NCBI RefSeq assembly: GCF_001856665.1 | Contig: NZ_CP017781.1 | Coordinates: 3,302,001-3,366,000, forward strand | DNA: 64,000 bases | Reading direction: 5' to 3' | Origin: Rhodobacter xanthinilyticus | GTDB taxonomy: Bacteria > Pseudomonadota > Alphaproteobacteria > Rhodobacterales > Rhodobacteraceae | Position numbers and translations under genes: made by a program | In this document: piece by piece, positions 1-64,000 of the stretch | How the letters are laid out: the number at the start of each line of letters is the position of its first letter | How positions within the stretch are numbered: the first letter of the stretch is position 1 | Notes under the pieces: model-generated | What the model was told of the DNA's origin: nothing | What the model saw: the letters and a program-made list of their open reading frames with translations, nothing else | The model's database searches: none

Positions 1-148
1 CACTGGTGATCAGCCCATCAAGGCCCTGCAGCGCCCATCCCGTCGTGGTGCCGAGGTCGAGGGCCAACAGGGTGCGGCCGAACCGGACGGCGGTCGGCAG
101 ATCTGGGATGGCCACATGGGGTTGGGTGGCGAAGGTCAGGTCAGCCAT
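1..148 (-). CDS. RuvC-like Holliday junction resolvase, N-terminal part (cut by window edge)
   Basis: The reading frame starts at the ATG at 148 and stays open to base 1, so only about 49 N-terminal residues are visible. Residues ~30-42 read LALDLGTTTGWAL, the RNase H-fold opening strand with the first catalytic Asp seen in RuvC-like resolvases of phages and integrative elements. A good ribosome binding site (AGAGGAG) lies 8-10 nt upstream. It follows the primase-helicase gene in the same orientation after a 467-bp gap, as expected in a recombination module. The family assignment rests on this single motif; other RNase H-fold nucleases are possible. Confidence 0.6.
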   Translation of the reverse strand, partial: MADLTFATQPHVAIPDLPTAVRFGRTLLALDLGTTTGWALQGLDGLITS

Positions 149-615
149 GGGTGGTCTCCTCTTCTGGTTGGCTGCTCGGTGGAAGGCGACATCGGGTGTA
201 TGTTGCGGAAGGTCGGGGATTCGGTTGTCAGGTCGGGTGATCGGACCCGCGACAGGCCCCGCGCGCGAAACCCCTGGGGGTGGGCGTGGGAGAACCCGCC
301 TGCGGCGTTCTCCCCCACCCCCGTAGGGGGTGGTTTCACCCCCTAAACTTGGAACACCGATCAAGACACTGACAGGAAACGGAAATTCCAGTTTCGGGAG
401 GTGGGTTTCGGTCGATCCTGCCGAAACTGGTTGCAGCGTAGCCGTTGCGCCATCCGCGCAATCCTGCAGGGGCAGTTTCGGAAGCGGGCCGAAACTGGTC
501 ACAACTTGACCCTGCGTGGTCCTGCGTGAGGATGGCGAGGCAGTCTCAGTGGCGGGGCCAATCTGGTTCAAACTGGTCCCTGCGCATTGCCGCGCAAAGC
601 AGTTGTCGGGGGCGA
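149..615. other. 467-bp non-coding stretch with hairpins and inverted repeats
   Basis: No credible gene lies here. The stretch holds a GC hairpin at 315-333 (CCACCCCC, loop GTA, GGGGGTGG) and, at 388-498, four copies of a CCGAAACTGG-type repeat in alternating orientation. It separates the resolvase and primase-helicase genes, so it could be a leader, a terminator region or a replication-initiation region. The sequence alone does not decide between these. Confidence 0.5.
388..498. repeat. Alternating inverted repeats of CCGAAACTGG (iteron-like)
   Basis: CCAGTTTCGG is at 388-397, its complement CCGAAACTGG at 421-430, CAGTTTCGG at 473-481 and CCGAAACTGG at 489-498. The last two form a 9-bp stem with a 7-nt loop. 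A diverged copy (CAAACTGGTC) lies near 569-578. Repeats next to a primase/helicase gene can be origin iterons or regulator sites; the function here is inferred. Confidence 0.55.
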
Positions 616-2928
616 TCATGGCCGTTCCCCCTCGGGATAGACCCAGACATGCGGGTTCTCGACCTCGAGAAGCGCGCCGGTCTGAGGCGATTTGTAATGG
701 GTCGGCAGCACCGCAACGCGGACGGGCGTGACTTCGCCGGTCTCCGGATCGACCTCCTCGCCGCCTGTAGGCATGACCATTCCCTCGACGCAGAGGTATC
801 CGAAACGCGAGCGTGACGGCCCAAGACCATAGGGGCCGCCGTCGCGGACGAACTTGATGCCACCCTTGGTGGCCTGCACGGCGATCCGGTCGCGGATGGC
901 ATCCTTGCCTCCCAGACCGCCCTTGTTCTCGAAGACTTCTGCGAACTGGTTGACGGTGTAGAGCCGCCCCTCGGCCGCCTCCTCGAGCAGGATGGAGAGG
1001 ATCACCTCCTGCTTGCGCACGCGCTCGGCGTCGTATTTCGCGCCAACCTCAGCTCGGACCAGGCGCTCGTTCATCGGGTTGATCTCGACCCACTGGCCGC
1101 CGACCTTGTCGATCAGCTTCGAGGGCAGCGCCGGGCCATTCCTGAGCTCGATCTCGAGTTTGCGCTCCGGTGCGTCCTCATCCGGCCGGTGCAGGATCAG
1201 GCCGGAGGTATAGAAGCCCCGGAGCGCGCTGGCCCCCGACAGGGCGAGGAACGGATCGTCCTTCAGCTGCTGCTTCGACAGCTTTCGCGTGTGATGGACC
1301 AGGATCACCCCGCAGGCGGGGTTGATGTAATCCCGCAGCACCTCGACCCGGTCCTTGAGGAAGAACATCATGGCGGTATTGTCATTTTCGCCGCCACTGC
1401 TCCCATGTGAATTGGCCGGACCGCCGTCGAAGATGTTGCGGATCGGGTCGATGCAGATGATGTCCGGGCCCGCATCCGGAAACGCCGCCTGGATGGCGCG
1501 CGCCACCCGGATGCTGCCTTCGGCATCGAGCAGCAGCTTCAGCTTGGGCGTTGCCACGAAGGTGTCGCGTGCTGCTGCCAGAACCCTGGCGGGCAGCGCG
1601 ATCTGGCCCAGCCGTTCGCGCAGGTAGTGATATTGGATCTCGGCCTGCAGGTAGAACACCCGCAGCGGGCGCGGCGGGGTGAAGCCAAGGAAGGGCTGAC
1701 CGGCGGCCATGTGGACCAGCCAGCTGATCGTCAGATCGCTCTTGCCGACCTTCGGCGCACCGCCCAGCACCAAAAGTCCGCCCGGCGTGAGCACACGGGG
1801 CGCGATGATGTCCTCGGGCATCGGGCTGGCATCGTCCAGCAGCGCGCCGAGCGTGAAGGTGGGCATTTCACTGGGTGCGGGGGCTGCGCTCTCGAGGCGG
1901 ACCAGCGGCGGCCCGTTCTTCTGGACATGCAGATCCCAGAGCCGCTCGGACTCGCGCTGAAGGCGCTCGATCGGCCAGGAGGGCCGGAGCATCGCGGAAT
2001 TGTAGCCGCAGATCGCCTGCCAGCCCTCGTCCTTCGACATCCGGCCTTCGTGGACCATGCGGATGAAATGGCCGATCGCGGCCGATGCGCCTTCGAAGCG
2101 GGACCAGTCGTCCTGCCCGCCCTCGCGCACTGGGGTCACCAAGACATCGTCGAGGCGGGGCTTGTCCGGGGTGACACTGCCGCTGGCGACCATCCCGGCC
2201 CCCGGCAAGGGCGGCATTTCGGCGACGCGCTCTGCGAACTCGTCGAGATCGACCTCGACGGAATGGTGCTCGCGAATTTGCACCAGCCGCTGGTTGCCAT
2301 GCTTGTGATAGACTGTGCCTGCCACTCTGATCGGCTGGTGCGCAGACCGAAAATGCGTGTCGCCGCCGACCTTCAGGGCAATCTCGCCCCGCAGGCGGCA
2401 AAGACTTGCCAGCGCCGCCCCCTCGGCGGGTTCGGTCATCTTCCACCAGACATGCAGCTTGGCTGCACCTTCGGACGTCCGCCCACCGCTCTCGATGATC
2501 AGGGTGGGTTGACCCAGATGACGCAACAGATGAGCGAGCTTGGCAGGGATGTCGCCCGCGTCGAGGTCGACGACCAGAGCCTGCATTTGCAGGACTTCGG
2601 CGGCTTTGGCCTGCCCTGCCCCGGCGACCGTGCCGGGGATCACGTAGACGGCGGCCCCTTCGCGCCAGGCCCAGTTGGCGAAGGTGGCGAGCTTGCCAGC
2701 TGCCGTGGCGTCAGCGTCCATCCAGACGTTGTGGGGCCGGCCCTCCTTGCCCTGCCCCATGTCGACAAAGCCCCGGACCGGGATCTGGCCCTCGCACCAG
2801 CCGAACACGACATCAAGGAACGTCGCGATCTGGACCGGGTCTGGCTCAACGCCAAACGGATCTTCTGCCCCCGGGGCGTCGTTGAAATCCTGCCATGGGC
2901 TGAAGTGGATGATTTTGTCGTCGCTCAT
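616..2928 (-). CDS. Primase-polymerase / RecA-like helicase fusion protein
   Basis: The 770-residue protein probably starts and elongates DNA replication of the mobile element. The N-terminal third looks like an archaeo-eukaryotic-type primase (RepB-primase/PrimPol group): VVDLDAGD near residue 120 would be the metal-binding DxD, and KLHVWW near 157 would be the second motif. The C-terminal half has a Walker A motif GGAPKVGKSD near 388-397 and resembles the RepA/AAA_25 RecA-fold helicases. The chosen ATG (MSDDKIIHF) overlaps the upstream gene's stop as ATGA. The open frame extends further upstream, but there it only shadows the neighbouring nuclease gene. The primase motifs are recognised by eye, so that half is less certain than the ATPase. 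Confidence 0.7.
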   Translation of the reverse strand: MSDDKIIHFSPWQDFNDAPGAEDPFGVEPDPVQIATFLDVVFGWCEGQIPVRGFVDMGQGKEGRPHNVWMDADATAAGKLATFANWAWREGAAVYVIPGTVAGAGQAKAAEVLQMQALVVDLDAGDIPAKLAHLLRHLGQPTLIIESGGRTSEGAAKLHVWWKMTEPAEGAALASLCRLRGEIALKVGGDTHFRSAHQPIRVAGTVYHKHGNQRLVQIREHHSVEVDLDEFAERVAEMPPLPGAGMVASGSVTPDKPRLDDVLVTPVREGGQDDWSRFEGASAAIGHFIRMVHEGRMSKDEGWQAICGYNSAMLRPSWPIERLQRESERLWDLHVQKNGPPLVRLESAAPAPSEMPTFTLGALLDDASPMPEDIIAPRVLTPGGLLVLGGAPKVGKSDLTISWLVHMAAGQPFLGFTPPRPLRVFYLQAEIQYHYLRERLGQIALPARVLAAARDTFVATPKLKLLLDAEGSIRVARAIQAAFPDAGPDIICIDPIRNIFDGGPANSHGSSGGENDNTAMMFFLKDRVEVLRDYINPACGVILVHHTRKLSKQQLKDDPFLALSGASALRGFYTSGLILHRPDEDAPERKLEIELRNGPALPSKLIDKVGGQWVEINPMNERLVRAEVGAKYDAERVRKQEVILSILLEEAAEGRLYTVNQFAEVFENKGGLGGKDAIRDRIAVQATKGGIKFVRDGGPYGLGPSRSRFGYLCVEGMVMPTGGEEVDPETGEVTPVRVAVLPTHYKSPQTGALLEVENPHVWVYPEGERP

Positions 2929-3692
2929 GCGGGCAGCCCCCAACAGCGTGCAGCCCATGGGCAGAAGCGGCATTCGAAGAAGTCGCGATTGGTGGCGATC
3001 CGGGGCAGCAGCTCGCCCGCATCGGTCGCCTGCAGGATCCGCACGCCCCGGTCCGACATGCGCTGCGCGAGCCCTGCATCGAAGGGCACAAGCTCGTGGT
3101 GCAGTTCGGCGGTGTCCTTGTTGATCGCCGTGAACAGCGCCGGATGGGCCGATATGCCGGGGACCGTCCCTTCCATGTAGGCCTGGTAGAGCGCGATCTG
3201 CGCGGCATAGACCGGCTTCGCGACGGCGACCCCGTCCTTGACGCAGGCCCGCCAGTTCTTCGCGTTCATGGTCTTGCATTCCCAAAGCGCTGGAACGCCG
3301 ATGCCAAGCGGCGCAGGTGCCGCGGCGATGATCCCGTCGACATGGCCCCGGATGCGCCCCCCCGCGACGGAAAAGCCGAACTGTTCGCCATCGGGGCGAT
3401 TGCCCTTGCGGGTGTAGAGGTCGATCCCGGCCGCGCGCAGCCAGCGGATTGCGAGATCCTCGAGCTGGTGGCCGATCTCGAAGATCCGCAGCGTCTGGCC
3501 GCCGAAATCCGCGCCCTCATCCTTGGGCGCGCCTGCGAATTCGAACTGCAGCGCGCGCTCGCAGGCATGGCCCAGCCGGGATGCGCCGAGATAGGTTCGA
3601 GGTGGCGTGGCCTCGCGCTCGGCGATCAACGCGGCATCGATGGCAGCGTTGACGCGTTCGGCGATGCCGGGGCGGTGATTGTAGTCCAGCAT
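2925..3692 (-). CDS. PD-(D/E)XK superfamily exonuclease (RecB/Cas4-like)
   Basis: This 255-residue protein has the core of a RecB-type nuclease: GHVDGII near residue 100 supplies the catalytic Asp, and ALWECKTMNAKNW about 25 residues later supplies the E-x-K. The C-terminus has two closely spaced cysteines (CRFCPWAARC), as in the Fe-S clusters of Cas4/AddB-type nucleases, although only three cysteines are obvious. The start ATG overlaps the previous stop as ATGA. Neighbours are a helicase and an annealing/ATPase set, which suggests end-resection during element recombination. The fold is clear from the motifs; the exact substrate is not. Confidence 0.75.
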   Translation of the reverse strand: MLDYNHRPGIAERVNAAIDAALIAEREATPPRTYLGASRLGHACERALQFEFAGAPKDEGADFGGQTLRIFEIGHQLEDLAIRWLRAAGIDLYTRKGNRPDGEQFGFSVAGGRIRGHVDGIIAAAPAPLGIGVPALWECKTMNAKNWRACVKDGVAVAKPVYAAQIALYQAYMEGTVPGISAHPALFTAINKDTAELHHELVPFDAGLAQRMSDRGVRILQATDAGELLPRIATNRDFFECRFCPWAARCWGLPA

Positions 3693-4108
3693 CAGAACGG
3701 CACCTCCGCCGTGGCGGCGATGCGCGACATCTCGGCGCCGTAGCCCTCCAGCACTTCCTCGATCAGAGCGGTGACCTCGGCCGCCGTGAGATCGCGAAGC
3801 CGCTTGTCCCAGCCGATCTGGTCCATCGTCTGGCCCAGACGCTTCATCACCAGCGCGATGGCCGCGCGCTCTTCCTCGGTCATTCCCTGCATGGTCAGTC
3901 CTTTGCGATGGCGGGCCGCGAACCAGGTCTGGCAGGGCATCGAGCAGAACCAGCGATGCTTGCGGGGGCGTGGTTTGGCGGGGTTGAAGAAGCCGAAGCC
4001 TTGCGCGGGACGCAGGCAGACGGCACAGGGCACGAAGCGTGGGTGCCAGAGGCGTGCACGGTCCGAAACCTGGTCGGGTGCAGATGCGATTTCCGCGACA
4101 TGGTTCAC
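3692..4108 (-). CDS. Small zinc-finger-like protein, probably DUF6511-type
   Basis: A 138-residue protein with paired cysteines in its first half (CAVCLRPAQGF, then WFCSMPCQTWF), arranged like a treble-clef or zinc-ribbon fold, followed by a helical C-terminal half. It resembles the DUF6511 proteins of alphaproteobacterial phage-like replication modules, but I assign this from memory of the pattern. The start is a GTG that overlaps the helicase stop as GTGA; its own stop overlaps the nuclease start as ATGA. Translational coupling with both neighbours suggests it acts with them, perhaps binding DNA. Confidence 0.6.
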   Translation of the reverse strand: MNHVAEIASAPDQVSDRARLWHPRFVPCAVCLRPAQGFGFFNPAKPRPRKHRWFCSMPCQTWFAARHRKGLTMQGMTEEERAAIALVMKRLGQTMDQIGWDKRLRDLTAAEVTALIEEVLEGYGAEMSRIAATAEVPF

Positions 4109-5796
4109 GCCGCCCTCCCGATGTCCGGGCTGGCACGGCCGACAAGCTGGCGGATTTCACGCTTGTTGAAACCGAAGGTCATCAGCGCCGAAGCGCGATA
4201 GCGGGTCAGGCCATAGTCCCGCCGGAACTCAGGCGGCAGGTATTGCAGCTGCTTTTCGGTTGCGGCCTGCTTCAGCCAGCCCTTCGATTTGAAGGCGCTT
4301 TCGTCGGTCTCGTATTCGTTCAGCCAGTCATCGGCCTGCGCGAGGCAAACCGTCCGCTCGCCCACGCCCAGAAGCCGGGGTGCACGCCCCTTCGCACCGC
4401 CCACCGCGTGCCAGCGTCCATCGAGAAAGAAGATCCCGCCCCAGGCATTGAAGCCGTTGGCCATCAGGGCCGCGTCATCGCCGAACAGATCGACCCATGC
4501 GAAACTTGACCGTTTGAGAAGGTCGATCTCGGACATGATGAAACCCGAGAGCGGGACGGCATCCTGGCCCTCGCCTTGCTCCTCCAGGTCGCGCGCGAAC
4601 ACCTCGCCGCAGAGCGGGCACTCCATGGCGGCAAGCGGGATTTCCGCTTCGCAGGCCGGGCAGGTTTTCGTCGGCGCCTCACCGGCCTCGGTCTTGCCGT
4701 CGAGGTCGACATCCTGTTCCAGCGTGCCGTGGATCAGGCTCGATGTCCCGAAATCCAGCACGATGCAGTCGGTCTTCACGACACCGGGGTGTTCCTCGGG
4801 ATCGACCGTGCGCAGACCGCGCCCGACCATCTGGATCATGGTGGACTTGTAGGAACTCGGCCGCAGCAGCACGACGCAGGAGGTGGGCGGATGGTCCCAG
4901 CCCTCGGTCAGCACGGCCACGTTGACGATGACGCGGATTTCGCCTGAGGCATAGGCGGCGAGGATCCGGCGACGCGTGCTGGCATCGAGATCGCCATGGA
5001 TGACGGCCGCCGAAACACCTGCGCCTTTGAAGGCCGCCGCGACGTTTTCGGCATGGGCGACGGTGGAACAGAAGACCACGGTCGGCCGCTCGCTCGCCTT
5101 TTCCTGCCAGTGCCGGACCACCTCGTCCGTCACCGGCGCGCGGTTCATGATCTGCGCGACCTCGGTCATGTCGTAATCCGCGGCGCTCTTGCGCACCGCG
5201 CGCAGTTGGTCCTGCACACCGACATCGATGACGTAGGTGCGGGGTGGGACGAGGTGGCCCGAGGCGATCAGCTCGCCCAGCCGCACCTGGTCGCCGACAT
5301 TGTCGAAGATCTCGCGCAGACCCTTGCGGTCACCCCGGTTCGGCGTGGCGGTGACGCCGAAGATCCGGCAGGCGGGGTTGGCACCCCGGACATGATCGAT
5401 GATCCGGCGGTAGCTGTCAGCCACCGCGTGATGCGCCTCGTCGATGACCAGCAGGTCGAGCGCGGGCATCGCGGCCAGATTGGTGGGTCGCGAGAGGGTC
5501 GGCACCATGGCGAAGGTCGCACGTCCGGCCCAGCTCTTGGCCTCGGCATCGACGACGGACGTGGGGATGCCAGGCGCGACCCGGCCGAACTTCGCCCGGT
5601 TCTGCGCGGTCAACTCGTCGCGATGGGCCAGGATGCAGGCCTTGGCATCACCGCCCTCGAGGGACTTCGCGACAACCGCCGACAGGGCGATGGTCTTGCC
5701 GAAGCCCGTCGAGGCGATGCTGAGGGTGTTGCCGTGATCGCAGAGCGCAGCGAGGCTGCGCTCCACGAACAGGCTCTGACGGGGGCGAAGGCGCAT
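4105..5796 (-). CDS. SF2 DEAD/DEAH-box helicase with zinc ribbon
   Basis: A 563-residue superfamily 2 helicase. Motif I is STGFGKT (residues ~29-35), motif II DEAH (~120), motif III-like TATPNR (~150) and motif VI QMVGRGLR (~330). A zinc ribbon with two CPxC-type pairs follows near 380-400, and the C-terminal ~150 residues are element-specific. It resembles RadD-like and phage recombination helicases that remodel branched DNA. It lies between the DUF6511-like gene (4-bp overlap) and the next gene upstream (11-bp gap), so it is part of one operon. Family assignment is firm; the cellular role is inferred from neighbours. Confidence 0.9.
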   Translation of the reverse strand: MRLRPRQSLFVERSLAALCDHGNTLSIASTGFGKTIALSAVVAKSLEGGDAKACILAHRDELTAQNRAKFGRVAPGIPTSVVDAEAKSWAGRATFAMVPTLSRPTNLAAMPALDLLVIDEAHHAVADSYRRIIDHVRGANPACRIFGVTATPNRGDRKGLREIFDNVGDQVRLGELIASGHLVPPRTYVIDVGVQDQLRAVRKSAADYDMTEVAQIMNRAPVTDEVVRHWQEKASERPTVVFCSTVAHAENVAAAFKGAGVSAAVIHGDLDASTRRRILAAYASGEIRVIVNVAVLTEGWDHPPTSCVVLLRPSSYKSTMIQMVGRGLRTVDPEEHPGVVKTDCIVLDFGTSSLIHGTLEQDVDLDGKTEAGEAPTKTCPACEAEIPLAAMECPLCGEVFARDLEEQGEGQDAVPLSGFIMSEIDLLKRSSFAWVDLFGDDAALMANGFNAWGGIFFLDGRWHAVGGAKGRAPRLLGVGERTVCLAQADDWLNEYETDESAFKSKGWLKQAATEKQLQYLPPEFRRDYGLTRYRASALMTFGFNKREIRQLVGRASPDIGRAA

Positions 5797-5807
5797 GGAT
5801 CAGGCCC

Positions 5808-6407
5808 TCACTGTGCCCAGGAGGGACGACCGGGCACCGGCGACGCAGGTTGCTGCTGGACCGGCTGCTGCGCCGCGGGTTGTGCGGGCGGGTGATAGCC
5901 CGGTTGCGCCGCCAGCCCCATGTGCTGGGCATAGTCACGATGGTCCAGCGTCACCGCGCTGCGGATTTCGTTCTTGTCGTCGCCGGTGGCATCGGTGCCG
6001 ACATCGATCCGGGCGAGGAACTCGATCCCATCCAGATCCCCGAGCCCGTTGATCCGCCGCGCCGCTTGCGCCTGCGGGGACTGGTCCTTGTCGGAAATCC
6101 CTCGCGCCGAGTTCAGCATGCCGCGGATCATGCTGCGGCCCATGTTGGCCCAATCGGGCCCTTTCGGGCTGTAGAGACCGATCAGGGTGAAGATCTTGCG
6201 CCGGGCATACTGGCCTTCGGTCACCGTAAACTCGCCGTTCAGGTACACGGCGCCGGTCGAGCCGCGGGTGGCATAGCCCCCGGTCCAGCCCTGCGATGCG
6301 TCGTCGAAGCCGCCAGGGCGGATCGTCAGCCGCACCTTGGCCAGCGTGCCCTTGGGGATGAGGTTGGTGTTGGACTGCGCGTCGTTGAAGTCGTTCCAGG
6401 AACCCAT
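5808..6407 (-). CDS. Phage-type recombination accessory protein, putative ssDNA-binding
   Basis: A 199-residue protein starting at MGSWNDFNDA, chosen because GAGGAG sits about 8 nt upstream. The N-terminal ~150 residues look like a compact beta-rich domain; the last ~35 residues are a Pro/Gln-rich disordered tail ending GRPSWAQ, a layout common in single-strand-binding and annealing accessory proteins (DUF669-like genes occupy the same position in phage modules). I do not recognise the family with certainty. Its place between an AAA ATPase and an SF2 helicase supports a recombination role. Confidence 0.6.
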   Translation of the reverse strand: MGSWNDFNDAQSNTNLIPKGTLAKVRLTIRPGGFDDASQGWTGGYATRGSTGAVYLNGEFTVTEGQYARRKIFTLIGLYSPKGPDWANMGRSMIRGMLNSARGISDKDQSPQAQAARRINGLGDLDGIEFLARIDVGTDATGDDKNEIRSAVTLDHRDYAQHMGLAAQPGYHPPAQPAAQQPVQQQPASPVPGRPSWAQ

Positions 6408-6426
6408 GGGGTGTCTCCTCTGCGGA

Positions 6427-7296
6427 TCAGGATTGCGGAAGGGGGTGATCGGCCGCGCCATCAGCGAGCGGCGTGAAGGTCAGGCGGCGGGGCGCGGGCG
6501 TGCCGGGGGCGCGGATCTTCTCCATCAGGCGGCCAAGATGCGGCTCTTCCACCGGGCCAAGGCGACCGGAACGGTCCTTGGCAGGGAAGCCCCAGGGGTT
6601 GATGGTGTGGCAAACGAAGGCGCGGTAGGGATCACCGCCGTCGGCCTTCAACTCGGCCATGGTGATCACTTCGTCGACGATCCCCGGCAGTTCGAGGCCG
6701 GTCTTCGAGCCGTCGATCTGCGGCTGGAAAATGCGACGGTTGAAGTCGTCGAACTTCTCGTCGAGGATCCCCACGAACCAGACGTTGCGGCCCCGGGTGT
6801 GCTGGAGGTGGGTCAGCCAAGCGATCATCTCGCGCCCGTGCAACCCGTAGGCCCCGCGCACATCCGGCTTGCCGGTCTTTTCCGACAGCGCCTCGGGTTG
6901 GCCCTTGCACCATTGGAAGCAGAGACGCCCTGCCACAGTGATCGAGTCGACGAAGATGGTGTCGTAGCGGTCGAGCGCGGCGGGATCGCCGAACTTCTGG
7001 CAGACAGCGGCATGATGCGCGGGGCTGTAGGGCTGTTCGTCGCGCAGCGCCGGATTGGGCCCGCCGATGAACACTGCGAAATCCCGACACTCTGCCCATG
7101 TGCGCGGCCGGATGCTGTCACCCGGCCAGCCCTCGATGGCCAGATCGCCCGCCTCGAGGTCGATGAACAGCGTGCGGGCCGGGTCGAGCGTCCAGAGGAG
7201 GCTGGTCTTGCCGATGCCGGACTTGCCGAAGATGCAACCCTTGATGCCGCGGGGCTCGGCCAGCCGCTGGTCGGCGGTGATGATGGGCAGGCTCAC
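6427..7296 (-). CDS. AAA_24-type phage recombination ATPase
   Basis: A 289-residue P-loop ATPase. The Walker A motif IFGKSGIGKTSL is near residues 21-32, and IFVDSI near 120 is the Walker B strand. This single-domain RecA-like ATPase type occurs in phage recombination operons beside nuclease and ssDNA-binding genes. The start is a GTG at 7296 with AGGAGG 8 nt upstream, overlapping the stop of the upstream gene as GTGA. The long open frame beyond it is a shadow of other genes. Function beyond ATP hydrolysis is inferred from the module. Confidence 0.8.
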   Translation of the reverse strand: MSLPIITADQRLAEPRGIKGCIFGKSGIGKTSLLWTLDPARTLFIDLEAGDLAIEGWPGDSIRPRTWAECRDFAVFIGGPNPALRDEQPYSPAHHAAVCQKFGDPAALDRYDTIFVDSITVAGRLCFQWCKGQPEALSEKTGKPDVRGAYGLHGREMIAWLTHLQHTRGRNVWFVGILDEKFDDFNRRIFQPQIDGSKTGLELPGIVDEVITMAELKADGGDPYRAFVCHTINPWGFPAKDRSGRLGPVEEPHLGRLMEKIRAPGTPAPRRLTFTPLADGAADHPLPQS

Positions 7297-7781
7297 GCGC
7301 GGTCCTCCTGCGGCAGGAGGTCGATCTTCAGCGTGCCGGTCTTGACGGTGCGGGCGGGCTCGAAGCCCTGGCGGATCGCCTCGGGCCAGGCGACATAGGC
7401 GCGCTCGGGCACCTTGAAGCTGATCTCGACGTATTCGGCCGGATCCTCTCCCGCGGCGCGGATGCGCTCGACCATGACGGCGAGCTTGGCCTGATCCCAT
7501 TCGACGCGTTTCGGCAGGTCGGCGACCACCGTGAAATCGCCATCGACAATGCGGACGGTGCCGGTGTCCTTGCCACAGGCGCGGCGCGCTTCGGCAGCGC
7601 GGGCGGCGTAGCGGACCTCGAGCGCGGTGGAAAACCGTGCGGTGACGGCCTTCATCTGTTTGGCGGCAGCATCGATCTCGCGCTGCAGGGCGGCCAGAAG
7701 CTCGACGGGAAGCTGGGCGATCTCGCCTGCGGGCAGGTTGATCAGCTGATCGATGCTGGGGGTGTTCTGCGGGAACGTCAT
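7293..7781 (-). CDS. Conserved phage/ICE protein of unknown function
   Basis: A 162-residue protein with a helical N-terminal half (leucine- and alanine-rich, residues ~10-65) and a mixed second half. Start MTFPQNTPS at 7781 has GAGAC 5-9 nt upstream, a modest ribosome binding site. It overlaps the AAA ATPase start as GTGA, so the two proteins are probably made together. I recognise no catalytic motif. It may be a partner of the ATPase. Confidence 0.65.
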   Translation of the reverse strand: MTFPQNTPSIDQLINLPAGEIAQLPVELLAALQREIDAAAKQMKAVTARFSTALEVRYAARAAEARRACGKDTGTVRIVDGDFTVVADLPKRVEWDQAKLAVMVERIRAAGEDPAEYVEISFKVPERAYVAWPEAIRQGFEPARTVKTGTLKIDLLPQEDRA

Positions 7782-7807
7782 GGGGGTCTCCGTGATGGGG
7801 AATGGGG

Positions 7808-8173
7808 TCAGGCGGCCTCGAGGAGGCGCACCGAAAGGGAGGGACCGGCCTGGCGGGGTCTGGCCCGGGCGATGGCGATGTAGGCGAACTGGTCGGGGCC
7901 GATCCGGGCTTGCACGAGGTGAACAAGACCCTGCTCGGCGGCACGCAGCGCGGCCGATGCCACCAGGCGCAGGGCGCGCTGCTGTTCGGCGGGCAGCTTC
8001 GAGATGACGGAGGTTGCGTCGACCGCGAGAAAGCCGCGATGGTAGACCAGCGTCTCGCCGGGGGCGGCCTGCGCGATCCAGGCCGAAAGCCCGACCTCGT
8101 CGAGCGCTGGTCCGGCCGCGCCGAAGATCGACACAACACCCGTGGCCCGGAGGATGGAATGACGGGCCATCAT
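7808..8173 (-). CDS. Small conserved protein of unknown function
   Basis: A 121-residue protein without a recognised domain; moderately hydrophobic, with an alanine/leucine-rich helix near residues 60-85. Its start ATG overlaps the stop of the HTH gene as ATGA, placing it second in the minus-strand operon. No signal peptide or membrane segment is evident. Codon use matches its neighbours, which supports a real gene. Confidence 0.55.
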   Translation of the reverse strand: MMARHSILRATGVVSIFGAAGPALDEVGLSAWIAQAAPGETLVYHRGFLAVDATSVISKLPAEQQRALRLVASAALRAAEQGLVHLVQARIGPDQFAYIAIARARPRQAGPSLSVRLLEAA

Positions 8174-8373
8174 GCCGCGCCCCGATCCGCGGTGCTGCGC
8201 CGCTGGCGGGCCTGCTCGTAGGCCAGCACATCCTCGAGCCGGTAGACCACACGGCCACCGATTTTCAGGAAGGCCGGGCCCTCGCCGGTCCAGCGCCAGC
8301 GTTCAAGAGTGCGCGCCGAAATGCTCCAGCGTGCGGCGAGTTCGGTCTGGTTCAGGCAGGTTCTGGTCTGCAT
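8170..8373 (-). CDS. Excisionase/AlpA-like helix-turn-helix protein
   Basis: A 67-residue protein of the HTH_17 (MerR/excisionase-like) type: the segment TELAARWSISARTLERWRW is the helix-turn-helix, and FLKIGGRVVYRLEDVLAYE is the beta-hairpin wing plus closing helix. Such proteins act as excisionases or as activators of element genes. It is the first gene of the minus-strand operon, just downstream of a dyad at 8470-8492. Whether it directs excision or transcription cannot be told from sequence. Confidence 0.8.
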   Translation of the reverse strand: MQTRTCLNQTELAARWSISARTLERWRWTGEGPAFLKIGGRVVYRLEDVLAYEQARQRRSTADRGAA

Positions 8374-8469
8374 CGTCCTCTCCCGGTGTGTTGTTGGGAG
8401 GAAGATGCACGGGGCGATGCGGGGATGTCGTCGGGATCAGAGTGGGATGCGGCGGGGGATCAGCCGGAC

Positions 8470-8492
8470 CGTTTCAATCATGGGGTGAAACG
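8470..8492. promoter_or_regulatory. Inverted repeat CGTTTCA-N9-TGAAACG, candidate operator
   Basis: A perfect 7-bp dyad with a 9-bp gap lies 97 bp upstream of the excisionase-like gene. Position and symmetry fit an operator for the S24-type repressor encoded at 9368 or for another HTH protein. The rest of 8374-8575 is rich in GGGATG/CATCCC motifs; I see no gene in it. Confidence 0.4.
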
Positions 8493-8575
8493 TATGACGG
8501 TGGGATCGCCATCCCCCTCCATCCCCCGGTGCATCCCACAGCGGGAAGCAAACAGGGACGCGCGGAGGGTCCGAC

Positions 8576-9259
8576 TCAGAGGCCAGCGAGGCGATAGGCC
8601 CCACGGCCGTTCGACTCGATGAGCAGCGGCCAGTCCTTCTTGGACTTGAAGACGTCGGCCATCTTGAGGCTGCGCGACCCCGCCTGCGAAAGCACTGCCT
8701 TGCCGCTCTGCCACGGATCGCCCTGCTTGGCCGCCGCATGCAGGATCCGCACGACCTGTGCCTGGATCGGACCCAGCCGGAACTCCCGGCCATGGCAGCG
8801 GACGCTCTGATAGTCGACAGAGGCGTGAAACTCGCCCGCTGGCTTCATGCCTGAGGCACCGCCGAAGCCTGTCGCCGCCTCGAAACGGTCGCGTTCTTCG
8901 CGCCTTAGCATCAAATCTGGCTTGCGGATCGTCAGGCTCTCGCGTGAGCCGTAGAAACAGGCATAGTCCGCCTTTGCGGTCCGGAAGCGGGTGACGCTGA
9001 CCTCACCCTTGCGAAAGAGCTGGAAGACGTCCTGGACGTGCAGGTCCAGCAGCCCATTGAACAAGGACCGCTCCGTGGGGATCGAGTAGCAGCGGCCATC
9101 GTCGGTTTCCTCGTAGTCGCCAAACTCGATGGGCAGGTTCAGGATGCGGACCGACAGCCGCAGCTGGTCGTTCTCGGCCAGATAGACCAGATCGACCTCG
9201 GGCATCGACCACCGGGCGAGGACTTCCGGCAGGGTGAAATACGCCTTCTCGATCTCCAT
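8576..9259 (-). CDS. Element regulator-like protein with C-terminal winged-helix-like region
   Basis: A 227-residue protein starting at MEIEKAYFTL. An earlier ATG at 9334 exists, but a promoter-like pair (-35 at 9325-9320, -10 at 9302-9297) would start the RNA downstream of it, favouring 9259. The N-terminal part (LPEVLARW) resembles a short HTH-like recognition segment. The C-terminal ~70 residues (GREFRLGPIQAQVV onward) resemble a winged-helix DNA-binding domain. It is divergent from the S24 repressor, a typical place for a Cro-like partner. Family unknown; a regulatory role is inferred. Confidence 0.55.
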   Translation of the reverse strand: MEIEKAYFTLPEVLARWSMPEVDLVYLAENDQLRLSVRILNLPIEFGDYEETDDGRCYSIPTERSLFNGLLDLHVQDVFQLFRKGEVSVTRFRTAKADYACFYGSRESLTIRKPDLMLRREERDRFEAATGFGGASGMKPAGEFHASVDYQSVRCHGREFRLGPIQAQVVRILHAAAKQGDPWQSGKAVLSQAGSRSLKMADVFKSKKDWPLLIESNGRGAYRLAGL

Positions 9260-9296
9260 CCGGGCCCCCGATTCCAATGCAATCTGTTTGGCTTTT

Positions 9297-9336
9297 GTTC
9301 TAACCGCTTGACGATCCCAATTCAATCCTGTCATAT
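9297..9336. promoter_or_regulatory. Overlapping divergent promoters of the repressor region
   Basis: Minus strand: TTGAAT at 9325-9320 and TAGAAC at 9302-9297, 17 bp apart. Plus strand: TTGACG at 9308-9313 and TCATAT at 9331-9336, 17 bp apart. The two promoters share about 18 bp, so RNA polymerase could probably occupy only one at a time, a common phage switch arrangement. The boxes were read by eye. Confidence 0.4.
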
Positions 9337-9367
9337 CCCACTCTATCCACAGCCCCTTGGGGAAAAG

Positions 9368-10045
9368 ATGACCGAACATCACACCCTGGCCGACCGTCTG
9401 CGGGCTCGCTCCGACCAGCTCGGCCTGGCACCGGCCCATGTTGCGGAGATGGCCGGGGTCAACCGCTCCTTCGTCTATGACATCCTACGCGGACGCTCCT
9501 CGCGCCCCAGCATCGACCGTCTGGCCGATGTCGCCCGCGTGCTGAAGGTCGACCGCGAATGGCTGATTCACGGGATCGGCGAGATCGAGGGCCCCTCCCC
9601 CTTCAGCGAGAACCCCGAAGATACCTTCGTGGCGATCGCGCATGCCACGCCCCGCCCCGCCATGGGTGGCGGCGCAGTGGTGACCGAGGATGGCGACACG
9701 CCCGGCCGTGCCTACCACTTCCGCCAGTCGTGGATCCGCCACAAGCTGAAGGCCAACCCGTCACAGCTCCGGATCATGCATGTCGAAGGCGATAGCATGG
9801 TCCCCACGCTGCAGGACGGCGACGCCGTGTTAGTCGACATGACGCGCCAGTTCCCCAGCCCCCCCGGCATCTTCGTCCTCGACGACGGCATGGGCCTGGT
9901 GGCAAAGCGCCTCGAGCATATTCCCAACAGCGACCCACCAGCTGTGCGGGTGATCTCGGACAACACGCTCTACCCCGCCTACGAGCGCACGGCCGACGAG
10001 ATCCGCATCATAGGCCGCATCCGCTGGTTCGCGAGGGAGATATGA
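9368..10045 (+). CDS. XRE-family repressor with S24 (LexA/CI-like) peptidase domain
   Basis: A 225-residue protein with an N-terminal helix-turn-helix (residues ~7-60, VAEMAGVNRSFVYDIL) and a C-terminal S24 domain carrying the Ser-Lys dyad, EGDSMVPTL (Ser143) and LVAKRLE (Lys180). Phage CI repressors of this type are inactivated through this domain during DNA damage. I see no obvious Ala-Gly cleavage dipeptide in the linker, so self-cleavage is not assured. It reads away from the minus-strand replication module and is the likely switch controlling it. Confidence 0.85.
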   Translation: MTEHHTLADRLRARSDQLGLAPAHVAEMAGVNRSFVYDILRGRSSRPSIDRLADVARVLKVDREWLIHGIGEIEGPSPFSENPEDTFVAIAHATPRPAMGGGAVVTEDGDTPGRAYHFRQSWIRHKLKANPSQLRIMHVEGDSMVPTLQDGDAVLVDMTRQFPSPPGIFVLDDGMGLVAKRLEHIPNSDPPAVRVISDNTLYPAYERTADEIRIIGRIRWFAREI

Positions 10046-10082
10046 GGATGGGTGGTGCCGTTCCCGCCCGGGGCCACAAACG

Positions 10083-10114
10083 AAAAAGCGCCCGCGAGAT
10101 TTCTCTCCGGGCGC
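10083..10114 (-). terminator. Intrinsic terminator reading leftward
   Basis: On the minus strand, stem GCGCCCG (10114-10108), a 13-nt loop and CGGGCGC (10094-10088) are followed by TTTTT. It ends transcripts coming from the right, yet no clear gene lies there. It may serve a short RNA or stop read-through towards the repressor gene. Confidence 0.55.
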
Positions 10115-10431
10115 ACCTCTGCGATGATTGGAACTTGCGTCAAGGGAGGCAGGTTTGTCAACGCATTTCCTCTATCCGCTGCATAGACTTAGGCGAACCT
10201 GGGATCAGCCCACGTCAGCGGCAACAACATCCCCCTTGGGGTCGAAGGTTAAGCATCTTGGAGAAAACAAAGATCGGAAGGACTGCAACGATCACGAGTC
10301 CCGCGGGCAACGCGACGGAAAAACTCAGGCTCGGAGACCGGTTTTGCTGGCGCATCAGCCCCCGAGATTGCTAAACAGTAACGAAAGGCGCGGATTTTAG
10401 GCCGCGACGAGAAGGTCGTAAAGGCTCAAAA
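10115..10431. other. Non-coding spacer between repressor and defence genes
   Basis: No credible open frame. The minus strand holds a TTGACA-like sequence near 10158 leading towards the terminator at 10083-10114, so a short minus-strand RNA is possible. The plus strand should hold the promoter of the AAA-ATPase gene, but I find no convincing boxes. Confidence 0.35.
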
Positions 10432-11514
10432 ATGGCTTCGGCACAGCAACTTATCGGGCTCATAAAGAGCCATGCAGAGGGGGACGAAGAGCGATTCTTC
10501 GATCTCGCGATGCAGCTTGCTGCGGCAGAAGAACAGCGCGGCCACAATCGGTTAGCGGAACAGCTGCGCCAATGGGCTGAAGCATCAAAGACACCGAAGG
10601 CCGCTGCGACTGCGAAGTTGACACCGCTGGCAGCTCCGCGGGGTGATCTCGCGGGCATCTTGGGCGCGCGATACCCGACAACAACGCTCAACGACCTGAT
10701 TTTGCCGGATCACCTCTCCGACGAACTGCGTCAAATCGTTGTAGAAACTCGGAAGCGCGATCTTCTTGAAGAGAAGGGGCTACATCCACGTCGACGACTT
10801 CTCTTTTCGGGCCCTCCAGGCACAGGAAAAACCCTGAGCGCTGAAGCATTGGCAGGGGAACTCAAGTTCCCCTTGTTCACAGTTCTACTTCATGGGCTGA
10901 TCACCAAGTTCATGGGAGAGACCGCTCAGAAGTTGCGCCTGATCTTCGATGCGATCCGCACAACTCGTGGCGTTTACCTGTTCGACGAAATCGACGCGCT
11001 CGCGGCGTCTCGCGGAAACGAAAATGACGTTGGAGAAGCCAGGCGAATTCTGAACTCGTTCCTCCAGTTCCTAGATGAAGATACCGGGCCGTCTATCGTT
11101 GTCGCCACCACGAATATCCCTGAGATTCTGGACAGGGCAATCCTTCGGCGTTTCGAACTCGTGCTGCCATACGAGTTGCCCTCCAGAGAGGCGGTTCAAA
11201 AGGCTTTGCGGCGGCGCTTGATCGGTTTCAGCGTCACTGATGTGGATTGGGATGCTGTGTCGAGGGTTGCGGAAGGTCTTTCAACCGCAGATGTTGTTGC
11301 TGCGGGGGAAGATGCCGGGCGACGCGCGGTCTTGTCCTCTACCGACAGGATTTTGACGGATACGCTTATCGCATCAATGGAGCGTCGGCGTTCGTTGCAT
11401 GGACTTGGAACATCGCTGAATGGAACGCAATCGCCCTCATCTGATCATAAACGGCCCCGGACAAGCAGTCGCGTTTCAGGCAAAGGTCAACGGTCAGACA
11501 AAGCATCCGAGTGA
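10432..11514 (+). CDS. ietA: AAA ATPase of an IetAS-type defence pair
   Basis: A 360-residue AAA ATPase with Walker A GPPGTGKT (127-134), Walker B VYLFDEID (181-188), a sensor segment ATTNIPEILDRA and an arginine-finger-like RRFE. The N-terminal ~75 residues are helical and may dock the partner. The next gene, overlapping by 95 bp, is a subtilisin-like protease. An AAA ATPase next to a subtilase is the IetAS pair, known from plasmid-exclusion work in Agrobacterium and reported as anti-phage. The ATPase is thought to sense or control the protease. It sits in a cluster with restriction and integration genes, as defence systems do. The pairing is solid; the name IetA is inferred from it. Confidence 0.8.
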   Translation: MASAQQLIGLIKSHAEGDEERFFDLAMQLAAAEEQRGHNRLAEQLRQWAEASKTPKAAATAKLTPLAAPRGDLAGILGARYPTTTLNDLILPDHLSDELRQIVVETRKRDLLEEKGLHPRRRLLFSGPPGTGKTLSAEALAGELKFPLFTVLLHGLITKFMGETAQKLRLIFDAIRTTRGVYLFDEIDALAASRGNENDVGEARRILNSFLQFLDEDTGPSIVVATTNIPEILDRAILRRFELVLPYELPSREAVQKALRRRLIGFSVTDVDWDAVSRVAEGLSTADVVAAGEDAGRRAVLSSTDRILTDTLIASMERRRSLHGLGTSLNGTQSPSSDHKRPRTSSRVSGKGQRSDKASE

Positions 11515-13888
11515 TGTGCCTAACCGCCGCGCGCATGCGCTGGCGCTTTTGCGAGCGATCGATGGGCTCGGGGATCCCTCAGAGCAGGGGCGCCCTGGGG
11601 TCTATCTCGAGATTGAGGCGAGACCGAACGAACCGTTCGTGACCAAGAGCCTTGATTCAAGCGGCCTACACCTGCTCCGAGTTGACGCTGCCGCCGAGAA
11701 TGGTGCGGCTCCCGCCCGCGCCACAGTTTTTGCGTCGCCAACTGGCGTGGCCAATCTACGTCGGAAGGTCGAAGCCTTTCAGGACGAGGACACCCCGAAG
11801 GGCCGGCCTAAGAATGCCGACCTTGTGCAGAGCATAAAGGCCATCGTTGAGGCAGGACTGCGCGCACTTTGGCGAAGTCCTGCAGCTAAATTTCCCGCAG
11901 ACGATGGGGCAACGCATCCCTGGGAAATCTGGCTGGACCGCAGCGAAGCTGATCACTTCATTGCGAATGCGCGCGGCCTCGGAATCCGGTTTGAAGGCGG
12001 GGAAGGTCAGGCCGGAGGAGGGCGCCTTGAGTTTCCTGAAGACGTAGTAGTAGTTGGCCACGCAACCCACGCTCAGATAGCCGGGGCAGTCCGCAGCCTT
12101 GGAATTGTGAAGGCCCTTGCCGCCCCGACCGTCCTCTCGGACTATTTTGACGGTATGCCGCCGGATGAGCAGGCTGAGTGGGCGCAAGCGATGGAACGTC
12201 TCCTGCAGCCGCCCGCTGCAGCGGATCCACGTTACATTACGCTACTTGATAGCGGTGTGGGGCTGAATCACCCGTTAGTTCGACCTTACCTTGATCCAGT
12301 TGATCGGCATGCAGCAGAACCCGGATGGGGGCTGGATGACACGCACGGGCATGGCACGCAATTGGCAGGTCTTGCGCTCTATGGGGACTTGCTGCCGCTG
12401 ATCCAAAGCAACCTACCGGTGCATGTTCGGCATCGGCTTGAGTCAGCCAAGATCATCCCTGATGCTGGCCAGAATCCCTATCACCTTTTGGGAGACGTAG
12501 TTCTCAAGGCCATCAACGCGGTCGAGGCGAATGCCGAGCGTGGCCGAACGTTTTCGATGGCAAGCACGACCGACCAGGACACGCCACACGACGGCGCACC
12601 CACATCTTGGTCCAGTGAGATTGATCAACTTGCAGCTGGTGTGTCGGGAGATCGGCGTCTGCAGCGACTATTTGTGATTTCAGCGGGCAACATCAGGGAT
12701 CAAGGTCGCTTCGAAGGAGCCGATTACCTTTCCGTTTGTGACGACCTTGACCATGAGATTGAATCCCCTGCTCAAGCTTGGAACTCAATCTGCGTCGGCG
12801 GGTATACTGACAAGGCGAGGCTTCCGGCGGGTTCGACCGGGTATCCAGTCGCGCCCATGGGTGATCTCTCTCCGTCATCTAGGACTGCCAGCTGGTCGCG
12901 GCACTGGGCCATCAAGCCGGACGTGGTCATGGAAGGTGGTAACTGGATCCAGGACGGTCCGCCGCACCCGATGAACCATGCGGCGCTTTCGCTACTTACT
13001 ACGGATCACCGCTATCCTCGACGTTCACTGACGACGACGGCAGACACCAGCGCGGCAACGGCTCTTGCTGCGAAGGCTGTTACCGAGCTCTGGGAGGACT
13101 ACCCTGCCTTGTGGCCAGAGACGATACGGGCGATCTTCGTCTCGTCTGCGAGGTGGACGCAGCAGATGAAGACGCATCTGCCAGCAAATCCCTCAAAGGG
13201 CGACTTTGCGAAGCTGTTTCGGCGGTACGGCTACGGCGTCCCGGACCAAGCGCGTGCACGACGCAGCGCGGTGAATGCGTTGTCTCTCATCGTCCAGGAT
13301 ACGATCATCCCATATCGGCCGAGCGCCACGGCCGGGGCTGACCCTGTCCACAATCAGATGAAGTTCTTTGAGCTTCCCTGGCCTCGCAATGCCCTCAGGG
13401 CGCTCGCCGCCGCTGAAGTAACGCTACGAGTTACACTGAGCACGTTCATTGAGCCAAATCCCTCGGAAGCGGCACGCGGATCGAAGTTCCGCTACGCCTC
13501 GCACAATCTTCGTTTCAAGCTCAACCGAGCCAATGAAAACCAGGCGCAGTTCAAGGCCCGAATAAACAAGCTGGCGGATGACCCGGATGCGGAAGCTGTA
13601 GGCGACAATGATGGGTGGGTCTATGGGCGCAACCGTCGCGATGTGGGGAGCTTACACATCGACGAGTTGCGGTGCGCTGCCTCCGACCTCGCCCAGAGAA
13701 ACATGCTTGCGGTCCATCCAGTGGCTGGTTGGTGGAAGTCGAAGTCGACCCAGAACGTCGACCAGAGGACGGCACGCTTCGCTCTTGTCGTTGAACTGGA
13801 TACCGGAGATGTCGAAACGGACCTCTATACGGAGATTGAAGCAGCGATTGCAGCGATGAACGCAGCGCAGGTGCAGGTGGTTGTTTGA
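11420..13888 (+). CDS. ietS: Subtilisin-like (S8) serine protease of an IetAS-type defence pair
   Basis: An 822-residue cytoplasmic S8 protease; no signal peptide is present. The catalytic triad is visible: Asp277 in TLLDSGVGLNHP, His311 in THGHGTQLAG and Ser544 in ADTSAATALAAKA. A ~270-residue N-terminal region precedes the protease fold, and a ~200-residue C-terminal region may bind target or partner. It overlaps the AAA ATPase gene by 95 bp and should be co-translated with it. In IetAS systems the protease is the presumed effector; its substrate is not evident from this sequence. Confidence 0.85.
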   Translation: MERNRPHLIINGPGQAVAFQAKVNGQTKHPSDVPNRRAHALALLRAIDGLGDPSEQGRPGVYLEIEARPNEPFVTKSLDSSGLHLLRVDAAAENGAAPARATVFASPTGVANLRRKVEAFQDEDTPKGRPKNADLVQSIKAIVEAGLRALWRSPAAKFPADDGATHPWEIWLDRSEADHFIANARGLGIRFEGGEGQAGGGRLEFPEDVVVVGHATHAQIAGAVRSLGIVKALAAPTVLSDYFDGMPPDEQAEWAQAMERLLQPPAAADPRYITLLDSGVGLNHPLVRPYLDPVDRHAAEPGWGLDDTHGHGTQLAGLALYGDLLPLIQSNLPVHVRHRLESAKIIPDAGQNPYHLLGDVVLKAINAVEANAERGRTFSMASTTDQDTPHDGAPTSWSSEIDQLAAGVSGDRRLQRLFVISAGNIRDQGRFEGADYLSVCDDLDHEIESPAQAWNSICVGGYTDKARLPAGSTGYPVAPMGDLSPSSRTASWSRHWAIKPDVVMEGGNWIQDGPPHPMNHAALSLLTTDHRYPRRSLTTTADTSAATALAAKAVTELWEDYPALWPETIRAIFVSSARWTQQMKTHLPANPSKGDFAKLFRRYGYGVPDQARARRSAVNALSLIVQDTIIPYRPSATAGADPVHNQMKFFELPWPRNALRALAAAEVTLRVTLSTFIEPNPSEAARGSKFRYASHNLRFKLNRANENQAQFKARINKLADDPDAEAVGDNDGWVYGRNRRDVGSLHIDELRCAASDLAQRNMLAVHPVAGWWKSKSTQNVDQRTARFALVVELDTGDVETDLYTEIEAAIAAMNAAQVQVVV

Positions 13889-13923
13889 TTGGAGAACTTT
13901 CTGGTGGTACCCGCGATACGCTT

Positions 13924-13970
13924 GATTGCGAAGGGCTTCTTTCCCTCTTGCTTCCACAGTGCTTCCAAGG
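13924..13970. repeat. Direct repeat copy 1 flanking the tRNA remnant
   Basis: It begins GATTGCG and contains TGCTTCCAC and TGCTTCCAA. A second copy at 14186-14232 matches it at about four of five positions. The copies are 262 bp apart and enclose the tRNA-fMet 3' remnant. They may be integrase arm sites or old element ends. Confidence 0.55.
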
Positions 13971-14034
13971 GTGTTAGAAACGCAAACGCCGCCCTTGTTG
14001 GCGGCGCTTAAGCGTTTGACAACGCGTAGTTTTT

Positions 14035-14080
14035 TGGTTGCGGGGACAGGATTTGAACCTGTGACCTTCAGGTTATGAGT
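14035..14080 (-). other. Initiator tRNA-fMet 3' remnant, likely integration (att) site
   Basis: The minus strand reads the 3' half of an alphaproteobacterial tRNA-fMet: anticodon CAT, the anticodon 3' stem CCTGA, the T-loop GGTTCAAATCC and the acceptor end CCCCGCAACCA. The 5' half is missing, so it is not a functional tRNA. Such fragments remain at the far end of elements that integrate into tRNA genes. Its orientation puts the element on the high-coordinate side, where the tyrosine integrase (15923) lies. Confidence 0.75.
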
Positions 14081-14185
14081 CGTGTCAAACGAAATATGAT
14101 CAGGCGCGACGAATCGCGTTTTCTTTCGCATAACCTGCCAATTGCGAGATAGGGCCACAAGCCCAAACTGCGCGCGGATTGTCAG

Positions 14186-14232
14186 GATTGCGCAGCGGTT
14201 TTTCCCCTCATGCTTCCACCATGCTTCCAATG
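14186..14232. repeat. Direct repeat copy 2 flanking the tRNA remnant
   Basis: Partner of 13924-13970, same orientation: GATTGCG, CCCTC, TGCTTCCAC and TGCTTCCAA in the same spacing. No gene is visible between the copies apart from the tRNA remnant. Confidence 0.55.
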
Positions 14233-14264
14233 GGTAGCGGAATGATTTTCCGGTAGCACTGCCA

Positions 14265-15704
14265 TCAACCGTCCATCCGCGACCAGAAGCCGGTCTTCTT
14301 GCCATGCTCTGCCTTCAGGCGCGCGGCATAGGCGTGATGCGGCTCGACCGGTCCGAAGTCCTCGATCCGTCCGGCGAGATCGGCACAGGTTGCCAAGTGC
14401 TGGGCGGCATAGCCATAGCGCTTCTGCCTCCCCTCGTTCAACGTAAAATCGATCATCGCCCGCAGCGCCACTGTTGCGGCGAGCGGATGCTTCTCGGCCA
14501 ATGTCTCGGCCGCCGGGGCCAGGAATTCGTAGTGATCGCCATCGACCTCGTCCTGCCGCTCGATCAGCAATCGCGCGGCGTGGCCAAGCGATGGCCAGTT
14601 CAGAAAGAAGGCCAAGGCGGCCAGCAGGTCCGGGTGCGCGGCGGCGTGCGCCATCGCACGTTCTTCGGCCTCGATGTCGTCGAAATCCGGCAGGCGCTTC
14701 AGATAGGCCCGCAGGTGCTCACCCGACAGGTCGCGCTCGAAGCACGCCCAACGGAATGCCTGCGCCTCGTCTTTCCGATCAAGCGCCTCGAGCACGGCAA
14801 GTCGGGCGTCCTGCCACTCGGGCGGGATCCAGCCCGCCTCTTTCACCTCGGCCCGCTCGATGAAGCCAAGCGCGTCCCCTGCCCTGCCCGCCGCCAGCAG
14901 GCGCTGCGCGATCTCGGCCGCGATCTTCGGGACCTTGCGGGTCTTTGGATCGTACTGCGCAATGAAGCCATCGACATCGCCCTGCACGTCGGCAATGTCC
15001 TTCAGCGCCATCTCGACCGTGCTTTGCCGCGCGCGTTCGTCCATTTCGTGGGCATAGCGCGTGCCGCCGCTGCCCCAGCCGACGGCCTGCCACTCGCTCT
15101 TTGGCGGCACCGGCACGGGCGTGCGCCCAAGCTCCTCGACCAGTGCCTTCAGATGCGCGACGCCATCGGGGCCCAGCGCAGGGGCGATGATGGCGATCAA
15201 GCCGTCATACTGGCCGAAGCCATTGTCCTGCAGCGCATCAAGAACCTGCCGCGCCAGCGCCTCGGGCACAGCACCTGCCGCCTTGGCCACCTCGCCCAGA
15301 TCGGCGCAGGCCTGGTGGAAGATGTCGATGACGGTGCCGCTGCTGTCGTCGCAGCGTTCGAAAACGGGCTTGGCCAGAGCCATGAATCGCCACAACAGCG
15401 CAAGCGCCTCACCAGCATCGTGCGGGGCGATTTGTTCCATGATGGCGCTGCGCTGGGTCTGCAGGTCCTTCACCAGCGGCTTGCGGTTCTGCCAGTTCAC
15501 GAAGGTCCGTGCCTTCGCGATGCTGGTCAGCCGCTTCGTGATCTCCCGCGCCGCTTCCCTCGGGCCTTCCGCTCCGGCGAGCGCCAGGCGCAGCTTGCGC
15601 TTGGCAGCGGCATCGCCAGTGCTGATCTCGATCAGCAGCTGCGCCAGACGCTCAGTGCCGAGCGCCTCCAGGTTCTTTGCATTGAGGGTGGATTTCGACG
15701 CCAT
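14265..15704 (-). CDS. DUF6880 family protein
   Basis: A 479-residue helical protein of the DUF6880 type. The opening (TLNAKNLEALGTERLAQLL) and the repeated helical hairpins over residues ~200-470 are characteristic; the latter look like TPR/SEL1-type repeats. The start MASKST at 15704 is chosen over an ATG 27 bp upstream because GGAAT lies close before it. Function is unknown; related genes often lie near SWIM-type zinc-finger proteins. It stands alone between the tRNA remnant and the integrase, so it may be cargo or the flank of the element. Confidence 0.75.
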   Translation of the reverse strand: MASKSTLNAKNLEALGTERLAQLLIEISTGDAAAKRKLRLALAGAEGPREAAREITKRLTSIAKARTFVNWQNRKPLVKDLQTQRSAIMEQIAPHDAGEALALLWRFMALAKPVFERCDDSSGTVIDIFHQACADLGEVAKAAGAVPEALARQVLDALQDNGFGQYDGLIAIIAPALGPDGVAHLKALVEELGRTPVPVPPKSEWQAVGWGSGGTRYAHEMDERARQSTVEMALKDIADVQGDVDGFIAQYDPKTRKVPKIAAEIAQRLLAAGRAGDALGFIERAEVKEAGWIPPEWQDARLAVLEALDRKDEAQAFRWACFERDLSGEHLRAYLKRLPDFDDIEAEERAMAHAAAHPDLLAALAFFLNWPSLGHAARLLIERQDEVDGDHYEFLAPAAETLAEKHPLAATVALRAMIDFTLNEGRQKRYGYAAQHLATCADLAGRIEDFGPVEPHHAYAARLKAEHGKKTGFWSRMDG

Positions 15705-15922
15705 GTGGATTCCGTTTCTTTTCGCAGACATTAGCAGCGCGGTCGGAAGACCGGAACCTGCGTTCTGATTCGTCCGGGCAATCCTTTCTGCTCACGACTA
15801 CGATTCAGCCCCTGCGTGAGAATACGCGGATTTTCCTTTTTACACGCAATATCAATGTGTTCGTTGACTAGCCCTCCGCATTGCGCACTGTGGAAGCCAG
15901 ACAACTCGGAAGCCGATCTCCC

Positions 15923-17077
15923 ATGCCCAAACTCACAAAGCGCATCGTCGACGCCGCAGAAGCCCAAGCCGCCGAATACTTCGTCTGGGACAACGACATC
16001 CCCGGCTTCGGACTTCGGGTGCTGCCAAGCGGGCGGAAAGGCTACGTCGTGCAATACCGTGCCGGGCGCCGGTCGCGGCGGATCAGCCTTGGCCCCAGCA
16101 CGGTTCTGACCTGCGAACAGGCACGCACCCGTGCCATCACCATCGTCGCCGCTGCGCGCAACGGGCAGGACCCTGCTGCCGAGCGCGACGCCGGGCGCAA
16201 GGCGATCACCATCAAGGAACTGGCAGAGCGGTTCGACAAGGAACACATCGCGATCCGCGTGAAGGCCAGCACGGGGAAGGAGTATCGCCGGAACCTGCAG
16301 CGCTTCATCCTTCCCGCCATCGGGCAGCTGACAGTCACAGGGATCACGCGGGCGGATGTCGCCAAGTTCCACCACGACCTGCGCCACATCCCCTATCAGG
16401 CCAACCGCTGCCTCGAGGTGATCTCGAAGATGTTCAGCCTGTCCGAAATGTGGGGCTTGCGTCCAGACGGGACCAACCCGCGCAAGCACATCCGGAAGTA
16501 CCCCGAGGAAAAGCGCGAACGGTTCCTGAGTGCGGCGGAACTGCGCCGGATCGGCGAGGTGCTGCGCGAGATGGAGGCGGAAGGGGTAGAACTGCCATCG
16601 GCCATCCTCGCCGCACGGCTGTTGATCATGACCGGCTGCCGCCTGAACGAGATCATGTCCTTGAAGTGGTCATACATCGATTTCGACAGCCCTGCTTTGC
16701 GCCTGCCGGATTCCAAGACCGGGGCGAAGGTCGTCCACGTAGGTCAGCCGGTGGCGGACCTTCTGCGGGACGCCCAGCGTATCGACGGCAACCCGTGGGT
16801 CATCACGGGCACCCTGCCCGGCAAGCCCCTGAGCGATCTGCAATCTTTCTGGCAGCGCGTCCGTGCCCGCGCCGGGGTAAAGGACGTCCGCATCCACGAC
16901 CTGCGCCACACCTTCGCCTCAACGGCCGTGGCCTCGGGTCAGGGATTGCCGATGATCGGCAAGCTCCTTGGCCACACGCAGGTCCAGACCACGGCGCGGT
17001 ATGCCCATCTTGCCGCCGAACCCGTGCGGATGGCGGCTGATGCCGTCGCGCAGAACCTGCGGCAATCCTTGGGATAA
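15923..17077 (+). CDS. Tyrosine recombinase integrase, P4-like
   Basis: A 384-residue integrase with an N-terminal DUF4102-type arm-binding domain (LRVLPSGRKGYVVQYR), a core-binding domain (~85-180) and a catalytic domain with all expected residues: Arg240 (GCRLNE), His325 and Arg328 (HDLRHT), His351 (LLGHTQ) and Tyr360 (ARYAH). The ATG at 15923 is preferred over a TTG 42 bp upstream. It lies 1.8 kb from the tRNA-fMet remnant and probably catalysed integration there. Which genes it once carried is uncertain. Confidence 0.9.
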   Translation: MPKLTKRIVDAAEAQAAEYFVWDNDIPGFGLRVLPSGRKGYVVQYRAGRRSRRISLGPSTVLTCEQARTRAITIVAAARNGQDPAAERDAGRKAITIKELAERFDKEHIAIRVKASTGKEYRRNLQRFILPAIGQLTVTGITRADVAKFHHDLRHIPYQANRCLEVISKMFSLSEMWGLRPDGTNPRKHIRKYPEEKRERFLSAAELRRIGEVLREMEAEGVELPSAILAARLLIMTGCRLNEIMSLKWSYIDFDSPALRLPDSKTGAKVVHVGQPVADLLRDAQRIDGNPWVITGTLPGKPLSDLQSFWQRVRARAGVKDVRIHDLRHTFASTAVASGQGLPMIGKLLGHTQVQTTARYAHLAAEPVRMAADAVAQNLRQSLG

Positions 17078-17145
17078 TTGCGCGCCAACCCTTCCCTTTT
17101 CGATTGATCCCCAAGCATCGCGCAGCTACGGTCGAAGAAGGCCCA

Positions 17146-17167
17146 GAAATTGGGCGCGCATAATTTC
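17146..17167. promoter_or_regulatory. GAAATT-N10-AATTTC dyad upstream of the WYL regulator
   Basis: A perfect 6-bp inverted repeat separated by 10 bp lies 32 bp before the regulator start. BrxR/CapW-type proteins bind such dyads in their own promoters as dimers. This is the best candidate operator for the gene at 17199. Confidence 0.45.
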
Positions 17168-17198
17168 CATGCGCATCGACCGATAACGGGAGAGCGTG

Positions 17199-18065
17199 GT
17201 GAGCAACGATAGGTCGGAGCTTCGTTGGGGGGTCGAGCAGAGGCTCGAGTTCATCGAGTTCCGCCTGTTTTGGGAGGGGCATGTGAACCGCAGCGATGTG
17301 ATGGAGCAGTTCGGGCTGTCGGTGAACCAGGCGTCATCCGACCTGAGCCGCTACATCGGCCTCGCCCCTGACAACATGGACTACGACCGCAGCCTGCGGA
17401 CCTATGTACGCCAGCCTAGCTTCAAGCCGGTGTTCGACAAGCTGGATGCCGGTCGATACCTGGCGCAACTGCGGTCGGTCGCCGACGGCATCCTCGATCA
17501 GGACGACTGCTGGATCGCTGGACTGCCCGCCTACGATTCCGCTCCCACCCCAGCGCGTGGCGTCGATCCTGCAACCCTTCGGTCCGTGGTCGATGCGATC
17601 CGCCGGTCCGAGGCGATCGAGGTGCAGTATCAGTCCCTTTCCAACCCGGAGCCTCGGTGGCGCTGGATCGCGCCGCATGCCATCGCGTTCGACGGCTTCC
17701 GCTGGCACACCCGTGCGTTCTGCTTCGGCGACGAGGTGTTCAAGGATTTCCTGCTGTCTCGGATCCTTGACATCCGTGGGTCGCGAGCGTCCCACGTTGT
17801 GGCCCAAGACGATCAGGATTGGCACACCTTCGCAACTCTGGAAATCGGCCCCCACCCTGCCCTTTCCGAGACGCAGGCCAAGGTGATCTCGCTCGACTAC
17901 GGCATGATCGGTGGCAAGGCAGAAATCAGGGTTCGACGGGCATTGCTTTACTATGCGCTCCGGCGGCTTGGACTCGACACTGACCCGGACGCTAGGCACC
18001 CCCAGGAGCAGCAGATTGTTCTGCTGAACCCTGACGCAGCCTTAGGGGACCACAAGAGGGAATAA
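17199..18065 (+). CDS. WYL-domain transcription regulator, BrxR/CapW type
   Basis: A 288-residue regulator. The N-terminal winged helix (LEFIEFRLFWEGHVNRSDVM, then QFGLSVNQASSDLSRY) matches the BrxR/CapW family closely. A WYL domain follows at ~150-200 (RWRWIAPHAIAFDGFRWHTR) and a WCX-like C-terminus completes it. Family members repress defence operons (BREX, CBASS, restriction systems) and sit just upstream of them. Here the downstream gene is a truncated hsdM, so the regulator appears to have lost its target. The GTG at 17199 is preferred over the adjacent GTG at 17196 for its spacing to GGGAG. Confidence 0.85.
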   Translation: MSNDRSELRWGVEQRLEFIEFRLFWEGHVNRSDVMEQFGLSVNQASSDLSRYIGLAPDNMDYDRSLRTYVRQPSFKPVFDKLDAGRYLAQLRSVADGILDQDDCWIAGLPAYDSAPTPARGVDPATLRSVVDAIRRSEAIEVQYQSLSNPEPRWRWIAPHAIAFDGFRWHTRAFCFGDEVFKDFLLSRILDIRGSRASHVVAQDDQDWHTFATLEIGPHPALSETQAKVISLDYGMIGGKAEIRVRRALLYYALRRLGLDTDPDARHPQEQQIVLLNPDAALGDHKRE

Positions 18066-18135
18066 CTGCACTCAGCCGGATGCAAGAACGACGCCACCAG
18101 AAGCCCCACAATACACACAGAAACGAGTTAGCACT

Positions 18136-18206
18136 TTGAACCAGGCCGCCCACAACAAGCTCATCTCTTTCATCTGGTCCATTGCAGACGACTGCCTTCG
18201 TGACGT
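18136..18206 (+). pseudogene. hsdM: Type I restriction methyltransferase HsdM, N-terminal fragment
   Basis: From a TTG at 18136 the frame reads NQAAHNKLISFIW then SIADDCLRDV, the signature opening of HsdM proteins, where YVRGKYRDV would normally follow. The frame runs into the IS21 left end at 18207. The rest of hsdM, and hsdS/hsdR, are absent from the window, so the insertion was accompanied by deletion of the neighbouring DNA. It lies 70 bp after the WYL regulator, so the two were probably one defence locus. Confidence 0.75.
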
Positions 18207-18371
18207 TGTCAACGGCGGAGTAAAATTGGGCCACGGGGCGGCGCAAAATTGGGCCACTTTGGGTTTGCGCGAGACGCGGCTGATGGGCGGCGGCCAGTCA
18301 GCCGCGCTCTCCATATAGCTTGCGGGTGACTGGCCGCCTTGGACCGTCAGGTCCAAGTCTGATACTTTGGA

Positions 18372-19136
18372 TCAGGTGTTGTCGCCGGTCTTGCGCGCGC
18401 GACTTTGCGCGAGGCGATAGCTTTCGCCGTTCATCTCGAGGATGTTGACGTGGTGGGTCAACCGGTCGAGGAGCGCGCCGGTCAGCCGCTCGGTGCCGAA
18501 GGTCTCGGTCCATTCATCGAAGGGCAGATTGCTGGTGATCAGCGTGGCACCGCGCTCGTAGCGCTGGGAGATCATCTCAAAAAGCAGCTCGGCGCCGGTC
18601 TTTGACAGGGGCACGAACCCGAGCTCGTCGATGATCAGCAGCTTGACGGCAGCCATCTGCTTCTGGACGCGCAGCAGCCGACGTTCGTCTCGCGCCTCCA
18701 TCAGCTCGTTGACCAGCGCGGCGGCGGTGGTGAAGCTGACAGACATGCCCTTCTGGCAGGCCGCCAACCCGAGGCCCAAGGCAATGTGGGTCTTGCCGGT
18801 TCCGCTGGGGCCAAGGGCGATCACGTTCTCACGCCGTTCGATCCATTCGCAGCGCGCCAGTTCCAGCACCTGCATCTTGTTCAGCTTCGGGATCGCCTTG
18901 AAGTCGAAGCTGTCGAGGCTTTTGGTGGCCGGGAACTTCGCAGCCTTGATGCGGCGCTCGACCATCCGCCGCTCGCGGTCAATGAGTTCCAGTTCAACGA
19001 GGCGCGACAGGAATTGGACATGGTCCAACCCTTCGGCGGCGCATTGGCGCGCAACCTTCTCGTGTTCCCGCAGGAAGGTGGGCAGCTTCAGCGTCTTCAG
19101 ATGGTGGGCAAGCAGGATCTTCGGAGCCTCGCTCAT
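18372..19136 (-). CDS. istB: IS21 helper ATPase IstB
   Basis: A 254-residue AAA+ ATPase with Walker A GPSGTGKTHIALGL near residues 108-121 and Walker B LLIIDELGF near 170-178. IstB selects the target and activates the IstA transposase. Its start overlaps the istA stop by 4 bp (ATGA), the usual translational coupling. Length and motifs are normal, so the element looks intact. Confidence 0.92.
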   Translation of the reverse strand: MSEAPKILLAHHLKTLKLPTFLREHEKVARQCAAEGLDHVQFLSRLVELELIDRERRMVERRIKAAKFPATKSLDSFDFKAIPKLNKMQVLELARCEWIERRENVIALGPSGTGKTHIALGLGLAACQKGMSVSFTTAAALVNELMEARDERRLLRVQKQMAAVKLLIIDELGFVPLSKTGAELLFEMISQRYERGATLITSNLPFDEWTETFGTERLTGALLDRLTHHVNILEMNGESYRLAQSRARKTGDNT

Positions 19137-20620
19137 TCCGCCGCCTCCGACATCAAGGCCATGTAGCTGGCCGCACGCGTCGTCTCGACGTTCGCCCGCG
19201 GCAGGTAGGGGTAGACATCGAGATCAAGCCTTGGGGGGCGCTTCTCGACCTGGCAAAGCACGAGGTGCTTCACGGCGTCAAAGCCGACCGCGCCCAGCTT
19301 CAGGGCCTTCTTCACGGCGGCATGCAGGTCATCCATGCCAAAGGTCTCAAGCAGCCGCAGCACCTGCACATACTCGCGGCGCCCCATCTTGAGCATGCGC
19401 GCCTCCATCAGGCGGCGCAAAGTCTGGAACTCTTCGGGCAGGTCCCATTCCGCCAGAGGCGCAGCCTGGTCCAAGGCATTGATCTTGCGCTCGATCAGCG
19501 GGAGGTAGTGAACCGGGTCGAAGATCATGTCCTCGCGATCGTAACAGCGCGGGTGTCGGGCGATCACCTCCCCGCGACAGCCGATCACGACCTCATCGAC
19601 ATAGCCGCGGATCCAGACATCCTGATGGCCATAGGCGACCGGGACCGAGTAATCGTTGGTGTCATAGCGCACGAGCGACTGCGAGCTGACCCTGCCGCTC
19701 GCTTGGTCGCAGGCGTCGAACGGGGCAGTAGGCAATGGGCGCATCGCCGCCAGATCGCGCTGCAGCCTCTCGCCGATCGTCTCCTTGTGACCCCGAAGAA
19801 TGCGCGTGAGGCGTGCGCAGCACTGCCCTTCAAGGTCGGCGTTGAAGGCGTCCCAACTGGCAAAGTGGGGGATCGGCACCATGTGGTTGCGGCGGGCGTA
19901 GCCGACCATCCCCTCGACAGCGCCCTTGTCGTTCCCCTTCCCGGGCCGACCATAGCGATCCCGAAACAGGTAATGCGACTGCAAGCCGCTGAACAGCGTG
20001 GCGCGGATGCGCGTGCCATCTGGCTGGATCTTCGAGACCAGGCAGCGGTCGTTATCGTAGAGCACCGACTGCGGCACCCCGCCGAAGAAGGCAAAGGCGC
20101 GGACATGCCCGTCTATCCAGGCCTCCGCCGTCGCCGCCGGATAGGCCCGGACGAAATAGGCATCGCTGTGCGGCAGGTCGATGACAAAGAAATGCGCCTT
20201 CTGCTCGACACCGGCGATGACGACGACCGCTTCGCCAAAATCGGCCTGAGCATGGCCCGGCGGATGGGCCAGTGGCACGAACATCTCCCGTGTCCGCCGC
20301 TCACGCTCACGCACGTAATCCTTGACGATCGTATAGCCGCCGGTGAAGCCATGCTCGGCCTGAAGCCGTTCCCATATCCGCTTGGCCGTATGACGCTGCT
20401 TGCGATGCACCGCCTTGTCGGCTTCAAGCCAGGCGTCAATGAACTCGGTGAACCCGTCCAGCTTCGGCCGCCTGATCGGCTTGTCCCGCCGGTAGCCAGG
20501 CGGCACCGAGAAGGCCAACATCTTCTCAACCGTCCCGCGCGAAATGTTGAAATGCTTCGCCGCCGCCCGCGCGCTCATGCCCTCGGCACACGCCAAGCGA
20601 ACCTTCTTGTAAAGTTCCAC
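19133..20620 (-). CDS. istA: IS21 transposase IstA
   Basis: A 495-residue DDE transposase. It has an N-terminal HTH (ARAAAKHFNISRGTVEKML) and an integrase core with QADFGEA (first Asp), LYDNDR (second Asp) and KGAVEGMVGYARR (Glu region). The C-terminal half contains the SxxxYxxN-type segment RYDTNDYSVP. It is full-length and lies upstream of istB in the usual order. Confidence 0.92.
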   Translation of the reverse strand: MELYKKVRLACAEGMSARAAAKHFNISRGTVEKMLAFSVPPGYRRDKPIRRPKLDGFTEFIDAWLEADKAVHRKQRHTAKRIWERLQAEHGFTGGYTIVKDYVRERERRTREMFVPLAHPPGHAQADFGEAVVVIAGVEQKAHFFVIDLPHSDAYFVRAYPAATAEAWIDGHVRAFAFFGGVPQSVLYDNDRCLVSKIQPDGTRIRATLFSGLQSHYLFRDRYGRPGKGNDKGAVEGMVGYARRNHMVPIPHFASWDAFNADLEGQCCARLTRILRGHKETIGERLQRDLAAMRPLPTAPFDACDQASGRVSSQSLVRYDTNDYSVPVAYGHQDVWIRGYVDEVVIGCRGEVIARHPRCYDREDMIFDPVHYLPLIERKINALDQAAPLAEWDLPEEFQTLRRLMEARMLKMGRREYVQVLRLLETFGMDDLHAAVKKALKLGAVGFDAVKHLVLCQVEKRPPRLDLDVYPYLPRANVETTRAASYMALMSEAAE

Positions 20621-20739
20621 GGTATAAATCTCCCCACCCTCCCTGCTGCCGCAAGAAGGGAAAAGTGGCAGGATTTTACTCCGCCCGCAGCGAGACGATC
20701 CCGCCGCTACCGTGGCCTAATTTTGCACCGCCGTTTCCA

Positions 20740-20837
20740 CTGCATCCGTTCCGCCCGATATCGATGCATTTCAGTTTAGCGGTCCAGGGCTTCCGTCCGA
20801 CTTCTTGCCAGTTTACGCGAATGAACGCGGCGCGTTT
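20740..20837. other. Orphan fragment between two insertion sequences
   Basis: This 98-bp stretch between the IS21 right end and the 14-bp repeat of the next IS does not resemble the missing part of hsdM. I see no gene in it. Confidence 0.4.
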
Positions 20838-20851
20838 GTGCCAAGAGGGAA
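20838..20851 (+). repeat. 14-bp direct repeat, left flank of IS3-like element
   Basis: GTGCCAAGAGGGAA directly abuts the IS left end and recurs exactly at 22279-22292 directly after the right end. It is probably a target-site duplication. Fourteen bp is long for the IS3 family (usually 3-5 bp). Confidence 0.6.
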
Positions 20852-20917
20852 TGGGCTGGTGCACGGTTTCTTGAGACAGTTCGGAGCGCTATTTCTCTCA
20901 GGAAAGGGGAGTAGAGC

Positions 20918-21319
20918 ATGGACAAGAAGATCGACGACACCTCAGGTGCGACGGAGGCCACGGCCCCGTCGGCGCGCGCCCATCACGCTGGCGACGGCGG
21001 GGCCGTGGCCGGTCCTGCCAGGCGCCTTTCGGCGAAGCGCAAACTCGTGGCGGTTCAGCGGCTCATGCGGGGTGAGAGCTTGGAGGCGGTGTCGCGGGAC
21101 CTGAACGTTCCGGTTCACCGGCTGTCCGAATGGCGCGACCGGGTGCTCATGGCGGCCGAGAGTGCGCTGAAGGAACGCGAGCGCGATGAGCGTGACGACG
21201 AGATTGCGCGGCTGCAGGCCAAGGTGGGCGAGATCACCATGGCCAACGAGTTGCTGTACGCGAAGATCGACAAGCTGGAGGGCGGCCGCCCTTTGGCCCG
21301 GCGGAGGTCGAGGACATGA
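20918..21319 (+). CDS. IS3-like OrfA, HTH protein
   Basis: A 133-residue protein with an HTH of the transposase OrfA type (SAKRKLVAVQRLMRGESLE) and a C-terminal heptad-rich segment (DDEIARLQAKVGEITM) that probably dimerises. AGGAAAGGGGAG precedes the ATG. It overlaps orfB by 4 bp (ATGA), with no A-rich slippery run, so coupling rather than frameshifting probably sets OrfB level. Confidence 0.85.
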   Translation: MDKKIDDTSGATEATAPSARAHHAGDGGAVAGPARRLSAKRKLVAVQRLMRGESLEAVSRDLNVPVHRLSEWRDRVLMAAESALKERERDERDDEIARLQAKVGEITMANELLYAKIDKLEGGRPLARRRSRT

Positions 21320-22239
21320 GCCAGGCGCACTCGATCTCCACGCACCGGCGCTACGGGACGACGCGTGTCTGCAACATCTGGGGGGTCCCCCGGGCGACGG
21401 TGTACCGGCATCGTGTTACGGGCAATGCCGCCAATGAGGCGCGGCCGCCACGTCGTCGTGGTCCGGAGGGGGCCTGCAGCGACAGCGCGCTTCTGGAGCA
21501 TATCGAGGCCATCATCGAAGCCTCGCCGTTTTCCGGGGAAGGCTACCGGAAGATATGGGCGCGGCTTCGGCATCTGGGCGTCTGTACCGCCCCCCGTCGG
21601 GTGCGGCGGGTCATGAAGGAGAACGACCTTCTGGCACCTCAGCGACCCGTCCAGCGGGATGCGCATCCCCATGACGGGACGATCGTCACTGAGCGGGTCG
21701 ATCAGGTCTGGGGCACGGACATGACCCAGACGGTCACCATCGGGGAGGGACGGGCCTACGTGTTCATCGCGGTGGATCATTGCTCGGGCGAGTTCGTCGG
21801 CACCCATGCGTCTTCAAGTGCCAGCCGGTGGGAGGCGCTGGAACCGATCCGTCAGGGCGTCACCCGGCACTTCGGCTGTATCGGGCCGGATACGGCCCTC
21901 GGCCTGATCCTGCGGCACGACCACGGATCGAACTACATGTCAGAAGACTTCCAGAGCGAGATCAAATGCTTCGGGATCACCAGTTCACCAGCTTTCGTGC
22001 GCCAGCCCGAGGGCAATGGGGTGGCCGAACGGGCCATACGCACCCTCAAGGAGCAACTGCTCTGGGTCCGCCATTTTGTGACCGTCGAAGAGCTCAGGCA
22101 TGCTTTGGCCGCCTTCGCCGCGCGATACAACGCATCATGGCTGCGGGAACGGCACGGCTACAAAACGCCCGATCAGATCAGGGCCGAACAGAAGGCCCTT
22201 GAAACCGACGCCGCCAAAGGGTTCAAAATGGCGGCATGA
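21316..22239 (+). CDS. IS3-like OrfB, DDE transposase
   Basis: A 307-residue rve-type transposase: WGTDMTQTV gives the first Asp, LRHDHGSNYMS the second and GNGVAERAIRTLKEQ the catalytic Glu. An HTH-like N-terminal part (EGYRKIWARLRHLG) precedes the core. Full-length and apparently functional. Spacing of the DDE residues fits the IS3/IS481 group. Confidence 0.9.
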   Translation: MSQAHSISTHRRYGTTRVCNIWGVPRATVYRHRVTGNAANEARPPRRRGPEGACSDSALLEHIEAIIEASPFSGEGYRKIWARLRHLGVCTAPRRVRRVMKENDLLAPQRPVQRDAHPHDGTIVTERVDQVWGTDMTQTVTIGEGRAYVFIAVDHCSGEFVGTHASSSASRWEALEPIRQGVTRHFGCIGPDTALGLILRHDHGSNYMSEDFQSEIKCFGITSSPAFVRQPEGNGVAERAIRTLKEQLLWVRHFVTVEELRHALAAFAARYNASWLRERHGYKTPDQIRAEQKALETDAAKGFKMAA

Positions 22240-22278
22240 CCAGCGCAACGCGCTGTCTCATAACCGTGCCCCGGTACA

Positions 22279-22292
22279 GTGCCAAGAGGGAA
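22279..22292 (+). repeat. 14-bp direct repeat, right flank of IS3-like element
   Basis: Exact copy of GTGCCAAGAGGGAA at 20838-20851, directly after the IS right end. Confidence 0.6.
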
Positions 22293-22372
22293 CAAGATAG
22301 TTGCTCATGGAGGAATGGCGTTAGAGGAACTGGTTGTGCCGTTTGTGAAGATAAGAATGAAGAAAGAAGAAC

Positions 22373-23089
22373 ATGCGACCGACAGCACCTCAGATAGGAT
22401 TTGACCGCTTCATCCGCCTCGAGTGGGCGAAAAAAGCGCTGGAAGTCAGGGCCGGTCTCGCTGACATCAGCGAGCTCGATGCTCTGTTGGATGAAGCCCA
22501 TTCAGGGCCTGCGGCTAGGAAGAAGACCAGAACCGTACTGAACCGCCTTTGGTTGGAGCCGCGAAAGGATCTGGAGCCTTTTGCTCAACGCGGCGTGGAA
22601 CTGTTCCAATCGGCACCATCTACCTCGCCGGCGGCCCTGACATGGGGCATGGCTATCGTGACATATCCCTTCTTCGCCAAAGTGGCCGAGATCGTTGGCA
22701 GATTGACCTCGCTTCAAGGCGACTGCACGACCGCTGAAGTGCATCGTCGGATGGCAGAAATCTATGGCGAACGTGAGGGGACCAGACGGATGACCAATAT
22801 GGTCCTTCAGTCTCAGATAGACTGGGCGCTGCTTGATCGAAGCGACAACGGCAAGACGCTAACCCGGAAGAAAGCCTGTGCGTTGGAAGGATCGGACCTC
22901 GTGCGTTGGATGACAACTGCCGTTTTGGAAGCCGTAGGTCGTCCTGTCGGACTCGGAACGCTAGAGGCCCAACCTGTGATTTATCCCTTTGGCCTCGGCG
23001 ACAATCTTGGCTTTGTCCTCTCATCTGCGTCTGATCTTGACCTGCGCGCGGATAGTGCCGGAAACCAATCTGTCTCGCTCAGAGAATAG
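22373..23089 (+). CDS. Unrecognised 238-residue helical protein in defence region
   Basis: I do not recognise the family. The protein is mostly helical, without signal peptide or membrane segment. The middle contains ARKKTRTVLNRLWL, then TWGMAIVTYPFFAKVAEIV and EGTRRMTNMVLQSQIDWALL. This order loosely recalls BrxA (DUF1819), where a similar TR-rich segment precedes a helical end, but I cannot establish homology by eye. Its lower GC at third positions differs from the neighbours and suggests transfer. It follows the IS3-like element and precedes a convergent Fic gene, so the upstream part of a former operon may have been lost. Confidence 0.6.
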   Translation: MRPTAPQIGFDRFIRLEWAKKALEVRAGLADISELDALLDEAHSGPAARKKTRTVLNRLWLEPRKDLEPFAQRGVELFQSAPSTSPAALTWGMAIVTYPFFAKVAEIVGRLTSLQGDCTTAEVHRRMAEIYGEREGTRRMTNMVLQSQIDWALLDRSDNGKTLTRKKACALEGSDLVRWMTTAVLEAVGRPVGLGTLEAQPVIYPFGLGDNLGFVLSSASDLDLRADSAGNQSVSLRE

Positions 23090-23124
23090 GCAACGCCTTT
23101 GACGCTGCCTCACTTCTACGCCAA

Positions 23125-24252
23125 TCATTGTAGCTGGTTCGACGCCCGTGGTTTCAGGTTCAACCAGTACCTCGTATGGCGTCGCTCACCGGTTCGGCTG
23201 AGCGCGCCTTTCTCGACCAGATCCTGCAGATCGCGGGTTGCGGTTGCACGTGAAGTTCCGGTGATCTTGAGATAGTTGTCGGCGCTGAGGCCGCCTTTGA
23301 AACCGCCAGGGCCTTCCCGAAACATTCGAGCGATGGCCTTGGCCTGGCGTTCGTTCAAGTGGTCTCTGTGACGATCGTAGAAGTGTGCCTTGCTGATGAA
23401 GAAGCCGACGCGGTCGAGTGTTGCCTGTTGGGCCTTCAAGACAACTTCTGCGAACCAGACGAGCCAATCGGTCACGTCGAGCGTTTTTTGATGCTGCTCG
23501 AGCTGATCGTAGTATCCCTTGCGCTCCTTCTCGATGGTGAAGGCGAGCGAGATGAGGGTCGGCTGGCCAATGTTCTGCGCCAGCGACTTTTCAGCGAGGG
23601 CGCGACCCAAGCGGCCGTTGCCGTCTTCGAATGGGTGGATACTCTCGAAATAGAGGTGGCTTAGCCCTGCGCGCGTTAGCGCTGGAAGCGGCTCTGCTCC
23701 CCCCGGCCCGGTCTTGTTGAACCAATCCGCGTATCGCTCCATCTCAGGCATGACCCGCTCCGAGGGCGGCGCTTCGAAATGGATCGTGGGCCGGTCAAGG
23801 CGGCCGGAAACGATTTGCATCGCCTCGGCGTGTTGTCGGTAGGCCCCAATGGTTTTCAACCGACGGTCATGGGACAGGAGCATCCGATGCCAGCGGTACA
23901 GTGTCTCATGGGTTAGCGGCTCTGCAAAACTGGAATAGACGTCGACCATCATTTCCGCGACGCCCTGTTCGCGCGGTTTGGCAGGGTAGCTGTCCGGATC
24001 GAGGCCCAGATGGCGGCGCAGCGAAGATTGCACACTGAGCCGATCGAGGATTTCACCCTCGATGGCGCTCGTCTGCATCGCTTCCTCGCTGAGCAGTTCG
24101 ATGCGGAGTTGCTCGCGTTCCGGCTGGCTGACATGATGGACCGCGCCGAGGATTTCTCCGGACGACAGCAGGAACGTCTGCTCAAACGGCTCCAGAGCGG
24201 AGGCGTCATACCGGAAATCCGGCCAATCAGGCAGCGTCCAGTTCCAAGCCAT
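23125..24252 (-). CDS. Fic-domain AMPylase with DUF4172 N-terminus and C-terminal winged helix
   Basis: A 375-residue Fic protein. The active-site motif is HPFEDGNGRLGRA (residues ~206-218), the canonical HPFx(D/E)GNGRxxR. The inhibitory helix motif TSAIEGE is N-terminal (~62-68), the class II arrangement in which the Glu blocks ATP. The first ~50 residues are DUF4172-like, and the last ~70 (YLKITGTSRATATRDLQDL) form a winged helix. Such proteins transfer AMP to protein hydroxyls and may bind their own promoter. The start ATG lies inside a perfect dyad, with a second copy over the -35 box, so autoregulation is likely. It is monocistronic. Confidence 0.88.
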   Translation of the reverse strand: MAWNWTLPDWPDFRYDASALEPFEQTFLLSSGEILGAVHHVSQPEREQLRIELLSEEAMQTSAIEGEILDRLSVQSSLRRHLGLDPDSYPAKPREQGVAEMMVDVYSSFAEPLTHETLYRWHRMLLSHDRRLKTIGAYRQHAEAMQIVSGRLDRPTIHFEAPPSERVMPEMERYADWFNKTGPGGAEPLPALTRAGLSHLYFESIHPFEDGNGRLGRALAEKSLAQNIGQPTLISLAFTIEKERKGYYDQLEQHQKTLDVTDWLVWFAEVVLKAQQATLDRVGFFISKAHFYDRHRDHLNERQAKAIARMFREGPGGFKGGLSADNYLKITGTSRATATRDLQDLVEKGALSRTGERRHTRYWLNLKPRASNQLQ

Positions 24253-24318
24253 GAGTTATAGACATCCTTTCTATAACTCACATCTAGACCACTTCTGAGG
24301 CATAGAAGTCAACTCTAT
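24252..24318 (-). promoter_or_regulatory. fic promoter with two copies of an ATAGA-N7-TCTAT operator
   Basis: Operator 1 has perfect 11-bp arms TGAGTTATAGA (24252-24262) and TCTATAACTCA (24270-24280) around 7 bp; it covers the ribosome binding site and the ATG. Operator 2 repeats the core: ATAGA at 24302-24306 and TCTAT at 24314-24318, also with a 7-bp gap. A -35 box TTGACT (24312-24307, minus) sits inside operator 2. The centres are 44 bp apart, about four helical turns. Confidence 0.65.
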
Positions 24319-24372
24319 CGCTCAAAGGACCTGCGCGATGGGGTGACCCACAAACCGACGCGAGGCCTTGAG

Positions 24373-24612
24373 CTATACCTTTTCAAGGTGCGTCAGACCT
24401 TGCTGACGCGGTCTGGGGGCCTTCGGATCGGCGGGGTTTTGTTCCGGCGCTTGAAAGAATGGTTCATAGCGAACGTCCGCTATGGCGCCGTCGAACCAGG
24501 CAGGCTGCACGTCACCATTGTTCCATTGGTAAAGGTAGCCAACCAGATTCTCAGATGTCTTGCAGAGGATGCGCATGATCGGTTCGCCAGTCAGGCGGGG
24601 CTTCATATTCAT
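24373..24612 (-). CDS. Small 79-residue protein of unknown function
   Basis: The reading frame starts MNMKPRLTGE with a strong AGGAGG 8 nt before the ATG, which argues for a real gene despite its size. It is soluble, rich in aromatic residues in the middle (VGYLYQWNN, PAWFDG) and basic near the end (PRPRQQG). No family is recognised. It reads in the same direction as the virC2-like gene to its right, after a 160-bp gap without a gene, and may belong to the plasmid or transfer region. Confidence 0.55.
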   Translation of the reverse strand: MNMKPRLTGEPIMRILCKTSENLVGYLYQWNNGDVQPAWFDGAIADVRYEPFFQAPEQNPADPKAPRPRQQGLTHLEKV

Positions 24613-24772
24613 AATGCGTTCCTCCTAAATGGACCTCGCAACTCGTCACTACTGAGGTCTGAAATTCCTGTTAGCTGGTGTTAGGACTAGGTTTCTGCAA
24701 CTGCAAGATGAACCGTTCCGGGTGGGCGAAAATCCACCGGCGAAATGCAAGTTATCTTTTCAGATAGGTATC

Positions 24773-25426
24773 TTACGGTTCATGCGGCGATGCAGCGCGA
24801 ACAGCAATTTCTTCCAAGATTTTGTCGATCTCGCCCCATATGCGTGGTTCCACCTGACCGCGGATCAGAGCCCATTTACTCAAGACGTCGAGGGGGTCGT
24901 GGTCCCGAAGGAGCATACCCAGGCTGGCCGCATCGACTGCCAGTGATGTCCGGGCCTGCCACTGCGTGTTTCGAGCGCGCCGCTCCTCCGCGACTGGCGC
25001 GAAGACCGGCGACAGTTGCCAGCCTTTGACTGCACGGCGCAGGGCGGCACGCACCACATGTGCTGGCTCAACACCACAAGTCTCTAGCGCAGCTTCCTGT
25101 CGTTCGAGTGCGTTGACCCTGATGTCGATCTTCCGGGTCGGGCTCAATGCGCGCGCCGATACGGGAGCTCTCAGGCTGGTATGCGGGTCAGAGCTTTCCG
25201 CGGTGACTTGGTGCGGCGCCACGGTACCTCCCGGCACAAGCTCTGGCTCGTGCCGATCAGCGTCAACGTCAGTGGCTGGGGTGCCTGTCTTTGTTGCTGT
25301 GACCTGTGCCTCATCTTCCTTCCCGGGAATCTCGCGGTCACCCTGTTGCAGGGTGGCGGCGTAGGCTGGGTCTGGCCCAGTGATGGTCGGGATCTTCTTG
25401 CGCAATCGACTGTCCTCACGCAGCAA
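24773..25426 (-). CDS. VirC2-like ribbon-helix-helix protein
   Basis: About 217 residues. A long Pro/Thr-rich N-terminal linker is followed by a ribbon-helix-helix segment (RKIDIRVNALERQEAAL, then VVRAALRRAVKGW). This layout and the position directly after a virC1-like gene match VirC2, which binds overdrive DNA beside the transfer origin. The start is uncertain: no ATG follows the end of virC1, so a TTG at 25426 overlapping virC1 by 11 bp is given; ATGs at 25474 and 25483 lie within virC1. The similarity to VirC2 is by layout and context. Confidence 0.6.
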   Translation of the reverse strand: MLREDSRLRKKIPTITGPDPAYAATLQQGDREIPGKEDEAQVTATKTGTPATDVDADRHEPELVPGGTVAPHQVTAESSDPHTSLRAPVSARALSPTRKIDIRVNALERQEAALETCGVEPAHVVRAALRRAVKGWQLSPVFAPVAEERRARNTQWQARTSLAVDAASLGMLLRDHDPLDVLSKWALIRGQVEPRIWGEIDKILEEIAVRAASPHEP

Positions 25427-26135
25427 GAATATTGTTGAGGATGTCCGTCGCCTCCTCGAGCGCCTCGACGACATGACGTACATGTGGACGCATCAGAGGG
25501 TTTGGATCAGATTGCTTTTCCAGCGCCAAGGCGTGGAGAAGCCCCTTCTGGTCCATCTCCTTGTAGGTGTTCCGCCGCATCATGACGGTCTCAATCACCG
25601 GAAAACGGGTGAGCGCTTCTTCAATCAGGGCCGCGTCAGCACGGGTCGTTTTCGGGTCAACCATGTTGAGGACGACGTGGTGGCGCGGAAGGCTGGAGGG
25701 GTCGTCAACGCGGGATTTCAGTTTCTCAAACCAATCAGCTGTCTGCGCTCCGACATCGAAATCAGACGTCGACAGCATGACGGGCGTCACGATGTGGTCC
25801 GCAAGCACCGCGATGCCGTCTGACCATTCGGCACCGACCCCTGCGGTATCGATGAAGATGAAGTCTGCCGTGCCTGCCATGTAGACCTGATCGATCTGAT
25901 CCTCGACACCCGCCACGCTTTCGACGGTGGCCGAGCAGAGAAGCGGCGAACTCAGCCCACCGGCTTCCGCCCGAGCATGCCAGGCCCCGAGTACCCTCGT
26001 GCTGTCCGTGTCGATCAACATCACTCTGCGTCCGGCGGCGATCGCGGCGCTGATCAAGGCGCGCGAAAGCGTCGTTTTTCCACTGCCCCCTTTCCGGGCC
26101 ATCGCTGCGACCACCACAAGATTTTCGTTCGGCAT
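25416..26135 (-). CDS. VirC1-like ParA-family ATPase
   Basis: A 239-residue ParA/MinD-type ATPase. The deviant Walker A is ARKGGSGKTTLSRAL (residues ~12-26) and the Walker B-like strand is FIFIDTAGVGAEW near 100. It looks like VirC1, which binds overdrive DNA near the transfer origin and brings the relaxosome to the cell pole. The start MPNENLVVV has GGAG upstream. It is divergent from the virD1/virD2/virD4 genes across an oriT-like region, as in Ti-type transfer systems. It could also be a plasmid-partition ParA, but no parB follows. Confidence 0.75.
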   Translation of the reverse strand: MPNENLVVVAAMARKGGSGKTTLSRALISAAIAAGRRVMLIDTDSTRVLGAWHARAEAGGLSSPLLCSATVESVAGVEDQIDQVYMAGTADFIFIDTAGVGAEWSDGIAVLADHIVTPVMLSTSDFDVGAQTADWFEKLKSRVDDPSSLPRHHVVLNMVDPKTTRADAALIEEALTRFPVIETVMMRRNTYKEMDQKGLLHALALEKQSDPNPLMRPHVRHVVEALEEATDILNNILAA

Positions 26136-26207
26136 TCTGATCCTCCGCAAAAATAGTGAATCGCAACGATAATACCAAAATGTCGCTAAACGCATGAGGC
26201 GGAGGGG

Positions 26208-26552
26208 TCAAGCAGAAGTCGGGATGCGACCCGCGTTTGGCATGCAGCGGGCGGCGTTGTGCGATGACCGTGCGACGTCTGCCGTGGCGCCTTCAGCATT
26301 CGTCGCGGGGCACCGCACACCCTCCAAATGTCGGGATGCACTCGGCGATGTACTGCGGACGGAATGCAGGTGACGGATAGCGCGCTCCAGACGACGGGAG
26401 GCAGTCTCGCGTATGTCGTTCTGCGGGTGACGCGAGACGGTCAGCACGCAGCAAAACCCGTCTTGCGGGGTGCAAGAGACGGGGTGCAAAAGACGCGATG
26501 CGCGATGCGGGGACCGCATCGCGTGGTGCAATGAGCGCGAAGCGCGATCCAT
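26208..26552. repeat. Repeat-rich, GC-rich region between virC1 and oriT-like DNA
   Basis: About 345 bp of recurring short motifs (TGCAAGAGACGGGGTGC, GATGC, AGACG) that leave both strands open without making a credible protein. It includes a perfect 10-bp dyad CGCGATGCGG (26501-26510) / CCGCATCGCG (26514-26523). Its position, between virC1 and the likely transfer origin, is where VirC-binding enhancer (overdrive) sequences are expected. That role is inferred. Confidence 0.45.
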
Positions 26553-26566
26553 TTGACTAAGGACGG

Positions 26567-26653
26567 GAAATCGCCCCTACAGGGCGATTTTCTACATTGA
26601 GTACAAGCCCTTATGGCCGACTTCACTTGCGTTGGGAGTCGGCGGGCTTGTAC
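26567..26653. other. Probable oriT region: two hairpins upstream of virD1
   Basis: Hairpin 1: AAATCGCCC (26568-26576) / GGGCGATTT (26582-26590). Hairpin 2 is nested: outer arms GTACAAGCCC (26601-26610) and GGGCTTGTAC (26644-26653), inner arms GCCGACT (26616-26622) and AGTCGGC (26637-26643). Large dyads just before MobC/relaxase genes are typical of transfer origins. I cannot place the nick site. Confidence 0.55.
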
Positions 26654-26687
26654 GAAGTTGGCAAGAAATAGGAACGTTAACTTCAAA

Positions 26688-27275
26688 ATGCCCCGCCGTC
26701 GCAGACTGTCAGAGATCGAACGATCGACCATCGCCCAGGAGCGCCGGAACGGCGTCTCCGCGGCGTCATTGGCCGCGCGCTACGATGTCAGCCTGAAGAC
26801 GATCTACAACGTGGTGAACCACCGGGATGAGCGTCAGACAGCGAACGGCAGCCGATCGCGGGTTGTGGGGATCCGGGTCTCGGACGACGACCTGCGCCGG
26901 TTCGACGCGGCGCTGTCGCGGCGCGGGATTGCGCACCGCTCGGATGCCATGCGCCGCCTGATGCTGGCGGCCGAAGGTGTCTTCCTGCCCGACGACGAGA
27001 TGTGTGACGAGTTGCGCAATCTCGGCGCCGCGCTCAACCGGGTTGGCAACAATGTGAACCAGATCGCGCGACGTCTGAACGAGGCCAAGCTGCGGGGCGA
27101 GAGACTGTCCTACCCGGCCTCAAGCCACCGTGACGTCCGCGCCCTTGCGGGTCTGGTCTTCGATCTGGCCGACCAGGTTCAGGAGATGTCGCGTGCGCGG
27201 CGCAGCGTGCTGGACATTGAGATCAGCTCTGCCCTGGTGGACCTCGCCGAGAGGGATGAAAATGGAGCGGAGTGA
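26688..27275 (+). CDS. VirD1/MobC-like relaxosome accessory protein
   Basis: A 195-residue DNA-binding protein. The N-terminus has a resolvase-type HTH (ASLAARYDVSLKTIYNVV); the middle is a ribbon-helix-helix (VVGIRVSDDDLRRFDAAL), and the end carries the MobC signature NRVGNNVNQIARRLNEA. Such proteins open oriT DNA for the relaxase. The ATG at 26688 lies 35 bp after the oriT-like hairpin, so the protein probably controls its own promoter. Its end overlaps the relaxase gene by 14 bp. The HTH plus MobC combination makes it longer than most MobC proteins. Confidence 0.8.
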   Translation: MPRRRRLSEIERSTIAQERRNGVSAASLAARYDVSLKTIYNVVNHRDERQTANGSRSRVVGIRVSDDDLRRFDAALSRRGIAHRSDAMRRLMLAAEGVFLPDDEMCDELRNLGAALNRVGNNVNQIARRLNEAKLRGERLSYPASSHRDVRALAGLVFDLADQVQEMSRARRSVLDIEISSALVDLAERDENGAE

Positions 27276-29610
27276 CCGGGTCCGTGGCATCGACCCGGCG
27301 CTATTTGACCGCGGCTGGAGCCGAGTTTCGGGATCCTGGCAGGGGCTTTCTAAGGGCGCGCAGATGGTTCGGGCCGCGCGCGGCTATTCGCCAGCGATCT
27401 TCAAGGCTATCTCGAAAGGGGGCTGCCACACCGGGGCGCAGCTACGGGCTCAGCTCACATATCTCACGACGAAGTCGACCCATATCCTCGACAGTCGCGG
27501 CACCCATGACGGGAAGAAGCAGCTCTCGGAAGCCGAGATCAACCGAGTGGCGCGGCGGTTCGAGAACCAGTGGAACGAGCGCTACAGCCCCAAGCTTGGC
27601 CATACGTCGCATCTCCTGATGGCATTCCCGGTTGGGACCAGGGGTGAAGAGGTGCGCGATATCACCCAGGCGGTCTGCGAGAAGTTCTTTCAAGGTGAGG
27701 GGTCGCAATTCGACTATATTGCTGCAATACACCAAGATCGCGCGCATCCACATGCGCATATCGTTCTGAACCGCCGCAGCAAGGATGGCGAAATGTTCTT
27801 TCTCGGGAAGGATCATCACTTCAACTACGACGCCTTTCGCGAGGCGATGGTCGAGGCGGCCCGGGTTCATGGGATCCGCCTTGAGGCGACGCGTCGTCTG
27901 GATCGCGGCGTCACGACCTACCGCGCCGAGATCGATGAAATCTACAAGGCCCGCGACGAAGGTCGTCCCCCAGTCGAGCGCCAGAGAACCGGTGCTGACT
28001 TGGCGGCCGCACTGGAAACCGTCCGGCACAACGCTTTGATCTATCGCGGGCTCGCGGCGGAGGCCTCCCGTTCGAATTTCGAAGACGTGTCCGAGGCGCT
28101 CGAGAGGGCCAGCACCATCCTTGCCAGTGGCGGTCAGATTCAATCTGACGGAGCCATCTACATGTCCCAAGACGAAGCAGCGTTCGACACGCTGATCACC
28201 GAGTTTTCTCAGAACATTCGCCAGATCGAGGCGGCGATCGACAGAGCGCCGGCGGCCGAGAGGCCGGTGATCGAGCGCAAGCTGACCGACGTTCTGGCCT
28301 CGGTCGCGCATTTGAACCCGCTCGGGGATCGCTCCGCCGCCCTGATCGATGCCCCGTCCCGGGACGGCATCTATGCAAGGCCGAACTTAAGTGAAGATCA
28401 CCTCGCGCGTCTTGACGATAGAGAGGTGGCACCAAAGCTGGCCGAGGCGTTGCAAGGCACAGGCATCGATGCCGAGGCTGTGGCCGCGCGCCTGCGGGAA
28501 GGGGCAGGCAATGCCGCATTGGAACGCCAGTGGCTGGCACAGGACCTACAAGCGATTGCCAAAGCAAGCGACCTCGATCTGGAGAAATCTGCGGACCGGG
28601 AAGACGCGCTCGACCGGCTGGAAGCCGTGCATGTTCGGTTGGGCGATGTTCTGACCGATGTACGCGTCCTGCGCGCGCCAACCGAGGTCGACGAGGTGCA
28701 TGACGCCAAGGCAGCGCTTGGTGAGCGGTTGACGACACCTGGGAGTGATCTCGCGCAAGACGGGTCCGACATTTTTGCCCCATCGGAGCGGCAGGCGTTC
28801 AGGGCGCTGGTGGCGCAGTTCCGCCGGACGGATTTCGATCACCCGTTCTCCGACGACCCCTCGGTGCGGCGGGCGGGCGCCGTGGAGGTTGAAGAGGCCC
28901 GCGCCGCGTTCGACGCCTACGCGCAGAGATCCCCGCAGCATGCCGAATTGGCCTCGATGGCTTGGGAACAGATGACTGACAGTCGAATGCCGCCGCAATA
29001 TGCGGTATCGGAGCAGGACCGCACGCTGCATGCTGGCGACATGGACCTCGCCTTGCGGGATCCTTCGGATCATCTCGGTCCGATCACGGAAGAGCTCCGC
29101 ATCCTCGCCCGCTATCGCACGGAGATGCCGGATGACGAATTCGGTCAAGCCGTCCAGGACGAAATCAATCACCTTCGTTCGCTTGGCGCGTCGCGTGCCT
29201 ATATCAGCGAGCGCAGTTTCGAGATCGAGGACCACGCGCGACAAGACTACGCCGAGCGCCGGTATCTGGAAGAGACAGCGCCAACCGTCATGGCCTTTGT
29301 GCGAAACGCCGACGTCGAGGGCCCGCTCTCCGAGGCAGAGCAGCAGGACATCGTCCGGCAGATAAACGAGCGACTAAGCTCCGACGCAATCGACGCGCTG
29401 CGGGCCGGTAACGCGGACGTCCTGGACAAATTCACCGAGGATCCGCTGCGCCAGCTGGAACTCGCCAAGACCTATCTTCAAAGCAGCGAGGTCACCGCGC
29501 ATGGCCTAGCCATGGAGCGCGTTCTCGATGCTCTGGCCGAAGAGCAGATCGAGGCGCAGCGCGCGCGCCACGCCGCGGCACATGGTGAGAAGGGGATCAC
29601 CCATGGATAA
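27262..29610 (+). CDS. VirD2-like conjugative relaxase
   Basis: A 782-residue relaxase. The metal-binding histidine triad HPHAHIVLNRR is at residues 162-172 (His162/164/166), inside an N-terminal relaxase domain of ~280 residues. The long C-terminal part is charged and helical, without a recognised helicase or primase. VirD2-type relaxases nick oriT and remain attached to the 5' end. The ATG at 27262 (6 nt after GAGAGGG) is preferred over one at 27256. Placed between virD1 and virD4 with overlaps on both sides, as in a single transfer operon. C-terminal sequence for T4SS recognition is expected but not identified. Confidence 0.85.
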   Translation: MERSDRVRGIDPALFDRGWSRVSGSWQGLSKGAQMVRAARGYSPAIFKAISKGGCHTGAQLRAQLTYLTTKSTHILDSRGTHDGKKQLSEAEINRVARRFENQWNERYSPKLGHTSHLLMAFPVGTRGEEVRDITQAVCEKFFQGEGSQFDYIAAIHQDRAHPHAHIVLNRRSKDGEMFFLGKDHHFNYDAFREAMVEAARVHGIRLEATRRLDRGVTTYRAEIDEIYKARDEGRPPVERQRTGADLAAALETVRHNALIYRGLAAEASRSNFEDVSEALERASTILASGGQIQSDGAIYMSQDEAAFDTLITEFSQNIRQIEAAIDRAPAAERPVIERKLTDVLASVAHLNPLGDRSAALIDAPSRDGIYARPNLSEDHLARLDDREVAPKLAEALQGTGIDAEAVAARLREGAGNAALERQWLAQDLQAIAKASDLDLEKSADREDALDRLEAVHVRLGDVLTDVRVLRAPTEVDEVHDAKAALGERLTTPGSDLAQDGSDIFAPSERQAFRALVAQFRRTDFDHPFSDDPSVRRAGAVEVEEARAAFDAYAQRSPQHAELASMAWEQMTDSRMPPQYAVSEQDRTLHAGDMDLALRDPSDHLGPITEELRILARYRTEMPDDEFGQAVQDEINHLRSLGASRAYISERSFEIEDHARQDYAERRYLEETAPTVMAFVRNADVEGPLSEAEQQDIVRQINERLSSDAIDALRAGNADVLDKFTEDPLRQLELAKTYLQSSEVTAHGLAMERVLDALAEEQIEAQRARHAAAHGEKGITHG

Positions 29611-31585
29611 AGGCAAGATTGCCTTAGGAGTGTTGAGCCTCGTGCTGGTCGGTCTCGCCATGGGCTATGTCGTGGCGACCGGCTTTGTCATGTTCCGCTA
29701 TGGGCTTTCTCCCTCGCGTTTCGACGTCACCCTGCTTGCCCGCGAATATCGGGGTCTGTCTCAGTCTGCACCGAAAGACTTCCTCTGGGTGAACCTCATC
29801 CTTGGCGGCTTCGGCCTGGCATCGCTGATGCTGAGCGTCACGCTTCTGGGGGATGCATTGACCCGCTTCGGGACGACGCATTGGCAGACTCGCAGCGAGA
29901 TGAAGAGGAACGGTTTCTTTGCCAAGCCGGGCGGCGGCTTCCTTCTGGGCAAGCTCGGCTCCCCGAAATCCAGGCGCCCGTTCCTTGTCTCAAAAACCTT
30001 CCCCCACGCGCTGATCGTGGCGCCTACAGGCCGGGGCAAGGGCGTGGGGTTCGTGATCCCGAACCTTCTGACCTTCAAGGGCTCGGCCGTGGTGCTCGAC
30101 GTGAAAGGCGAGAACTTCCGTGAGACCTCGCGCTTCCGCGCCAGCATGGGGGACAAGGTTTTCCGCTTCGCGCCGACCGACTGGGACCGACCGACACATC
30201 GCTATAATCCGCTGGCGCGCATCGCGGCCATGACCAACCCCGACAGGCAGCAGATGGAGCTTAAACTCACCGCGAAGCTCTTCCTGCAGACCGACAATGA
30301 AAAGCTGAGCGGGCTTTTGGCCGGGGGTATCGACCTCTTCGTGGCGGCCGGCCTTCTGGCCTTCGAGCGCGGCGTGCCGACCATCGGCGAGATTTACCGC
30401 ATCACCGCCTCAGGCGGCGACAAGCAGAAGGAATATCTGAAACGCTCGCAGGAGGTGAAGAACAAGTCGGCCAAGCTGATCTTCGAGCGTATGGCATCGA
30501 CCAACAACGACACCCTCACTTCCTACCTCTCGCTTCTCATGACATCGGGTCTCGACACTTGGGACAACCGCGCGATTGACGCGGCCACCGCGACCTCTGA
30601 CTTCTCATTCCGGGATATCCGCCGCCGCCCGCATGCGATCTATCTCGTGGTCGAGTCAGAGATGATCCGCCCGCTGGCTCCGCTGATCCGCCTCTTCTTC
30701 TCGGACCTGATCGCCTCGCTGCAGGCTCAGGAACCCGGAGACGACGAGCCTTGGCCCGTCATGATCATGCTCGACGAGTTCGACCGGCTCGGCAAAATGC
30801 CGATCGTCGCCGAGAGCATCAAGACGCTGCGCTCTTTCGGCGGGAACCTAGCCATTGTCACCCAGACCATTCCGGCGTTGGACGAAATCTATGGTGAGAA
30901 CACCCGCAGGTCGCTTCAGGGCGGCGCAGGTGTGAAACTCTACCTCACCCCGTCCGAGCAGAAGACCATTGAGGAGCTGAGCCAGGCCGTTGGCAAGACG
31001 ACCAAGCGCGTGGTGACCCGCTCTCGCGCTGTTGGACGCAATCCGTTTGAGGGGCGCAGCGTTTCCGAGCGGACAGAGGACACCCCGCTCCTGACCGAGG
31101 ACCAGGCCCGCCGCATGGACCTCGACGAGGTGATCCTCGTGATCGACGCGCAGATGCCGATCCGGGCGCGGCGGATCAAGTATTTCGAGGATCCGGCGCT
31201 AAAGGCGCTGCATGCCGGTCAGGCGGGGAGTTTCCCGTATCCGGACGAGGACGGGCTGCGGCGGGATCGGCAGATGTCTGAGACCCGGGAAACGGTGGAG
31301 AGGTTGAAGCAGGAACTGCAGGAGGTGCGGGCGGCTGCGGGGGCACAGGGGGCCGAGGCGAATGCGCTGCCCAAAGCGGCTCAATCTCCCTCGCAAAAAC
31401 AGCTCGATCCCAAGCCAGCACCGTCAGGGCGGGCGCGAGGGAGGGCTGCACGGACCGCTGCGGGTGCCGCTGAGTCAGATCAGCTCTCCTTCGATCTGGC
31501 CGGGCTGGGTCTTCGCCCCTCTGACAGAACCCAACTGGCTGCGGCGGTTCTGACGACGCGAAGTATCATTGCACAGCATACGTGA
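29603..31585 (+). CDS. VirD4/TraG-type coupling protein
   Basis: A 660-residue type IV coupling protein. Two N-terminal membrane segments (residues ~7-30 and ~60-85) are followed by a RecA-like ATPase domain with Walker A APTGRGKGVGF (from residue 141) and Walker B MIMLDEFDRLG (Asp391). The C-terminal ~100 residues are charged and Pro/Ala-rich. VirD4 links the relaxosome to the mating channel. No VirB genes lie in the window, so either the channel is encoded elsewhere or the element is mobilised by another plasmid. It overlaps the relaxase gene by 8 bp. Confidence 0.9.
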   Translation: MDKGKIALGVLSLVLVGLAMGYVVATGFVMFRYGLSPSRFDVTLLAREYRGLSQSAPKDFLWVNLILGGFGLASLMLSVTLLGDALTRFGTTHWQTRSEMKRNGFFAKPGGGFLLGKLGSPKSRRPFLVSKTFPHALIVAPTGRGKGVGFVIPNLLTFKGSAVVLDVKGENFRETSRFRASMGDKVFRFAPTDWDRPTHRYNPLARIAAMTNPDRQQMELKLTAKLFLQTDNEKLSGLLAGGIDLFVAAGLLAFERGVPTIGEIYRITASGGDKQKEYLKRSQEVKNKSAKLIFERMASTNNDTLTSYLSLLMTSGLDTWDNRAIDAATATSDFSFRDIRRRPHAIYLVVESEMIRPLAPLIRLFFSDLIASLQAQEPGDDEPWPVMIMLDEFDRLGKMPIVAESIKTLRSFGGNLAIVTQTIPALDEIYGENTRRSLQGGAGVKLYLTPSEQKTIEELSQAVGKTTKRVVTRSRAVGRNPFEGRSVSERTEDTPLLTEDQARRMDLDEVILVIDAQMPIRARRIKYFEDPALKALHAGQAGSFPYPDEDGLRRDRQMSETRETVERLKQELQEVRAAAGAQGAEANALPKAAQSPSQKQLDPKPAPSGRARGRAARTAAGAAESDQLSFDLAGLGLRPSDRTQLAAAVLTTRSIIAQHT

Positions 31586-31699
31586 CCGGCCCAAAGCCGC
31601 CGGTTGAGCATGCGTCGTCGCCGCGGCGTAGCTTCCTCGAAGCGGTCGGTCGTGGCATTGTGCAGCAAAATCCGGGGCGAATGTCGCTGATGCGGACGG

Positions 31700-31827
31700 A
31701 GCCGCCCTTGGCCGTCTTCAAGTGAACGACCGGTTCCCAATAAGACAAATTGATTGGCTCTGCTGACGGCTGTAAACACGAGGAACTTTGGCCCAGAGCT
31801 AGAGCACGTGTTTTCAATAGGTGAAAC
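31700..31827 (-). pseudogene. C-terminal fragment of a UvrD/Rep-like helicase (tentative)
   Basis: On the minus strand one frame reads GPKFLVFTAVSRANQFVLLG, which resembles the final conserved motif of UvrD-type helicases (a strand ending in TRA/SRA, then a hydrophobic strand). The frame enters directly from the IS3 left end at 31828, and no other part of a helicase is present. The remainder of 31586-31827 shows no gene, only a weak hairpin after virD4. Confidence 0.35.
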
Positions 31828-31912
31828 TGTCCCCCGTCAGCGCCTATGGCACAGATTTGAGGTTGTGATTTAAGGAGGATTTGGGCTTCGTCGTAGTGAC
31901 GAAGGAACGAAG

Positions 31913-32299
31913 ATGAAGCCCAAATCCTCTAATTCAAAATCGCCGACCAAGCCCCCTGCAGAGCGAGTGGTCAAAGACATCCGTCGGCATACGCGTCGCC
32001 ATTTCTCGGCCGAGGACAAGATCCGGATCGTGCTGGAAGGCTTGCGCGGTGACGACAGCATCGCCGAGCTGTGCCGCAAGGAAGGAATCGCCCAAAGCCT
32101 GTACTACACCTGGTCGAAGGAATTCATGGAAGCGGGCAAGCGCCGCCTGGCGGGCGACACTGCCCGTGCCGCGACCACCGGCGAGGTGCAGGACCTGCGT
32201 CGTGAAGCCCGTGCGCTGAAGGAATGCGTGGCCGATCTGACGCTGGAAAACCGCTTGCTTAAAAAAAGCATGATCGCGGATGGGGGCGGCGACGAATGA
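31913..32299 (+). CDS. IS3-family OrfA
   Basis: A 128-residue HTH protein (FSAEDKIRIVLEGLRGDDSI, then CRKEGIAQSLYYTWSKEF) with a leucine-zipper-like end. A run of seven A followed by GC (32261-32269) is a typical -1 slippery site. Slippage there enters the orfB frame without meeting a stop, giving the OrfAB fusion transposase normal for IS3. The genes also overlap as ATGA. Confidence 0.88.
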   Translation: MKPKSSNSKSPTKPPAERVVKDIRRHTRRHFSAEDKIRIVLEGLRGDDSIAELCRKEGIAQSLYYTWSKEFMEAGKRRLAGDTARAATTGEVQDLRREARALKECVADLTLENRLLKKSMIADGGGDE

Positions 32300-33276
32300 G
32301 GTATCCCGCATCCGAGAAGCTCGAGATCATAAGGATCGTCGAGCAGTCGCACCTGCCCGCCAAGCGCACACTGGACCAGCTCGGCATCCCCCGCCGGACG
32401 TTCTATCGCTGGTATGAGCGTTACCTTGAAGGCGGGCCGGAGGCGTTGGAAGATCGGCCATCGGCACCGAGCCGGGTGTGGAATCGCATCCCGGCGTGCA
32501 TCCACGACCAACTCATCGAGCTGGCGCTGGAACAGTCCGAGTTGAGCCCCCGAGAACTGGCCGTGCGCTTCACCGACGAGCAGCGCTACTTCGTGTCGGA
32601 AGCCACGGTTTACCGGCTGCTCAAGGCCCACGACCTGATCACCAGTCCGGCCTATGTCGTGATCAAGGCGGCCGACCAGTTCCACACGAAGACCACCCGC
32701 CCGAACGAGATGTGGCAGACCGACTTCACCTACTTCAAGATCATCGGGTGGGGTTGGATGTATCTCTCAACCGTCCTCGACGACTTCTCGCGCTACATCA
32801 TCGCCTGGAAGCTGTGCACCAACATGCGGGCCGAGGACGTGACTGACACTCTGGACCTCGCCTTGGCGGCTTCCGGCTGCGACAGCGCCACCGTGCAGCA
32901 CAAGCCCCGGCTGCTTAGCGACAACGGCCCCAGCTACATCGCTGGCGAACTGGCGGAATACATCGAGGCGCGGAAGATGAGCCATGTCCGCGGCGCCCCG
33001 TGTCATCCCCAGACCCAGGGCAAGATCGAGCGATGGCACCAGACCCTGAAGCACCGCATCTTGCTCGAAAACCACTTCCTGCCCGGCGACCTTGAGGCCC
33101 AGATCGAGGCCTTCGTCGAGCACTACAACAACCAGCGCTACCACGAGAGCCTGAACAACGTGACGCCCGCCGACGCCTACTTCGGCAGGGCGCCGACCAT
33201 CCTCAAACAGCGTGAAAGGATCAAACGACAGACCCTCGAATATCGGCGCTTGCAGCACCGCAAGCTCGCCGCATAA
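32296..33276 (+). CDS. IS3-family OrfB transposase
   Basis: A 326-residue rve transposase. MWQTDFTYFKI gives the first Asp, LLSDNGPSYIA the second, and HPQTQGKIERWHQTLKHR the catalytic Glu. An N-terminal HTH (LDQLGIPRRTFYRWYERY) is present. Complete and probably active. Confidence 0.9.
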   Translation: MRYPASEKLEIIRIVEQSHLPAKRTLDQLGIPRRTFYRWYERYLEGGPEALEDRPSAPSRVWNRIPACIHDQLIELALEQSELSPRELAVRFTDEQRYFVSEATVYRLLKAHDLITSPAYVVIKAADQFHTKTTRPNEMWQTDFTYFKIIGWGWMYLSTVLDDFSRYIIAWKLCTNMRAEDVTDTLDLALAASGCDSATVQHKPRLLSDNGPSYIAGELAEYIEARKMSHVRGAPCHPQTQGKIERWHQTLKHRILLENHFLPGDLEAQIEAFVEHYNNQRYHESLNNVTPADAYFGRAPTILKQRERIKRQTLEYRRLQHRKLAA

Positions 33277-33350
33277 CATCATCCCACAGACGAGGCCCGC
33301 TCTCCGCTAATCTACGCCACAAGTTGCGCCAAATGTTCTGACGACGGACA

Positions 33351-34132
33351 TCTTGTAGAGCCGGGCATCCGGGTCGGTGGTTGAGGCATGGGTGGCATTG
33401 GACCGCTTCTCGCCCCGGAAATCGACTTCCGCATTGCGGTTCTGGCGGGTGGGACGGGACATCGGGTCGGTCTCGGACGGTGTCGGTTCGGGGTGGTCTT
33501 CGGCAGGGCTGTCTTGACCGGACGGGCCGCCCGGATCGTCGTCAGACGGCGTGTCGGTCGCCTTCGGCTGGAAGCTCTTCATGGAGGCCCAGGCCTTCAC
33601 CAACGTGCCATCGACCGAGAAGTGGTCGTCCGACAAGAGCGGCGCCACCTCGCGATGGGCCAGGATCGCTGCCATCACCTTGCGCGACATGTCGGTTGTC
33701 AGCAGCCGGTCGCGGTTCTTGCTGAACACGGTCGGCACCCAGACCGCATCGTCGATCCCGAGACCGACGAACCAGCGGAACAAGAGGTTATACTGCATCT
33801 GTTCCATCAACTGCCGCTCGGAGCGGATCGAGAACAGGATCTGGATCAGGCTCGCCCGGATCAGCCGCTCCGGCGCAATCGAGGGGCGGCCGAAGTCGAC
33901 ATAAAGCGCCTCGAACCCGGCATCGAGACTGGCCAGAGCATCATTCACCACCTGCCGGATCTTGCGCAACGGATGCCGCGCGGGGATGCGCGCCTCCAGA
34001 TCGACATAGCTGAACAGCGACCCGCTCGTCTCGTCCGTCCCGCGCATCATAACCCCCGCCGTTATCGTGCCGACGGTGAATCATGTTCTCATATCTCTGT
34101 CGAGGCGGGACTATTTCAGCGCCCTGTTAGAC
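33351..34132 (-). pseudogene. IS5/IS1182-like transposase, 3' end removed by an IS3 insertion
   Basis: From the ATG at 34050 about 233 residues of an IS5/IS1182-type transposase remain: DUF772 region LRKIRQVVNDAL to RLIRASLIQILFSIRSE, then DDHFSVDGTLVKAW and a charged linker to STTDPDARLYK. The frame then enters the IS3 right end at 33350 and stops after ~14 foreign residues. Complete members of this family are ~100-200 residues longer. The rest is not found on the other side of the IS3. The probable outer end (TTTCAGCGCCCTGTTAG) lies near 34112-34128. Confidence 0.75.
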
Positions 34133-34379
34133 CTGTGCCGTCTCATCGGACAAGCGGCTTACGAGGCTCGCGTTCTGGATGTCATCCAGAAGTTCGGCTG
34201 TCCAAGGTTCACCGCGACGCTCGTCGTTCATGGGCGGGCCGTGATGGCGGGCGAGATCGTGCGATGATTGAGGGACAGCTATGCTTGGCCATCCGCGCGC
34301 GCATTAACGCAGCTTCTGTAGGCCGGAATGTTCATCGTGCTCTTGGAGGCATCGTAAAGCGCTGCAATCACGGACACCG

Positions 34380-34700
34380 AGCACGCTCGACCGCCTGGTA
34401 GAAGCCGCGCGCGACTATATGCCAAGGCTGCGGCCTCCGAGAACACTCTGAAGGCCTATTCCCGGGACTGGAGCCATTTCGCGCCGGTGCTGGGTGCGCG
34501 GCGCCGATCCTCTGCCCCCGTCGCTCCGGGTTATCGGCCGCTACTTTGCCGATCTGGTGCCATCGGGCGCCAAATCCTCGACGCGGTCGGTATCGCCGAC
34601 CGCGCAGCGCCTCTGCGGTGTTGTGCGGGGCTATCCGCTGCACGGCGACAGGCTGGATCGCAAACACCGCCAAACCCGTAACGGAAGGCATAAGATCGGT
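34380..34700 (+). pseudogene. Tyrosine integrase relic with frameshifts
   Basis: Three frames in succession read pieces of an XerC/D-type N-terminal core-binding domain: LDRLVEAARDY (~34386-34418), AKAAASENTLKAYSRDW (~34421-34470) and RGADPLPPSLRVIGRYFADL (~34497-34556). At least two frameshifts separate them, and no catalytic domain follows. Between 34133 and 34380, and from 34700 to 34978, I see no gene. This marks an older decayed element. Confidence 0.65.
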
Positions 34701-34978
34701 CTGCCAGGATAACGGCACAGGCCGCCCATCCGCCAGTTTGCCCGACAGAGCCCTGCCGTGTCGATACATTGCAAAAGGCCCGGCATGGCGGGCACGGCCA
34801 GAAGGGGAATCGGGGTCGCTGATCTTGCTGCGCGGGTGCCGGCCGGGGAATGGGCGCCGAACCGGACAGCACGGCGAACACTTTAGATACTGCGCAATGC
34901 CCGAAGCGTTCTTGGGGCCGGGCCTTGCAACAGGGTAATCTTGCACAGACTTATGGCAGCATCCTACAAAGGTGATAT

Positions 34979-35563
34979 ATGCTCAAAGCATTGGCAACGA
35001 TGGTCGCATTCACTGTCGCACCTCTGGCGGCCGCGGCACAGACGACAGACTACTTCAACTTCAGCATCTACACCGATGCCCAAGATCCCTACATCACCAA
35101 TCTGGGCTCCGGGGTGCATTCGGTCATCGGCACGTTTTCGGGCACTGACGGGGTCCTGTCTGAATTCACCGGCACCTTCACCGCGCCGCTGGGAAGCTGG
35201 GCCCTGACCAGCGATGACCTGACGTTCTTTTCGGGTTCCTATGACACGGTGTCGGGCGAGCTGTCTTCGCTGTCCTTCCGGTTCTATACCGAGGTCGGTG
35301 AGGCCGGTTATTATGTTTATACCTTCGGCGCCGGTAGCGGCGAGCCCTACAGCGATACGCTGTCTTTCAAGAAAACCGGGGTTTCCGGGTTCCAGACCAC
35401 GGAACTCACCGCCAACTGGGATGTTTCGGCGGTGCCCGAAATGGATCGCGGCGGCTTTGCCTCAGTGGCGTTTGTGTTTCTGGCCGGCCTCGGCTGGATG
35501 TGGCGGCGGCGCGGACAGACTTCGGGTCGGCTTGCCGTCCTGCCCAACCCCACAGCGATCTGA
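34979..35563 (+). CDS. Secreted protein with VPEID-like (VPEMD) C-terminal sorting tail
   Basis: A 194-residue exported protein. A signal peptide covers residues 1-20 (ends APLAAAA), a beta-rich Thr/Ser/Gly-rich body follows, and the C-terminus has VPEMD (152-156), a hydrophobic segment (~159-174) and a basic cluster WRRRG. This tripartite tail is the exosortase recognition signal; VPEMD fits the VPEID type, whose dedicated enzyme is exosortase E, encoded at 36981-38615. The usual tail ends soon after the arginines; here ~16 residues follow. It probably becomes anchored or released at the cell surface together with the EPS. A strong terminator follows 24 bp after the stop. Confidence 0.8.
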   Translation: MLKALATMVAFTVAPLAAAAQTTDYFNFSIYTDAQDPYITNLGSGVHSVIGTFSGTDGVLSEFTGTFTAPLGSWALTSDDLTFFSGSYDTVSGELSSLSFRFYTEVGEAGYYVYTFGAGSGEPYSDTLSFKKTGVSGFQTTELTANWDVSAVPEMDRGGFASVAFVFLAGLGWMWRRRGQTSGRLAVLPNPTAI

Positions 35564-35586
35564 TCTGTTCCGTTTGCCCTGACTGG

Positions 35587-35619
35587 ACCGCGCTGCGCCC
35601 ATCGCAGCGCGGTTTTTTT
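35587..35619 (+). terminator. Rho-independent terminator of the VPEMD protein gene
   Basis: Perfect 11-bp stem ACCGCGCTGCG (35587-35597) / CGCAGCGCGGT (35603-35613), 5-nt loop, then a T run to 35619. It ends the plus-strand gene; the facing minus-strand operon ends at 35661. Confidence 0.9.
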
Positions 35620-35660
35620 GTTGCTGCCCCGGGCGGCGCCGGGGGCCTAGCCTGCTCAGG

Positions 35661-36974
35661 TCATGGCCACAGCAGAACGGCGCCGATCTGGATCACCACG
35701 ATCAGCGCAACCGCGAGGGGCGCAAGCATGATGATGGACCGCGGCGCCACCCTGTGCAGCAGCGGCCCTACCGACAGCCCGGCCCCCCCCGCTGCCGCCA
35801 TCAGGATCATGGATTGCCGCCAGTCTGCCGAAGGCGGGTTATAGGTCAGCAGAAACGCCAGACAGACCAGCGGCACCGCCATCATGGGCAGCGCGGCCAC
35901 CAGCCGCGCAGCAGGGTTTTGCAGCAGCGAATCCTCTTCGTCGTCGGGGTCAAACCAGCTGCCCGCGGCCTGTAGCCAGCTTGCCGCCAGCCCGCAGGCG
36001 GCGCCGGCCAGCGCGGCCATCAGCGCGATGCGCAGGTTTGGCCGCGGCGCGGATGCCGCCTGCGGGCTGGCGGTCGCGCGATCTGCCGTCGGCGCCGGAA
36101 TGCCGACCGATGACCCCTGCAACGCTTCGTGGGCCAGATCGCGAATGATCCGGTCACGCTGGTCGGCCGCATTCTGGCGGATCAATCCGTCTGCGATCTG
36201 ATCGCGCATGTCTTCAACCCGCACCGGATCGGGTGTGCGGTCGATCAGCAGGATCAGCCGTTGGTCCACCGCGGTCGGCATCAGGGTGAACCGCTGATGC
36301 CCTGACCACAGCCGATCCAGAGCCGCTGAAAACGAGCGGGGCAGTTGTTCGGTGCTGCGCGTCACCGACAGGGCGCTGAACGATAGCCGGGCCGCGCGCA
36401 GCCGGGCCAGCAGATCGGTCACCTGCGCCATGGTCAGCGGCCCCTGCGGCAGGCCCGCCAGATCGCTGCGCAGCGCCTGCTTGTGCGGCTCTGTCATCTC
36501 ATGCAAGATCACCTCGACATAGCGATAGCTTGCGCGGCCTTCGAACATCTGCGGATTCTGGCGGGCAAACTCTTGAATATCGCCTTCGGTCGGGGTGTAG
36601 CGGGTCGAATTCTGTGCCACATAGTGATCTAGCATCACCCGGCGCTGCGCCTCTTTCAGCTTTAGCAAAAGGCTGTCTTCCGGCCCGTCAGAGCCGCTGA
36701 TCAGCCGACGCCGCACCACAAGCCCGGCCAGCAACAGATCGCGCGCCCGCTGGCGCAGCGAGTCAGCCGATTCCCCGGGTTCGGGCGTCAAAAGCCGCAT
36801 GTAGTTTTCCACATCGCCTGTCGTCACGATCTGGCCATCGACCCGGGCGATGATGTCTGGCGCGCCCTGCGCCAGGACCGGTGCGGCCAGCAGCCAGGCC
36901 ATTATTCCCGTGGCATACAGCAGGCCGGGGCCCACCCCGCAGCGACAAATCAGAGCAGTCAACAGTTTGATCAT
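35661..36974 (-). CDS. EpsD-like peptidyl-prolyl isomerase with C-terminal membrane domain
   Basis: A 437-residue protein. Signal peptide or anchor at residues ~15-36, then a SurA-type N-terminal chaperone region (IIARVDGQIVTTGDVENYM) and a linker (RYTPTEGDIQEFARQNPQMF) typical of EpsD-family PPIases of exosortase loci. After residue ~300 three to four membrane segments follow (MAALAGAACGLAASWL, MMAVPLVCLAFLLTY, a further pair near the end), which EpsD proteins normally lack. A canonical parvulin active site is not clear. It starts 6 bp after the exosortase stop and is the last gene of the minus-strand operon. Probable role: folding or delivery of the sorted protein in the periplasm. Confidence 0.7.
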   Translation of the reverse strand: MIKLLTALICRCGVGPGLLYATGIMAWLLAAPVLAQGAPDIIARVDGQIVTTGDVENYMRLLTPEPGESADSLRQRARDLLLAGLVVRRRLISGSDGPEDSLLLKLKEAQRRVMLDHYVAQNSTRYTPTEGDIQEFARQNPQMFEGRASYRYVEVILHEMTEPHKQALRSDLAGLPQGPLTMAQVTDLLARLRAARLSFSALSVTRSTEQLPRSFSAALDRLWSGHQRFTLMPTAVDQRLILLIDRTPDPVRVEDMRDQIADGLIRQNAADQRDRIIRDLAHEALQGSSVGIPAPTADRATASPQAASAPRPNLRIALMAALAGAACGLAASWLQAAGSWFDPDDEEDSLLQNPAARLVAALPMMAVPLVCLAFLLTYNPPSADWRQSMILMAAAGGAGLSVGPLLHRVAPRSIIMLAPLAVALIVVIQIGAVLLWP

Positions 36975-36980
36975 GTCGGA

Positions 36981-38615
36981 TCACCAGTAAGAGTATTGCC
37001 CTGTGACCAGCACATGGGCAGCAAGAAGTGCGTTGGTGGTGGCATGGGCCACAACGGCATCAGACAGGCCCCGGCCCTTCAGCGTCAGTGCGCCATAGGC
37101 CAGCCCGGCCAGTGTGCCGGCCACGGCATCCTGATGCAGCAGCCCAAAACCAAGCGCCGCCAGGGCGGCGGCAATCCAGGGGCCAAGTCGGCCCGCATTC
37201 TGCCGCGCCAGCCAGGCGGCAAGCGCGGGCTGAATCCCGCCGCGAAACGCCATTTCTTCCAGCAGCGGAATGGCGATTGCCGCCCCGACCGTGCGCAGGC
37301 CCAGCCAGACCAGCGCCACGGCCGCCGGGGCAGCGCCCAGTGCCTGCCCGATCAGGGCGCTGCCGTCGAGGTCGGGCGGCACAAGAGAGATCCACATCAC
37401 ATAGACTGCCGCGCCGGTGGCCGCGGCGCGGGGCAGGGCGGGCGTCGCGAACCTCGGCCGCAGCGATGGCCAGCCCCGCCAGACCATCGCTGCGCCCACC
37501 ATCACCGGCAGGGGGTAAAGCCAGTTCACCGGCCCGGCCAGCAGCCCCAGCAGCAGCCCGGCCATGGTCATCCCGGCCAGCGGCATGATCGTGGGCAGCG
37601 CGTCAGTCAGCGTATCAGCCGGGCGGTCACCGGCGGCCGCGGCCATCGCGCGCGGCGCGGCACTGCGCTGGAACGCCGGCAGTTGCAGCGCCGCCACCGC
37701 ACCGGCCATCACCAGCAACAGACCCACCGCGCCGAAATGCGAATGAAACCCGTTTAGTGCCAGATCGGCCCAGCCACCGGCGCCAATCGCAAACAGCAGT
37801 GCGATGCGCAGCGCATTGATCAGGAACACCGCCCCGCAGGCCGCCAGGGCCAGCAGCGCCGCCCGCCCGTTGTGCAGCCTCTGCCGTTCGGCCATCGCAT
37901 AAAGCAGGATCAGCGTCGCGGCGCCCGCAACGCCTTCGTAACCCGCACAAGAGGCTGCGATGGAAATGACAAAACCCTGTGACAGCAACACCGGCTTGGC
38001 GGCCGCATCGCGCAGGATCTCGATCGGGGCGACATGCAGCAGATCCAGAAAACGCAGCGTCAGCCGCAGCGTCAGATCTTCGATGATGGCCTGCAGGTGC
38101 ATCAGCGGCAGTTGCGCCAGCTGCGCCACCAGACCCCAGGCCGCAGCCAGCGCCGCCCCGCCGCCCAGCAGCAGCCGCAGACCCCGGGTTCTGGCCGTGG
38201 GCGGGATCAGAAGCGCGGTGGCCCCGGCCAGCCAGACCAGTGCCCCCCCCACCGCCACGGGATCAAGGGCTGCGCCGCGCCCGCCCGTGGCCAGCGCCGC
38301 ATACCCCCCTGCTGTGGTCACAAAAGCCGCCAGATGCAGGCCACAGGCCACCGCGCTGCGCCGCGCGGTCAGCATGATGTGGCGCGTCGCCGGCTGCCAG
38401 AGCCCCGACAGTACCGCCAGCGCCGCAACGCCAGCCAGAACCAGCGTGGCTTCATGCAGCCACAGCAGCACCGGACCCAGCCAGCTGCGCGTTTCAAGCC
38501 CGGCATGAAGCCCCCGCCCCAGCGCAAACAGCACCGCGGCCTCGGCCCCCAGCAGCAGAGCCACCGCCACGCCGGACCGCCGCGCCAGCCCCTCCGTCAG
38601 GGCCTGCCTCATCAT
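36981..38615 (-). CDS. xrtE: Exosortase E / CPBP protease fusion (VPEID-CTERM system)
   Basis: A 544-residue polytopic membrane protein made of two enzymes. The exosortase half has the catalytic Cys223 (ASCAGYEG), Arg270 (NALRIALL) and His291/293 (GFHSHFG). The C-terminal half is a CAAX-type (CPBP) intramembrane protease with EE453-454 (LLEEMAFRGG), His494 (GLLHQDAVAG) and His524 (VVAHATTNALLAAH). This fusion is the hallmark of exosortase E, which processes VPEID-CTERM proteins. Its predicted substrate is the VPEMD protein at 34979. The start at 38615 overlaps the upstream stop as ATGA. All key residues are present, so it should be active. Confidence 0.9.
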   Translation of the reverse strand: MMRQALTEGLARRSGVAVALLLGAEAAVLFALGRGLHAGLETRSWLGPVLLWLHEATLVLAGVAALAVLSGLWQPATRHIMLTARRSAVACGLHLAAFVTTAGGYAALATGGRGAALDPVAVGGALVWLAGATALLIPPTARTRGLRLLLGGGAALAAAWGLVAQLAQLPLMHLQAIIEDLTLRLTLRFLDLLHVAPIEILRDAAAKPVLLSQGFVISIAASCAGYEGVAGAATLILLYAMAERQRLHNGRAALLALAACGAVFLINALRIALLFAIGAGGWADLALNGFHSHFGAVGLLLVMAGAVAALQLPAFQRSAAPRAMAAAAGDRPADTLTDALPTIMPLAGMTMAGLLLGLLAGPVNWLYPLPVMVGAAMVWRGWPSLRPRFATPALPRAAATGAAVYVMWISLVPPDLDGSALIGQALGAAPAAVALVWLGLRTVGAAIAIPLLEEMAFRGGIQPALAAWLARQNAGRLGPWIAAALAALGFGLLHQDAVAGTLAGLAYGALTLKGRGLSDAVVAHATTNALLAAHVLVTGQYSYW

Positions 38616-39025
38616 TGACCGGCCGCGGCCAGCCGGTTTCTGAGCGCCATCATCGCCGCACAGCAATCGGGGTCGGTTCTCAGCCCGGCATCAATGATCT
38701 GGGACAGCATCAGCCGGATCTGCATCGCCTGGCTACCCGAAAGCCGCGGCAGGCTGGTCAGATCGGCAGCCAGGGTTTCGCCCAGAATTACGGCAGCGCC
38801 GGTAGCCTCGGGCGATCCGGGCCGCGAATCGATCAGCTTGCGCACCTCGCTGGTGCGAGTGGCAGGGGGCAGCAGATTGCCCACCGTGCTGACCGCGCGA
38901 CCCGATACCAGCGGCACCGCCTGCGACGATACCGGCTGAACGCCCGGCTCAATCGTCGTGGTGCCGGCAAAAGCCGCCGATCCGGTCAGGATCAGGGTGG
39001 CACCGATCAGTGCAAGGGTTTTCAT
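38612..39025 (-). CDS. Small exported protein of the exosortase/EPS operon
   Basis: A 137-residue protein with a clear signal peptide (MKTLALIGATLILTGSAAFA, cleavage near residue 20). The mature part is helical near the end (GSQAMQIRLMLSQIIDAGL) and has two adjacent cysteines (DPDCCAAMM). No family recognised. It overlaps both the outer-membrane-type gene and xrtE by 4 bp, so it probably works with them in the periplasm. Confidence 0.7.
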   Translation of the reverse strand: MKTLALIGATLILTGSAAFAGTTTIEPGVQPVSSQAVPLVSGRAVSTVGNLLPPATRTSEVRKLIDSRPGSPEATGAAVILGETLAADLTSLPRLSGSQAMQIRLMLSQIIDAGLRTDPDCCAAMMALRNRLAAAGQ

Positions 39026-39873
39026 GGCCTGTCCTTTCCGAACAGCTTGTCGGTTGAAATGCCCACGGCAAAAGAGATGCGGCTTTCACCCTGCGACCGG
39101 GCAAGGTCATGGGCCGTCAGCATGAACACCGTGTTGGCAAAGCGGTCAAAGCGCAGGCCAAAGCCTGCTTTCAGCACGCCCGCATCATCGGCCACACTGA
39201 CGCTGAGATGCCGGGTCAGCCCCAGCCCGATGCCGACAAAGGCGCCCGGGTCGGTGCCTTCGTCCTGGTGATCACCATATCCGACCGAGATCATCAGCGG
39301 ATAGAACCGGCCATCGGCAAACGGTCCGAGCCGGGTGACATGCGTGCCCGTCAGTGTCAGGTTGACGGCGCGGCCCTCGGCATCGCCCCAGGGCGCCAGC
39401 CCCTCGGCGCCGAAGGCCAGATAGTTCTGCCCCAGATCGCGCAGCACCCGACCGCCGATCTTGGCCGAGACATAGCCGGAATCGGCGAAATCTGCTGTCT
39501 CGGTCGAGGTGATTTCAATGGCGACATCGCCGCCAATCCCGGTTTCCTGATCGCCAAAGCCCGCCCCGAACGACAGCGAACCATCCAGTTCGCGCAACCC
39601 CGAAGGCCGCCTGTCCGATCCACTGATCGAAAAGAACACGGTTCCCCCCGGCGCCGTGCGGGCGCCGCCCACTCCCTGCACCGAGAGAAAGTTGGGCTCC
39701 TGCGTGGCAAAGCCCAGGCTGGCCATCGCTTCGGTCAGGTCATCGGCGGAAATGGCCTGGCCCGCACCGGTTTGCCCGGCGCCGCTTTGCCGCGGGCCAG
39801 TCTGGGCAAGGGCGGCTGGCGCGGCCAACAGGCCAAGCGCGCAAAGTGCCGCAGCGGGCAGGGTCAGGGTCAT
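39022..39873 (-). CDS. Predicted outer-membrane beta-barrel-like protein of the EPS operon
   Basis: A 283-residue protein with a signal peptide (ends APAALAQ, residue ~24), a short low-complexity linker and then alternating amphipathic strands (SVGYGDHQDEGTD, FVGIGLGLTRHLSVSV, AGFGLRFDRFAN, SRISFAVGIS), a pattern of barrel strands. No family recognised. It sits between wzc and the small exported protein and may be an EPS- or exosortase-associated surface component. The barrel prediction is by strand pattern only. Confidence 0.6.
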   Translation of the reverse strand: MTLTLPAAALCALGLLAAPAALAQTGPRQSGAGQTGAGQAISADDLTEAMASLGFATQEPNFLSVQGVGGARTAPGGTVFFSISGSDRRPSGLRELDGSLSFGAGFGDQETGIGGDVAIEITSTETADFADSGYVSAKIGGRVLRDLGQNYLAFGAEGLAPWGDAEGRAVNLTLTGTHVTRLGPFADGRFYPLMISVGYGDHQDEGTDPGAFVGIGLGLTRHLSVSVADDAGVLKAGFGLRFDRFANTVFMLTAHDLARSQGESRISFAVGISTDKLFGKDRP

Positions 39874-39919
39874 GGGCTGTCTCCGTGGCTGAATCGCGTC
39901 ATCTGGTCTTGGCGCGGGC

Positions 39920-42094
39920 TTAGGCGTAATAGCGGGAATAGGCCGCGCCGTAGGCTTCGGTGGAACTGCGCGGGTCGTAGCAGTTCAGAACCGCGCCGGT
40001 GATCTGCACCCCGGCGGCAGCCATCAACCCGCGCACCGCCGTCAGCTCTGACGGGGTAGTTCGATTGTGGCGCGCGATCAGCAGGGTGGCGCCCATCTCT
40101 TTGCCGATCAGCACCGGATCAGTCACGTTCAGCGCGGGAGGGCTGTCGATCACCGTCAGGTCAAAGCGGCGGTTAAGCTCGGCCACAAGCGCCGACAGCC
40201 GCGGATTCATCAACAGTTCAGAGGGGTTGTGGGGTAAGGGCCCGGTAGGGATCAGCCACAGCCCCTCCAACGGTCCCTTGACAAGAATGCTGTCCAGATC
40301 GGCGGTGCCTTCCAGATAGCTTGACAGGCCCGGGTGGCTGCGCTTGACGCCAAAGCGCAGATGGGCGGTGCCGCGCCGCATGTCGCCATCAACCAGACAG
40401 ACGCGCTGCCCGGCCATGGCAGAAACCACGGCCAGGTTTTCCGCACAGAAGGACTTGCCGACCTCGGGGGTGGCGCCGGTCACCAGCACCGCATTGTTGC
40501 GCGCGCCCGTCATGCTGAAATGCAGCGAGGTGCGCATCGACCGAAAGGATTCGATCGCGGCATCACGCGGGGCATTCAGCGCAAAAATCTCCCGCAGGCG
40601 CCGGTTGCGGCGGTCGCCTATCCCGCGCATGTATTGCACCACGGCAAAGACGCCCAGACCCAGCGATTCAAGATCGGCGGTGCGGGTGATCCCCACGCGC
40701 AGCCAGTTGCGCAATAGCACGATGGCGGCAGCGGCAATCATCGCCGTCACGGTCCAGAAGGGCAGGATGCGCGACAGCCGCGGCGAAACCGGCGCGCCGG
40801 TGGCGCGGGCAAGATCGACAATGCGCACATTGCCGATCTTGCTGGCCTGCATCACCCGCAACTCCTGCGCGCGGATGCTGAGCTGCATATAGTTTTCTTG
40901 TGCGACATCCAGCGCGCCGGTCAGTTTGACCAGCTCGCGCTGTGTGCCGGGCAGGCGCGAGATCTGGTCTTGCAAATTGACAAGCTGCGATTCAACGTGG
41001 CTCTTGTCGGCCAGCAGCTGCCGATAGGCCGGGTGGCTGGGGGTGTAGCGCTGCCGCATTGCGGTTTCTTCGCGGTTCAGCGTTTCAAGCTGCGATTTAA
41101 GCGCGGCGGTCTGCGACAGCATGTCCTGCGCTTCGAAATCGAGGTCGATGGCCTGATTGGACCGGCGGAAATCGTTGAGCGCAGTTTCCGCCGCCGATAC
41201 AGCGGCCTCGGCGGTCAGAAGATTGCTTTCGATGAAGGCAAGGCTGCTAGCGGCCTCGGCCGAGCTGCGGTTGATGTTCTGGCGCAGATAGGCCTGCGCC
41301 ACGGCATCCAGCGTCTGTTCGGCCTCTGCGGGCGATGCGTCGGCATAGGTCAGCCGCAGCATGAAAGACTGGCGGGTGGTTTCGGTCACGCCAAGGCGGC
41401 TGCGCAGATCGGCGATGGCCGCCGTCCGGCTGCGCTGCACCAGATCGAACCGACGTCCTTCGGGGGCGGCCAGCTTGCCCACGCGCAGCACCAGCCCGCT
41501 CTGCGCATCGGTCAAGGTCTGGCCTACCTCGCCCTGCAACATGCGGCCGTCCGGCAGGCGCAGCGCATAGCGGCCCCCCGTTCCGGCCGTCAGTTCCAGC
41601 CGCGCACCGATCCAGCCGTCTGGCACCTGTAGCCCGTCCAGTTCGATGATTTCGCCCTTGCGGGCATAGGCGCGCAGAAACCTGGCGTTGGGCAGCGGCA
41701 CATCATGCAGCGCCAGATATGTGCCGATCAGCGGGGCCCGCTGCGGCGCCACATGCCAATCCAGATTCAGGCGCGCAACCGCTTCGCCCAGCACCATCCG
41801 CGACCGCAGGATTTCGATTTCGGTCACGGTATGGGGATCATCGTCCAGCTGCGCAGTCAGGGCACTGGGCAGAGACAGGGCAGCGCTGCGCGATTCAAGC
41901 TGCAGGAGGGCATCGGCCTGATAGACCGGCGCGCTGCCGAGATAGACCAGCATTCCGGTAAACATCCCCGCCACACCGGCCAAACCGACCATGCGCCGCG
42001 CCTGCCACAGCCGCAAGAGTACATCGCGCAGGTCAACGCCATCATTCTGCGCGCCGGTGGCGGCCGATTTCCAGTCATGCGTCTGCACTACCAT
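39920..42094 (-). CDS. wzc: Wzc-like polysaccharide co-polymerase and BY-kinase
   Basis: A 724-residue inner-membrane protein with a Wzz domain (residues ~20-110, first membrane segment near 35-52), a periplasmic coiled-coil region (~265-400), a second membrane segment (~445-462) and a cytoplasmic BY-kinase. Kinase motifs: Walker A-like GATPEVGKSF (~540), Walker A' VCLVDGDMRRG and Walker B VIDSPPALNVTDP. The C-terminal tyrosine cluster is short (YGAAYSRYYA). It sets chain length and couples synthesis to export. The upstream phosphatase gene overlaps it by 7 bp, forming the normal kinase/phosphatase pair. Confidence 0.92.
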   Translation of the reverse strand: MVVQTHDWKSAATGAQNDGVDLRDVLLRLWQARRMVGLAGVAGMFTGMLVYLGSAPVYQADALLQLESRSAALSLPSALTAQLDDDPHTVTEIEILRSRMVLGEAVARLNLDWHVAPQRAPLIGTYLALHDVPLPNARFLRAYARKGEIIELDGLQVPDGWIGARLELTAGTGGRYALRLPDGRMLQGEVGQTLTDAQSGLVLRVGKLAAPEGRRFDLVQRSRTAAIADLRSRLGVTETTRQSFMLRLTYADASPAEAEQTLDAVAQAYLRQNINRSSAEAASSLAFIESNLLTAEAAVSAAETALNDFRRSNQAIDLDFEAQDMLSQTAALKSQLETLNREETAMRQRYTPSHPAYRQLLADKSHVESQLVNLQDQISRLPGTQRELVKLTGALDVAQENYMQLSIRAQELRVMQASKIGNVRIVDLARATGAPVSPRLSRILPFWTVTAMIAAAAIVLLRNWLRVGITRTADLESLGLGVFAVVQYMRGIGDRRNRRLREIFALNAPRDAAIESFRSMRTSLHFSMTGARNNAVLVTGATPEVGKSFCAENLAVVSAMAGQRVCLVDGDMRRGTAHLRFGVKRSHPGLSSYLEGTADLDSILVKGPLEGLWLIPTGPLPHNPSELLMNPRLSALVAELNRRFDLTVIDSPPALNVTDPVLIGKEMGATLLIARHNRTTPSELTAVRGLMAAAGVQITGAVLNCYDPRSSTEAYGAAYSRYYA

Positions 42095-42552
42095 CTCACC
42101 TGCTCCGTCATTGCCCTGGCCCAGGTCAGCGAGGCCTGCCAGACTTGGGTGAAAATCCTGTCATGGTGGTCTGCCGACCCAAGGATCGGGTCTTCGATAT
42201 CGGCGCTGCCGCACCAGTGGGTCAGCAGAAACACGCGCCCTGCCAGCGCCCGAGTCCGGGTCACGATCAGATCGGCCTGCGCCGCTTCCATGCACAGCAG
42301 CAGATCTGCGGCAAGCGCCATCTGCGATGTCAGCCGCCGGGCCCTTGCCGCAGAAAGGTCAAGCCCCGCGCGGGCGGCACGGTCTTGCCACAGGTCCAGA
42401 GCCGGTTGCCCCGGCTCTGCAGCCAGCCCGGCCGAGCGGATCGTGCAACCCGGAACCCGGGCCTGCAGAACCGCCTCGGCCAAAGGCGAACGGCAGACAT
42501 TGCCGGTGCAGACGACCAGAACCGAGCGAAAGTCGGGCAAGGGCGCTGTCAT
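42088..42552 (-). CDS. wzb: Low-molecular-weight protein tyrosine phosphatase, Wzb-like
   Basis: A 154-residue LMW-PTP. The P-loop CX5R is VCTGNVCRSPLAE (Cys15, Arg21) and the acid motif DPILGS (near 120) supplies the catalytic Asp. It dephosphorylates the C-terminal tyrosines of the BY-kinase next door, with which it overlaps. Wza-Wzb-Wzc order is the classical export operon. The residues needed for catalysis are all visible. Confidence 0.9.
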   Translation of the reverse strand: MTAPLPDFRSVLVVCTGNVCRSPLAEAVLQARVPGCTIRSAGLAAEPGQPALDLWQDRAARAGLDLSAARARRLTSQMALAADLLLCMEAAQADLIVTRTRALAGRVFLLTHWCGSADIEDPILGSADHHDRIFTQVWQASLTWARAMTEQVRW

Positions 42553-42556
42553 GGTG

Positions 42557-43627
42557 TCATCGCCCAGTGGCGTCGGCGCTTTGTCCGGCCGAAAGCGTCG
42601 GCAACAGCCGCCTGATCGTGTCGTTCCATTTGCTCAGCGGCGAGCGGGTGACATAGATCACATCGCCCGACAGCAACAGGAACCGGTTGCCGGTCAGCCA
42701 GCCCTCGGGCGCAGACACGTCCAGTTGAAACACCGTGGTGCCCGCAGCCGTCTGGCGAAAGACAAAAACCCCGCGGGCATCAGCGCGCAGTTCATCCAGC
42801 CCGCCTTGCCGGGCAAGTGCCTGTGTCAGCGTGATCGGATCAAGCGCAAGATTCACCACAGAGGGTTGGCGCACGCTACCCATGACATAGGCCTCAAGCG
42901 CGACCTGTCGGCGCACCGTCACGATATCGCCCGCGGTCAGCACCGGATTGTTGGCGCTCAGCCCTTCAGCCAGAAAGGCGTGCAGGTCGACATCGTAAAC
43001 CTCGCCCCCGCGCTGCACCGTGACGTGATCGGTATCGGCCAGCGGCGTCAGACCGCCCGCGGCATTGATCGCCTCAAGCAGTTGCAGCGGCCTGGTCGAG
43101 AGCGCAACCGACCGCGGCGTGGCCACCTCGCCGGTGATGACGATGCTGTGCGCGTTGAATTCGGCAACGCTGACTTCGATCTGCGGATCGGGGATATAGG
43201 TCGCCAACTGTTCGGTTAGCGCCGTGCGGATCTGTTCCGCCGTCATCCCGGCTGCCATCACCTTGCCGACAAACGGGTAAAAGAAAGTGCCGTCATCCTG
43301 CACCATCACCGTCGAGGCCGCCGCGCCCTGCCGGTCTGCGGTGCCGGTCGAAAGTTCTGGGTGATCAAAGACAGCAATACGGATCACGTCACCCGGGCCG
43401 ACCCGGTAGATCCACTTGCCGCCCGGCTGCAGCGCGGTACGTTTGCTGCCGACGGGCTGTGCGGCAAAACTGGCGATATTGGCAGGGGTCAGCGCCACGA
43501 CATTGACGCCCGGCAAAGCGCTGGCCTGCGCCGAGGGCGAAACCGGCACCCGCACCGATCCATCGGCACAGGCCGCCAGAACCAGAAAGATCGCAAGGCT
43601 TGCCGGGGCGCTGAATTTGTCGATCAT
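42557..43627 (-). CDS. wza: Wza-like outer-membrane polysaccharide export lipoprotein
   Basis: A 356-residue lipoprotein: signal peptide with lipobox LAAC (Cys20), a Poly_export domain (~70-160, YRVGPGDVIRIAVFDHPEL) and SLBB domains (~165-320, VITGEVATPRSVAL, VMGSVRQPSVV). It forms the outer-membrane channel for the polymer. It is first in the minus-strand export operon; the region before it has a TATAAT box and a palindrome. Confidence 0.92.
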   Translation of the reverse strand: MIDKFSAPASLAIFLVLAACADGSVRVPVSPSAQASALPGVNVVALTPANIASFAAQPVGSKRTALQPGGKWIYRVGPGDVIRIAVFDHPELSTGTADRQGAAASTVMVQDDGTFFYPFVGKVMAAGMTAEQIRTALTEQLATYIPDPQIEVSVAEFNAHSIVITGEVATPRSVALSTRPLQLLEAINAAGGLTPLADTDHVTVQRGGEVYDVDLHAFLAEGLSANNPVLTAGDIVTVRRQVALEAYVMGSVRQPSVVNLALDPITLTQALARQGGLDELRADARGVFVFRQTAAGTTVFQLDVSAPEGWLTGNRFLLLSGDVIYVTRSPLSKWNDTIRRLLPTLSAGQSADATGR

Positions 43628-43814
43628 TTATCCATCCATCTCGCCAACAGATTTTGGCGCGGCAATTAAATGTTGCATGGCAAGTTTTTCAGCAAGGATT
43701 TGCCGTGATATCCGCCGGGTATTTCAGATCCCTTTTGCGATTTGTGAAGTATTATATGAGCCATTCCGCTGACACAAGAAAACACGTGCATTTTGCACGA
43801 AAGCGCATGACGTG
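43628..43814 (-). promoter_or_regulatory. wza promoter region with palindrome
   Basis: On the minus strand a perfect TATAAT (43756-43751) lies 124 bp before wza, with a poor -35 (CTTGTG or TTGTGT near 43773-43778). Just upstream is a palindrome, CGTGCA (43785-43790) TTT TGCACG (43794-43799), enclosed by AACACGT (43781-43787) and ACGTGTT (43810-43816). It could bind an activator of the export operon. No gene is seen here. Confidence 0.5.
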
Positions 43815-44447
43815 TTATCGTTGGATAGTAGGCGTATCCAAGGCGTTGCCCTGCGCAATCATGTTTCTTTCATTTTCCTGCAATTCGCGCAGTCGCCGCT
43901 GCCAGATCGGGTTATTGACATTCCCGGCCTCGGTCAGGCCAAATTCCATCGAGGCAAGGCTATAGGGCGCCCGCAGCGCGGCATCATAGATTGCCAGCCG
44001 GTCACAGCGGAAATCATCTTGCGAAAAGTCATGTGACACCAGCACCACCGCCACCTCGGGCAGGGTGTTGCGGATGCGGCGCAGTTCGTCAAAGATTTCC
44101 CAGACACCGCCGAAATAATCAATATCAACAACAAGATGGGAAATCTTGCGCCCCGTAAGAACCGGCGATCTGATCCGCGAAAGACTGGGAACCGTCAGAA
44201 CCGCCACCTGCTGCGCCTCGATCCAGTCGCGGGCGCGGTCAAGCTGGGGGCCGATCAGCACAATTGCCTCATCCGGGCCGATGTTGAGCGAATAAAGTCC
44301 GTCTGACCGGGGGTTTGGAAACTCGGTCGCGCGCGGCTTTTGCTGGGTTTTATCAGCCCCGAAATGTGTTGCTGCGCAGGCAATCCGATGGATCTGCCGC
44401 ATGAAGCCAGACGTTTCCGGAATGGGATGATACACGTCAACCTCCAT
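43815..44447 (-). CDS. Receiver-like (pseudo-REC) protein between the two EPS operons
   Basis: A 210-residue soluble protein without a recognised family. The central part (HLVVDIDYFGGVWEIFDELRR, then EVAVVLVSHDF) resembles the alpha/beta pattern of a response-regulator receiver, with an Asp where the phosphoacceptor would be, but the Thr and Lys positions are unclear. No HTH or output domain is evident. It lies divergent from the EPS synthesis operon and upstream of wza, a place for a pathway regulator. The ATG at 44447 is preferred over one at 44504; both lack a strong binding site. Confidence 0.5.
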   Translation of the reverse strand: MEVDVYHPIPETSGFMRQIHRIACAATHFGADKTQQKPRATEFPNPRSDGLYSLNIGPDEAIVLIGPQLDRARDWIEAQQVAVLTVPSLSRIRSPVLTGRKISHLVVDIDYFGGVWEIFDELRRIRNTLPEVAVVLVSHDFSQDDFRCDRLAIYDAALRAPYSLASMEFGLTEAGNVNNPIWQRRLRELQENERNMIAQGNALDTPTIQR

Positions 44448-44469
44448 TGCATGGTTTGACCTGACAATG

Positions 44470-44652
44470 TCATGCCCCCTTGCGTGTCGCGATCGCAACC
44501 GCAAGGCGAGATATGTCTCTTTGGTGGGTTGGATGCCCCGATGGCATCGCGGTCAATTCATCCGATAGCCTGCGCGCAATCACAGGATTTCCCCGGCCCT
44601 CCAAAGATAGCGCGATCACCTCGGCAAGATGAATTGTGGCGGATGCGGGCAC
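44470..44652 (-). CDS. Possible 60-residue protein upstream of the receiver-like gene
   Basis: A short frame from a GTG. The product is helical (HLAEVIALSLEGRGNPVIARR) and basic at the end. It ends 22 bp before the receiver-like gene, so it could be co-transcribed. Third-position GC is lower than in neighbouring genes and no strong ribosome binding site is present. It may be chance. Confidence 0.3.
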   Translation of the reverse strand: MPASATIHLAEVIALSLEGRGNPVIARRLSDELTAMPSGHPTHQRDISRLAVAIATRKGA

Positions 44653-44747
44653 AGGTTAAAACCGTAGTGGTTCGCAGAACATTGCGATCACGCCCGGCCC
44701 TTTGGCCATAACTTACCTAAAAAACCTGTGCGATTGAAAGAGCATTC

Positions 44748-45644
44748 ATGCGAAACCCATTGGCTTTGAATATCCAGCGGCTGCGCGGCAGGTATCGGCG
44801 CCTGCGCGCCGCGCTGTCGGCGCCACGGTTGCAGGTGCAGCGCATGGTTGTCATGCGCGACAGACATCCCATGTGCGAACGGCCGATCATCGTGATGGCC
44901 TGCCACCGGTCGGGCACCACGCTGCTGCGGCGCATTCTGCATTCGCACAGTGCCATCGCCTGCCCGCCGGAATCGTTCTTTCTGCACCATTTCATGGATT
45001 TCCTGAGCCGCCCGCAGTCGCGCGAAGGGCTGGGCAGCATCGTGGGCCCTGAAGCGGTGGATGCCACGATCCGCGCCGCCGCCTTTCAGTATCACGAAGC
45101 CTTTCGCATCGCCCAGGGCAAAGCGCGATGGGCCGACAAGACCCCGGCCTATATAAGGCGCTGGCCGGAATTGGTGGCGCTTGCCCCGCCCGAAACCCAA
45201 TGGGTGGTGATCCTGCGCGATCCTTTCGATGTGGCGGCCTCAGTCTACGAGCGGGGCTGGTTCATCGAACATTACGGCGACAGGCCCGAAGCCGAAGCGG
45301 ATCTGTTCGAAAACACGGTCTGCTATCTTGAAGACTACTTTGGCAAGCTGGCCGATTTCATCGGCACGGGCCGGGCCTATGTGCTGCGCTATGAACAGCT
45401 TGCCAGCGACCCCGAGCCGGTGCTGCGCCACCTGTTCCAGCATCTGGGCGAGCCATGGGAACCCGCGGTGATGACCCCTTGGGCCAGCCAGCACAATTTC
45501 GGCATCGAAGATCCGATCGCGCGGGGCACCCGTGGTTTTGTGCCCAGTATCGGCAACTGGCGGGTGTTTTCCGCGGCCCAGATGGCGGTGCTTACCGAAC
45601 GCATGGGGGCGTTGCGGCAGGCGCTGGGTTATGATGCGCCCTGA
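44748..45644 (+). CDS. Sulfotransferase, first gene of the EPS synthesis operon
   Basis: A 298-residue PAPS-dependent sulfotransferase. The 5'-phosphosulfate loop is CHRSGTTLL (52-60), and the 3'-phosphate motif is VVILRDPFDVAAS near 153-165. No signal peptide, so it acts in the cytoplasm, perhaps on the lipid-linked repeat unit. It overlaps wzx by 14 bp. Sulfation of the polymer is inferred; some family members act on small molecules or proteins. Confidence 0.85.
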   Translation: MRNPLALNIQRLRGRYRRLRAALSAPRLQVQRMVVMRDRHPMCERPIIVMACHRSGTTLLRRILHSHSAIACPPESFFLHHFMDFLSRPQSREGLGSIVGPEAVDATIRAAAFQYHEAFRIAQGKARWADKTPAYIRRWPELVALAPPETQWVVILRDPFDVAASVYERGWFIEHYGDRPEAEADLFENTVCYLEDYFGKLADFIGTGRAYVLRYEQLASDPEPVLRHLFQHLGEPWEPAVMTPWASQHNFGIEDPIARGTRGFVPSIGNWRVFSAAQMAVLTERMGALRQALGYDAP

Positions 45645-46983
45645 ACGGTCTGGTGTCTGGCGCAGTGGGCAGGGGGTTCTGGGCCGTGTCGCGCAGAATT
45701 TTGGCACGGTCGTGGCGGGCCAGCTTGCCGCGACGAGTCTTGGCTTTGCCACGCTGGCGCTGAACACCAACGCGCTGGGTCTTGAGGATCTGGGCCGGCT
45801 GATTCTGGTGCAGGCCGCGGGTGAAATGGCGCTTGGCCTGTGCAGTTTCGGCAGCTGGAGCATGGCGGTGCGGTTCGGCGCCAGCGCGATCAATGCCAGA
45901 GACGGGGCAGGGCTGCGGGCGATCTGGCGGTTTGGCCTGATGCTGGATGCGCTGTCGGCGGCGGCGGCGGCGCTGGTTGTGCTGGGGCTGTTTCTTCTGG
46001 TGCCCGAATGGATCGGCCTTTCGGCCGAAACCGGGCGGGCCGGCGCGATCTATGCGGCCACGCTGGCGGTCAGCTTTGCCGGCAGCAGCACGGGCATCCT
46101 GCGCCTGTGCGATGCGTTCCGCACCGTGATCGCGGTCGAGGTCGCGGTGGCGGCGATGCTTTGCGCCAATGCGGCGGTACTGTCGCAACTGGGGGCCGGG
46201 ATCGGGTCTTATCTGGTGGGGGTTTCGCTGATCACGGCAATCGGGCCGGTCACGCTGAACCTGCTGGGATGGCGGCGGCTGCGCCGGGTGGCGGCTACGC
46301 TTGATGGCCCCGCGGCAGGCACCAGCTACACCCCCCGCGACATGCTGCGCTTTGCGCTTGGGTTAAGCGGCGTGACCATCATGTCAACCCTGCAAAACCG
46401 GGCCGAGTTTCTGATCGTGGGCAACCTGCTGGGCCCGGCGGCGGGGGCGCTGTTTGGCGTGGCCTACCGGTTTGGCGCGCTGTTTTCCCGCTTTGCCGAG
46501 GCCGGGCGCCAATCGGTCTATCCAGAGCTGGGCCATATGGTGGCGGGCGGCCGGTTTGATCAGGCGGTGCAAGTCGCCTTTCGGCTGGTGCGGCTTGCCG
46601 CGGTGCTGGCGGTGCCGGCGCTTGGGGTGCTGGCGCTGTGGGGCGGGCCGCTGCTGTCAAAGCTGTTCGGGCCGGCCTATGCCGCGGCATGGCCGAACAT
46701 GATGCTGATTTCCGCGGGCATGGCGGTGGGCACCGCCACATTCGCGCTGGATTCGCTGGTCGTGCTGCGGTTTGGCGCCGACCGGCTGTTCGGCATCAGC
46801 CTGATCGCCTTTTGCACCTTCATCATGGCGGCGGTTGCCGGGCCGCTGATGCTGGGCACGGCTGGCGCCGGTGCCGGACGGCTGGGTTACACGCTGGTGC
46901 TGGCCGGTCTTTCGCTGCGGCTGATCCTGCGCGGCCGCGCGGCGGACAGAAACCGCTTTACCCCCGACAAGGATGCGCCATGA
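45631..46983 (+). CDS. wzx: Wzx-like polysaccharide flippase (MOP superfamily)
   Basis: A 450-residue membrane protein with about 12 hydrophobic segments and the N-terminal signature of MOP-type polysaccharide transporters (GQLAATSLGFATLALNTNAL). It moves lipid-linked repeat units across the inner membrane. It begins inside the sulfotransferase gene and overlaps the next gene by 4 bp. Length is normal. Confidence 0.85.
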   Translation: MMRPERSGVWRSGQGVLGRVAQNFGTVVAGQLAATSLGFATLALNTNALGLEDLGRLILVQAAGEMALGLCSFGSWSMAVRFGASAINARDGAGLRAIWRFGLMLDALSAAAAALVVLGLFLLVPEWIGLSAETGRAGAIYAATLAVSFAGSSTGILRLCDAFRTVIAVEVAVAAMLCANAAVLSQLGAGIGSYLVGVSLITAIGPVTLNLLGWRRLRRVAATLDGPAAGTSYTPRDMLRFALGLSGVTIMSTLQNRAEFLIVGNLLGPAAGALFGVAYRFGALFSRFAEAGRQSVYPELGHMVAGGRFDQAVQVAFRLVRLAAVLAVPALGVLALWGGPLLSKLFGPAYAAAWPNMMLISAGMAVGTATFALDSLVVLRFGADRLFGISLIAFCTFIMAAVAGPLMLGTAGAGAGRLGYTLVLAGLSLRLILRGRAADRNRFTPDKDAP

Positions 46984-48233
46984 CGCAGGCAGACAGCAAA
47001 CAATCGGCCATCGTGGTGCAGTTTGGCGGGCGCCATCAATATGCCGTGCCCCATGCGCTGGCCAACCGCGGACGACTGGCCGCGTTCTACACCGATCTCT
47101 GCGCCGGTGCGGGGGCCGGGCGGCTGGTGCCAGCGCTGTCGCGCATCGCGGGCGGGCGCATGCCGATCGACCTGACCAACCGCCGCCCGCCCGAAAACGT
47201 GCTGCGCTGCACCACGACCTATCTGCGCTGGATGACCGACCTTCGGGCCGCACAGCGCCACGCGGACCCCGTTGCGCGGGTGTTTGCCACTGCGGCCGTG
47301 CATGATCGCGTGGCGCGACAGATGTTGCGGCGCGGCTTTGGAGCCGCCAGCCATGTGCTGACGCAGTTCTGCGAAGCCATCCCGCTTCACCATGCCGCGC
47401 GCGATGCGGGGCTGACGGTGGCAACCGACGTGAACATCGCCCCCTCGACCGAGGCAATCGTGCGCCGCGAACAGGCGGCCCACCCCGATTGGGAAAGCGC
47501 GGCGCTGTATTACGGCCAGACCCTGCCGGAAAGCGGCCACTGGCGCCGCCCGATGGCCCGTCTGGCCGATGCGACCGACCTGTTTCTGTGCCCGTCAGAT
47601 TTTGTCCGGCGCGACCTGATCGAAAACTTTGACATCGCACCCGAAAGAACCCGGCTGGTGCCCTATCCGGTCAATCCCAAATGGTTTGCGGTTGACAACC
47701 GGCCGGTACCTGGCCGCGTGCTGTTTGCCGGAGGCGTGGGGCTACGCAAGGGTATCCATGTTCTGGCGGCGGCGGCGCGTATCCTGCGCGATCGCCGCAC
47801 CGGCTGCGAGGTGGTGGTTGCGGGCGGCGGCGCCGATGGGCTGCGTGCCCGCCCCGATTGCGCGGCGCTGCATTTTCTGGGCCGGATGACCGGACCGCAG
47901 ATGGCGGCCGAATTTGCCCGGGCCGATGTCTTTGCCCTGCCATCGCTGGCCGAGGGATCAGCCGGAGTGACCTATGAGGCGCTTGGCGCGGCTGTGCCGG
48001 TGGTAACCACGTTTGAAAGCGGATCGGTGGTCGAAGACGGGGTTCACGGCTTTGTCGTGCCCGCGCGCGATGCCGAGGCACTGGCCGATGCCATCCAGCG
48101 GCTGACGGCTGATCGCGACCTGCGCGCGCGCATGGCTGCGGCGGCGCGGCAAAAGGCCATGGATTACATCTGGTCGCGCTATGAACAGCGGCTGGATGCC
48201 GCGCTGTTTGCACCGCCCGGGGGCATCGCATGA
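46980..48233 (+). CDS. Family 4 glycosyltransferase
   Basis: A 417-residue GT-B enzyme. The C-terminal Rossmann half shows the retaining GT4 pattern: FAGGVGLRKGIHVLAAA (~255), then ADVFALPSLAEGSAGVTYEA with the E-x7-E nucleotide-sugar site (~325-345). The N-terminal acceptor half is less conserved. It adds one sugar of the repeat unit; donor and linkage cannot be told. Overlaps wzx and wzy by 4 bp each. Confidence 0.85.
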   Translation: MTQADSKQSAIVVQFGGRHQYAVPHALANRGRLAAFYTDLCAGAGAGRLVPALSRIAGGRMPIDLTNRRPPENVLRCTTTYLRWMTDLRAAQRHADPVARVFATAAVHDRVARQMLRRGFGAASHVLTQFCEAIPLHHAARDAGLTVATDVNIAPSTEAIVRREQAAHPDWESAALYYGQTLPESGHWRRPMARLADATDLFLCPSDFVRRDLIENFDIAPERTRLVPYPVNPKWFAVDNRPVPGRVLFAGGVGLRKGIHVLAAAARILRDRRTGCEVVVAGGGADGLRARPDCAALHFLGRMTGPQMAAEFARADVFALPSLAEGSAGVTYEALGAAVPVVTTFESGSVVEDGVHGFVVPARDAEALADAIQRLTADRDLRARMAAAARQKAMDYIWSRYEQRLDAALFAPPGGIA

Positions 48234-49528
48234 TCGCGATTGCCGGGCTCTGCCTCGCCATCCTGCTGCACGGGCTGCGCCAGCCCGCGGGCTATGTGCG
48301 GCTGCCGGTGCTGTATGCCGGGCTGTTTGCCGGTTGGGTCTTGCCGCAGCTTGCCTCGCTTGCCGCCAATGACACGCTGCCAGAGGCGGGGCGCAATGGC
48401 GTTGTGGTGATGGCGTTTTTCAGCCTCGCGGCCTGCTGGCTGGGCTGGTATGCGGCGCCCGCCGCCGGGCGGCCTCGGGCGTCGGAGACCCGCAACCTTG
48501 GGGTGCCAGTGGCGATTCTGACCGCCATCAGCGTGGCGCTGAACCTGAAGGTAGGGTCTATGGCCGCCGATATGGCGGATGTGTCGCAATGGTCGGGCCC
48601 CATCACCATCGTGGCCTTCTTTGCCATGATCCGGCATCTGGTGCTGGCGCTGGCGCTGATTGCCTTTCTGCGGCGGCCCTCGCCGCTGCTGGGCCTGCTG
48701 CTGGCTGCCAACCTGAGCGTGGCCTTGCCTCTGGTGCTGATCGGCTTGCGCCGGACCGAAATCATGGGATTCATCGCGACGATGATCTGCGGCCTGTGGT
48801 TCGGCCGGGGGATCCGCCTTCCGTTGAGCTTGCTGGCGGCGACGGCGGCGGGCTTTGCGGTGGTGGTCTTTGTCATCGGCCCGCTGCGCGGTGCCTCGGC
48901 TGCGATCGAGGCCGAGACCGGCGAAAGGCCCGGCCTGTTCAGTGCCGAACTGTGGCAGCGGCTGGATGTTTCGGCGGAACTGGAACGCGGCATCGACGAC
49001 GCGCCCGACCTGTTGAACGCCTCTTACATCATCGCCTACCGGCGCGACGAAGGGCATTTCGGTCTGGGCGCCGAAACCTGGAACCGCTTTGTCACCCAAT
49101 ATGTTCCGGGTCAGATCGTGGGGGCAGAGGCCAAGCGGGCGCTGTATCTGGGCGATGGCGCCGGAAAGAACGGCGACAATACCGGCATCTATGACCGGAT
49201 CGAAGACCGCTTCGACTTTACCTTTGCGCTTGGAACGACCACGACGGGGCTGGGCAGCGGGTTTGACGATTTCGGCTGGCTGGGGGCCGGATACTTCTTT
49301 GTGATCGCCCTGATCATGCGCAGGCTCTACAACGCCGGTCAGGCCGGAGACCTTTGGGCGCAGGCGCTTTACGTCGGGCAGGTGGCGCTGGCGCTGGTGT
49401 CTGTGACCCATCACCATGCCTCGCTGCTGGTGGTCATTCCGCTGCTGTTGGTCTGCGCCTGGGTCGGGCGGCGGTTGCAGGGGCTGCATCTGTGGCGCAG
49501 GCCGCAACCGCGCGGGGTGATGCCATGA
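48230..49528 (+). CDS. Wzy-like polysaccharide polymerase
   Basis: A 432-residue integral membrane protein with 10-11 hydrophobic segments and one large periplasmic loop (residues ~225-345), the usual Wzy topology. Primary sequence of Wzy proteins is poorly conserved, so assignment rests on topology and on its position between wzx-type and transferase genes. Alternatives are an O-antigen ligase-like protein. Conserved Arg residues in the loop (YIIAYRRDEG) would fit catalysis. Confidence 0.75.
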   Translation: MIAIAGLCLAILLHGLRQPAGYVRLPVLYAGLFAGWVLPQLASLAANDTLPEAGRNGVVVMAFFSLAACWLGWYAAPAAGRPRASETRNLGVPVAILTAISVALNLKVGSMAADMADVSQWSGPITIVAFFAMIRHLVLALALIAFLRRPSPLLGLLLAANLSVALPLVLIGLRRTEIMGFIATMICGLWFGRGIRLPLSLLAATAAGFAVVVFVIGPLRGASAAIEAETGERPGLFSAELWQRLDVSAELERGIDDAPDLLNASYIIAYRRDEGHFGLGAETWNRFVTQYVPGQIVGAEAKRALYLGDGAGKNGDNTGIYDRIEDRFDFTFALGTTTTGLGSGFDDFGWLGAGYFFVIALIMRRLYNAGQAGDLWAQALYVGQVALALVSVTHHHASLLVVIPLLLVCAWVGRRLQGLHLWRRPQPRGVMP

Positions 49529-50103
49529 CGCGCAGAACCCTGCCGACCCTGGGCTTTGGTCTGGCGCGGCGTATCGGCCTGATCTTGCGGCTGCTGCGCT
49601 ATCAGATCACGGTCTTTGTCTGGCACCGCCCGGTGCCCGCCAGCACCCGCATCTATGGTCGGCTGAGCCTTGCCTATGTCCCCTGCCGCCTGAGTCTTGG
49701 CCCGCGGTGCAGCCTGGGCGATGGCGTCACCCTGAACATCGGGCGCGAGGCCCGGATCGAACTGGGCGCCGATGTGGCGCTGAATTCCGGGTGCACGCTG
49801 GTTGCCTCTGACTGCATCCGCATCGGGGATCGGGTTGCCATCGGTGAATATGTCTCGATCCGCGATCAGCAGCATCACTTTCGCGCGGGCCACGGCGTTC
49901 TGGGGCAGGGCTACAAGATCGCGCCGGTCGAGATCGGCGAAAATACATGGATCGGGCGCGGTGTCTTTATCGGGCCGGGCACCCGCATCGGGGCCAATTG
50001 CATCGTGGGTGCCAACAGCGTGGTGCACGGCAGCTTTCCCGACGGGGTGCTGATCGCCGGGGCCCCCGCCCGCATCCGGCGCAACCTACAGGATCACCCA
50101 TGA
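49525..50103 (+). CDS. Left-handed beta-helix acetyltransferase (hexapeptide type)
   Basis: A 192-residue O-acetyltransferase of the LbH family. Hexapeptide repeats run from about residue 60 to 175 (IGDRVAIGEYVSI, IGENTWIGRGVFIGPGTRIG), with a catalytic His in QQHHFRAGH. The last turn IVGANSVVHGSFP and IAGAPARI is typical of the NodL/WcaF/VatD group. It probably acetylates a sugar. Overlaps both neighbours by 4 bp. Confidence 0.88.
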   Translation: MTRRTLPTLGFGLARRIGLILRLLRYQITVFVWHRPVPASTRIYGRLSLAYVPCRLSLGPRCSLGDGVTLNIGREARIELGADVALNSGCTLVASDCIRIGDRVAIGEYVSIRDQQHHFRAGHGVLGQGYKIAPVEIGENTWIGRGVFIGPGTRIGANCIVGANSVVHGSFPDGVLIAGAPARIRRNLQDHP

Positions 50104-51329
50104 ACGCCTTGCCCCGTCTTGCCATCCTGACCCGCGAAATCGCGGCCTATCACGATGCGCGGTTTGCCGCGCTGGCACCGATGCTGCCGCGCCTTGATGT
50201 GCTGGCCATGGCCGACGAAGGCAGCTTTGCCGGGTTTCTGGCGCAATCGCTGTCGGCGGGCTATCACGCGCAGCGGCTCTGGCCCGGCCTCGCAAGCTAT
50301 CGCGCCGCGGCCGAAAATGCGCGGCTGGCGCCCCGCCTGTGGCAAGAGCTGGACCGGATCGCGCCCGAGGTGGTGGCCATCGCGGGTTGGGCCTCGCCCG
50401 AAAGCTATGCGGCGCTGGCCTGGGCCAAACGGCGCGGGCGCCGACTGGTTGTGATGTCAGATAGCCAGTCCCATGATGCCGCACGCCATCCGCTGCGCGA
50501 GGCGCTGAAGCGTCGCTTTCTGCGCTGTTGCGATGCGGCGCTGGTCGCGGGCCGCAGCCATGGGGCCTACCTGCAGCAGCTGGGCTTTGACCCGGGCCGG
50601 ATCGCCACGGGCTATGATGTAGTGAACAACGCGCATTTCCGTCTTGGCGCCGATAGAGCGCGGGCGCGGGCTTGGGCGCTGCGGCAGGCGCTCGGTCTCC
50701 CGCAGCGCTATGTTCTGGCGGCAGGCCGGTTCGTGCCCAAGAAGAACCTTGTCCGCCTGATCGAGGCTTTCGGTCAGGCGCGCGCCGAAACCGGGCAAGA
50801 TGCTGCGCTGTGCATCGTGGGCGATGGCCCCGACCGCCCGCAGATCACCGCAGCCATCGCGGCCCAGGGACTGGGCGAGGCGGTGCGGCTGCTGGGGCTG
50901 CGCAGTTACGAAGACATGCCGGTGCTTTACGGTCTGGCCGAGGGGTTTGCCCATGTGGCGCTGACCGAACAATGGGGGCTTGTGGTCAACGAAGCCGCGG
51001 CAGCGGGCCTGCCGCTGCTGCTGTCCGCCACCATCGGGGCCGCCCCCGAACTGCTGGAACCCGGCCGCAACGGCTGGCTGGTGCCGCCCGATGACCGTGG
51101 CGCGATCGCAGAAGGGCTGGCCCGGATGCTGCGGCTGACCGCAGACGAAAGGGCAAGCATGGCGGCCGACAGCCGCGCCCGGGTTGCCGACTGGGGCCCT
51201 GACCGCTTTGCCCGCGGCATGGTCGCAGCGGCGCACATGGCGCAGACCCGGCCGCTGCGGCACCCCGGCCCGCTGGACCGGATACTGTTTCAGCGCATGG
51301 GCCGCCGCCCGGTAGAGACGGTCGCATGA
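50100..51329 (+). CDS. Family 4 glycosyltransferase
   Basis: A 409-residue GT-B enzyme with a GT4 C-terminal half: YVLAAGRFVPKKNLVRLIEAF (~202-222), CIVGDGPDRPQI and EGFAHVALTEQWGLVVNEAAAAG with the E-x7-E motif (~283-300). The N-terminal half includes a transferase-like acceptor fold with no membrane segment. It adds a further sugar. Overlaps the acetyltransferase gene and the next GT4 gene by 4 bp. Confidence 0.88.
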   Translation: MNALPRLAILTREIAAYHDARFAALAPMLPRLDVLAMADEGSFAGFLAQSLSAGYHAQRLWPGLASYRAAAENARLAPRLWQELDRIAPEVVAIAGWASPESYAALAWAKRRGRRLVVMSDSQSHDAARHPLREALKRRFLRCCDAALVAGRSHGAYLQQLGFDPGRIATGYDVVNNAHFRLGADRARARAWALRQALGLPQRYVLAAGRFVPKKNLVRLIEAFGQARAETGQDAALCIVGDGPDRPQITAAIAAQGLGEAVRLLGLRSYEDMPVLYGLAEGFAHVALTEQWGLVVNEAAAAGLPLLLSATIGAAPELLEPGRNGWLVPPDDRGAIAEGLARMLRLTADERASMAADSRARVADWGPDRFARGMVAAAHMAQTRPLRHPGPLDRILFQRMGRRPVETVA

Positions 51330-52555
51330 TGACTGGCGCGCCCCGCATCACCATGCTGTCTGCCGCGCTGTCGCGCGACGGCGGCGGTGTCTTTGCCTCG
51401 ATCCTGGGCGCGGCCGAAGCGCTGGCCGACCGCGGGGTGCCGGTGTCGCTGATCGGCCTTGCCGACAGCCATTCGGCCGCAGACCGCCCGACCGATCCGC
51501 GGCTGGCCAGCCGTGTTGTGACCCTGCGCCAGAGAATGCCGCTGGGTGTGCCTGCACCGCTGGTGCGCGCGATTGCCGACGAACGGCCCGACATCCTGCA
51601 TCTGCACGGGCTCTGGCTGCCTCCATCGCGCGCCATGGCGGGTTGGCGCAACAGCAGCGGGCGGCCCACGGTGATTTCACCCCACGGGATGCTGGACCCC
51701 TGGGCGCTGGCAAACAGCGCGTGGAAAAAGTGTCTGGCGGGCCTGATGTTCGAACGGGCCAATCTTGCCGCAGCAAGCTGTATTCATGCGCTGAACTTAG
51801 CCGAGGCTGCGGCGGTGCGTGCCTATGGGCTGCGCGGGCCTGTTGCGGTCATTCCCAATGGCGTGCACCTGCCCACGGTGGTGTCCGCCGCCGATGCCGC
51901 CGCCGGGGCTGGCGATGGCCGTCGGGTCATGCTGTTTCTGGGGCGGTTGCACCCCAAGAAGGGCCTTTCCGAAACCATTCAGGCCTGGTCGCGCATGGAT
52001 GCAGCCCTGCGCGCCGACTGGCGGCTGGTCATTGCCGGGTGGGATGACGGCGGCCACGGGGCGGTGCTGCGCGATCTGGCCGGGCCAATGCTGGCCTCTG
52101 GCGACATCTGTTTCGTCGGGCCGCTTTTCGGCCCGGCGAAAGAGGCGGCGCTGCGGGGGGCCTCGGCCTTCATCCTTGCCTCGCATTCCGAAGGCCTGCC
52201 CATGGCGGTGCTGGAAGCCTGGAGCCATGGCAAACCGGCCTTTATGTCGGCGGCCTGCAACCTGCCCGAAGGCTTTGCCGCAGATGCTGCCATCCGGGTG
52301 ACTCCGGAGCCGCAGGCGCTGGCCGATGCGCTGGCCATGCATCTGGGCCGAGCAGACCTGCCCGATATCGGCGCCAGAGGCCGCGCACTGGTGGCGGAAC
52401 GGTTTTCCTGGCCCGCCGTGGGGGCGCGTCTGGCGGCCGTTTACGACTGGCTGCTAGGGGGCGGGCCGATGCCCGCCGATGTCGAACCCGAACCCGGCCA
52501 ATCCACGCCGCGCCGCCGGCCCGGCCCTGCCCTGCGGAGAGACGGATGTTCCTGA
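51326..52555 (+). CDS. Family 4 glycosyltransferase
   Basis: A 409-residue GT4 enzyme. The N-terminus shows a glycine-rich donor-half loop (SRDGGGVFASILGAAEAL) and DILHLHGLWLPPSRA. The C-terminal half has LFLGRLHPKKGLSETIQAW (~193-211) and ASHSEGLPMAVLEAW (E-x7-E, ~290-304). The last ~35 residues are a Pro/Arg-rich tail. Resembles GT4 enzymes acting late in colanic-acid-type repeat-unit assembly (WcaI/WcaL-like). Overlaps the next gene by 10 bp. Confidence 0.88.
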   Translation: MMTGAPRITMLSAALSRDGGGVFASILGAAEALADRGVPVSLIGLADSHSAADRPTDPRLASRVVTLRQRMPLGVPAPLVRAIADERPDILHLHGLWLPPSRAMAGWRNSSGRPTVISPHGMLDPWALANSAWKKCLAGLMFERANLAAASCIHALNLAEAAAVRAYGLRGPVAVIPNGVHLPTVVSAADAAAGAGDGRRVMLFLGRLHPKKGLSETIQAWSRMDAALRADWRLVIAGWDDGGHGAVLRDLAGPMLASGDICFVGPLFGPAKEAALRGASAFILASHSEGLPMAVLEAWSHGKPAFMSAACNLPEGFAADAAIRVTPEPQALADALAMHLGRADLPDIGARGRALVAERFSWPAVGARLAAVYDWLLGGGPMPADVEPEPGQSTPRRRPGPALRRDGCS

Positions 52556-53472
52556 CCGTGCTGATCCTGACCCGGAACGAGGCGCGCCATATCGCGCGCG
52601 CCATCGAAAGCGTTCAGGCCGTGGCCGATTGCATCGTGGTGGTTGACAGCGGTTCAACCGATGCGACCTGCCAGATCGCCGCAGACATGGGCGCGCGGGT
52701 GCTGCATCACCCCTGGGTCAACTATGCGACCCAGTTCAACTGGGGGCTGGATAACTTGCCCGCGCAAACAGAATGGGTGCTGCGGCTGGATGCCGATGAA
52801 ATCGTCAGCCCCGAACTGCGCGCCGAAATCGCCTATGGCCTGAAAGCGCAGCCGCCAGAGGTGCAGGGCATCCATGTCTCGCGCCGCATGACCTTTTTGC
52901 GTCGCCCGATCCGGCATGGCGGGGTGTTCCCGATCCGGGTGCTGCGGCTGTTTCGGCATGGCCGGGGCCGCTGCGAAAACCGCTGGATGGATGAACATAT
53001 TCTGGTGTCGGGCAAGACCGCCGATTTCCGCGGCGAAATTCTGGATGACAACACCAATCCGCTTGGCTGGTGGACAGACAAGCACAACGCCTATGCCAGC
53101 CGCGAGGTCATTGATCTACTGAACCTCGAATACCGGTTTCTGCCGATGCAAAGCGTGGCCCGCCTGCGCGGCGGGCGGCAAGACGGGGTGAAACGCTGGA
53201 TCAAGGAAAGGCTTTATGCCCGGCTGCCGGGGGGGCTGCGGGCTGCGGTCTATTTCCTGTATCGCTATTTTTTCCGGCTGGGCTTTCTGGACGGCTTCGA
53301 AGGCGCGGCGTTCCACATCCTGCAGGGATTCTGGTACCGGTTTCTGGTAGATGCCAAGCTGCGCGAGGTGCGGCAGTGCATGGCGCAGGAAAACCTGCCC
53401 CCGGCCGAGGCGATCCGGCAGGTGCTGGGCATCACCCTGCCCTCTGCCCAGCAGGACGGGGCAACCCCATGA
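52546..53472 (+). CDS. Family 2 glycosyltransferase (WaaE/WcaA-like)
   Basis: A 308-residue GT-A enzyme. LTRNEARHIARAIESV (~8-23), VVVDSGSTDATCQIA and the DXD-type metal site RLDADEIV (~79-86) are present. The C-terminal region has a membrane-associated helix (AVYFLYRYFFRLGFL). It is similar to WaaE-type transferases. Overlaps the next gene by 4 bp. Confidence 0.88.
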   Translation: MFLTVLILTRNEARHIARAIESVQAVADCIVVVDSGSTDATCQIAADMGARVLHHPWVNYATQFNWGLDNLPAQTEWVLRLDADEIVSPELRAEIAYGLKAQPPEVQGIHVSRRMTFLRRPIRHGGVFPIRVLRLFRHGRGRCENRWMDEHILVSGKTADFRGEILDDNTNPLGWWTDKHNAYASREVIDLLNLEYRFLPMQSVARLRGGRQDGVKRWIKERLYARLPGGLRAAVYFLYRYFFRLGFLDGFEGAAFHILQGFWYRFLVDAKLREVRQCMAQENLPPAEAIRQVLGITLPSAQQDGATP

Positions 53473-54125
53473 CCCGCCCCGACAGACCGCAAGACCCCCC
53501 TGCCCGGCCCCCGACGCCCGCCCAGGCGATGGCCTGCGATGAACCCGCGTTTTCCGTGCCCGATTTCGCAGGCCGCGACGTGTTCGACCGCGCACCAACC
53601 TTTGATCTGCGGCACCGGCTGTATCGGCTGCTGTGGCAGGCCTGCTGGCTGCTGCTGGCCCGCTGGACCCCCCCGCCCGCGCATCGCTGGCGCATTGCAT
53701 TGGCCAACCTGTTTGGCGCGCGCATTGATCCGACGGCTGCGCTCTATCCAACGGTGCGCATCTGGTATCCGCGGCATCTGACGATGCAGGCCCGGGCCAC
53801 GCTGGCGCCCGGCGTGAACTGCTATTGCGTGGCTCCGGTCACGCTGGGCGCCTATGCCATCGTTTCGCAGGGCGCGCAGCTCTGCACCGCCACGCATGAT
53901 GTGGACGACCCGGCCTTTCAGTTGCTTGCCGCGCCGATCCGGCTGGGCGCCCATAGCTGGGTCTGTGCCGAGGCCTTTGTCGGCCCCGGGGTCAGACTGG
54001 CCGAAGGCGCGGTGCTGGGCGCGCGGGGCGCGGCCTTTCGTGATCTGCCGGCCTGGACGGTATCGGGCGGCGTTCCGGCCAGGGTGATCCGTGCGCGCCG
54101 CCCGTTTTCGCGCGATCAACGCTGA
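53469..54125 (+). CDS. WcaF-like O-acetyltransferase
   Basis: A 218-residue LbH acetyltransferase. After ~45 poorly conserved residues comes a membrane-associated helix and the hexapeptide core (ARATLAPGVNCYCVAPVTL, IRLGAHSWVCAEAFVGPG). The catalytic His is in TATHDVDDP, and the end GGVPARVIRAR is typical of colanic-acid WcaF. It probably acetylates the fucose-containing repeat unit. The ATG at 53469 overlaps the GT2 stop by 4 bp; the longer frame is not used. Confidence 0.85.
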   Translation: MTRPDRPQDPPARPPTPAQAMACDEPAFSVPDFAGRDVFDRAPTFDLRHRLYRLLWQACWLLLARWTPPPAHRWRIALANLFGARIDPTAALYPTVRIWYPRHLTMQARATLAPGVNCYCVAPVTLGAYAIVSQGAQLCTATHDVDDPAFQLLAAPIRLGAHSWVCAEAFVGPGVRLAEGAVLGARGAAFRDLPAWTVSGGVPARVIRARRPFSRDQR

Positions 54126-54141
54126 ACCAAGGAAGCTTTCC

Positions 54142-56163
54142 ATGCGCTACCGCCCCGAAATCGACGGGCTGAGAACCCTCGCCGTGATGCCGGTGATCCT
54201 GTTTCACGCCGGACTGCCGGGGTTCGGCGGCGGCTTTGTGGGCGTGGATGTGTTCTTTGTCATCTCGGGCTTCCTGATCACGCGCATTCTGGCCGATGAC
54301 ATCGACGCCGGGCGCTACTCGCTGTTGGAGTTTTACGAACGCCGCGCCCGGCGCATCCTGCCCGCGCTATTTCTGGTCATGGCGCTCAGCTTTGCCGCCG
54401 CCTGGTTCCTGATGCTGCCGCGGCCGTTTCTGGATTTCGCCCGCAGCCAGCTGGCTGTGGCGGTGTTTGCCTCAAACATCGAATTCTGGCGCCAGACCGG
54501 CTATTTCGAGACGCTGACCGTGACCAAGCCGCTGTTGCATACCTGGAGCCTTGCGGTTGAGGAGCAGTTCTACATCGCCTTTCCGCTGGTTCTATGGGCC
54601 CTGCGCGGGATGCGCCCGGGGGTGCGCTGGCTGATCCTGCTGGCGCTGGCGGTGCTGAGCCTTGCGCTCGCGCAGCGCCTGTCGGCCAGCGATCCCGATG
54701 CGGCCTTTTACCTGCCGTTCGGCCGGGCGTGGGAATTGCTGGCAGGCGCGCTGCTGGCGCTGGCGCCGGGGGGGCGGCCTGGCGTGTCGCGCGGGGTGGC
54801 GCAGGCGCTGTCGGCGCTGGGGCTGGGGGCCATCGTGTTGGCAATCACGCTGTTCAGCCATGACACGCCCACGCCTTCGGTCTGGACGGCGCTGCCGGTG
54901 CTGGGGGCGGTGCTGGTCATTGGCTTTGCCGACGGGCAGACCCTTGTCGGGCGGCTGCTGTCAACGCGGATCATGGTGGGCATCGGGCTGATCAGCTATT
55001 CGGCCTATCTGTTTCACCAGCCGCTGCAGGCCTTTGCGCGGGTTCATGCGCTGGATGATCCGGGGCCGTCCGTGCTGGCCGCGGTGGGGCTGCTTGCGCT
55101 GCCGCTGGGCTGGCTAAGCTGGCGCTTCGTCGAACAGCCCTTTCGCAACCGGCACGGGGCGATCACGCCGGCTCGGCTGTGGCTGGTCTGTGGGGTGGGA
55201 ACGGCGCTGCTTCTGGGGCTGGGGTTCTGGGGCCATGTCACCCGCGGCTGGCCCGACCGCCTGCCGCCCGAAGTGGTGGCCGCCGCTCGTGCCGCAACCG
55301 AACGCGACGATCAGGTGGCGGCCTGCCGGTTCACCGAAGACGATACGCCCACGCAGCCGGTGGACCGCTGCCTTGATCCCGGTCGGCCGCTGGTCGCCCT
55401 GATCGGCGACAGTCATGCGATGATGTATGCCCCCGCCCTGCGCGCGGCGCTGGCCGCACAGGGTGCCGGGCTCTATCAGATCAGCCGCAACGGGTGTCTG
55501 CCGCTGCCGGGTTTTGCGGTGCCCGATACGCGCAACGGCGCGGGGTCCTGTGATCGCCATGTGCGCGCGGTCTGGACCCAGCTTGGAACGCTGGACCCGG
55601 ATGTGGTGGTGGTTTCGGCGCGCTGGACCATGGCCCTGCAGGGGATCGGCTTTGACAATGGCGCGGGCGGAGTGATTGCCGATGACGGCCACCACCACGT
55701 TGACCTGCGCGACCCGGGCCGCCCGCTTGATGACCCCTACCGCATAGCCGAGGTTGCCGCCGCCATGGGCGATCAGCTGCGCCAGCTGCTGAAACGGCAT
55801 CGCGTCGTGCTGATCTACCCCACGCCCGAAGCGGGATGGGATGTGCCCCTGCGCGCGGGCAAGCTGCTGCTGCGCGGCGGGCAGATCGACAGAATGACCA
55901 CCACCGCCGACAGGGCGCGACAGCGCAATGCGGCGGTCACCGCGGTATTCGATGCAATCGAAAGCCCGCGGCTTTACCGCGTGCGTCCCATCGACCTGCT
56001 GTGCGACACGCCGCTGCGCGGCCGCTGCCGCACCATGCAGGACGGCGGCGCGCTGTATGTCGATGACAACCACCTTTCACAGGCCGGGGCTGCAGTTGTG
56101 CTGCCCGAAATCCTGCGCCAGATCGCCCTTGCGACCGGGCGCCCGGCCGACAGTCTGCAATGA
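54142..56163 (+). CDS. OafA-type acyltransferase with SGNH domain
   Basis: A 673-residue membrane protein. The N-terminal ~370 residues are an acyltransferase-3 domain with 10-11 membrane segments; it opens RYRPEIDGLRTLAV and has RRARRILPALF. The C-terminal ~230 residues are a periplasmic SGNH domain with the catalytic Ser in VALIGDSHAMMYAP (~420) and the Asp/His in DDNHLSQAG (~648). Such two-domain proteins acetylate O-antigens and EPS at the periplasmic face. AAGGAAGC precedes the ATG. The 16-bp gap after the WcaF-like gene is the only gap in the operon. Confidence 0.92.
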   Translation: MRYRPEIDGLRTLAVMPVILFHAGLPGFGGGFVGVDVFFVISGFLITRILADDIDAGRYSLLEFYERRARRILPALFLVMALSFAAAWFLMLPRPFLDFARSQLAVAVFASNIEFWRQTGYFETLTVTKPLLHTWSLAVEEQFYIAFPLVLWALRGMRPGVRWLILLALAVLSLALAQRLSASDPDAAFYLPFGRAWELLAGALLALAPGGRPGVSRGVAQALSALGLGAIVLAITLFSHDTPTPSVWTALPVLGAVLVIGFADGQTLVGRLLSTRIMVGIGLISYSAYLFHQPLQAFARVHALDDPGPSVLAAVGLLALPLGWLSWRFVEQPFRNRHGAITPARLWLVCGVGTALLLGLGFWGHVTRGWPDRLPPEVVAAARAATERDDQVAACRFTEDDTPTQPVDRCLDPGRPLVALIGDSHAMMYAPALRAALAAQGAGLYQISRNGCLPLPGFAVPDTRNGAGSCDRHVRAVWTQLGTLDPDVVVVSARWTMALQGIGFDNGAGGVIADDGHHHVDLRDPGRPLDDPYRIAEVAAAMGDQLRQLLKRHRVVLIYPTPEAGWDVPLRAGKLLLRGGQIDRMTTTADRARQRNAAVTAVFDAIESPRLYRVRPIDLLCDTPLRGRCRTMQDGGALYVDDNHLSQAGAAVVLPEILRQIALATGRPADSLQ

Positions 56164-56921
56164 AAGGGCAGAGCTTGAAAATTTCTATCGTCACAGCGGT
56201 TTACAACCGCGAACGCACCATAGGTCAGGCCATCGACAGCGTCGCGCGGCAAACCCACCCCGACCTCGAACATCTGATCATCGACGGCGCATCAACCGAT
56301 GGCACGCTGGCCGCGGTCAGCCGCCATGGCCATGCGCGGATGCGGGTGCACTCTGGCCCCGACAACGGGATTTATGATGCGCTGAACAAGGGCATGGCGC
56401 TGGCGGCTGGCGAGGTGCTGGGGCTGGTGCATTCGGATGACTTTCTGGCCCATGACCGGGTGCTGGCGCAGGTGGCCCGGGCCTTTGCCGATCCGGCAGT
56501 GGATGCGGTCTATGGCGATCTGGATTATGTGGCGGCCCATGATCCGGGGCGCATCGTGCGGCACTGGAAATCCGGCGGCTATCACCGCGGCAAGCTGAGC
56601 TGGGGCTGGATGCCGCCGCATCCGGCGCTGTTCCTGCGCCGCCGCGTGATCGAACGGCACGGGGTCTATGACACGTCTTACCGCATCGCGGCCGATTACG
56701 AGGCCATCCTGCGCTGGTTCGGGCACGGGGCAATACGGCCCTGCTATATCCCCGAAGTGCTGGTCAAGATGCGGGTGGGGGGCGAAAGCAACCGGTCGCT
56801 GTCGCGCGTGCTGCGCAAGAGCCGCGAAGACTATCGCGCGCTGCGCGCGAATGGCATCGGCGGGGCGGGTGCGCTGATCGCCAAGAACCTGACGAAACTG
56901 CCGCAGTTCCTGCGGCGCTAG
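56160..56921 (+). CDS. Family 2 glycosyltransferase (WcaE-like)
   Basis: A 253-residue GT-A enzyme. SIVTAVYNRERTIGQAIDSV (~9-28), IIDGASTDGT and VHSDDF (metal site, ~95-99) are present. The segment SWGWMPPHPALFLRR is typical of the WcaE family. It is the last gene of the overlapping plus-strand operon and overlaps the acyltransferase by 4 bp. Confidence 0.88.
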   Translation: MKGQSLKISIVTAVYNRERTIGQAIDSVARQTHPDLEHLIIDGASTDGTLAAVSRHGHARMRVHSGPDNGIYDALNKGMALAAGEVLGLVHSDDFLAHDRVLAQVARAFADPAVDAVYGDLDYVAAHDPGRIVRHWKSGGYHRGKLSWGWMPPHPALFLRRRVIERHGVYDTSYRIAADYEAILRWFGHGAIRPCYIPEVLVKMRVGGESNRSLSRVLRKSREDYRALRANGIGGAGALIAKNLTKLPQFLRR

Positions 56922-56968
56922 GCGGCTGACGCGCAGACCCGGGCTCCGGCCCCGGGCGCGCTGCCGGT

Positions 56969-58153
56969 TCAGATGCCGCGTTCGGCTGCGCCGCCGTGCT
57001 GCAGGCTGGCCGGGCCGCTGCCAGCCCGGCTCGGCGTGCCCAGACCCGCCAGCCGCGGCCGCCGCCGGGCCAGCACCACCAGCAGCCGGTAGCAGGCAAA
57101 GAACACCGCGCCGCTGATCAGCACGGCCAGCGCCGCCGCCCCGGGCCGATGCGCCAGCCAGACCCCGGCCAGCATCGGCACCACCGCGACAGGCGCCACC
57201 ACCACCGTCACCAGCGGGTTCGACAGCGCCCAGCGATGACGGCCCAGAAACAGGATTTCCAGCGTGCGTTTCACCAGCTGGTGAAAATGCAGCCGGTCCG
57301 GCAGATCGGTGGGCCGACCGTTGCTGCGGCGGCGATAGATCGCAAGCAGCGTATCCGCCAGCGGCCAGAACATGATCAGAACCAGTGCCCAGGGCGAAAC
57401 TCCGGGTTCGCGCTGCACCAGCAACACCGCCAGCCAGGCCAGCACAAAGCCGATCAGATAGGCCCCCGCATCGCCCAGAAAGATCCGCCCGTGCGGATAA
57501 TTCAGCGCCAGAAAGCCCAAGATCACCGCGGCCAGCGCGGCGGCGATTGCCGCAATATCCTGCTGGCCATGCGCGGCCGACAGCAGCGCCAGCCCGGTGG
57601 CACCGATGATTGCCAGCGTGCCGGCCAGCCCGTTCATCCCGTCAACCAGATTCACCGCATTGCACATCCCCGCCACGGCAAAAGTGGTGAACACCAGCGC
57701 GACCGGCATCAGCCGCAGCAGCGTATCCACCACCGGCACATCAACACGGTGGATCATCGCGCCGGTCAGGTGCATGGCCATGATCGCCGAGAGGGCCGCA
57801 GCCATCAGACGCAGCGTCGGGCGCAACTCGCGCCCCATGTCTTCCAGCAGCCCAGCAACCATGACCGGCACCGCGGCCAGCAGAACCTGCGCCATCAGTC
57901 CCACCGCGCTGCCCGACATGAACCCGACTGCCAGCTCCAGCCCGATAAAGATCGCCACCCCTCCAATGCGCGGCGTCGGCCGCTTGTGCGAAGCCTGAAC
58001 CGCCAGCAGATCAGATGCGCGCGATGTCAGCCCGACATGTTTCTGCGCCGTGCGCACCAGCAGCAGGCAAATGGCAAAACTGACAGCCCCGGCACTCAGA
58101 AAAGCCCAGACCGGCTGCCCGTGCAGGGTTAAAATGCCAGCCGAAATAGTCAT
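56969..58153 (-). CDS. Undecaprenyl-phosphate sugar-1-phosphate transferase (WecA/MraY-like)
   Basis: A 394-residue membrane protein with ~11 hydrophobic segments. Conserved cytoplasmic loops of the PNPT family are present: NAVNLVDGMNGLAG (~165-178), FLGDAGAYLIGF (~222-233) and DRLHFHQLVKR (~285-295). It starts repeat-unit synthesis by loading the first sugar phosphate on undecaprenyl phosphate. No PssY/WbaP-type initiator is visible, so this enzyme probably primes the EPS. It is convergent with the synthesis operon; GGAG lies 9 nt before its ATG. Confidence 0.88.
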   Translation of the reverse strand: MTISAGILTLHGQPVWAFLSAGAVSFAICLLLVRTAQKHVGLTSRASDLLAVQASHKRPTPRIGGVAIFIGLELAVGFMSGSAVGLMAQVLLAAVPVMVAGLLEDMGRELRPTLRLMAAALSAIMAMHLTGAMIHRVDVPVVDTLLRLMPVALVFTTFAVAGMCNAVNLVDGMNGLAGTLAIIGATGLALLSAAHGQQDIAAIAAALAAVILGFLALNYPHGRIFLGDAGAYLIGFVLAWLAVLLVQREPGVSPWALVLIMFWPLADTLLAIYRRRSNGRPTDLPDRLHFHQLVKRTLEILFLGRHRWALSNPLVTVVVAPVAVVPMLAGVWLAHRPGAAALAVLISGAVFFACYRLLVVLARRRPRLAGLGTPSRAGSGPASLQHGGAAERGI

Positions 58154-58497
58154 GTCAAAATCTCCGCCCCGATGACTGCCGGATCCGCCGCCGGCGATCG
58201 GCGAGCGGCTTCCGCACCACCATGCTCAAAGCACGGCCAGACTGTCGAAAGCGCATCGGATTGCGGCGGCTATCGCCCGAGCGTTGGGGCTGTCGAATGT
58301 CCGGCGCGGTATCGAACGCCCTTTTGCCTTGGGTCACGGGCCAGTGATACGAAGTCTGCGCGACACTGCCGGTTCTCTTGGGTCGGCGCGCGGCGCATCG
58401 CCGGGTAATGGCAGGCATCTATCCTTGCATCGCGCCATCGTTCGCCTGGCCCGGTCAGTGCACGAACCCTATGCGGCAGACAACAGGACAGGCGAAG
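58154..58497. other. 344-bp intergenic region between priming transferase and gmd
   Basis: The two genes are divergent, so promoters for both should lie here. I see no gene. A GC-rich dyad near 58168-58190 (CCGCCGGCG, GATCGG) is visible, but no confident -35/-10 pair. Confidence 0.4.
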
Positions 58498-59619
58498 ATG
58501 AAGAAGGCGCTCATCACGGGCATCACGGGACAAGACGGTTCCTATCTTGCTGAATTCCTCTTGGAAAAGGGCTATGAGGTTCACGGCATCAAGCGCCGCG
58601 CCTCGCTGTTCAACACCCAGCGGGTAGACCACATCTATCAGGATCCGCATATCGACAATGCCCGCTTCAAGCTGCATTACGGGGATCTGAGCGACACCTC
58701 GAACCTGACGCGCATCCTGCGCGAGGTCGAGCCGGACGAGGTTTATAACCTCGGCGCGCAAAGCCATGTCGCGGTCAGCTTCGAAGCCCCCGAATATACC
58801 GCAGATGTCGATGGCATGGGCACCCTGCGTCTTCTGGAGGCGATCCGCTTCCTCGGGCTGGAACAGAAGACCCGCTTCTACCAGGCGTCCACCTCGGAAC
58901 TGTACGGCCTTGTGCAGGAAATCCCGCAGAAGGAAACCACGCCCTTCCACCCGCGTTCGCCCTATGCGGTGGCCAAGATGTATGCCTACTGGATCACGGT
59001 GAACTACCGCGAGGCCTATGGCATGTATGCCTGCAACGGCATCCTGTTCAACCACGAGTCCCCGCGCCGCGGCGAGACCTTCGTGACCCGCAAGATCACC
59101 CGCGGCCTGTCGAACATCGCCCAGGGGCTGGAAAAGTGCCTCTACATGGGCAACATCGACTCGCTGCGCGACTGGGGCCACGCCAAGGACTATGTGCGCA
59201 TGCAGTGGATGATGCTGCAGCAGGACGTGGCCGACGATTTCGTCATCGCCACCGGCGTGCAATATTCGGTGCGTGAATTCATCAGCTGGACGGCCGCGGA
59301 ACTGGGCATCACGCTGGAATTCACCGGCACCGGCGTGGACGAGATCGCTACGGTCACCGCCGTCACCGGCGACAAGGCCCCGGCGGTCAAGGTCGGGGAT
59401 GTGCTGATGCGCATCGACCCGCGCTATTTCCGCCCCGCCGAGGTGGAAACCCTGCTGGGCGATCCGACCAAGGCCAAGGAAAAGCTGGGCTGGGTGCCGG
59501 AAATCACCGCGCAGGAAATGTGCGCCGAAATGGTGGCCTGTGACCTGAAGGATGCGCAGCGCCATGCCGTGCTGAAAAAGCATGGCTTCGACCTGCCCGT
59601 CTCGCTGGAAAACGGCTGA
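58498..59619 (+). CDS. gmd: GDP-mannose 4,6-dehydratase
   Basis: A 373-residue SDR enzyme, the normal Gmd length. The NAD(P)-binding loop [14 protein letters not shown] (residues 8-21) and the catalytic Ser/Thr-Tyr-Lys set STSELYG and [10 protein letters not shown] are present, as is [13 protein letters not shown] for nucleotide-sugar binding. It converts GDP-D-mannose to GDP-4-keto-6-deoxymannose. It lies 12 bp before fcl, so the pair makes GDP-L-fucose for the EPS. Confidence 0.95.
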
Positions 59620-59631
59620 AGGAGAGCGGCA

Positions 59632-60627
59632 ATGCGCAAGATCTATGTTGCCGGTCATCGTGGCATGGTGGGCGGTGCGATCCTGCGCCGCCTGCAGGCC
59701 CGCAAGGATGCGGGCGAAGCCCTGACCCTGATCACCCGCACCCATGCCGAGCTGGATCTGACCAGCCAGGCGGCGGTGCGGGATTTCATGCAGGCCGAAA
59801 AGCCCGATGTGGTCATTCTGGCCGCCGCCAAGGTGGGGGGCATCCACGCCAACAACACCTATCCGGCCGACTTCATCTATGAAAACCTGATGATCGAATG
59901 CAACGTGATCCATCAGGCCTTCGCCGCCGGGGTCACGCGGCTTCTGCAGCTCGGGTCAAGCTGCATCTATCCCAAGGCCGTGCCGCAGCCGATGCGCGAG
60001 GATGCGCTGCTGACCGGCACGCTGGAAGCCACCAACGAGCCCTATGCCGTGGCCAAGATCGCCGGCATCAAGCTGTGCGAAAGCTACAACCGCCAGCATG
60101 GCACCGATTACCGGTCTGTCATGCCGACCAACCTTTACGGGCCGGGCGACAATTTCCACCCCACCAACAGCCATGTGCTGCCCGCGCTGATCCGCCGCTT
60201 CCACGAGGCGGCGCAATCGGGTGCCGAGGTGGTGACGATCTGGGGCAGCGGCACGCCGATGCGCGAATTCCTGCATGTCGATGACATGGCCGAGGCCTCG
60301 CTCTTCGTGCTCGACCTGCCGAAGGATGTCTACGAGGCCAATACCGAACCGATGCTGAGCCATATCAACGTCGGCACCGGCACCGATCTGTCGATCCTCG
60401 ACATCGCGCGGATGGTGGCCGAGGTGACCGGCTTCAAGGGCCGCATCGAAACCGATCCGACCAAGCCCGACGGCACCATGCGCAAGCTGATGGATGTCTC
60501 GCGTCTGGCCAACATGGGCTGGCGCGCGAAGATCGGCCTGAAAGAGGGGCTGGCCGGCACCTATGACTGGTTCAAGGCCGAGCAGGGCGACATCCGCGGC
60601 CAAGCCGCAGCGATTCGGCCGGTCTAA
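59632..60627 (+). CDS. fcl: GDP-L-fucose synthase
   Basis: A 331-residue SDR epimerase/reductase. [10 protein letters not shown] (8-17) is the NADP loop; GSSCIYP and [15 protein letters not shown] supply Ser, Tyr and Lys. [13 protein letters not shown]-like NLYGPGDNF and [10 protein letters not shown] match Fcl/WcaG. It converts the Gmd product to GDP-L-fucose. A strong GGAGAG lies before the ATG. Confidence 0.95.
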
Positions 60628-60759
60628 CGCCGGTTCCGGCCATTTCTGCACTGCCGCAGCCATCCAAAAGATAGCAGGTAGTTAAACTTATGACACCGGC
60701 GCCAATAGATTGGGCGCTTTACACTTACGCAGCTGCAGCATAAATTGTCGGTGAAATAA

Positions 60760-60774
60760 CTTTACCTAGTAAAG
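60760..60774. promoter_or_regulatory. CTTTAC-CTA-GTAAAG palindrome before the response regulator
   Basis: A perfect 6-bp dyad with a 3-bp centre, 62 bp upstream of the response-regulator start in the 209-bp gap after fcl. The surrounding AT-rich DNA (TAAATT, AAATAA) would suit a promoter. Possibly an autoregulatory site. Confidence 0.4.
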
Positions 60775-60836
60775 CGCGGGCAATGCCCGCCGCAGTGGCG
60801 ACGTCAAAGCAGGCATCCTGTTCCAAGAAAGACCAA

Positions 60837-61538
60837 ATGACTTCGCAGGCCATAGACTTCACCCTGTCGCAGCAGACATCTGGCCTGAGTGTTTCTGGCA
60901 CCATCAAGCGGCTCAGGGTCCTTGTTGCCGATGACCACAATCTTGTGCGTGACGCGCTGGCAGAGGTGATCCAGACGACGCAGCAATTCGAGGTGGCAGT
61001 GGCAAATTCGCTGGGTGCGACCCATGAGGCTATCAGCAAGTCCGGCCCATTTGACATCGTGCTGCTGGATCTGAACATGCCCGACATGAAGGGCGTGCCG
61101 TCAGTCGAAATGACGGTAAGAATGCCCGGCGCCGGTGCGGTGGTGCTTTTTTCGGGCAATGCGCCGCGCGATGTGGTGCTGCAGGCGCTGGCCAAGGGTG
61201 CGCGGGGGTTCATCCCCAAGAACATGCGCCTTGCCGCGCTGCCGAACGCGCTGAATCTGGTGGCCTCGGGCGAGGTGTATCTGCCTGCCTCGATGCTGGG
61301 CACACCGCCTGATGCAGGGCAACCGGGTGTGATCGAGGGCTGCGTCGCGCAACTGTCAGACCGCGAGACCGAGGTGCTGCGGCTGGTGGTTGCGGGTCTG
61401 CCCAACAAGGAAATTGCTCGGCGCACAGATTCCAGCGAAGTGCGGGTCAAGATGCACATGCGGATGATCTGCAAGAAGCTGGCGGTGGCCAACCGCACCA
61501 GCGCCGCGATGAAGGCCCGCGAACTGGGCCTGTGTTAA
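60837..61538 (+). CDS. LuxR/NarL-family response regulator
   Basis: A 233-residue regulator. The receiver domain has acidic residues ADDHN (31-35), the phosphoacceptor Asp78 in LLDLNMPD, a Ser in FSGNAP (~116) and Lys in FIPKN (~137). The C-terminal LuxR HTH (LSDRETEVLRLVVAGLPNKE, then SEVRVKMHMRMICKKL) follows at ~172-225. The ATG at 60837 (AAGAAAG upstream) is preferred over an earlier one at 60783. The convergent hybrid kinase may be its partner, and the EPS genes are possible targets; both are inferred. Confidence 0.88.
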   Translation: MTSQAIDFTLSQQTSGLSVSGTIKRLRVLVADDHNLVRDALAEVIQTTQQFEVAVANSLGATHEAISKSGPFDIVLLDLNMPDMKGVPSVEMTVRMPGAGAVVLFSGNAPRDVVLQALAKGARGFIPKNMRLAALPNALNLVASGEVYLPASMLGTPPDAGQPGVIEGCVAQLSDRETEVLRLVVAGLPNKEIARRTDSSEVRVKMHMRMICKKLAVANRTSAAMKARELGLC

Positions 61539-61562
61539 ATCGCCGGGCGGCGGCCCGCCCGG

Positions 61563-64000
61563 TCAGTCGGTGCCCGGCGGCGCGTCGCTGTTCGTCAGAT
61601 CGCATTTGGTATGTTGCCAGTACCACGGCAGGGCCGCGATTTCGGTCCGGGCGGCTGCAGGATTGCCGGTCTTGAAATGAGTTTCGATCAGGGCAAGCCG
61701 CGTGGCCAGCCGGTCTGCCCCGAACAGCCTTGCCGATCCGGTAAGGCGATGGACAAGCGCACAGGTCTGGTCGTTGGTATCGGGTTCGTCGGCCAGCTCT
61801 GCGATCCGGGCCAGCAGGTCTTCGGCTTCGGCGATAAAGGCCGGGCGTCGGCGGGCGATGATGGCATCGGCCAGGCTCTGGCCCGCATCGTCGTCCACCG
61901 CAACAGCGGCAGGGCAGACGCGGTGCAAGATATCGTTCAACTTGGTCATCGAGATCGGCTTGATCAGCACATCGGCCATGCCCGCGGCGCGAAAGCGCTG
62001 CTGTTCGTCTGGCATGGCATGGGCGGTCAGCGCGATGATCGGCGTTGCAACGTTCGGGCCGGGCTGGTCGCGCAGCGCCGCGGTCGCCTGCAACCCGTCC
62101 ATATTGGGCATCGAAATATCCATCAGGATCAGGTCATAGCGCCGCTGCGCCGCAGCAATCAGACCCTGCGCGCCGTCTTCGGCCTCGGTCACACGATGGC
62201 CCAGACGGGTTAGCATTTCGCCCAGCACAAGGCGATTGTTGGCATTGTCTTCGATCATCAGCACATCCAGCGTGCTTGTCTGGCTGGCCTGCGACGGGCG
62301 CCCCGGTCTGGGCGGCTGATCCTGCACCGGGTCCAGCAGCGGCAGGGCAAGGCTGAACCGGAAGGTTGACCCCTGCCCCGGCTGGCTTTCGGCGGTCAAA
62401 GTGCCGCCAAGCTGCGCCACCACGCGCCGCGCTATGCCAAGGCCCAGCCCGGTTCCGCCCTGCGGCCGGACATAGCTAGTGTCCAGCGTCACGAAATCAT
62501 CGAAGATGCGCCGCAGATCCTGCGGCGCGATGCCGATGCCGGTATCTTGCACGCTGAATTCGGTTGGCCCATCGGGGCCCAGATGGCGGATATTGAGCGT
62601 GATGGTGCCGTTTCGGGTGAACTTCACCGCATTGCCGACAAGATTAAGCAAGACCTGTTTCAGCAGCCGCGTATCCGAAAACACGGTGCAGCGCGCCGCG
62701 TCGGGCAGACAAAGCACCATACACGACCCCTGCTGCGCCGCAGTGGCGACCTGATTGTCGATCACGTCATGGGCCAGTGCGGCAAGGTTGACCGGCTCGG
62801 AAACGGTGGGCACCTGCCGGTTGTCATGGCGCGAAACCTCCAGCACGTCGTTCACATGCTGCAACAGCACATTGCCCGCGCTTTCCAGAATATGCACATA
62901 GTCGCGCTGCTTGCGCGTCAGCCGGGTCAGCGCCAGCAATTCGGTGGTGCCCAGCAGCCCGTTCAGCGGTGTGCGGATTTCGTGGCTCATCACCGCCAGC
63001 AGCTCTGCCTTGGCGCGTTCGCCGGCAAGCGCCCTGTCGCGGGCCCTGAGCAGGTTTTCCTCGGCCGCAACTTCGGCCGTCAGGTCGCGTAGAAACGCCA
63101 CCAGCAGCCGCGGCCCCGGCCGGTTTGCTGCCGTAATCGACAGTTCAACCGGAAAGATCGTGCCCTTCCGGCTCAGCGCCAAAAGCCGCTGTCGGCGGGT
63201 TTCCTCGCCGGGATCGTGACTGGCAACCTCGTCAATGATGCGGCACAGGGCAGACCGCTGGTCTTCGGGCAGTAGCAGGTCCGGCGCGTTGGCGCCAATC
63301 GCCCGCTCGGCCGATAGGCCGAACATCTGTTCGGCCCGCGTATTGAAGCTGGTGATGCGGTGGCGACCATCCATGGTGACCACCGCATCCTGCGCGGTGG
63401 CCACGATGGCGGCCATATGGGCCGCAGAGGCCTCGATCTCGATCCGGCGGGTGCGGTTCACCGCATCCATGCGCAACAGCACGGCAACCATTGCCAGCAA
63501 GGTCATCATCGAAACAACGGTCAGGGCCGCCACCAGCGTCAGCGTCTGTTCAACCTGTTCGCGGGCCGTGGCGGTGGTTTGGGCTAAGGTTGACAGCCCG
63601 GACAGCGCCATGGCCCGCACACTGGGGCGCAAAGCAAGGACCTGCTGTTGCAGATCGGGCAAGGCGGCAGCCAAGGCGGCATCGTCGTCGTCAATGTCGC
63701 GCACGGCGGCGAAGAGAAACAGCTTTATCTTCTGAAAGTTATCCAAAAAACTTTCGTTGATCGAAAGTTCAGTGTGCAGGTCGCTGGTGCTGATCGTCAA
63801 GATTCTGCTGTAAAAGATGTCAAACCTGCGCCGCACCTCGGCATAGGCGGCGTGCTGGCCCGGAATGTCGTAATGCGCCTCGTGGATGGCGACATCCAGC
63901 GCCAGAAGTTCGACCTCGGCCTGGCTCAGCGTCCAGTGGCCGGAATCGCGGTTTGCCGTTGCGCCATCGGCAATACGCTGGGCAACGTTCAGCGTCAGCA
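61563..64000 (-). CDS. Hybrid sensor histidine kinase with REC and HPt domains (5' end beyond window)
   Basis: The frame is open from 61563 to the window edge, so at least 812 residues are encoded and the start is missing. A periplasmic helical sensor region and a membrane segment (LVAALTVVSMMTLLAMVAVL) precede a PAS domain (AAIVATAQDAVVTMDGRHRI), HisKA with VMSHEIRTPLNGL, HATPase with NAVKFTRNG, DTGIGIA and GGTGLGLGIA, a receiver (LILMDISMPNMDG) and a C-terminal HPt (LVHRLTGSARLFGA). All phosphorelay residues are present, so phosphate can pass His-Asp-His to a separate regulator, plausibly the LuxR-type protein whose gene ends 24 bp away. Confidence 0.93.
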   Translation of the reverse strand, partial: LTLNVAQRIADGATANRDSGHWTLSQAEVELLALDVAIHEAHYDIPGQHAAYAEVRRRFDIFYSRILTISTSDLHTELSINESFLDNFQKIKLFLFAAVRDIDDDDAALAAALPDLQQQVLALRPSVRAMALSGLSTLAQTTATAREQVEQTLTLVAALTVVSMMTLLAMVAVLLRMDAVNRTRRIEIEASAAHMAAIVATAQDAVVTMDGRHRITSFNTRAEQMFGLSAERAIGANAPDLLLPEDQRSALCRIIDEVASHDPGEETRRQRLLALSRKGTIFPVELSITAANRPGPRLLVAFLRDLTAEVAAEENLLRARDRALAGERAKAELLAVMSHEIRTPLNGLLGTTELLALTRLTRKQRDYVHILESAGNVLLQHVNDVLEVSRHDNRQVPTVSEPVNLAALAHDVIDNQVATAAQQGSCMVLCLPDAARCTVFSDTRLLKQVLLNLVGNAVKFTRNGTITLNIRHLGPDGPTEFSVQDTGIGIAPQDLRRIFDDFVTLDTSYVRPQGGTGLGLGIARRVVAQLGGTLTAESQPGQGSTFRFSLALPLLDPVQDQPPRPGRPSQASQTSTLDVLMIEDNANNRLVLGEMLTRLGHRVTEAEDGAQGLIAAAQRRYDLILMDISMPNMDGLQATAALRDQPGPNVATPIIALTAHAMPDEQQRFRAAGMADVLIKPISMTKLNDILHRVCPAAVAVDDDAGQSLADAIIARRRPAFIAEAEDLLARIAELADEPDTNDQTCALVHRLTGSARLFGADRLATRLALIETHFKTGNPAAARTEIAALPWYWQHTKCDLTNSDAPPGTD

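Follow-up and report, generated by a model that had tools for sequence, protein, structure and literature searches.

Exosortase E-type sorting is a known system that has been little studied experimentally, and exosortases were originally associated with EPS loci. According to PMC1569441, epsH genes are nearly always found among EPS genes, and PMC11980579 reports that the CPBP protease MrtX is needed for cleavage of the MYXO-CTERM tail, also when co-expressed in E. coli, and that MrtJ occurs with a single JDVT-CTERM protein. Here, we analysed a 64,000-nucleotide stretch of the Rhodobacter xanthinilyticus genome (the window), for which an initial annotation had proposed an exosortase E/CPBP fusion with a dedicated VPEMD-tailed substrate in an EPS locus. 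The locus shares features with three described systems. Like XrtE (TIGR04162)/VPEID-CTERM (TIGR04161) loci, which usually have one neighbouring tail, often convergent, it encodes an exosortase-CPBP fusion with the catalytic residues and one neighbouring, convergent tail; like XrtA/EpsH-PEP-CTERM loci, it has an exosortase in an EPS locus with an EpsD-like peptidyl-prolyl isomerase (PPIase) and Wza/Wzc-type proteins; and it resembles the myxosortase-type systems of MrtX and MrtJ in having a CPBP protease alongside a tripartite C-terminal tail. We conclude that the initial annotation is right in outline: an EPS locus here contains an exosortase/CPBP fusion and a candidate for its dedicated substrate.

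The fusion is encoded on the minus strand (36981..38615) and has 544 residues when translated from an ATG at 38615, the mechanical ORF start being a TTG at 38666. It scored over the cut-offs of TIGR04178 (exosortase domain; 33 bits, cut-off 23), TIGR03008 (96.8 bits, cut-off 81.05) and PF02517 (CPBP; 47.5 bits, cut-off 22.4), and alignment identified the exosortase residues Cys223, Arg270 and His291 and the CPBP residues Glu453, Glu454, His494, His524 and Asn528. The fusion is intact and carries both residue sets, the latter as the initial annotation had stated, and the structure model of the protein has a pLDDT of 86.5. The name XrtE did not hold by the curated model TIGR04162 (exosortase E/protease): the whole fusion matched it strongly (140.6 bits, E 7.8e-41), which favours the proposed assignment, but stayed below the curated cut-off of 150 bits, which does not. 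Unlike the XrtA/EpsH-PEP-CTERM system, the enzyme had no match to the XrtA model in the profile search and the genome has no over-cut-off PEP-CTERM tail. The fusion is the only exosortase found in this genome, and loop charges averaged over 70 relatives weakly suggest that its exosortase site is periplasmic.

Because MrtX, a CPBP protease, is reported in PMC11980579 to be needed for MYXO-CTERM cleavage, and because the CPBP half scored on the MrtJ and Mrt-core models, albeit under their cut-offs (NF033192, 32.1 bits, cut-off 75; NF040914, 20.8 bits, cut-off 100), we considered that the CPBP half alone might be the sorting protease, the exosortase half serving only as a recognition or transfer module. 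We regard this as quite improbable; the exosortase half keeps its Cys, Arg and His no less strictly than the CPBP half keeps its own residues. Across 102 relatives, the Cys is present in 101, the Arg and the His in all 102 and the Glu-Glu pair in 101 of 101, and the counts for His494, His524 and Asn528 are 98/100, 100/100 and 99/100; the sole row without the exosortase Cys, L202, lacks His494 and Asn528 as well. Some of these relatives were found, among the matches listed, by a contig pattern scan while others were not so chosen, and because the pattern spanned the CPBP Glu-Glu motif, Glu conservation in the pattern-scan rows is partly selection. In the myxosortase-type systems, the CPBP protease is not fused to an exosortase as it is here, and the tail motif of the window, in contrast to theirs, has no Cys. 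Separately, structure searches gave no sequence matches among solved structures and a best Foldseek E of 0.21, and the VIA-align rows resembled generic helical bundles; we drew no conclusion from these searches.

In a tree of 102 rows, from which six near-duplicate and six partial rows had been removed beforehand and which was built by a quick method with a midpoint root, the window enzyme lies on a long branch and pairs with L132, a protein from a Rhodobacteraceae MAG to which it is 38% identical. The stem of this pair is 1.05 long and lies outside the 80-row main Rhodobacterales XrtE clade of this midpoint-rooted, quick-method tree. This placement, together with a tail that is unlike all others by profile and the uncommon EPS setting, argues against the view that drift has merely carried the enzyme and tail of an ordinary XrtE/VPEID-CTERM system under the model cut-offs, with neither a separate lineage nor a new function needed. 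On the other side, the locus matches such systems in architecture, residues and motif, and the shortfall against TIGR04162 is small and graded: the window enzyme and L132 (139.2 bits) lie a little under 150 bits and L137 (171.7) and L170 (180.5) just over it, while L133 reaches 240.5. Fifteen of 16 relatives tested pass this model, only L132, the closest to the window enzyme, failing. Because L137, which passes, is the row next to the window/L132 pair (with the same caveats of quick method and midpoint root), and because L133 and other fusions further out in the tree pass as well, the pair sits amid passing members. We give the ordinary-system view an even chance. Our best reading of the enzyme itself is a divergent XrtE-like fusion, a distant variant of a known protein-sorting system, of a lineage that escapes today's models of enzyme and tail.

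The candidate substrate (34979..35563, plus strand) is a protein of 194 residues whose N-terminal hydrophobic segment looks by eye like a signal peptide and whose C-terminus carries a tripartite tail (35432..35512, plus strand) of VPEMD, a hydrophobic segment and RRR. It ends in VPEMDRGGFASVAFVFLAGLGWMWRRR followed by 16 residues, in agreement with the ~16 residues initially counted beyond the basic cluster. Its structure model has six strands at a pLDDT of 49; profile searches assigned it to no NCBIfam or Pfam family, and no convincing homologue was found among 295 family genomes. The tail has the pattern of VPExD, hydrophobic segment and C-terminal basic cluster, and the protein is the only ORF in the window that passes a strict tail filter, as expected from the claim that it is the only sorting-tail protein there. 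The profile proposed as a check on the tail, TIGR04161 (VPEID-CTERM; cut-off 33 bits), did not match it at E 10 by hmmscan or in a genome search, nor did TIGR02595 (PEP-CTERM; cut-off 16 bits); across the genome, these two models gave no over-cut-off matches and one sub-cut-off TIGR02595 match elsewhere. A genome search with a profile of neighbouring tails returned the window's tail at 1.4e-12, a match that we rejected as circular because the profile included this tail; the same search gave no second tail above noise (next best E 0.56). In leave-out tests used instead, a leave-one-out profile of 90 neighbouring tails scored the window's tail at noise level (3.9 bits, E 36) and further leave-out profiles gave 4.4 and 2.4 bits, in comparison with 12.4-33.1 for 12 other tails from deep-branching enzymes scored with a main-clade profile. 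Shuffling the hydrophobic segment alone gave an equal or better score in 132/200 and 162/200 cases.

These noise-level scores and shuffles, the gene lying between enzyme and tail on opposite strands, and the finding of no tail-protein homologues near relatives would fit a protein that is not a substrate: its helix and RRR would then be a chance feature or serve as an ordinary membrane anchor, with the true substrate elsewhere or missing. We regard this as rather unlikely, because the arrangement of motif, helix and basic cluster is rare, no other tail was found in the genome and the layout is convergent, as in most known pairs. The arrangement is more than chance: a [VILA]PEx[DSNG], hydrophobic and basic filter, which was chosen with the window's tail already in view and, like the other filters, requires PE or a close motif, was passed by only 7 of 9285 six-frame ORFs more than 3 kb from the enzyme of another locus; besides the window's tail these were five VPEVS, VPEID or VPELD tails belonging to other enzyme loci, and a short ORF of L135.

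The tail gene lies 1.4 kb from the enzyme gene and is followed by a terminator-like hairpin (35585..35615, plus strand) with a 13-pair stem and then T's, although terminator-like sites over the 10.5 kb scanned (10, shuffle mean 7.8) were not above shuffles. The initial annotation had the tail facing the enzyme across this terminator; the hairpin is present and the tail gene faces the operon across it, but a 437-residue PPIase-like gene (35661..36974, minus strand) separates the tail gene from the enzyme gene. Elsewhere, a tail ORF lies no more than 3 kb from the enzyme in 85 of 113 other enzyme loci, duplicates kept; where a contig breaks off near the enzyme, neighbours can be missed, and such counts are lower bounds. 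Among the 90 neighbouring tails, 53 are convergent downstream of the enzyme and 85 are within 300 bases of it. The window thus differs from XrtE/VPEID-CTERM loci in the intervening PPIase gene, the position of the enzyme inside a wza-wzb-wzc operon, an enzyme under the TIGR04162 cut-off, a tail that fails TIGR04161 and the 90-tail profile, and a substrate of 194 residues compared with a median of 78. Two claims of novelty were dropped. VPEMD is present as read in place of VPEID but is found in 4/90 neighbouring tails, and a single enzyme with a single candidate substrate, although seen here, is the usual XrtE layout, from which L099, L134 and L122 with several tails are exceptions. For L132, no tail was visible on its 8.7-kb contig, on which the enzyme starts at base 337, or in its 1.9-Mb genome bin. 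Motif, proximity and the lack of alternatives make the pairing of enzyme and tail probable: a neighbouring tail is the rule elsewhere, the layout is convergent, there is a single exosortase and no other tail was found. The noise-level profile scores, the intervening gene, the opposite strand, the distance and L132 without a visible tail count against it.

The EPS locus was confirmed. On the minus strand, genes for a Wza-type outer-membrane polysaccharide export protein (42557..43627; PF02563, PF22461), a Wzb-type low-molecular-weight phosphatase (42088..42552; PF01451), a Wzc-type chain-length/tyrosine autokinase (39920..42094), a 283-residue protein with a signal-peptide-like start (39022..39873) and a secreted-looking 137-residue protein (38612..39025; no family over cut-off) precede the fusion, and the PPIase gene is the last of the series; spacing from wza to the PPIase is -7 to +46 bases. 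The remaining block (44748..60627, strand unspecified) contains a sulfotransferase, glycosyltransferases, an acyltransferase-SGNH protein, a WecA-like initiating transferase and an epimerase, with a weak, sub-cut-off flippase match. The region at 34.3-44.8 kb gave no sigma-70-type promoter. The proposed tie to EPS export is real in position and is uncommon for this enzyme group, the fused XrtE type lying mostly away from wza-wzb-wzc in the loci examined. Among 18 congeners, one has the enzyme, which was probably acquired with the EPS island; no homologues of the enzyme, the tail protein or the PPIase were found on plasmids.

With moderate confidence, we suggest that this divergent XrtE-like exosortase/CPBP fusion, probably acquired with the EPS island, processes the convergently encoded protein, a surface protein that it would cut and anchor. 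The substrate would be exported by its signal peptide and held up by its C-terminal helix in the inner membrane, VPEMD facing outward and RRR inward. The exosortase half (Cys223/Arg270/His291), acting on the periplasmic side, would cut near the PE motif and pass the cut protein to an acceptor, possibly EPS- or lipid-linked, and the CPBP half (Glu453/Glu454/His494/His524/Asn528) would carry out a second step in the membrane, either tail preparation or removal of the leftover helix. Because the enzyme shares an operon with wza-wzb-wzc and the PPIase, processing may go with EPS export. A bolder reading, which we consider unlikely, is that the window enzyme and L132 form a separate exosortase-CPBP class with its own tail code. 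In this island it would link the export of a possibly sulfated polysaccharide by Wza-Wzc with the anchoring of a single beta-rich surface protein, the protein being joined to or held by the polysaccharide. With a single exosortase and a single candidate substrate in the genome, a divergent fusion within a compact EPS operon would offer a small test bed for the role of each protease half and for a possible EPS link of the acceptor that receives the cut protein.

As for the neighbouring genes, the 283-residue protein has 35% identical homologues on three Cereibacter plasmids, and the 137-residue protein showed no significant similarity (E 0.58) to the product of the gene that follows this homologue in Cereibacter. 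The PPIase has a C-terminal hydrophobic region and is EpsD-like by TIGR02925 (56.2 bits, below the cut-off of 108.9). A role as exosortase-specific partner was rejected; other enzyme loci have no relatives of it. It matched in 5 of 295 family genomes, its own included, three of the matches being weak; the best match (25%) was in the genome G142, where no fusion was matched at E 1e-10, and the other genes on that contig look by eye like sugar-synthesis genes.

The locus is a real, intact, and divergent exosortase-CPBP protease fusion in an EPS operon. Specifically, the fusion enzyme gene (36981-38615; 544 aa from the ATG at 38615) is the penultimate gene of a closely spaced minus-strand series composed of wza (43627-42557), wzb (42552-42088), and wzc (42094-39920), all assigned by family models, a larger (39873-39022) and a smaller (39025-38612) gene for secreted-looking proteins of no assigned function, the enzyme gene itself, and a gene for an EpsD-like PPIase (36974-35661) with a model score under the cut-off. 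The gene for the VPEMD-tailed candidate substrate, referred to as the tail protein (34979-35563), is oriented in the opposite direction and has a terminator-like hairpin (35585-35615) on its 3' side. The coordinates, strands, motif, and 16-residue extension given in the initial annotation are correct; of the facing layout described there, the strands and the terminator-like hairpin stand but the intervening PPIase gene had been left out. Of note, the larger of the two secreted-looking proteins in the export operon (38612-39873) has homologues at 35% identity on three Cereibacter plasmids; close to the homologue on the two plasmids inspected is a gene whose annotation is stealth family or capsular polysaccharide biosynthesis. 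PMC1569441 describes four instances of an EpsH-like domain fused to a CAAX-protease-like one and places epsH genes nearly always among EPS genes. An experimental study of an exosortase E/CPBP fusion was not found in the literature searched, which covered few subscription journals.

The enzyme scored over the cut-offs of TIGR04178, the exosortase domain model (33 vs. 23 bits), TIGR03008 (96.8 vs. 81.05 bits), and PF02517 (47.5 vs. 22.4 bits). The names exosortase E and VPEID-CTERM are taken from NCBIfam, and exosortase classes were reportedly named in one earlier paper; XrtE, as the window enzyme had initially been called, we take to be the short name of exosortase E. The suggested search with TIGR04162, the exosortase E/protease model, did return a match, at 140.6 bits, which lies below the cut-off of 150. 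Among sixteen relatives, eight scored 264.2-590.1, seven 171.7-517, and L132, from a Rhodobacteraceae MAG, 139.2. Relatives at E 1e-10 or better were present in 34 of 295 family genomes, its own included, the best other one having 37% identity over residues 122-542; in a set of 385 genomes across the class 4 matched at E 1e-10, and in a set of 389 relatives 4 matched at E 1e-30, its own included in both cases. Scanning 84,980 species genomes in one collection gave at least 79 enzyme loci, with L132 the best among the listed matches (39% over 386 aa).

In a midpoint-rooted tree of 102 proteins, built by a quick maximum-likelihood method, the window enzyme pairs with L132 (support 100; stem 1.05), the pair next joins the relative L137 (support 93), and the window enzyme falls outside an 80-row clade (support 99) containing most Rhodobacterales enzymes. 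One reading is that the window enzyme and L132 form a separate class of fusion. We consider this unlikely because L137 and fusions further out in the tree pass TIGR04162; moreover, the tree is rooted only at its midpoint, and the window enzyme has a long branch and an unusual composition. Because these next rows pass the model, it is likelier that an ordinary XrtE/VPEID-CTERM system has drifted, enzyme and tail, below the model cut-offs, a reading to which we give about an even chance. We conclude that the fusion is built like XrtE, yet membership in TIGR04162 or TIGR04161, the VPEID-CTERM model, should not be assigned on present evidence. The structure model of the enzyme is good (pLDDT 86.5; pTM 0.85), and fold searches with it gave no informative match. 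Separately, a fusion on a contig of a MAG named Klebsiella pneumoniae (L166) groups with the alphaproteobacterial MAG L199 (support 100), and its species label probably stems from an error in binning or naming.

Across the aligned proteins, the exosortase Cys (101/102), Arg (102/102), and His (102/102) are conserved, as are the CPBP Glu-Glu and Arg (101/101 rows with letters), first His (98/100), second His (100/100), and Asn (99/100), values to be read with caution because part of the set was picked by a pattern over the CPBP Glu-Glu motif. In the sole row without the exosortase Cys, a fusion from a Henriciella MAG (L202, 9281-10987), this residue is replaced by Tyr; the protein also has Tyr in place of the first CPBP His and Ala in place of the CPBP Asn, so that both sites are apparently lost together, and it nonetheless scores 317 on TIGR04162. 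This joint loss, together with the conservation in both sites, favours the idea that both halves would be needed.

Of 113 loci from two locus sets, duplicates between sets retained, 85 had tails of the pattern [VILA]PE[IMVL][DSNG] followed by hydrophobic and basic residues no more than 3 kb away from the enzyme. Among these 90 ORFs (median length 78 aa), 53 are convergent downstream and 33 are upstream and co-oriented with the enzyme gene, 85 lie at most 300 bases from the enzyme, and the motif is VPEID in 57, VPEIS in 15, and VPEMD in 4. TIGR04161 was over cut-off in 21/35 enzyme-bearing genomes, near the enzyme in all of these except G034. According to PMC3237569, rhombosortase and its target are consecutive in most single-target genomes, and according to PMC11980579, MYXO-CTERM proteins are sorted by a CPBP protease. 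Some loci have several tails: L099 (11337-17392) is a many-substrate case with five VPEVS/VPEVT-type tail ORFs close to one fusion, and a Rhodocyclaceae MAG (L134, 5816-9263) has three tail proteins in succession immediately upstream of the fusion.

The tail protein itself matched no recognised family among NCBIfam and Pfam models and had no convincing relative in the 295 family genomes, where the best match other than itself was at E 0.003; the VPEID-CTERM check suggested at the outset, a TIGR04161 search, gave nothing over cut-off in its own genome. A profile that drew on the 90 tails and left out the window's own gave it 3.9 bits (E 36), and one of 78 main-clade tails gave it 4.4 bits vs. 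12.4-33.1 for 12 tails from deep-branching loci. With the two profiles, only 0/200 and 1/200 whole-sequence shuffles reached its score but 132/200 and 162/200 shuffles of the hydrophobic segment only did; therefore, only its motif and layout carry signal. A strict tail filter passed 7 of 9285 ORFs counted as not near other enzymes, namely the window tail, five that belong to other enzyme loci, and an uncharacterised ORF, while a looser filter passed 27, including two more short window ORFs. A single exosortase is encoded in the genome, which has neither a PEP-CTERM tail over cut-off nor a second tail above noise. From sequence, the tail protein is the best candidate, not a proven, substrate, and it is plausible that it is dedicated to the fusion.

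The window Wza, Wzb, Wzc, and PPIase had no strong match in 34 family or class enzyme loci (at most 20 kb each), with one weak match in each of two (Wzc in L106; Wza in L110), and the one fair family relative of the PPIase (G142; 25%) has, by eye, sugar-synthesis-type genes nearby. At four congener loci with a related Wzc (40-41%) there is no fusion. Of the at least 79 scan loci, two contain all of wza, wzb, and wzc, L151 with 2.3 kb and L171 with 3.2 kb between these genes and the enzyme; another eleven show one match each to Wza or Wzc, in most cases a weak one. Because L151 and L171 sit within the 80-row clade, EPS linkage of the fusion probably arose more than once. Theirs is another EPS-linked layout, in which a VPE-type tail was not visible; two secreted-looking proteins of 313-339 aa lie between wza-wzb-wzc and the canonical-clade enzyme (L151, 3347-10966; L171, 2458-10993).

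In the window, an EPS synthesis block at 44.7-60.6 kb is backed by Pfam matches, including an acyltransferase-SGNH protein and a sulfotransferase (44748-45644); the polysaccharide may be sulfated. On the other flank, 27130-31585 encodes a relaxase and a conjugative TraG-type coupling protein, and 32296-34050 holds two transposase genes, one integrase-core and one DUF772, the latter possibly partial. Because these genes lie alongside and the fusion enzyme occurs in 1/18 genomes of the genus, the EPS island may have been acquired; adjoining such genes, it may be mobile or formerly mobile. A Fic-domain protein with DUF4172 is encoded at 23125-24252.
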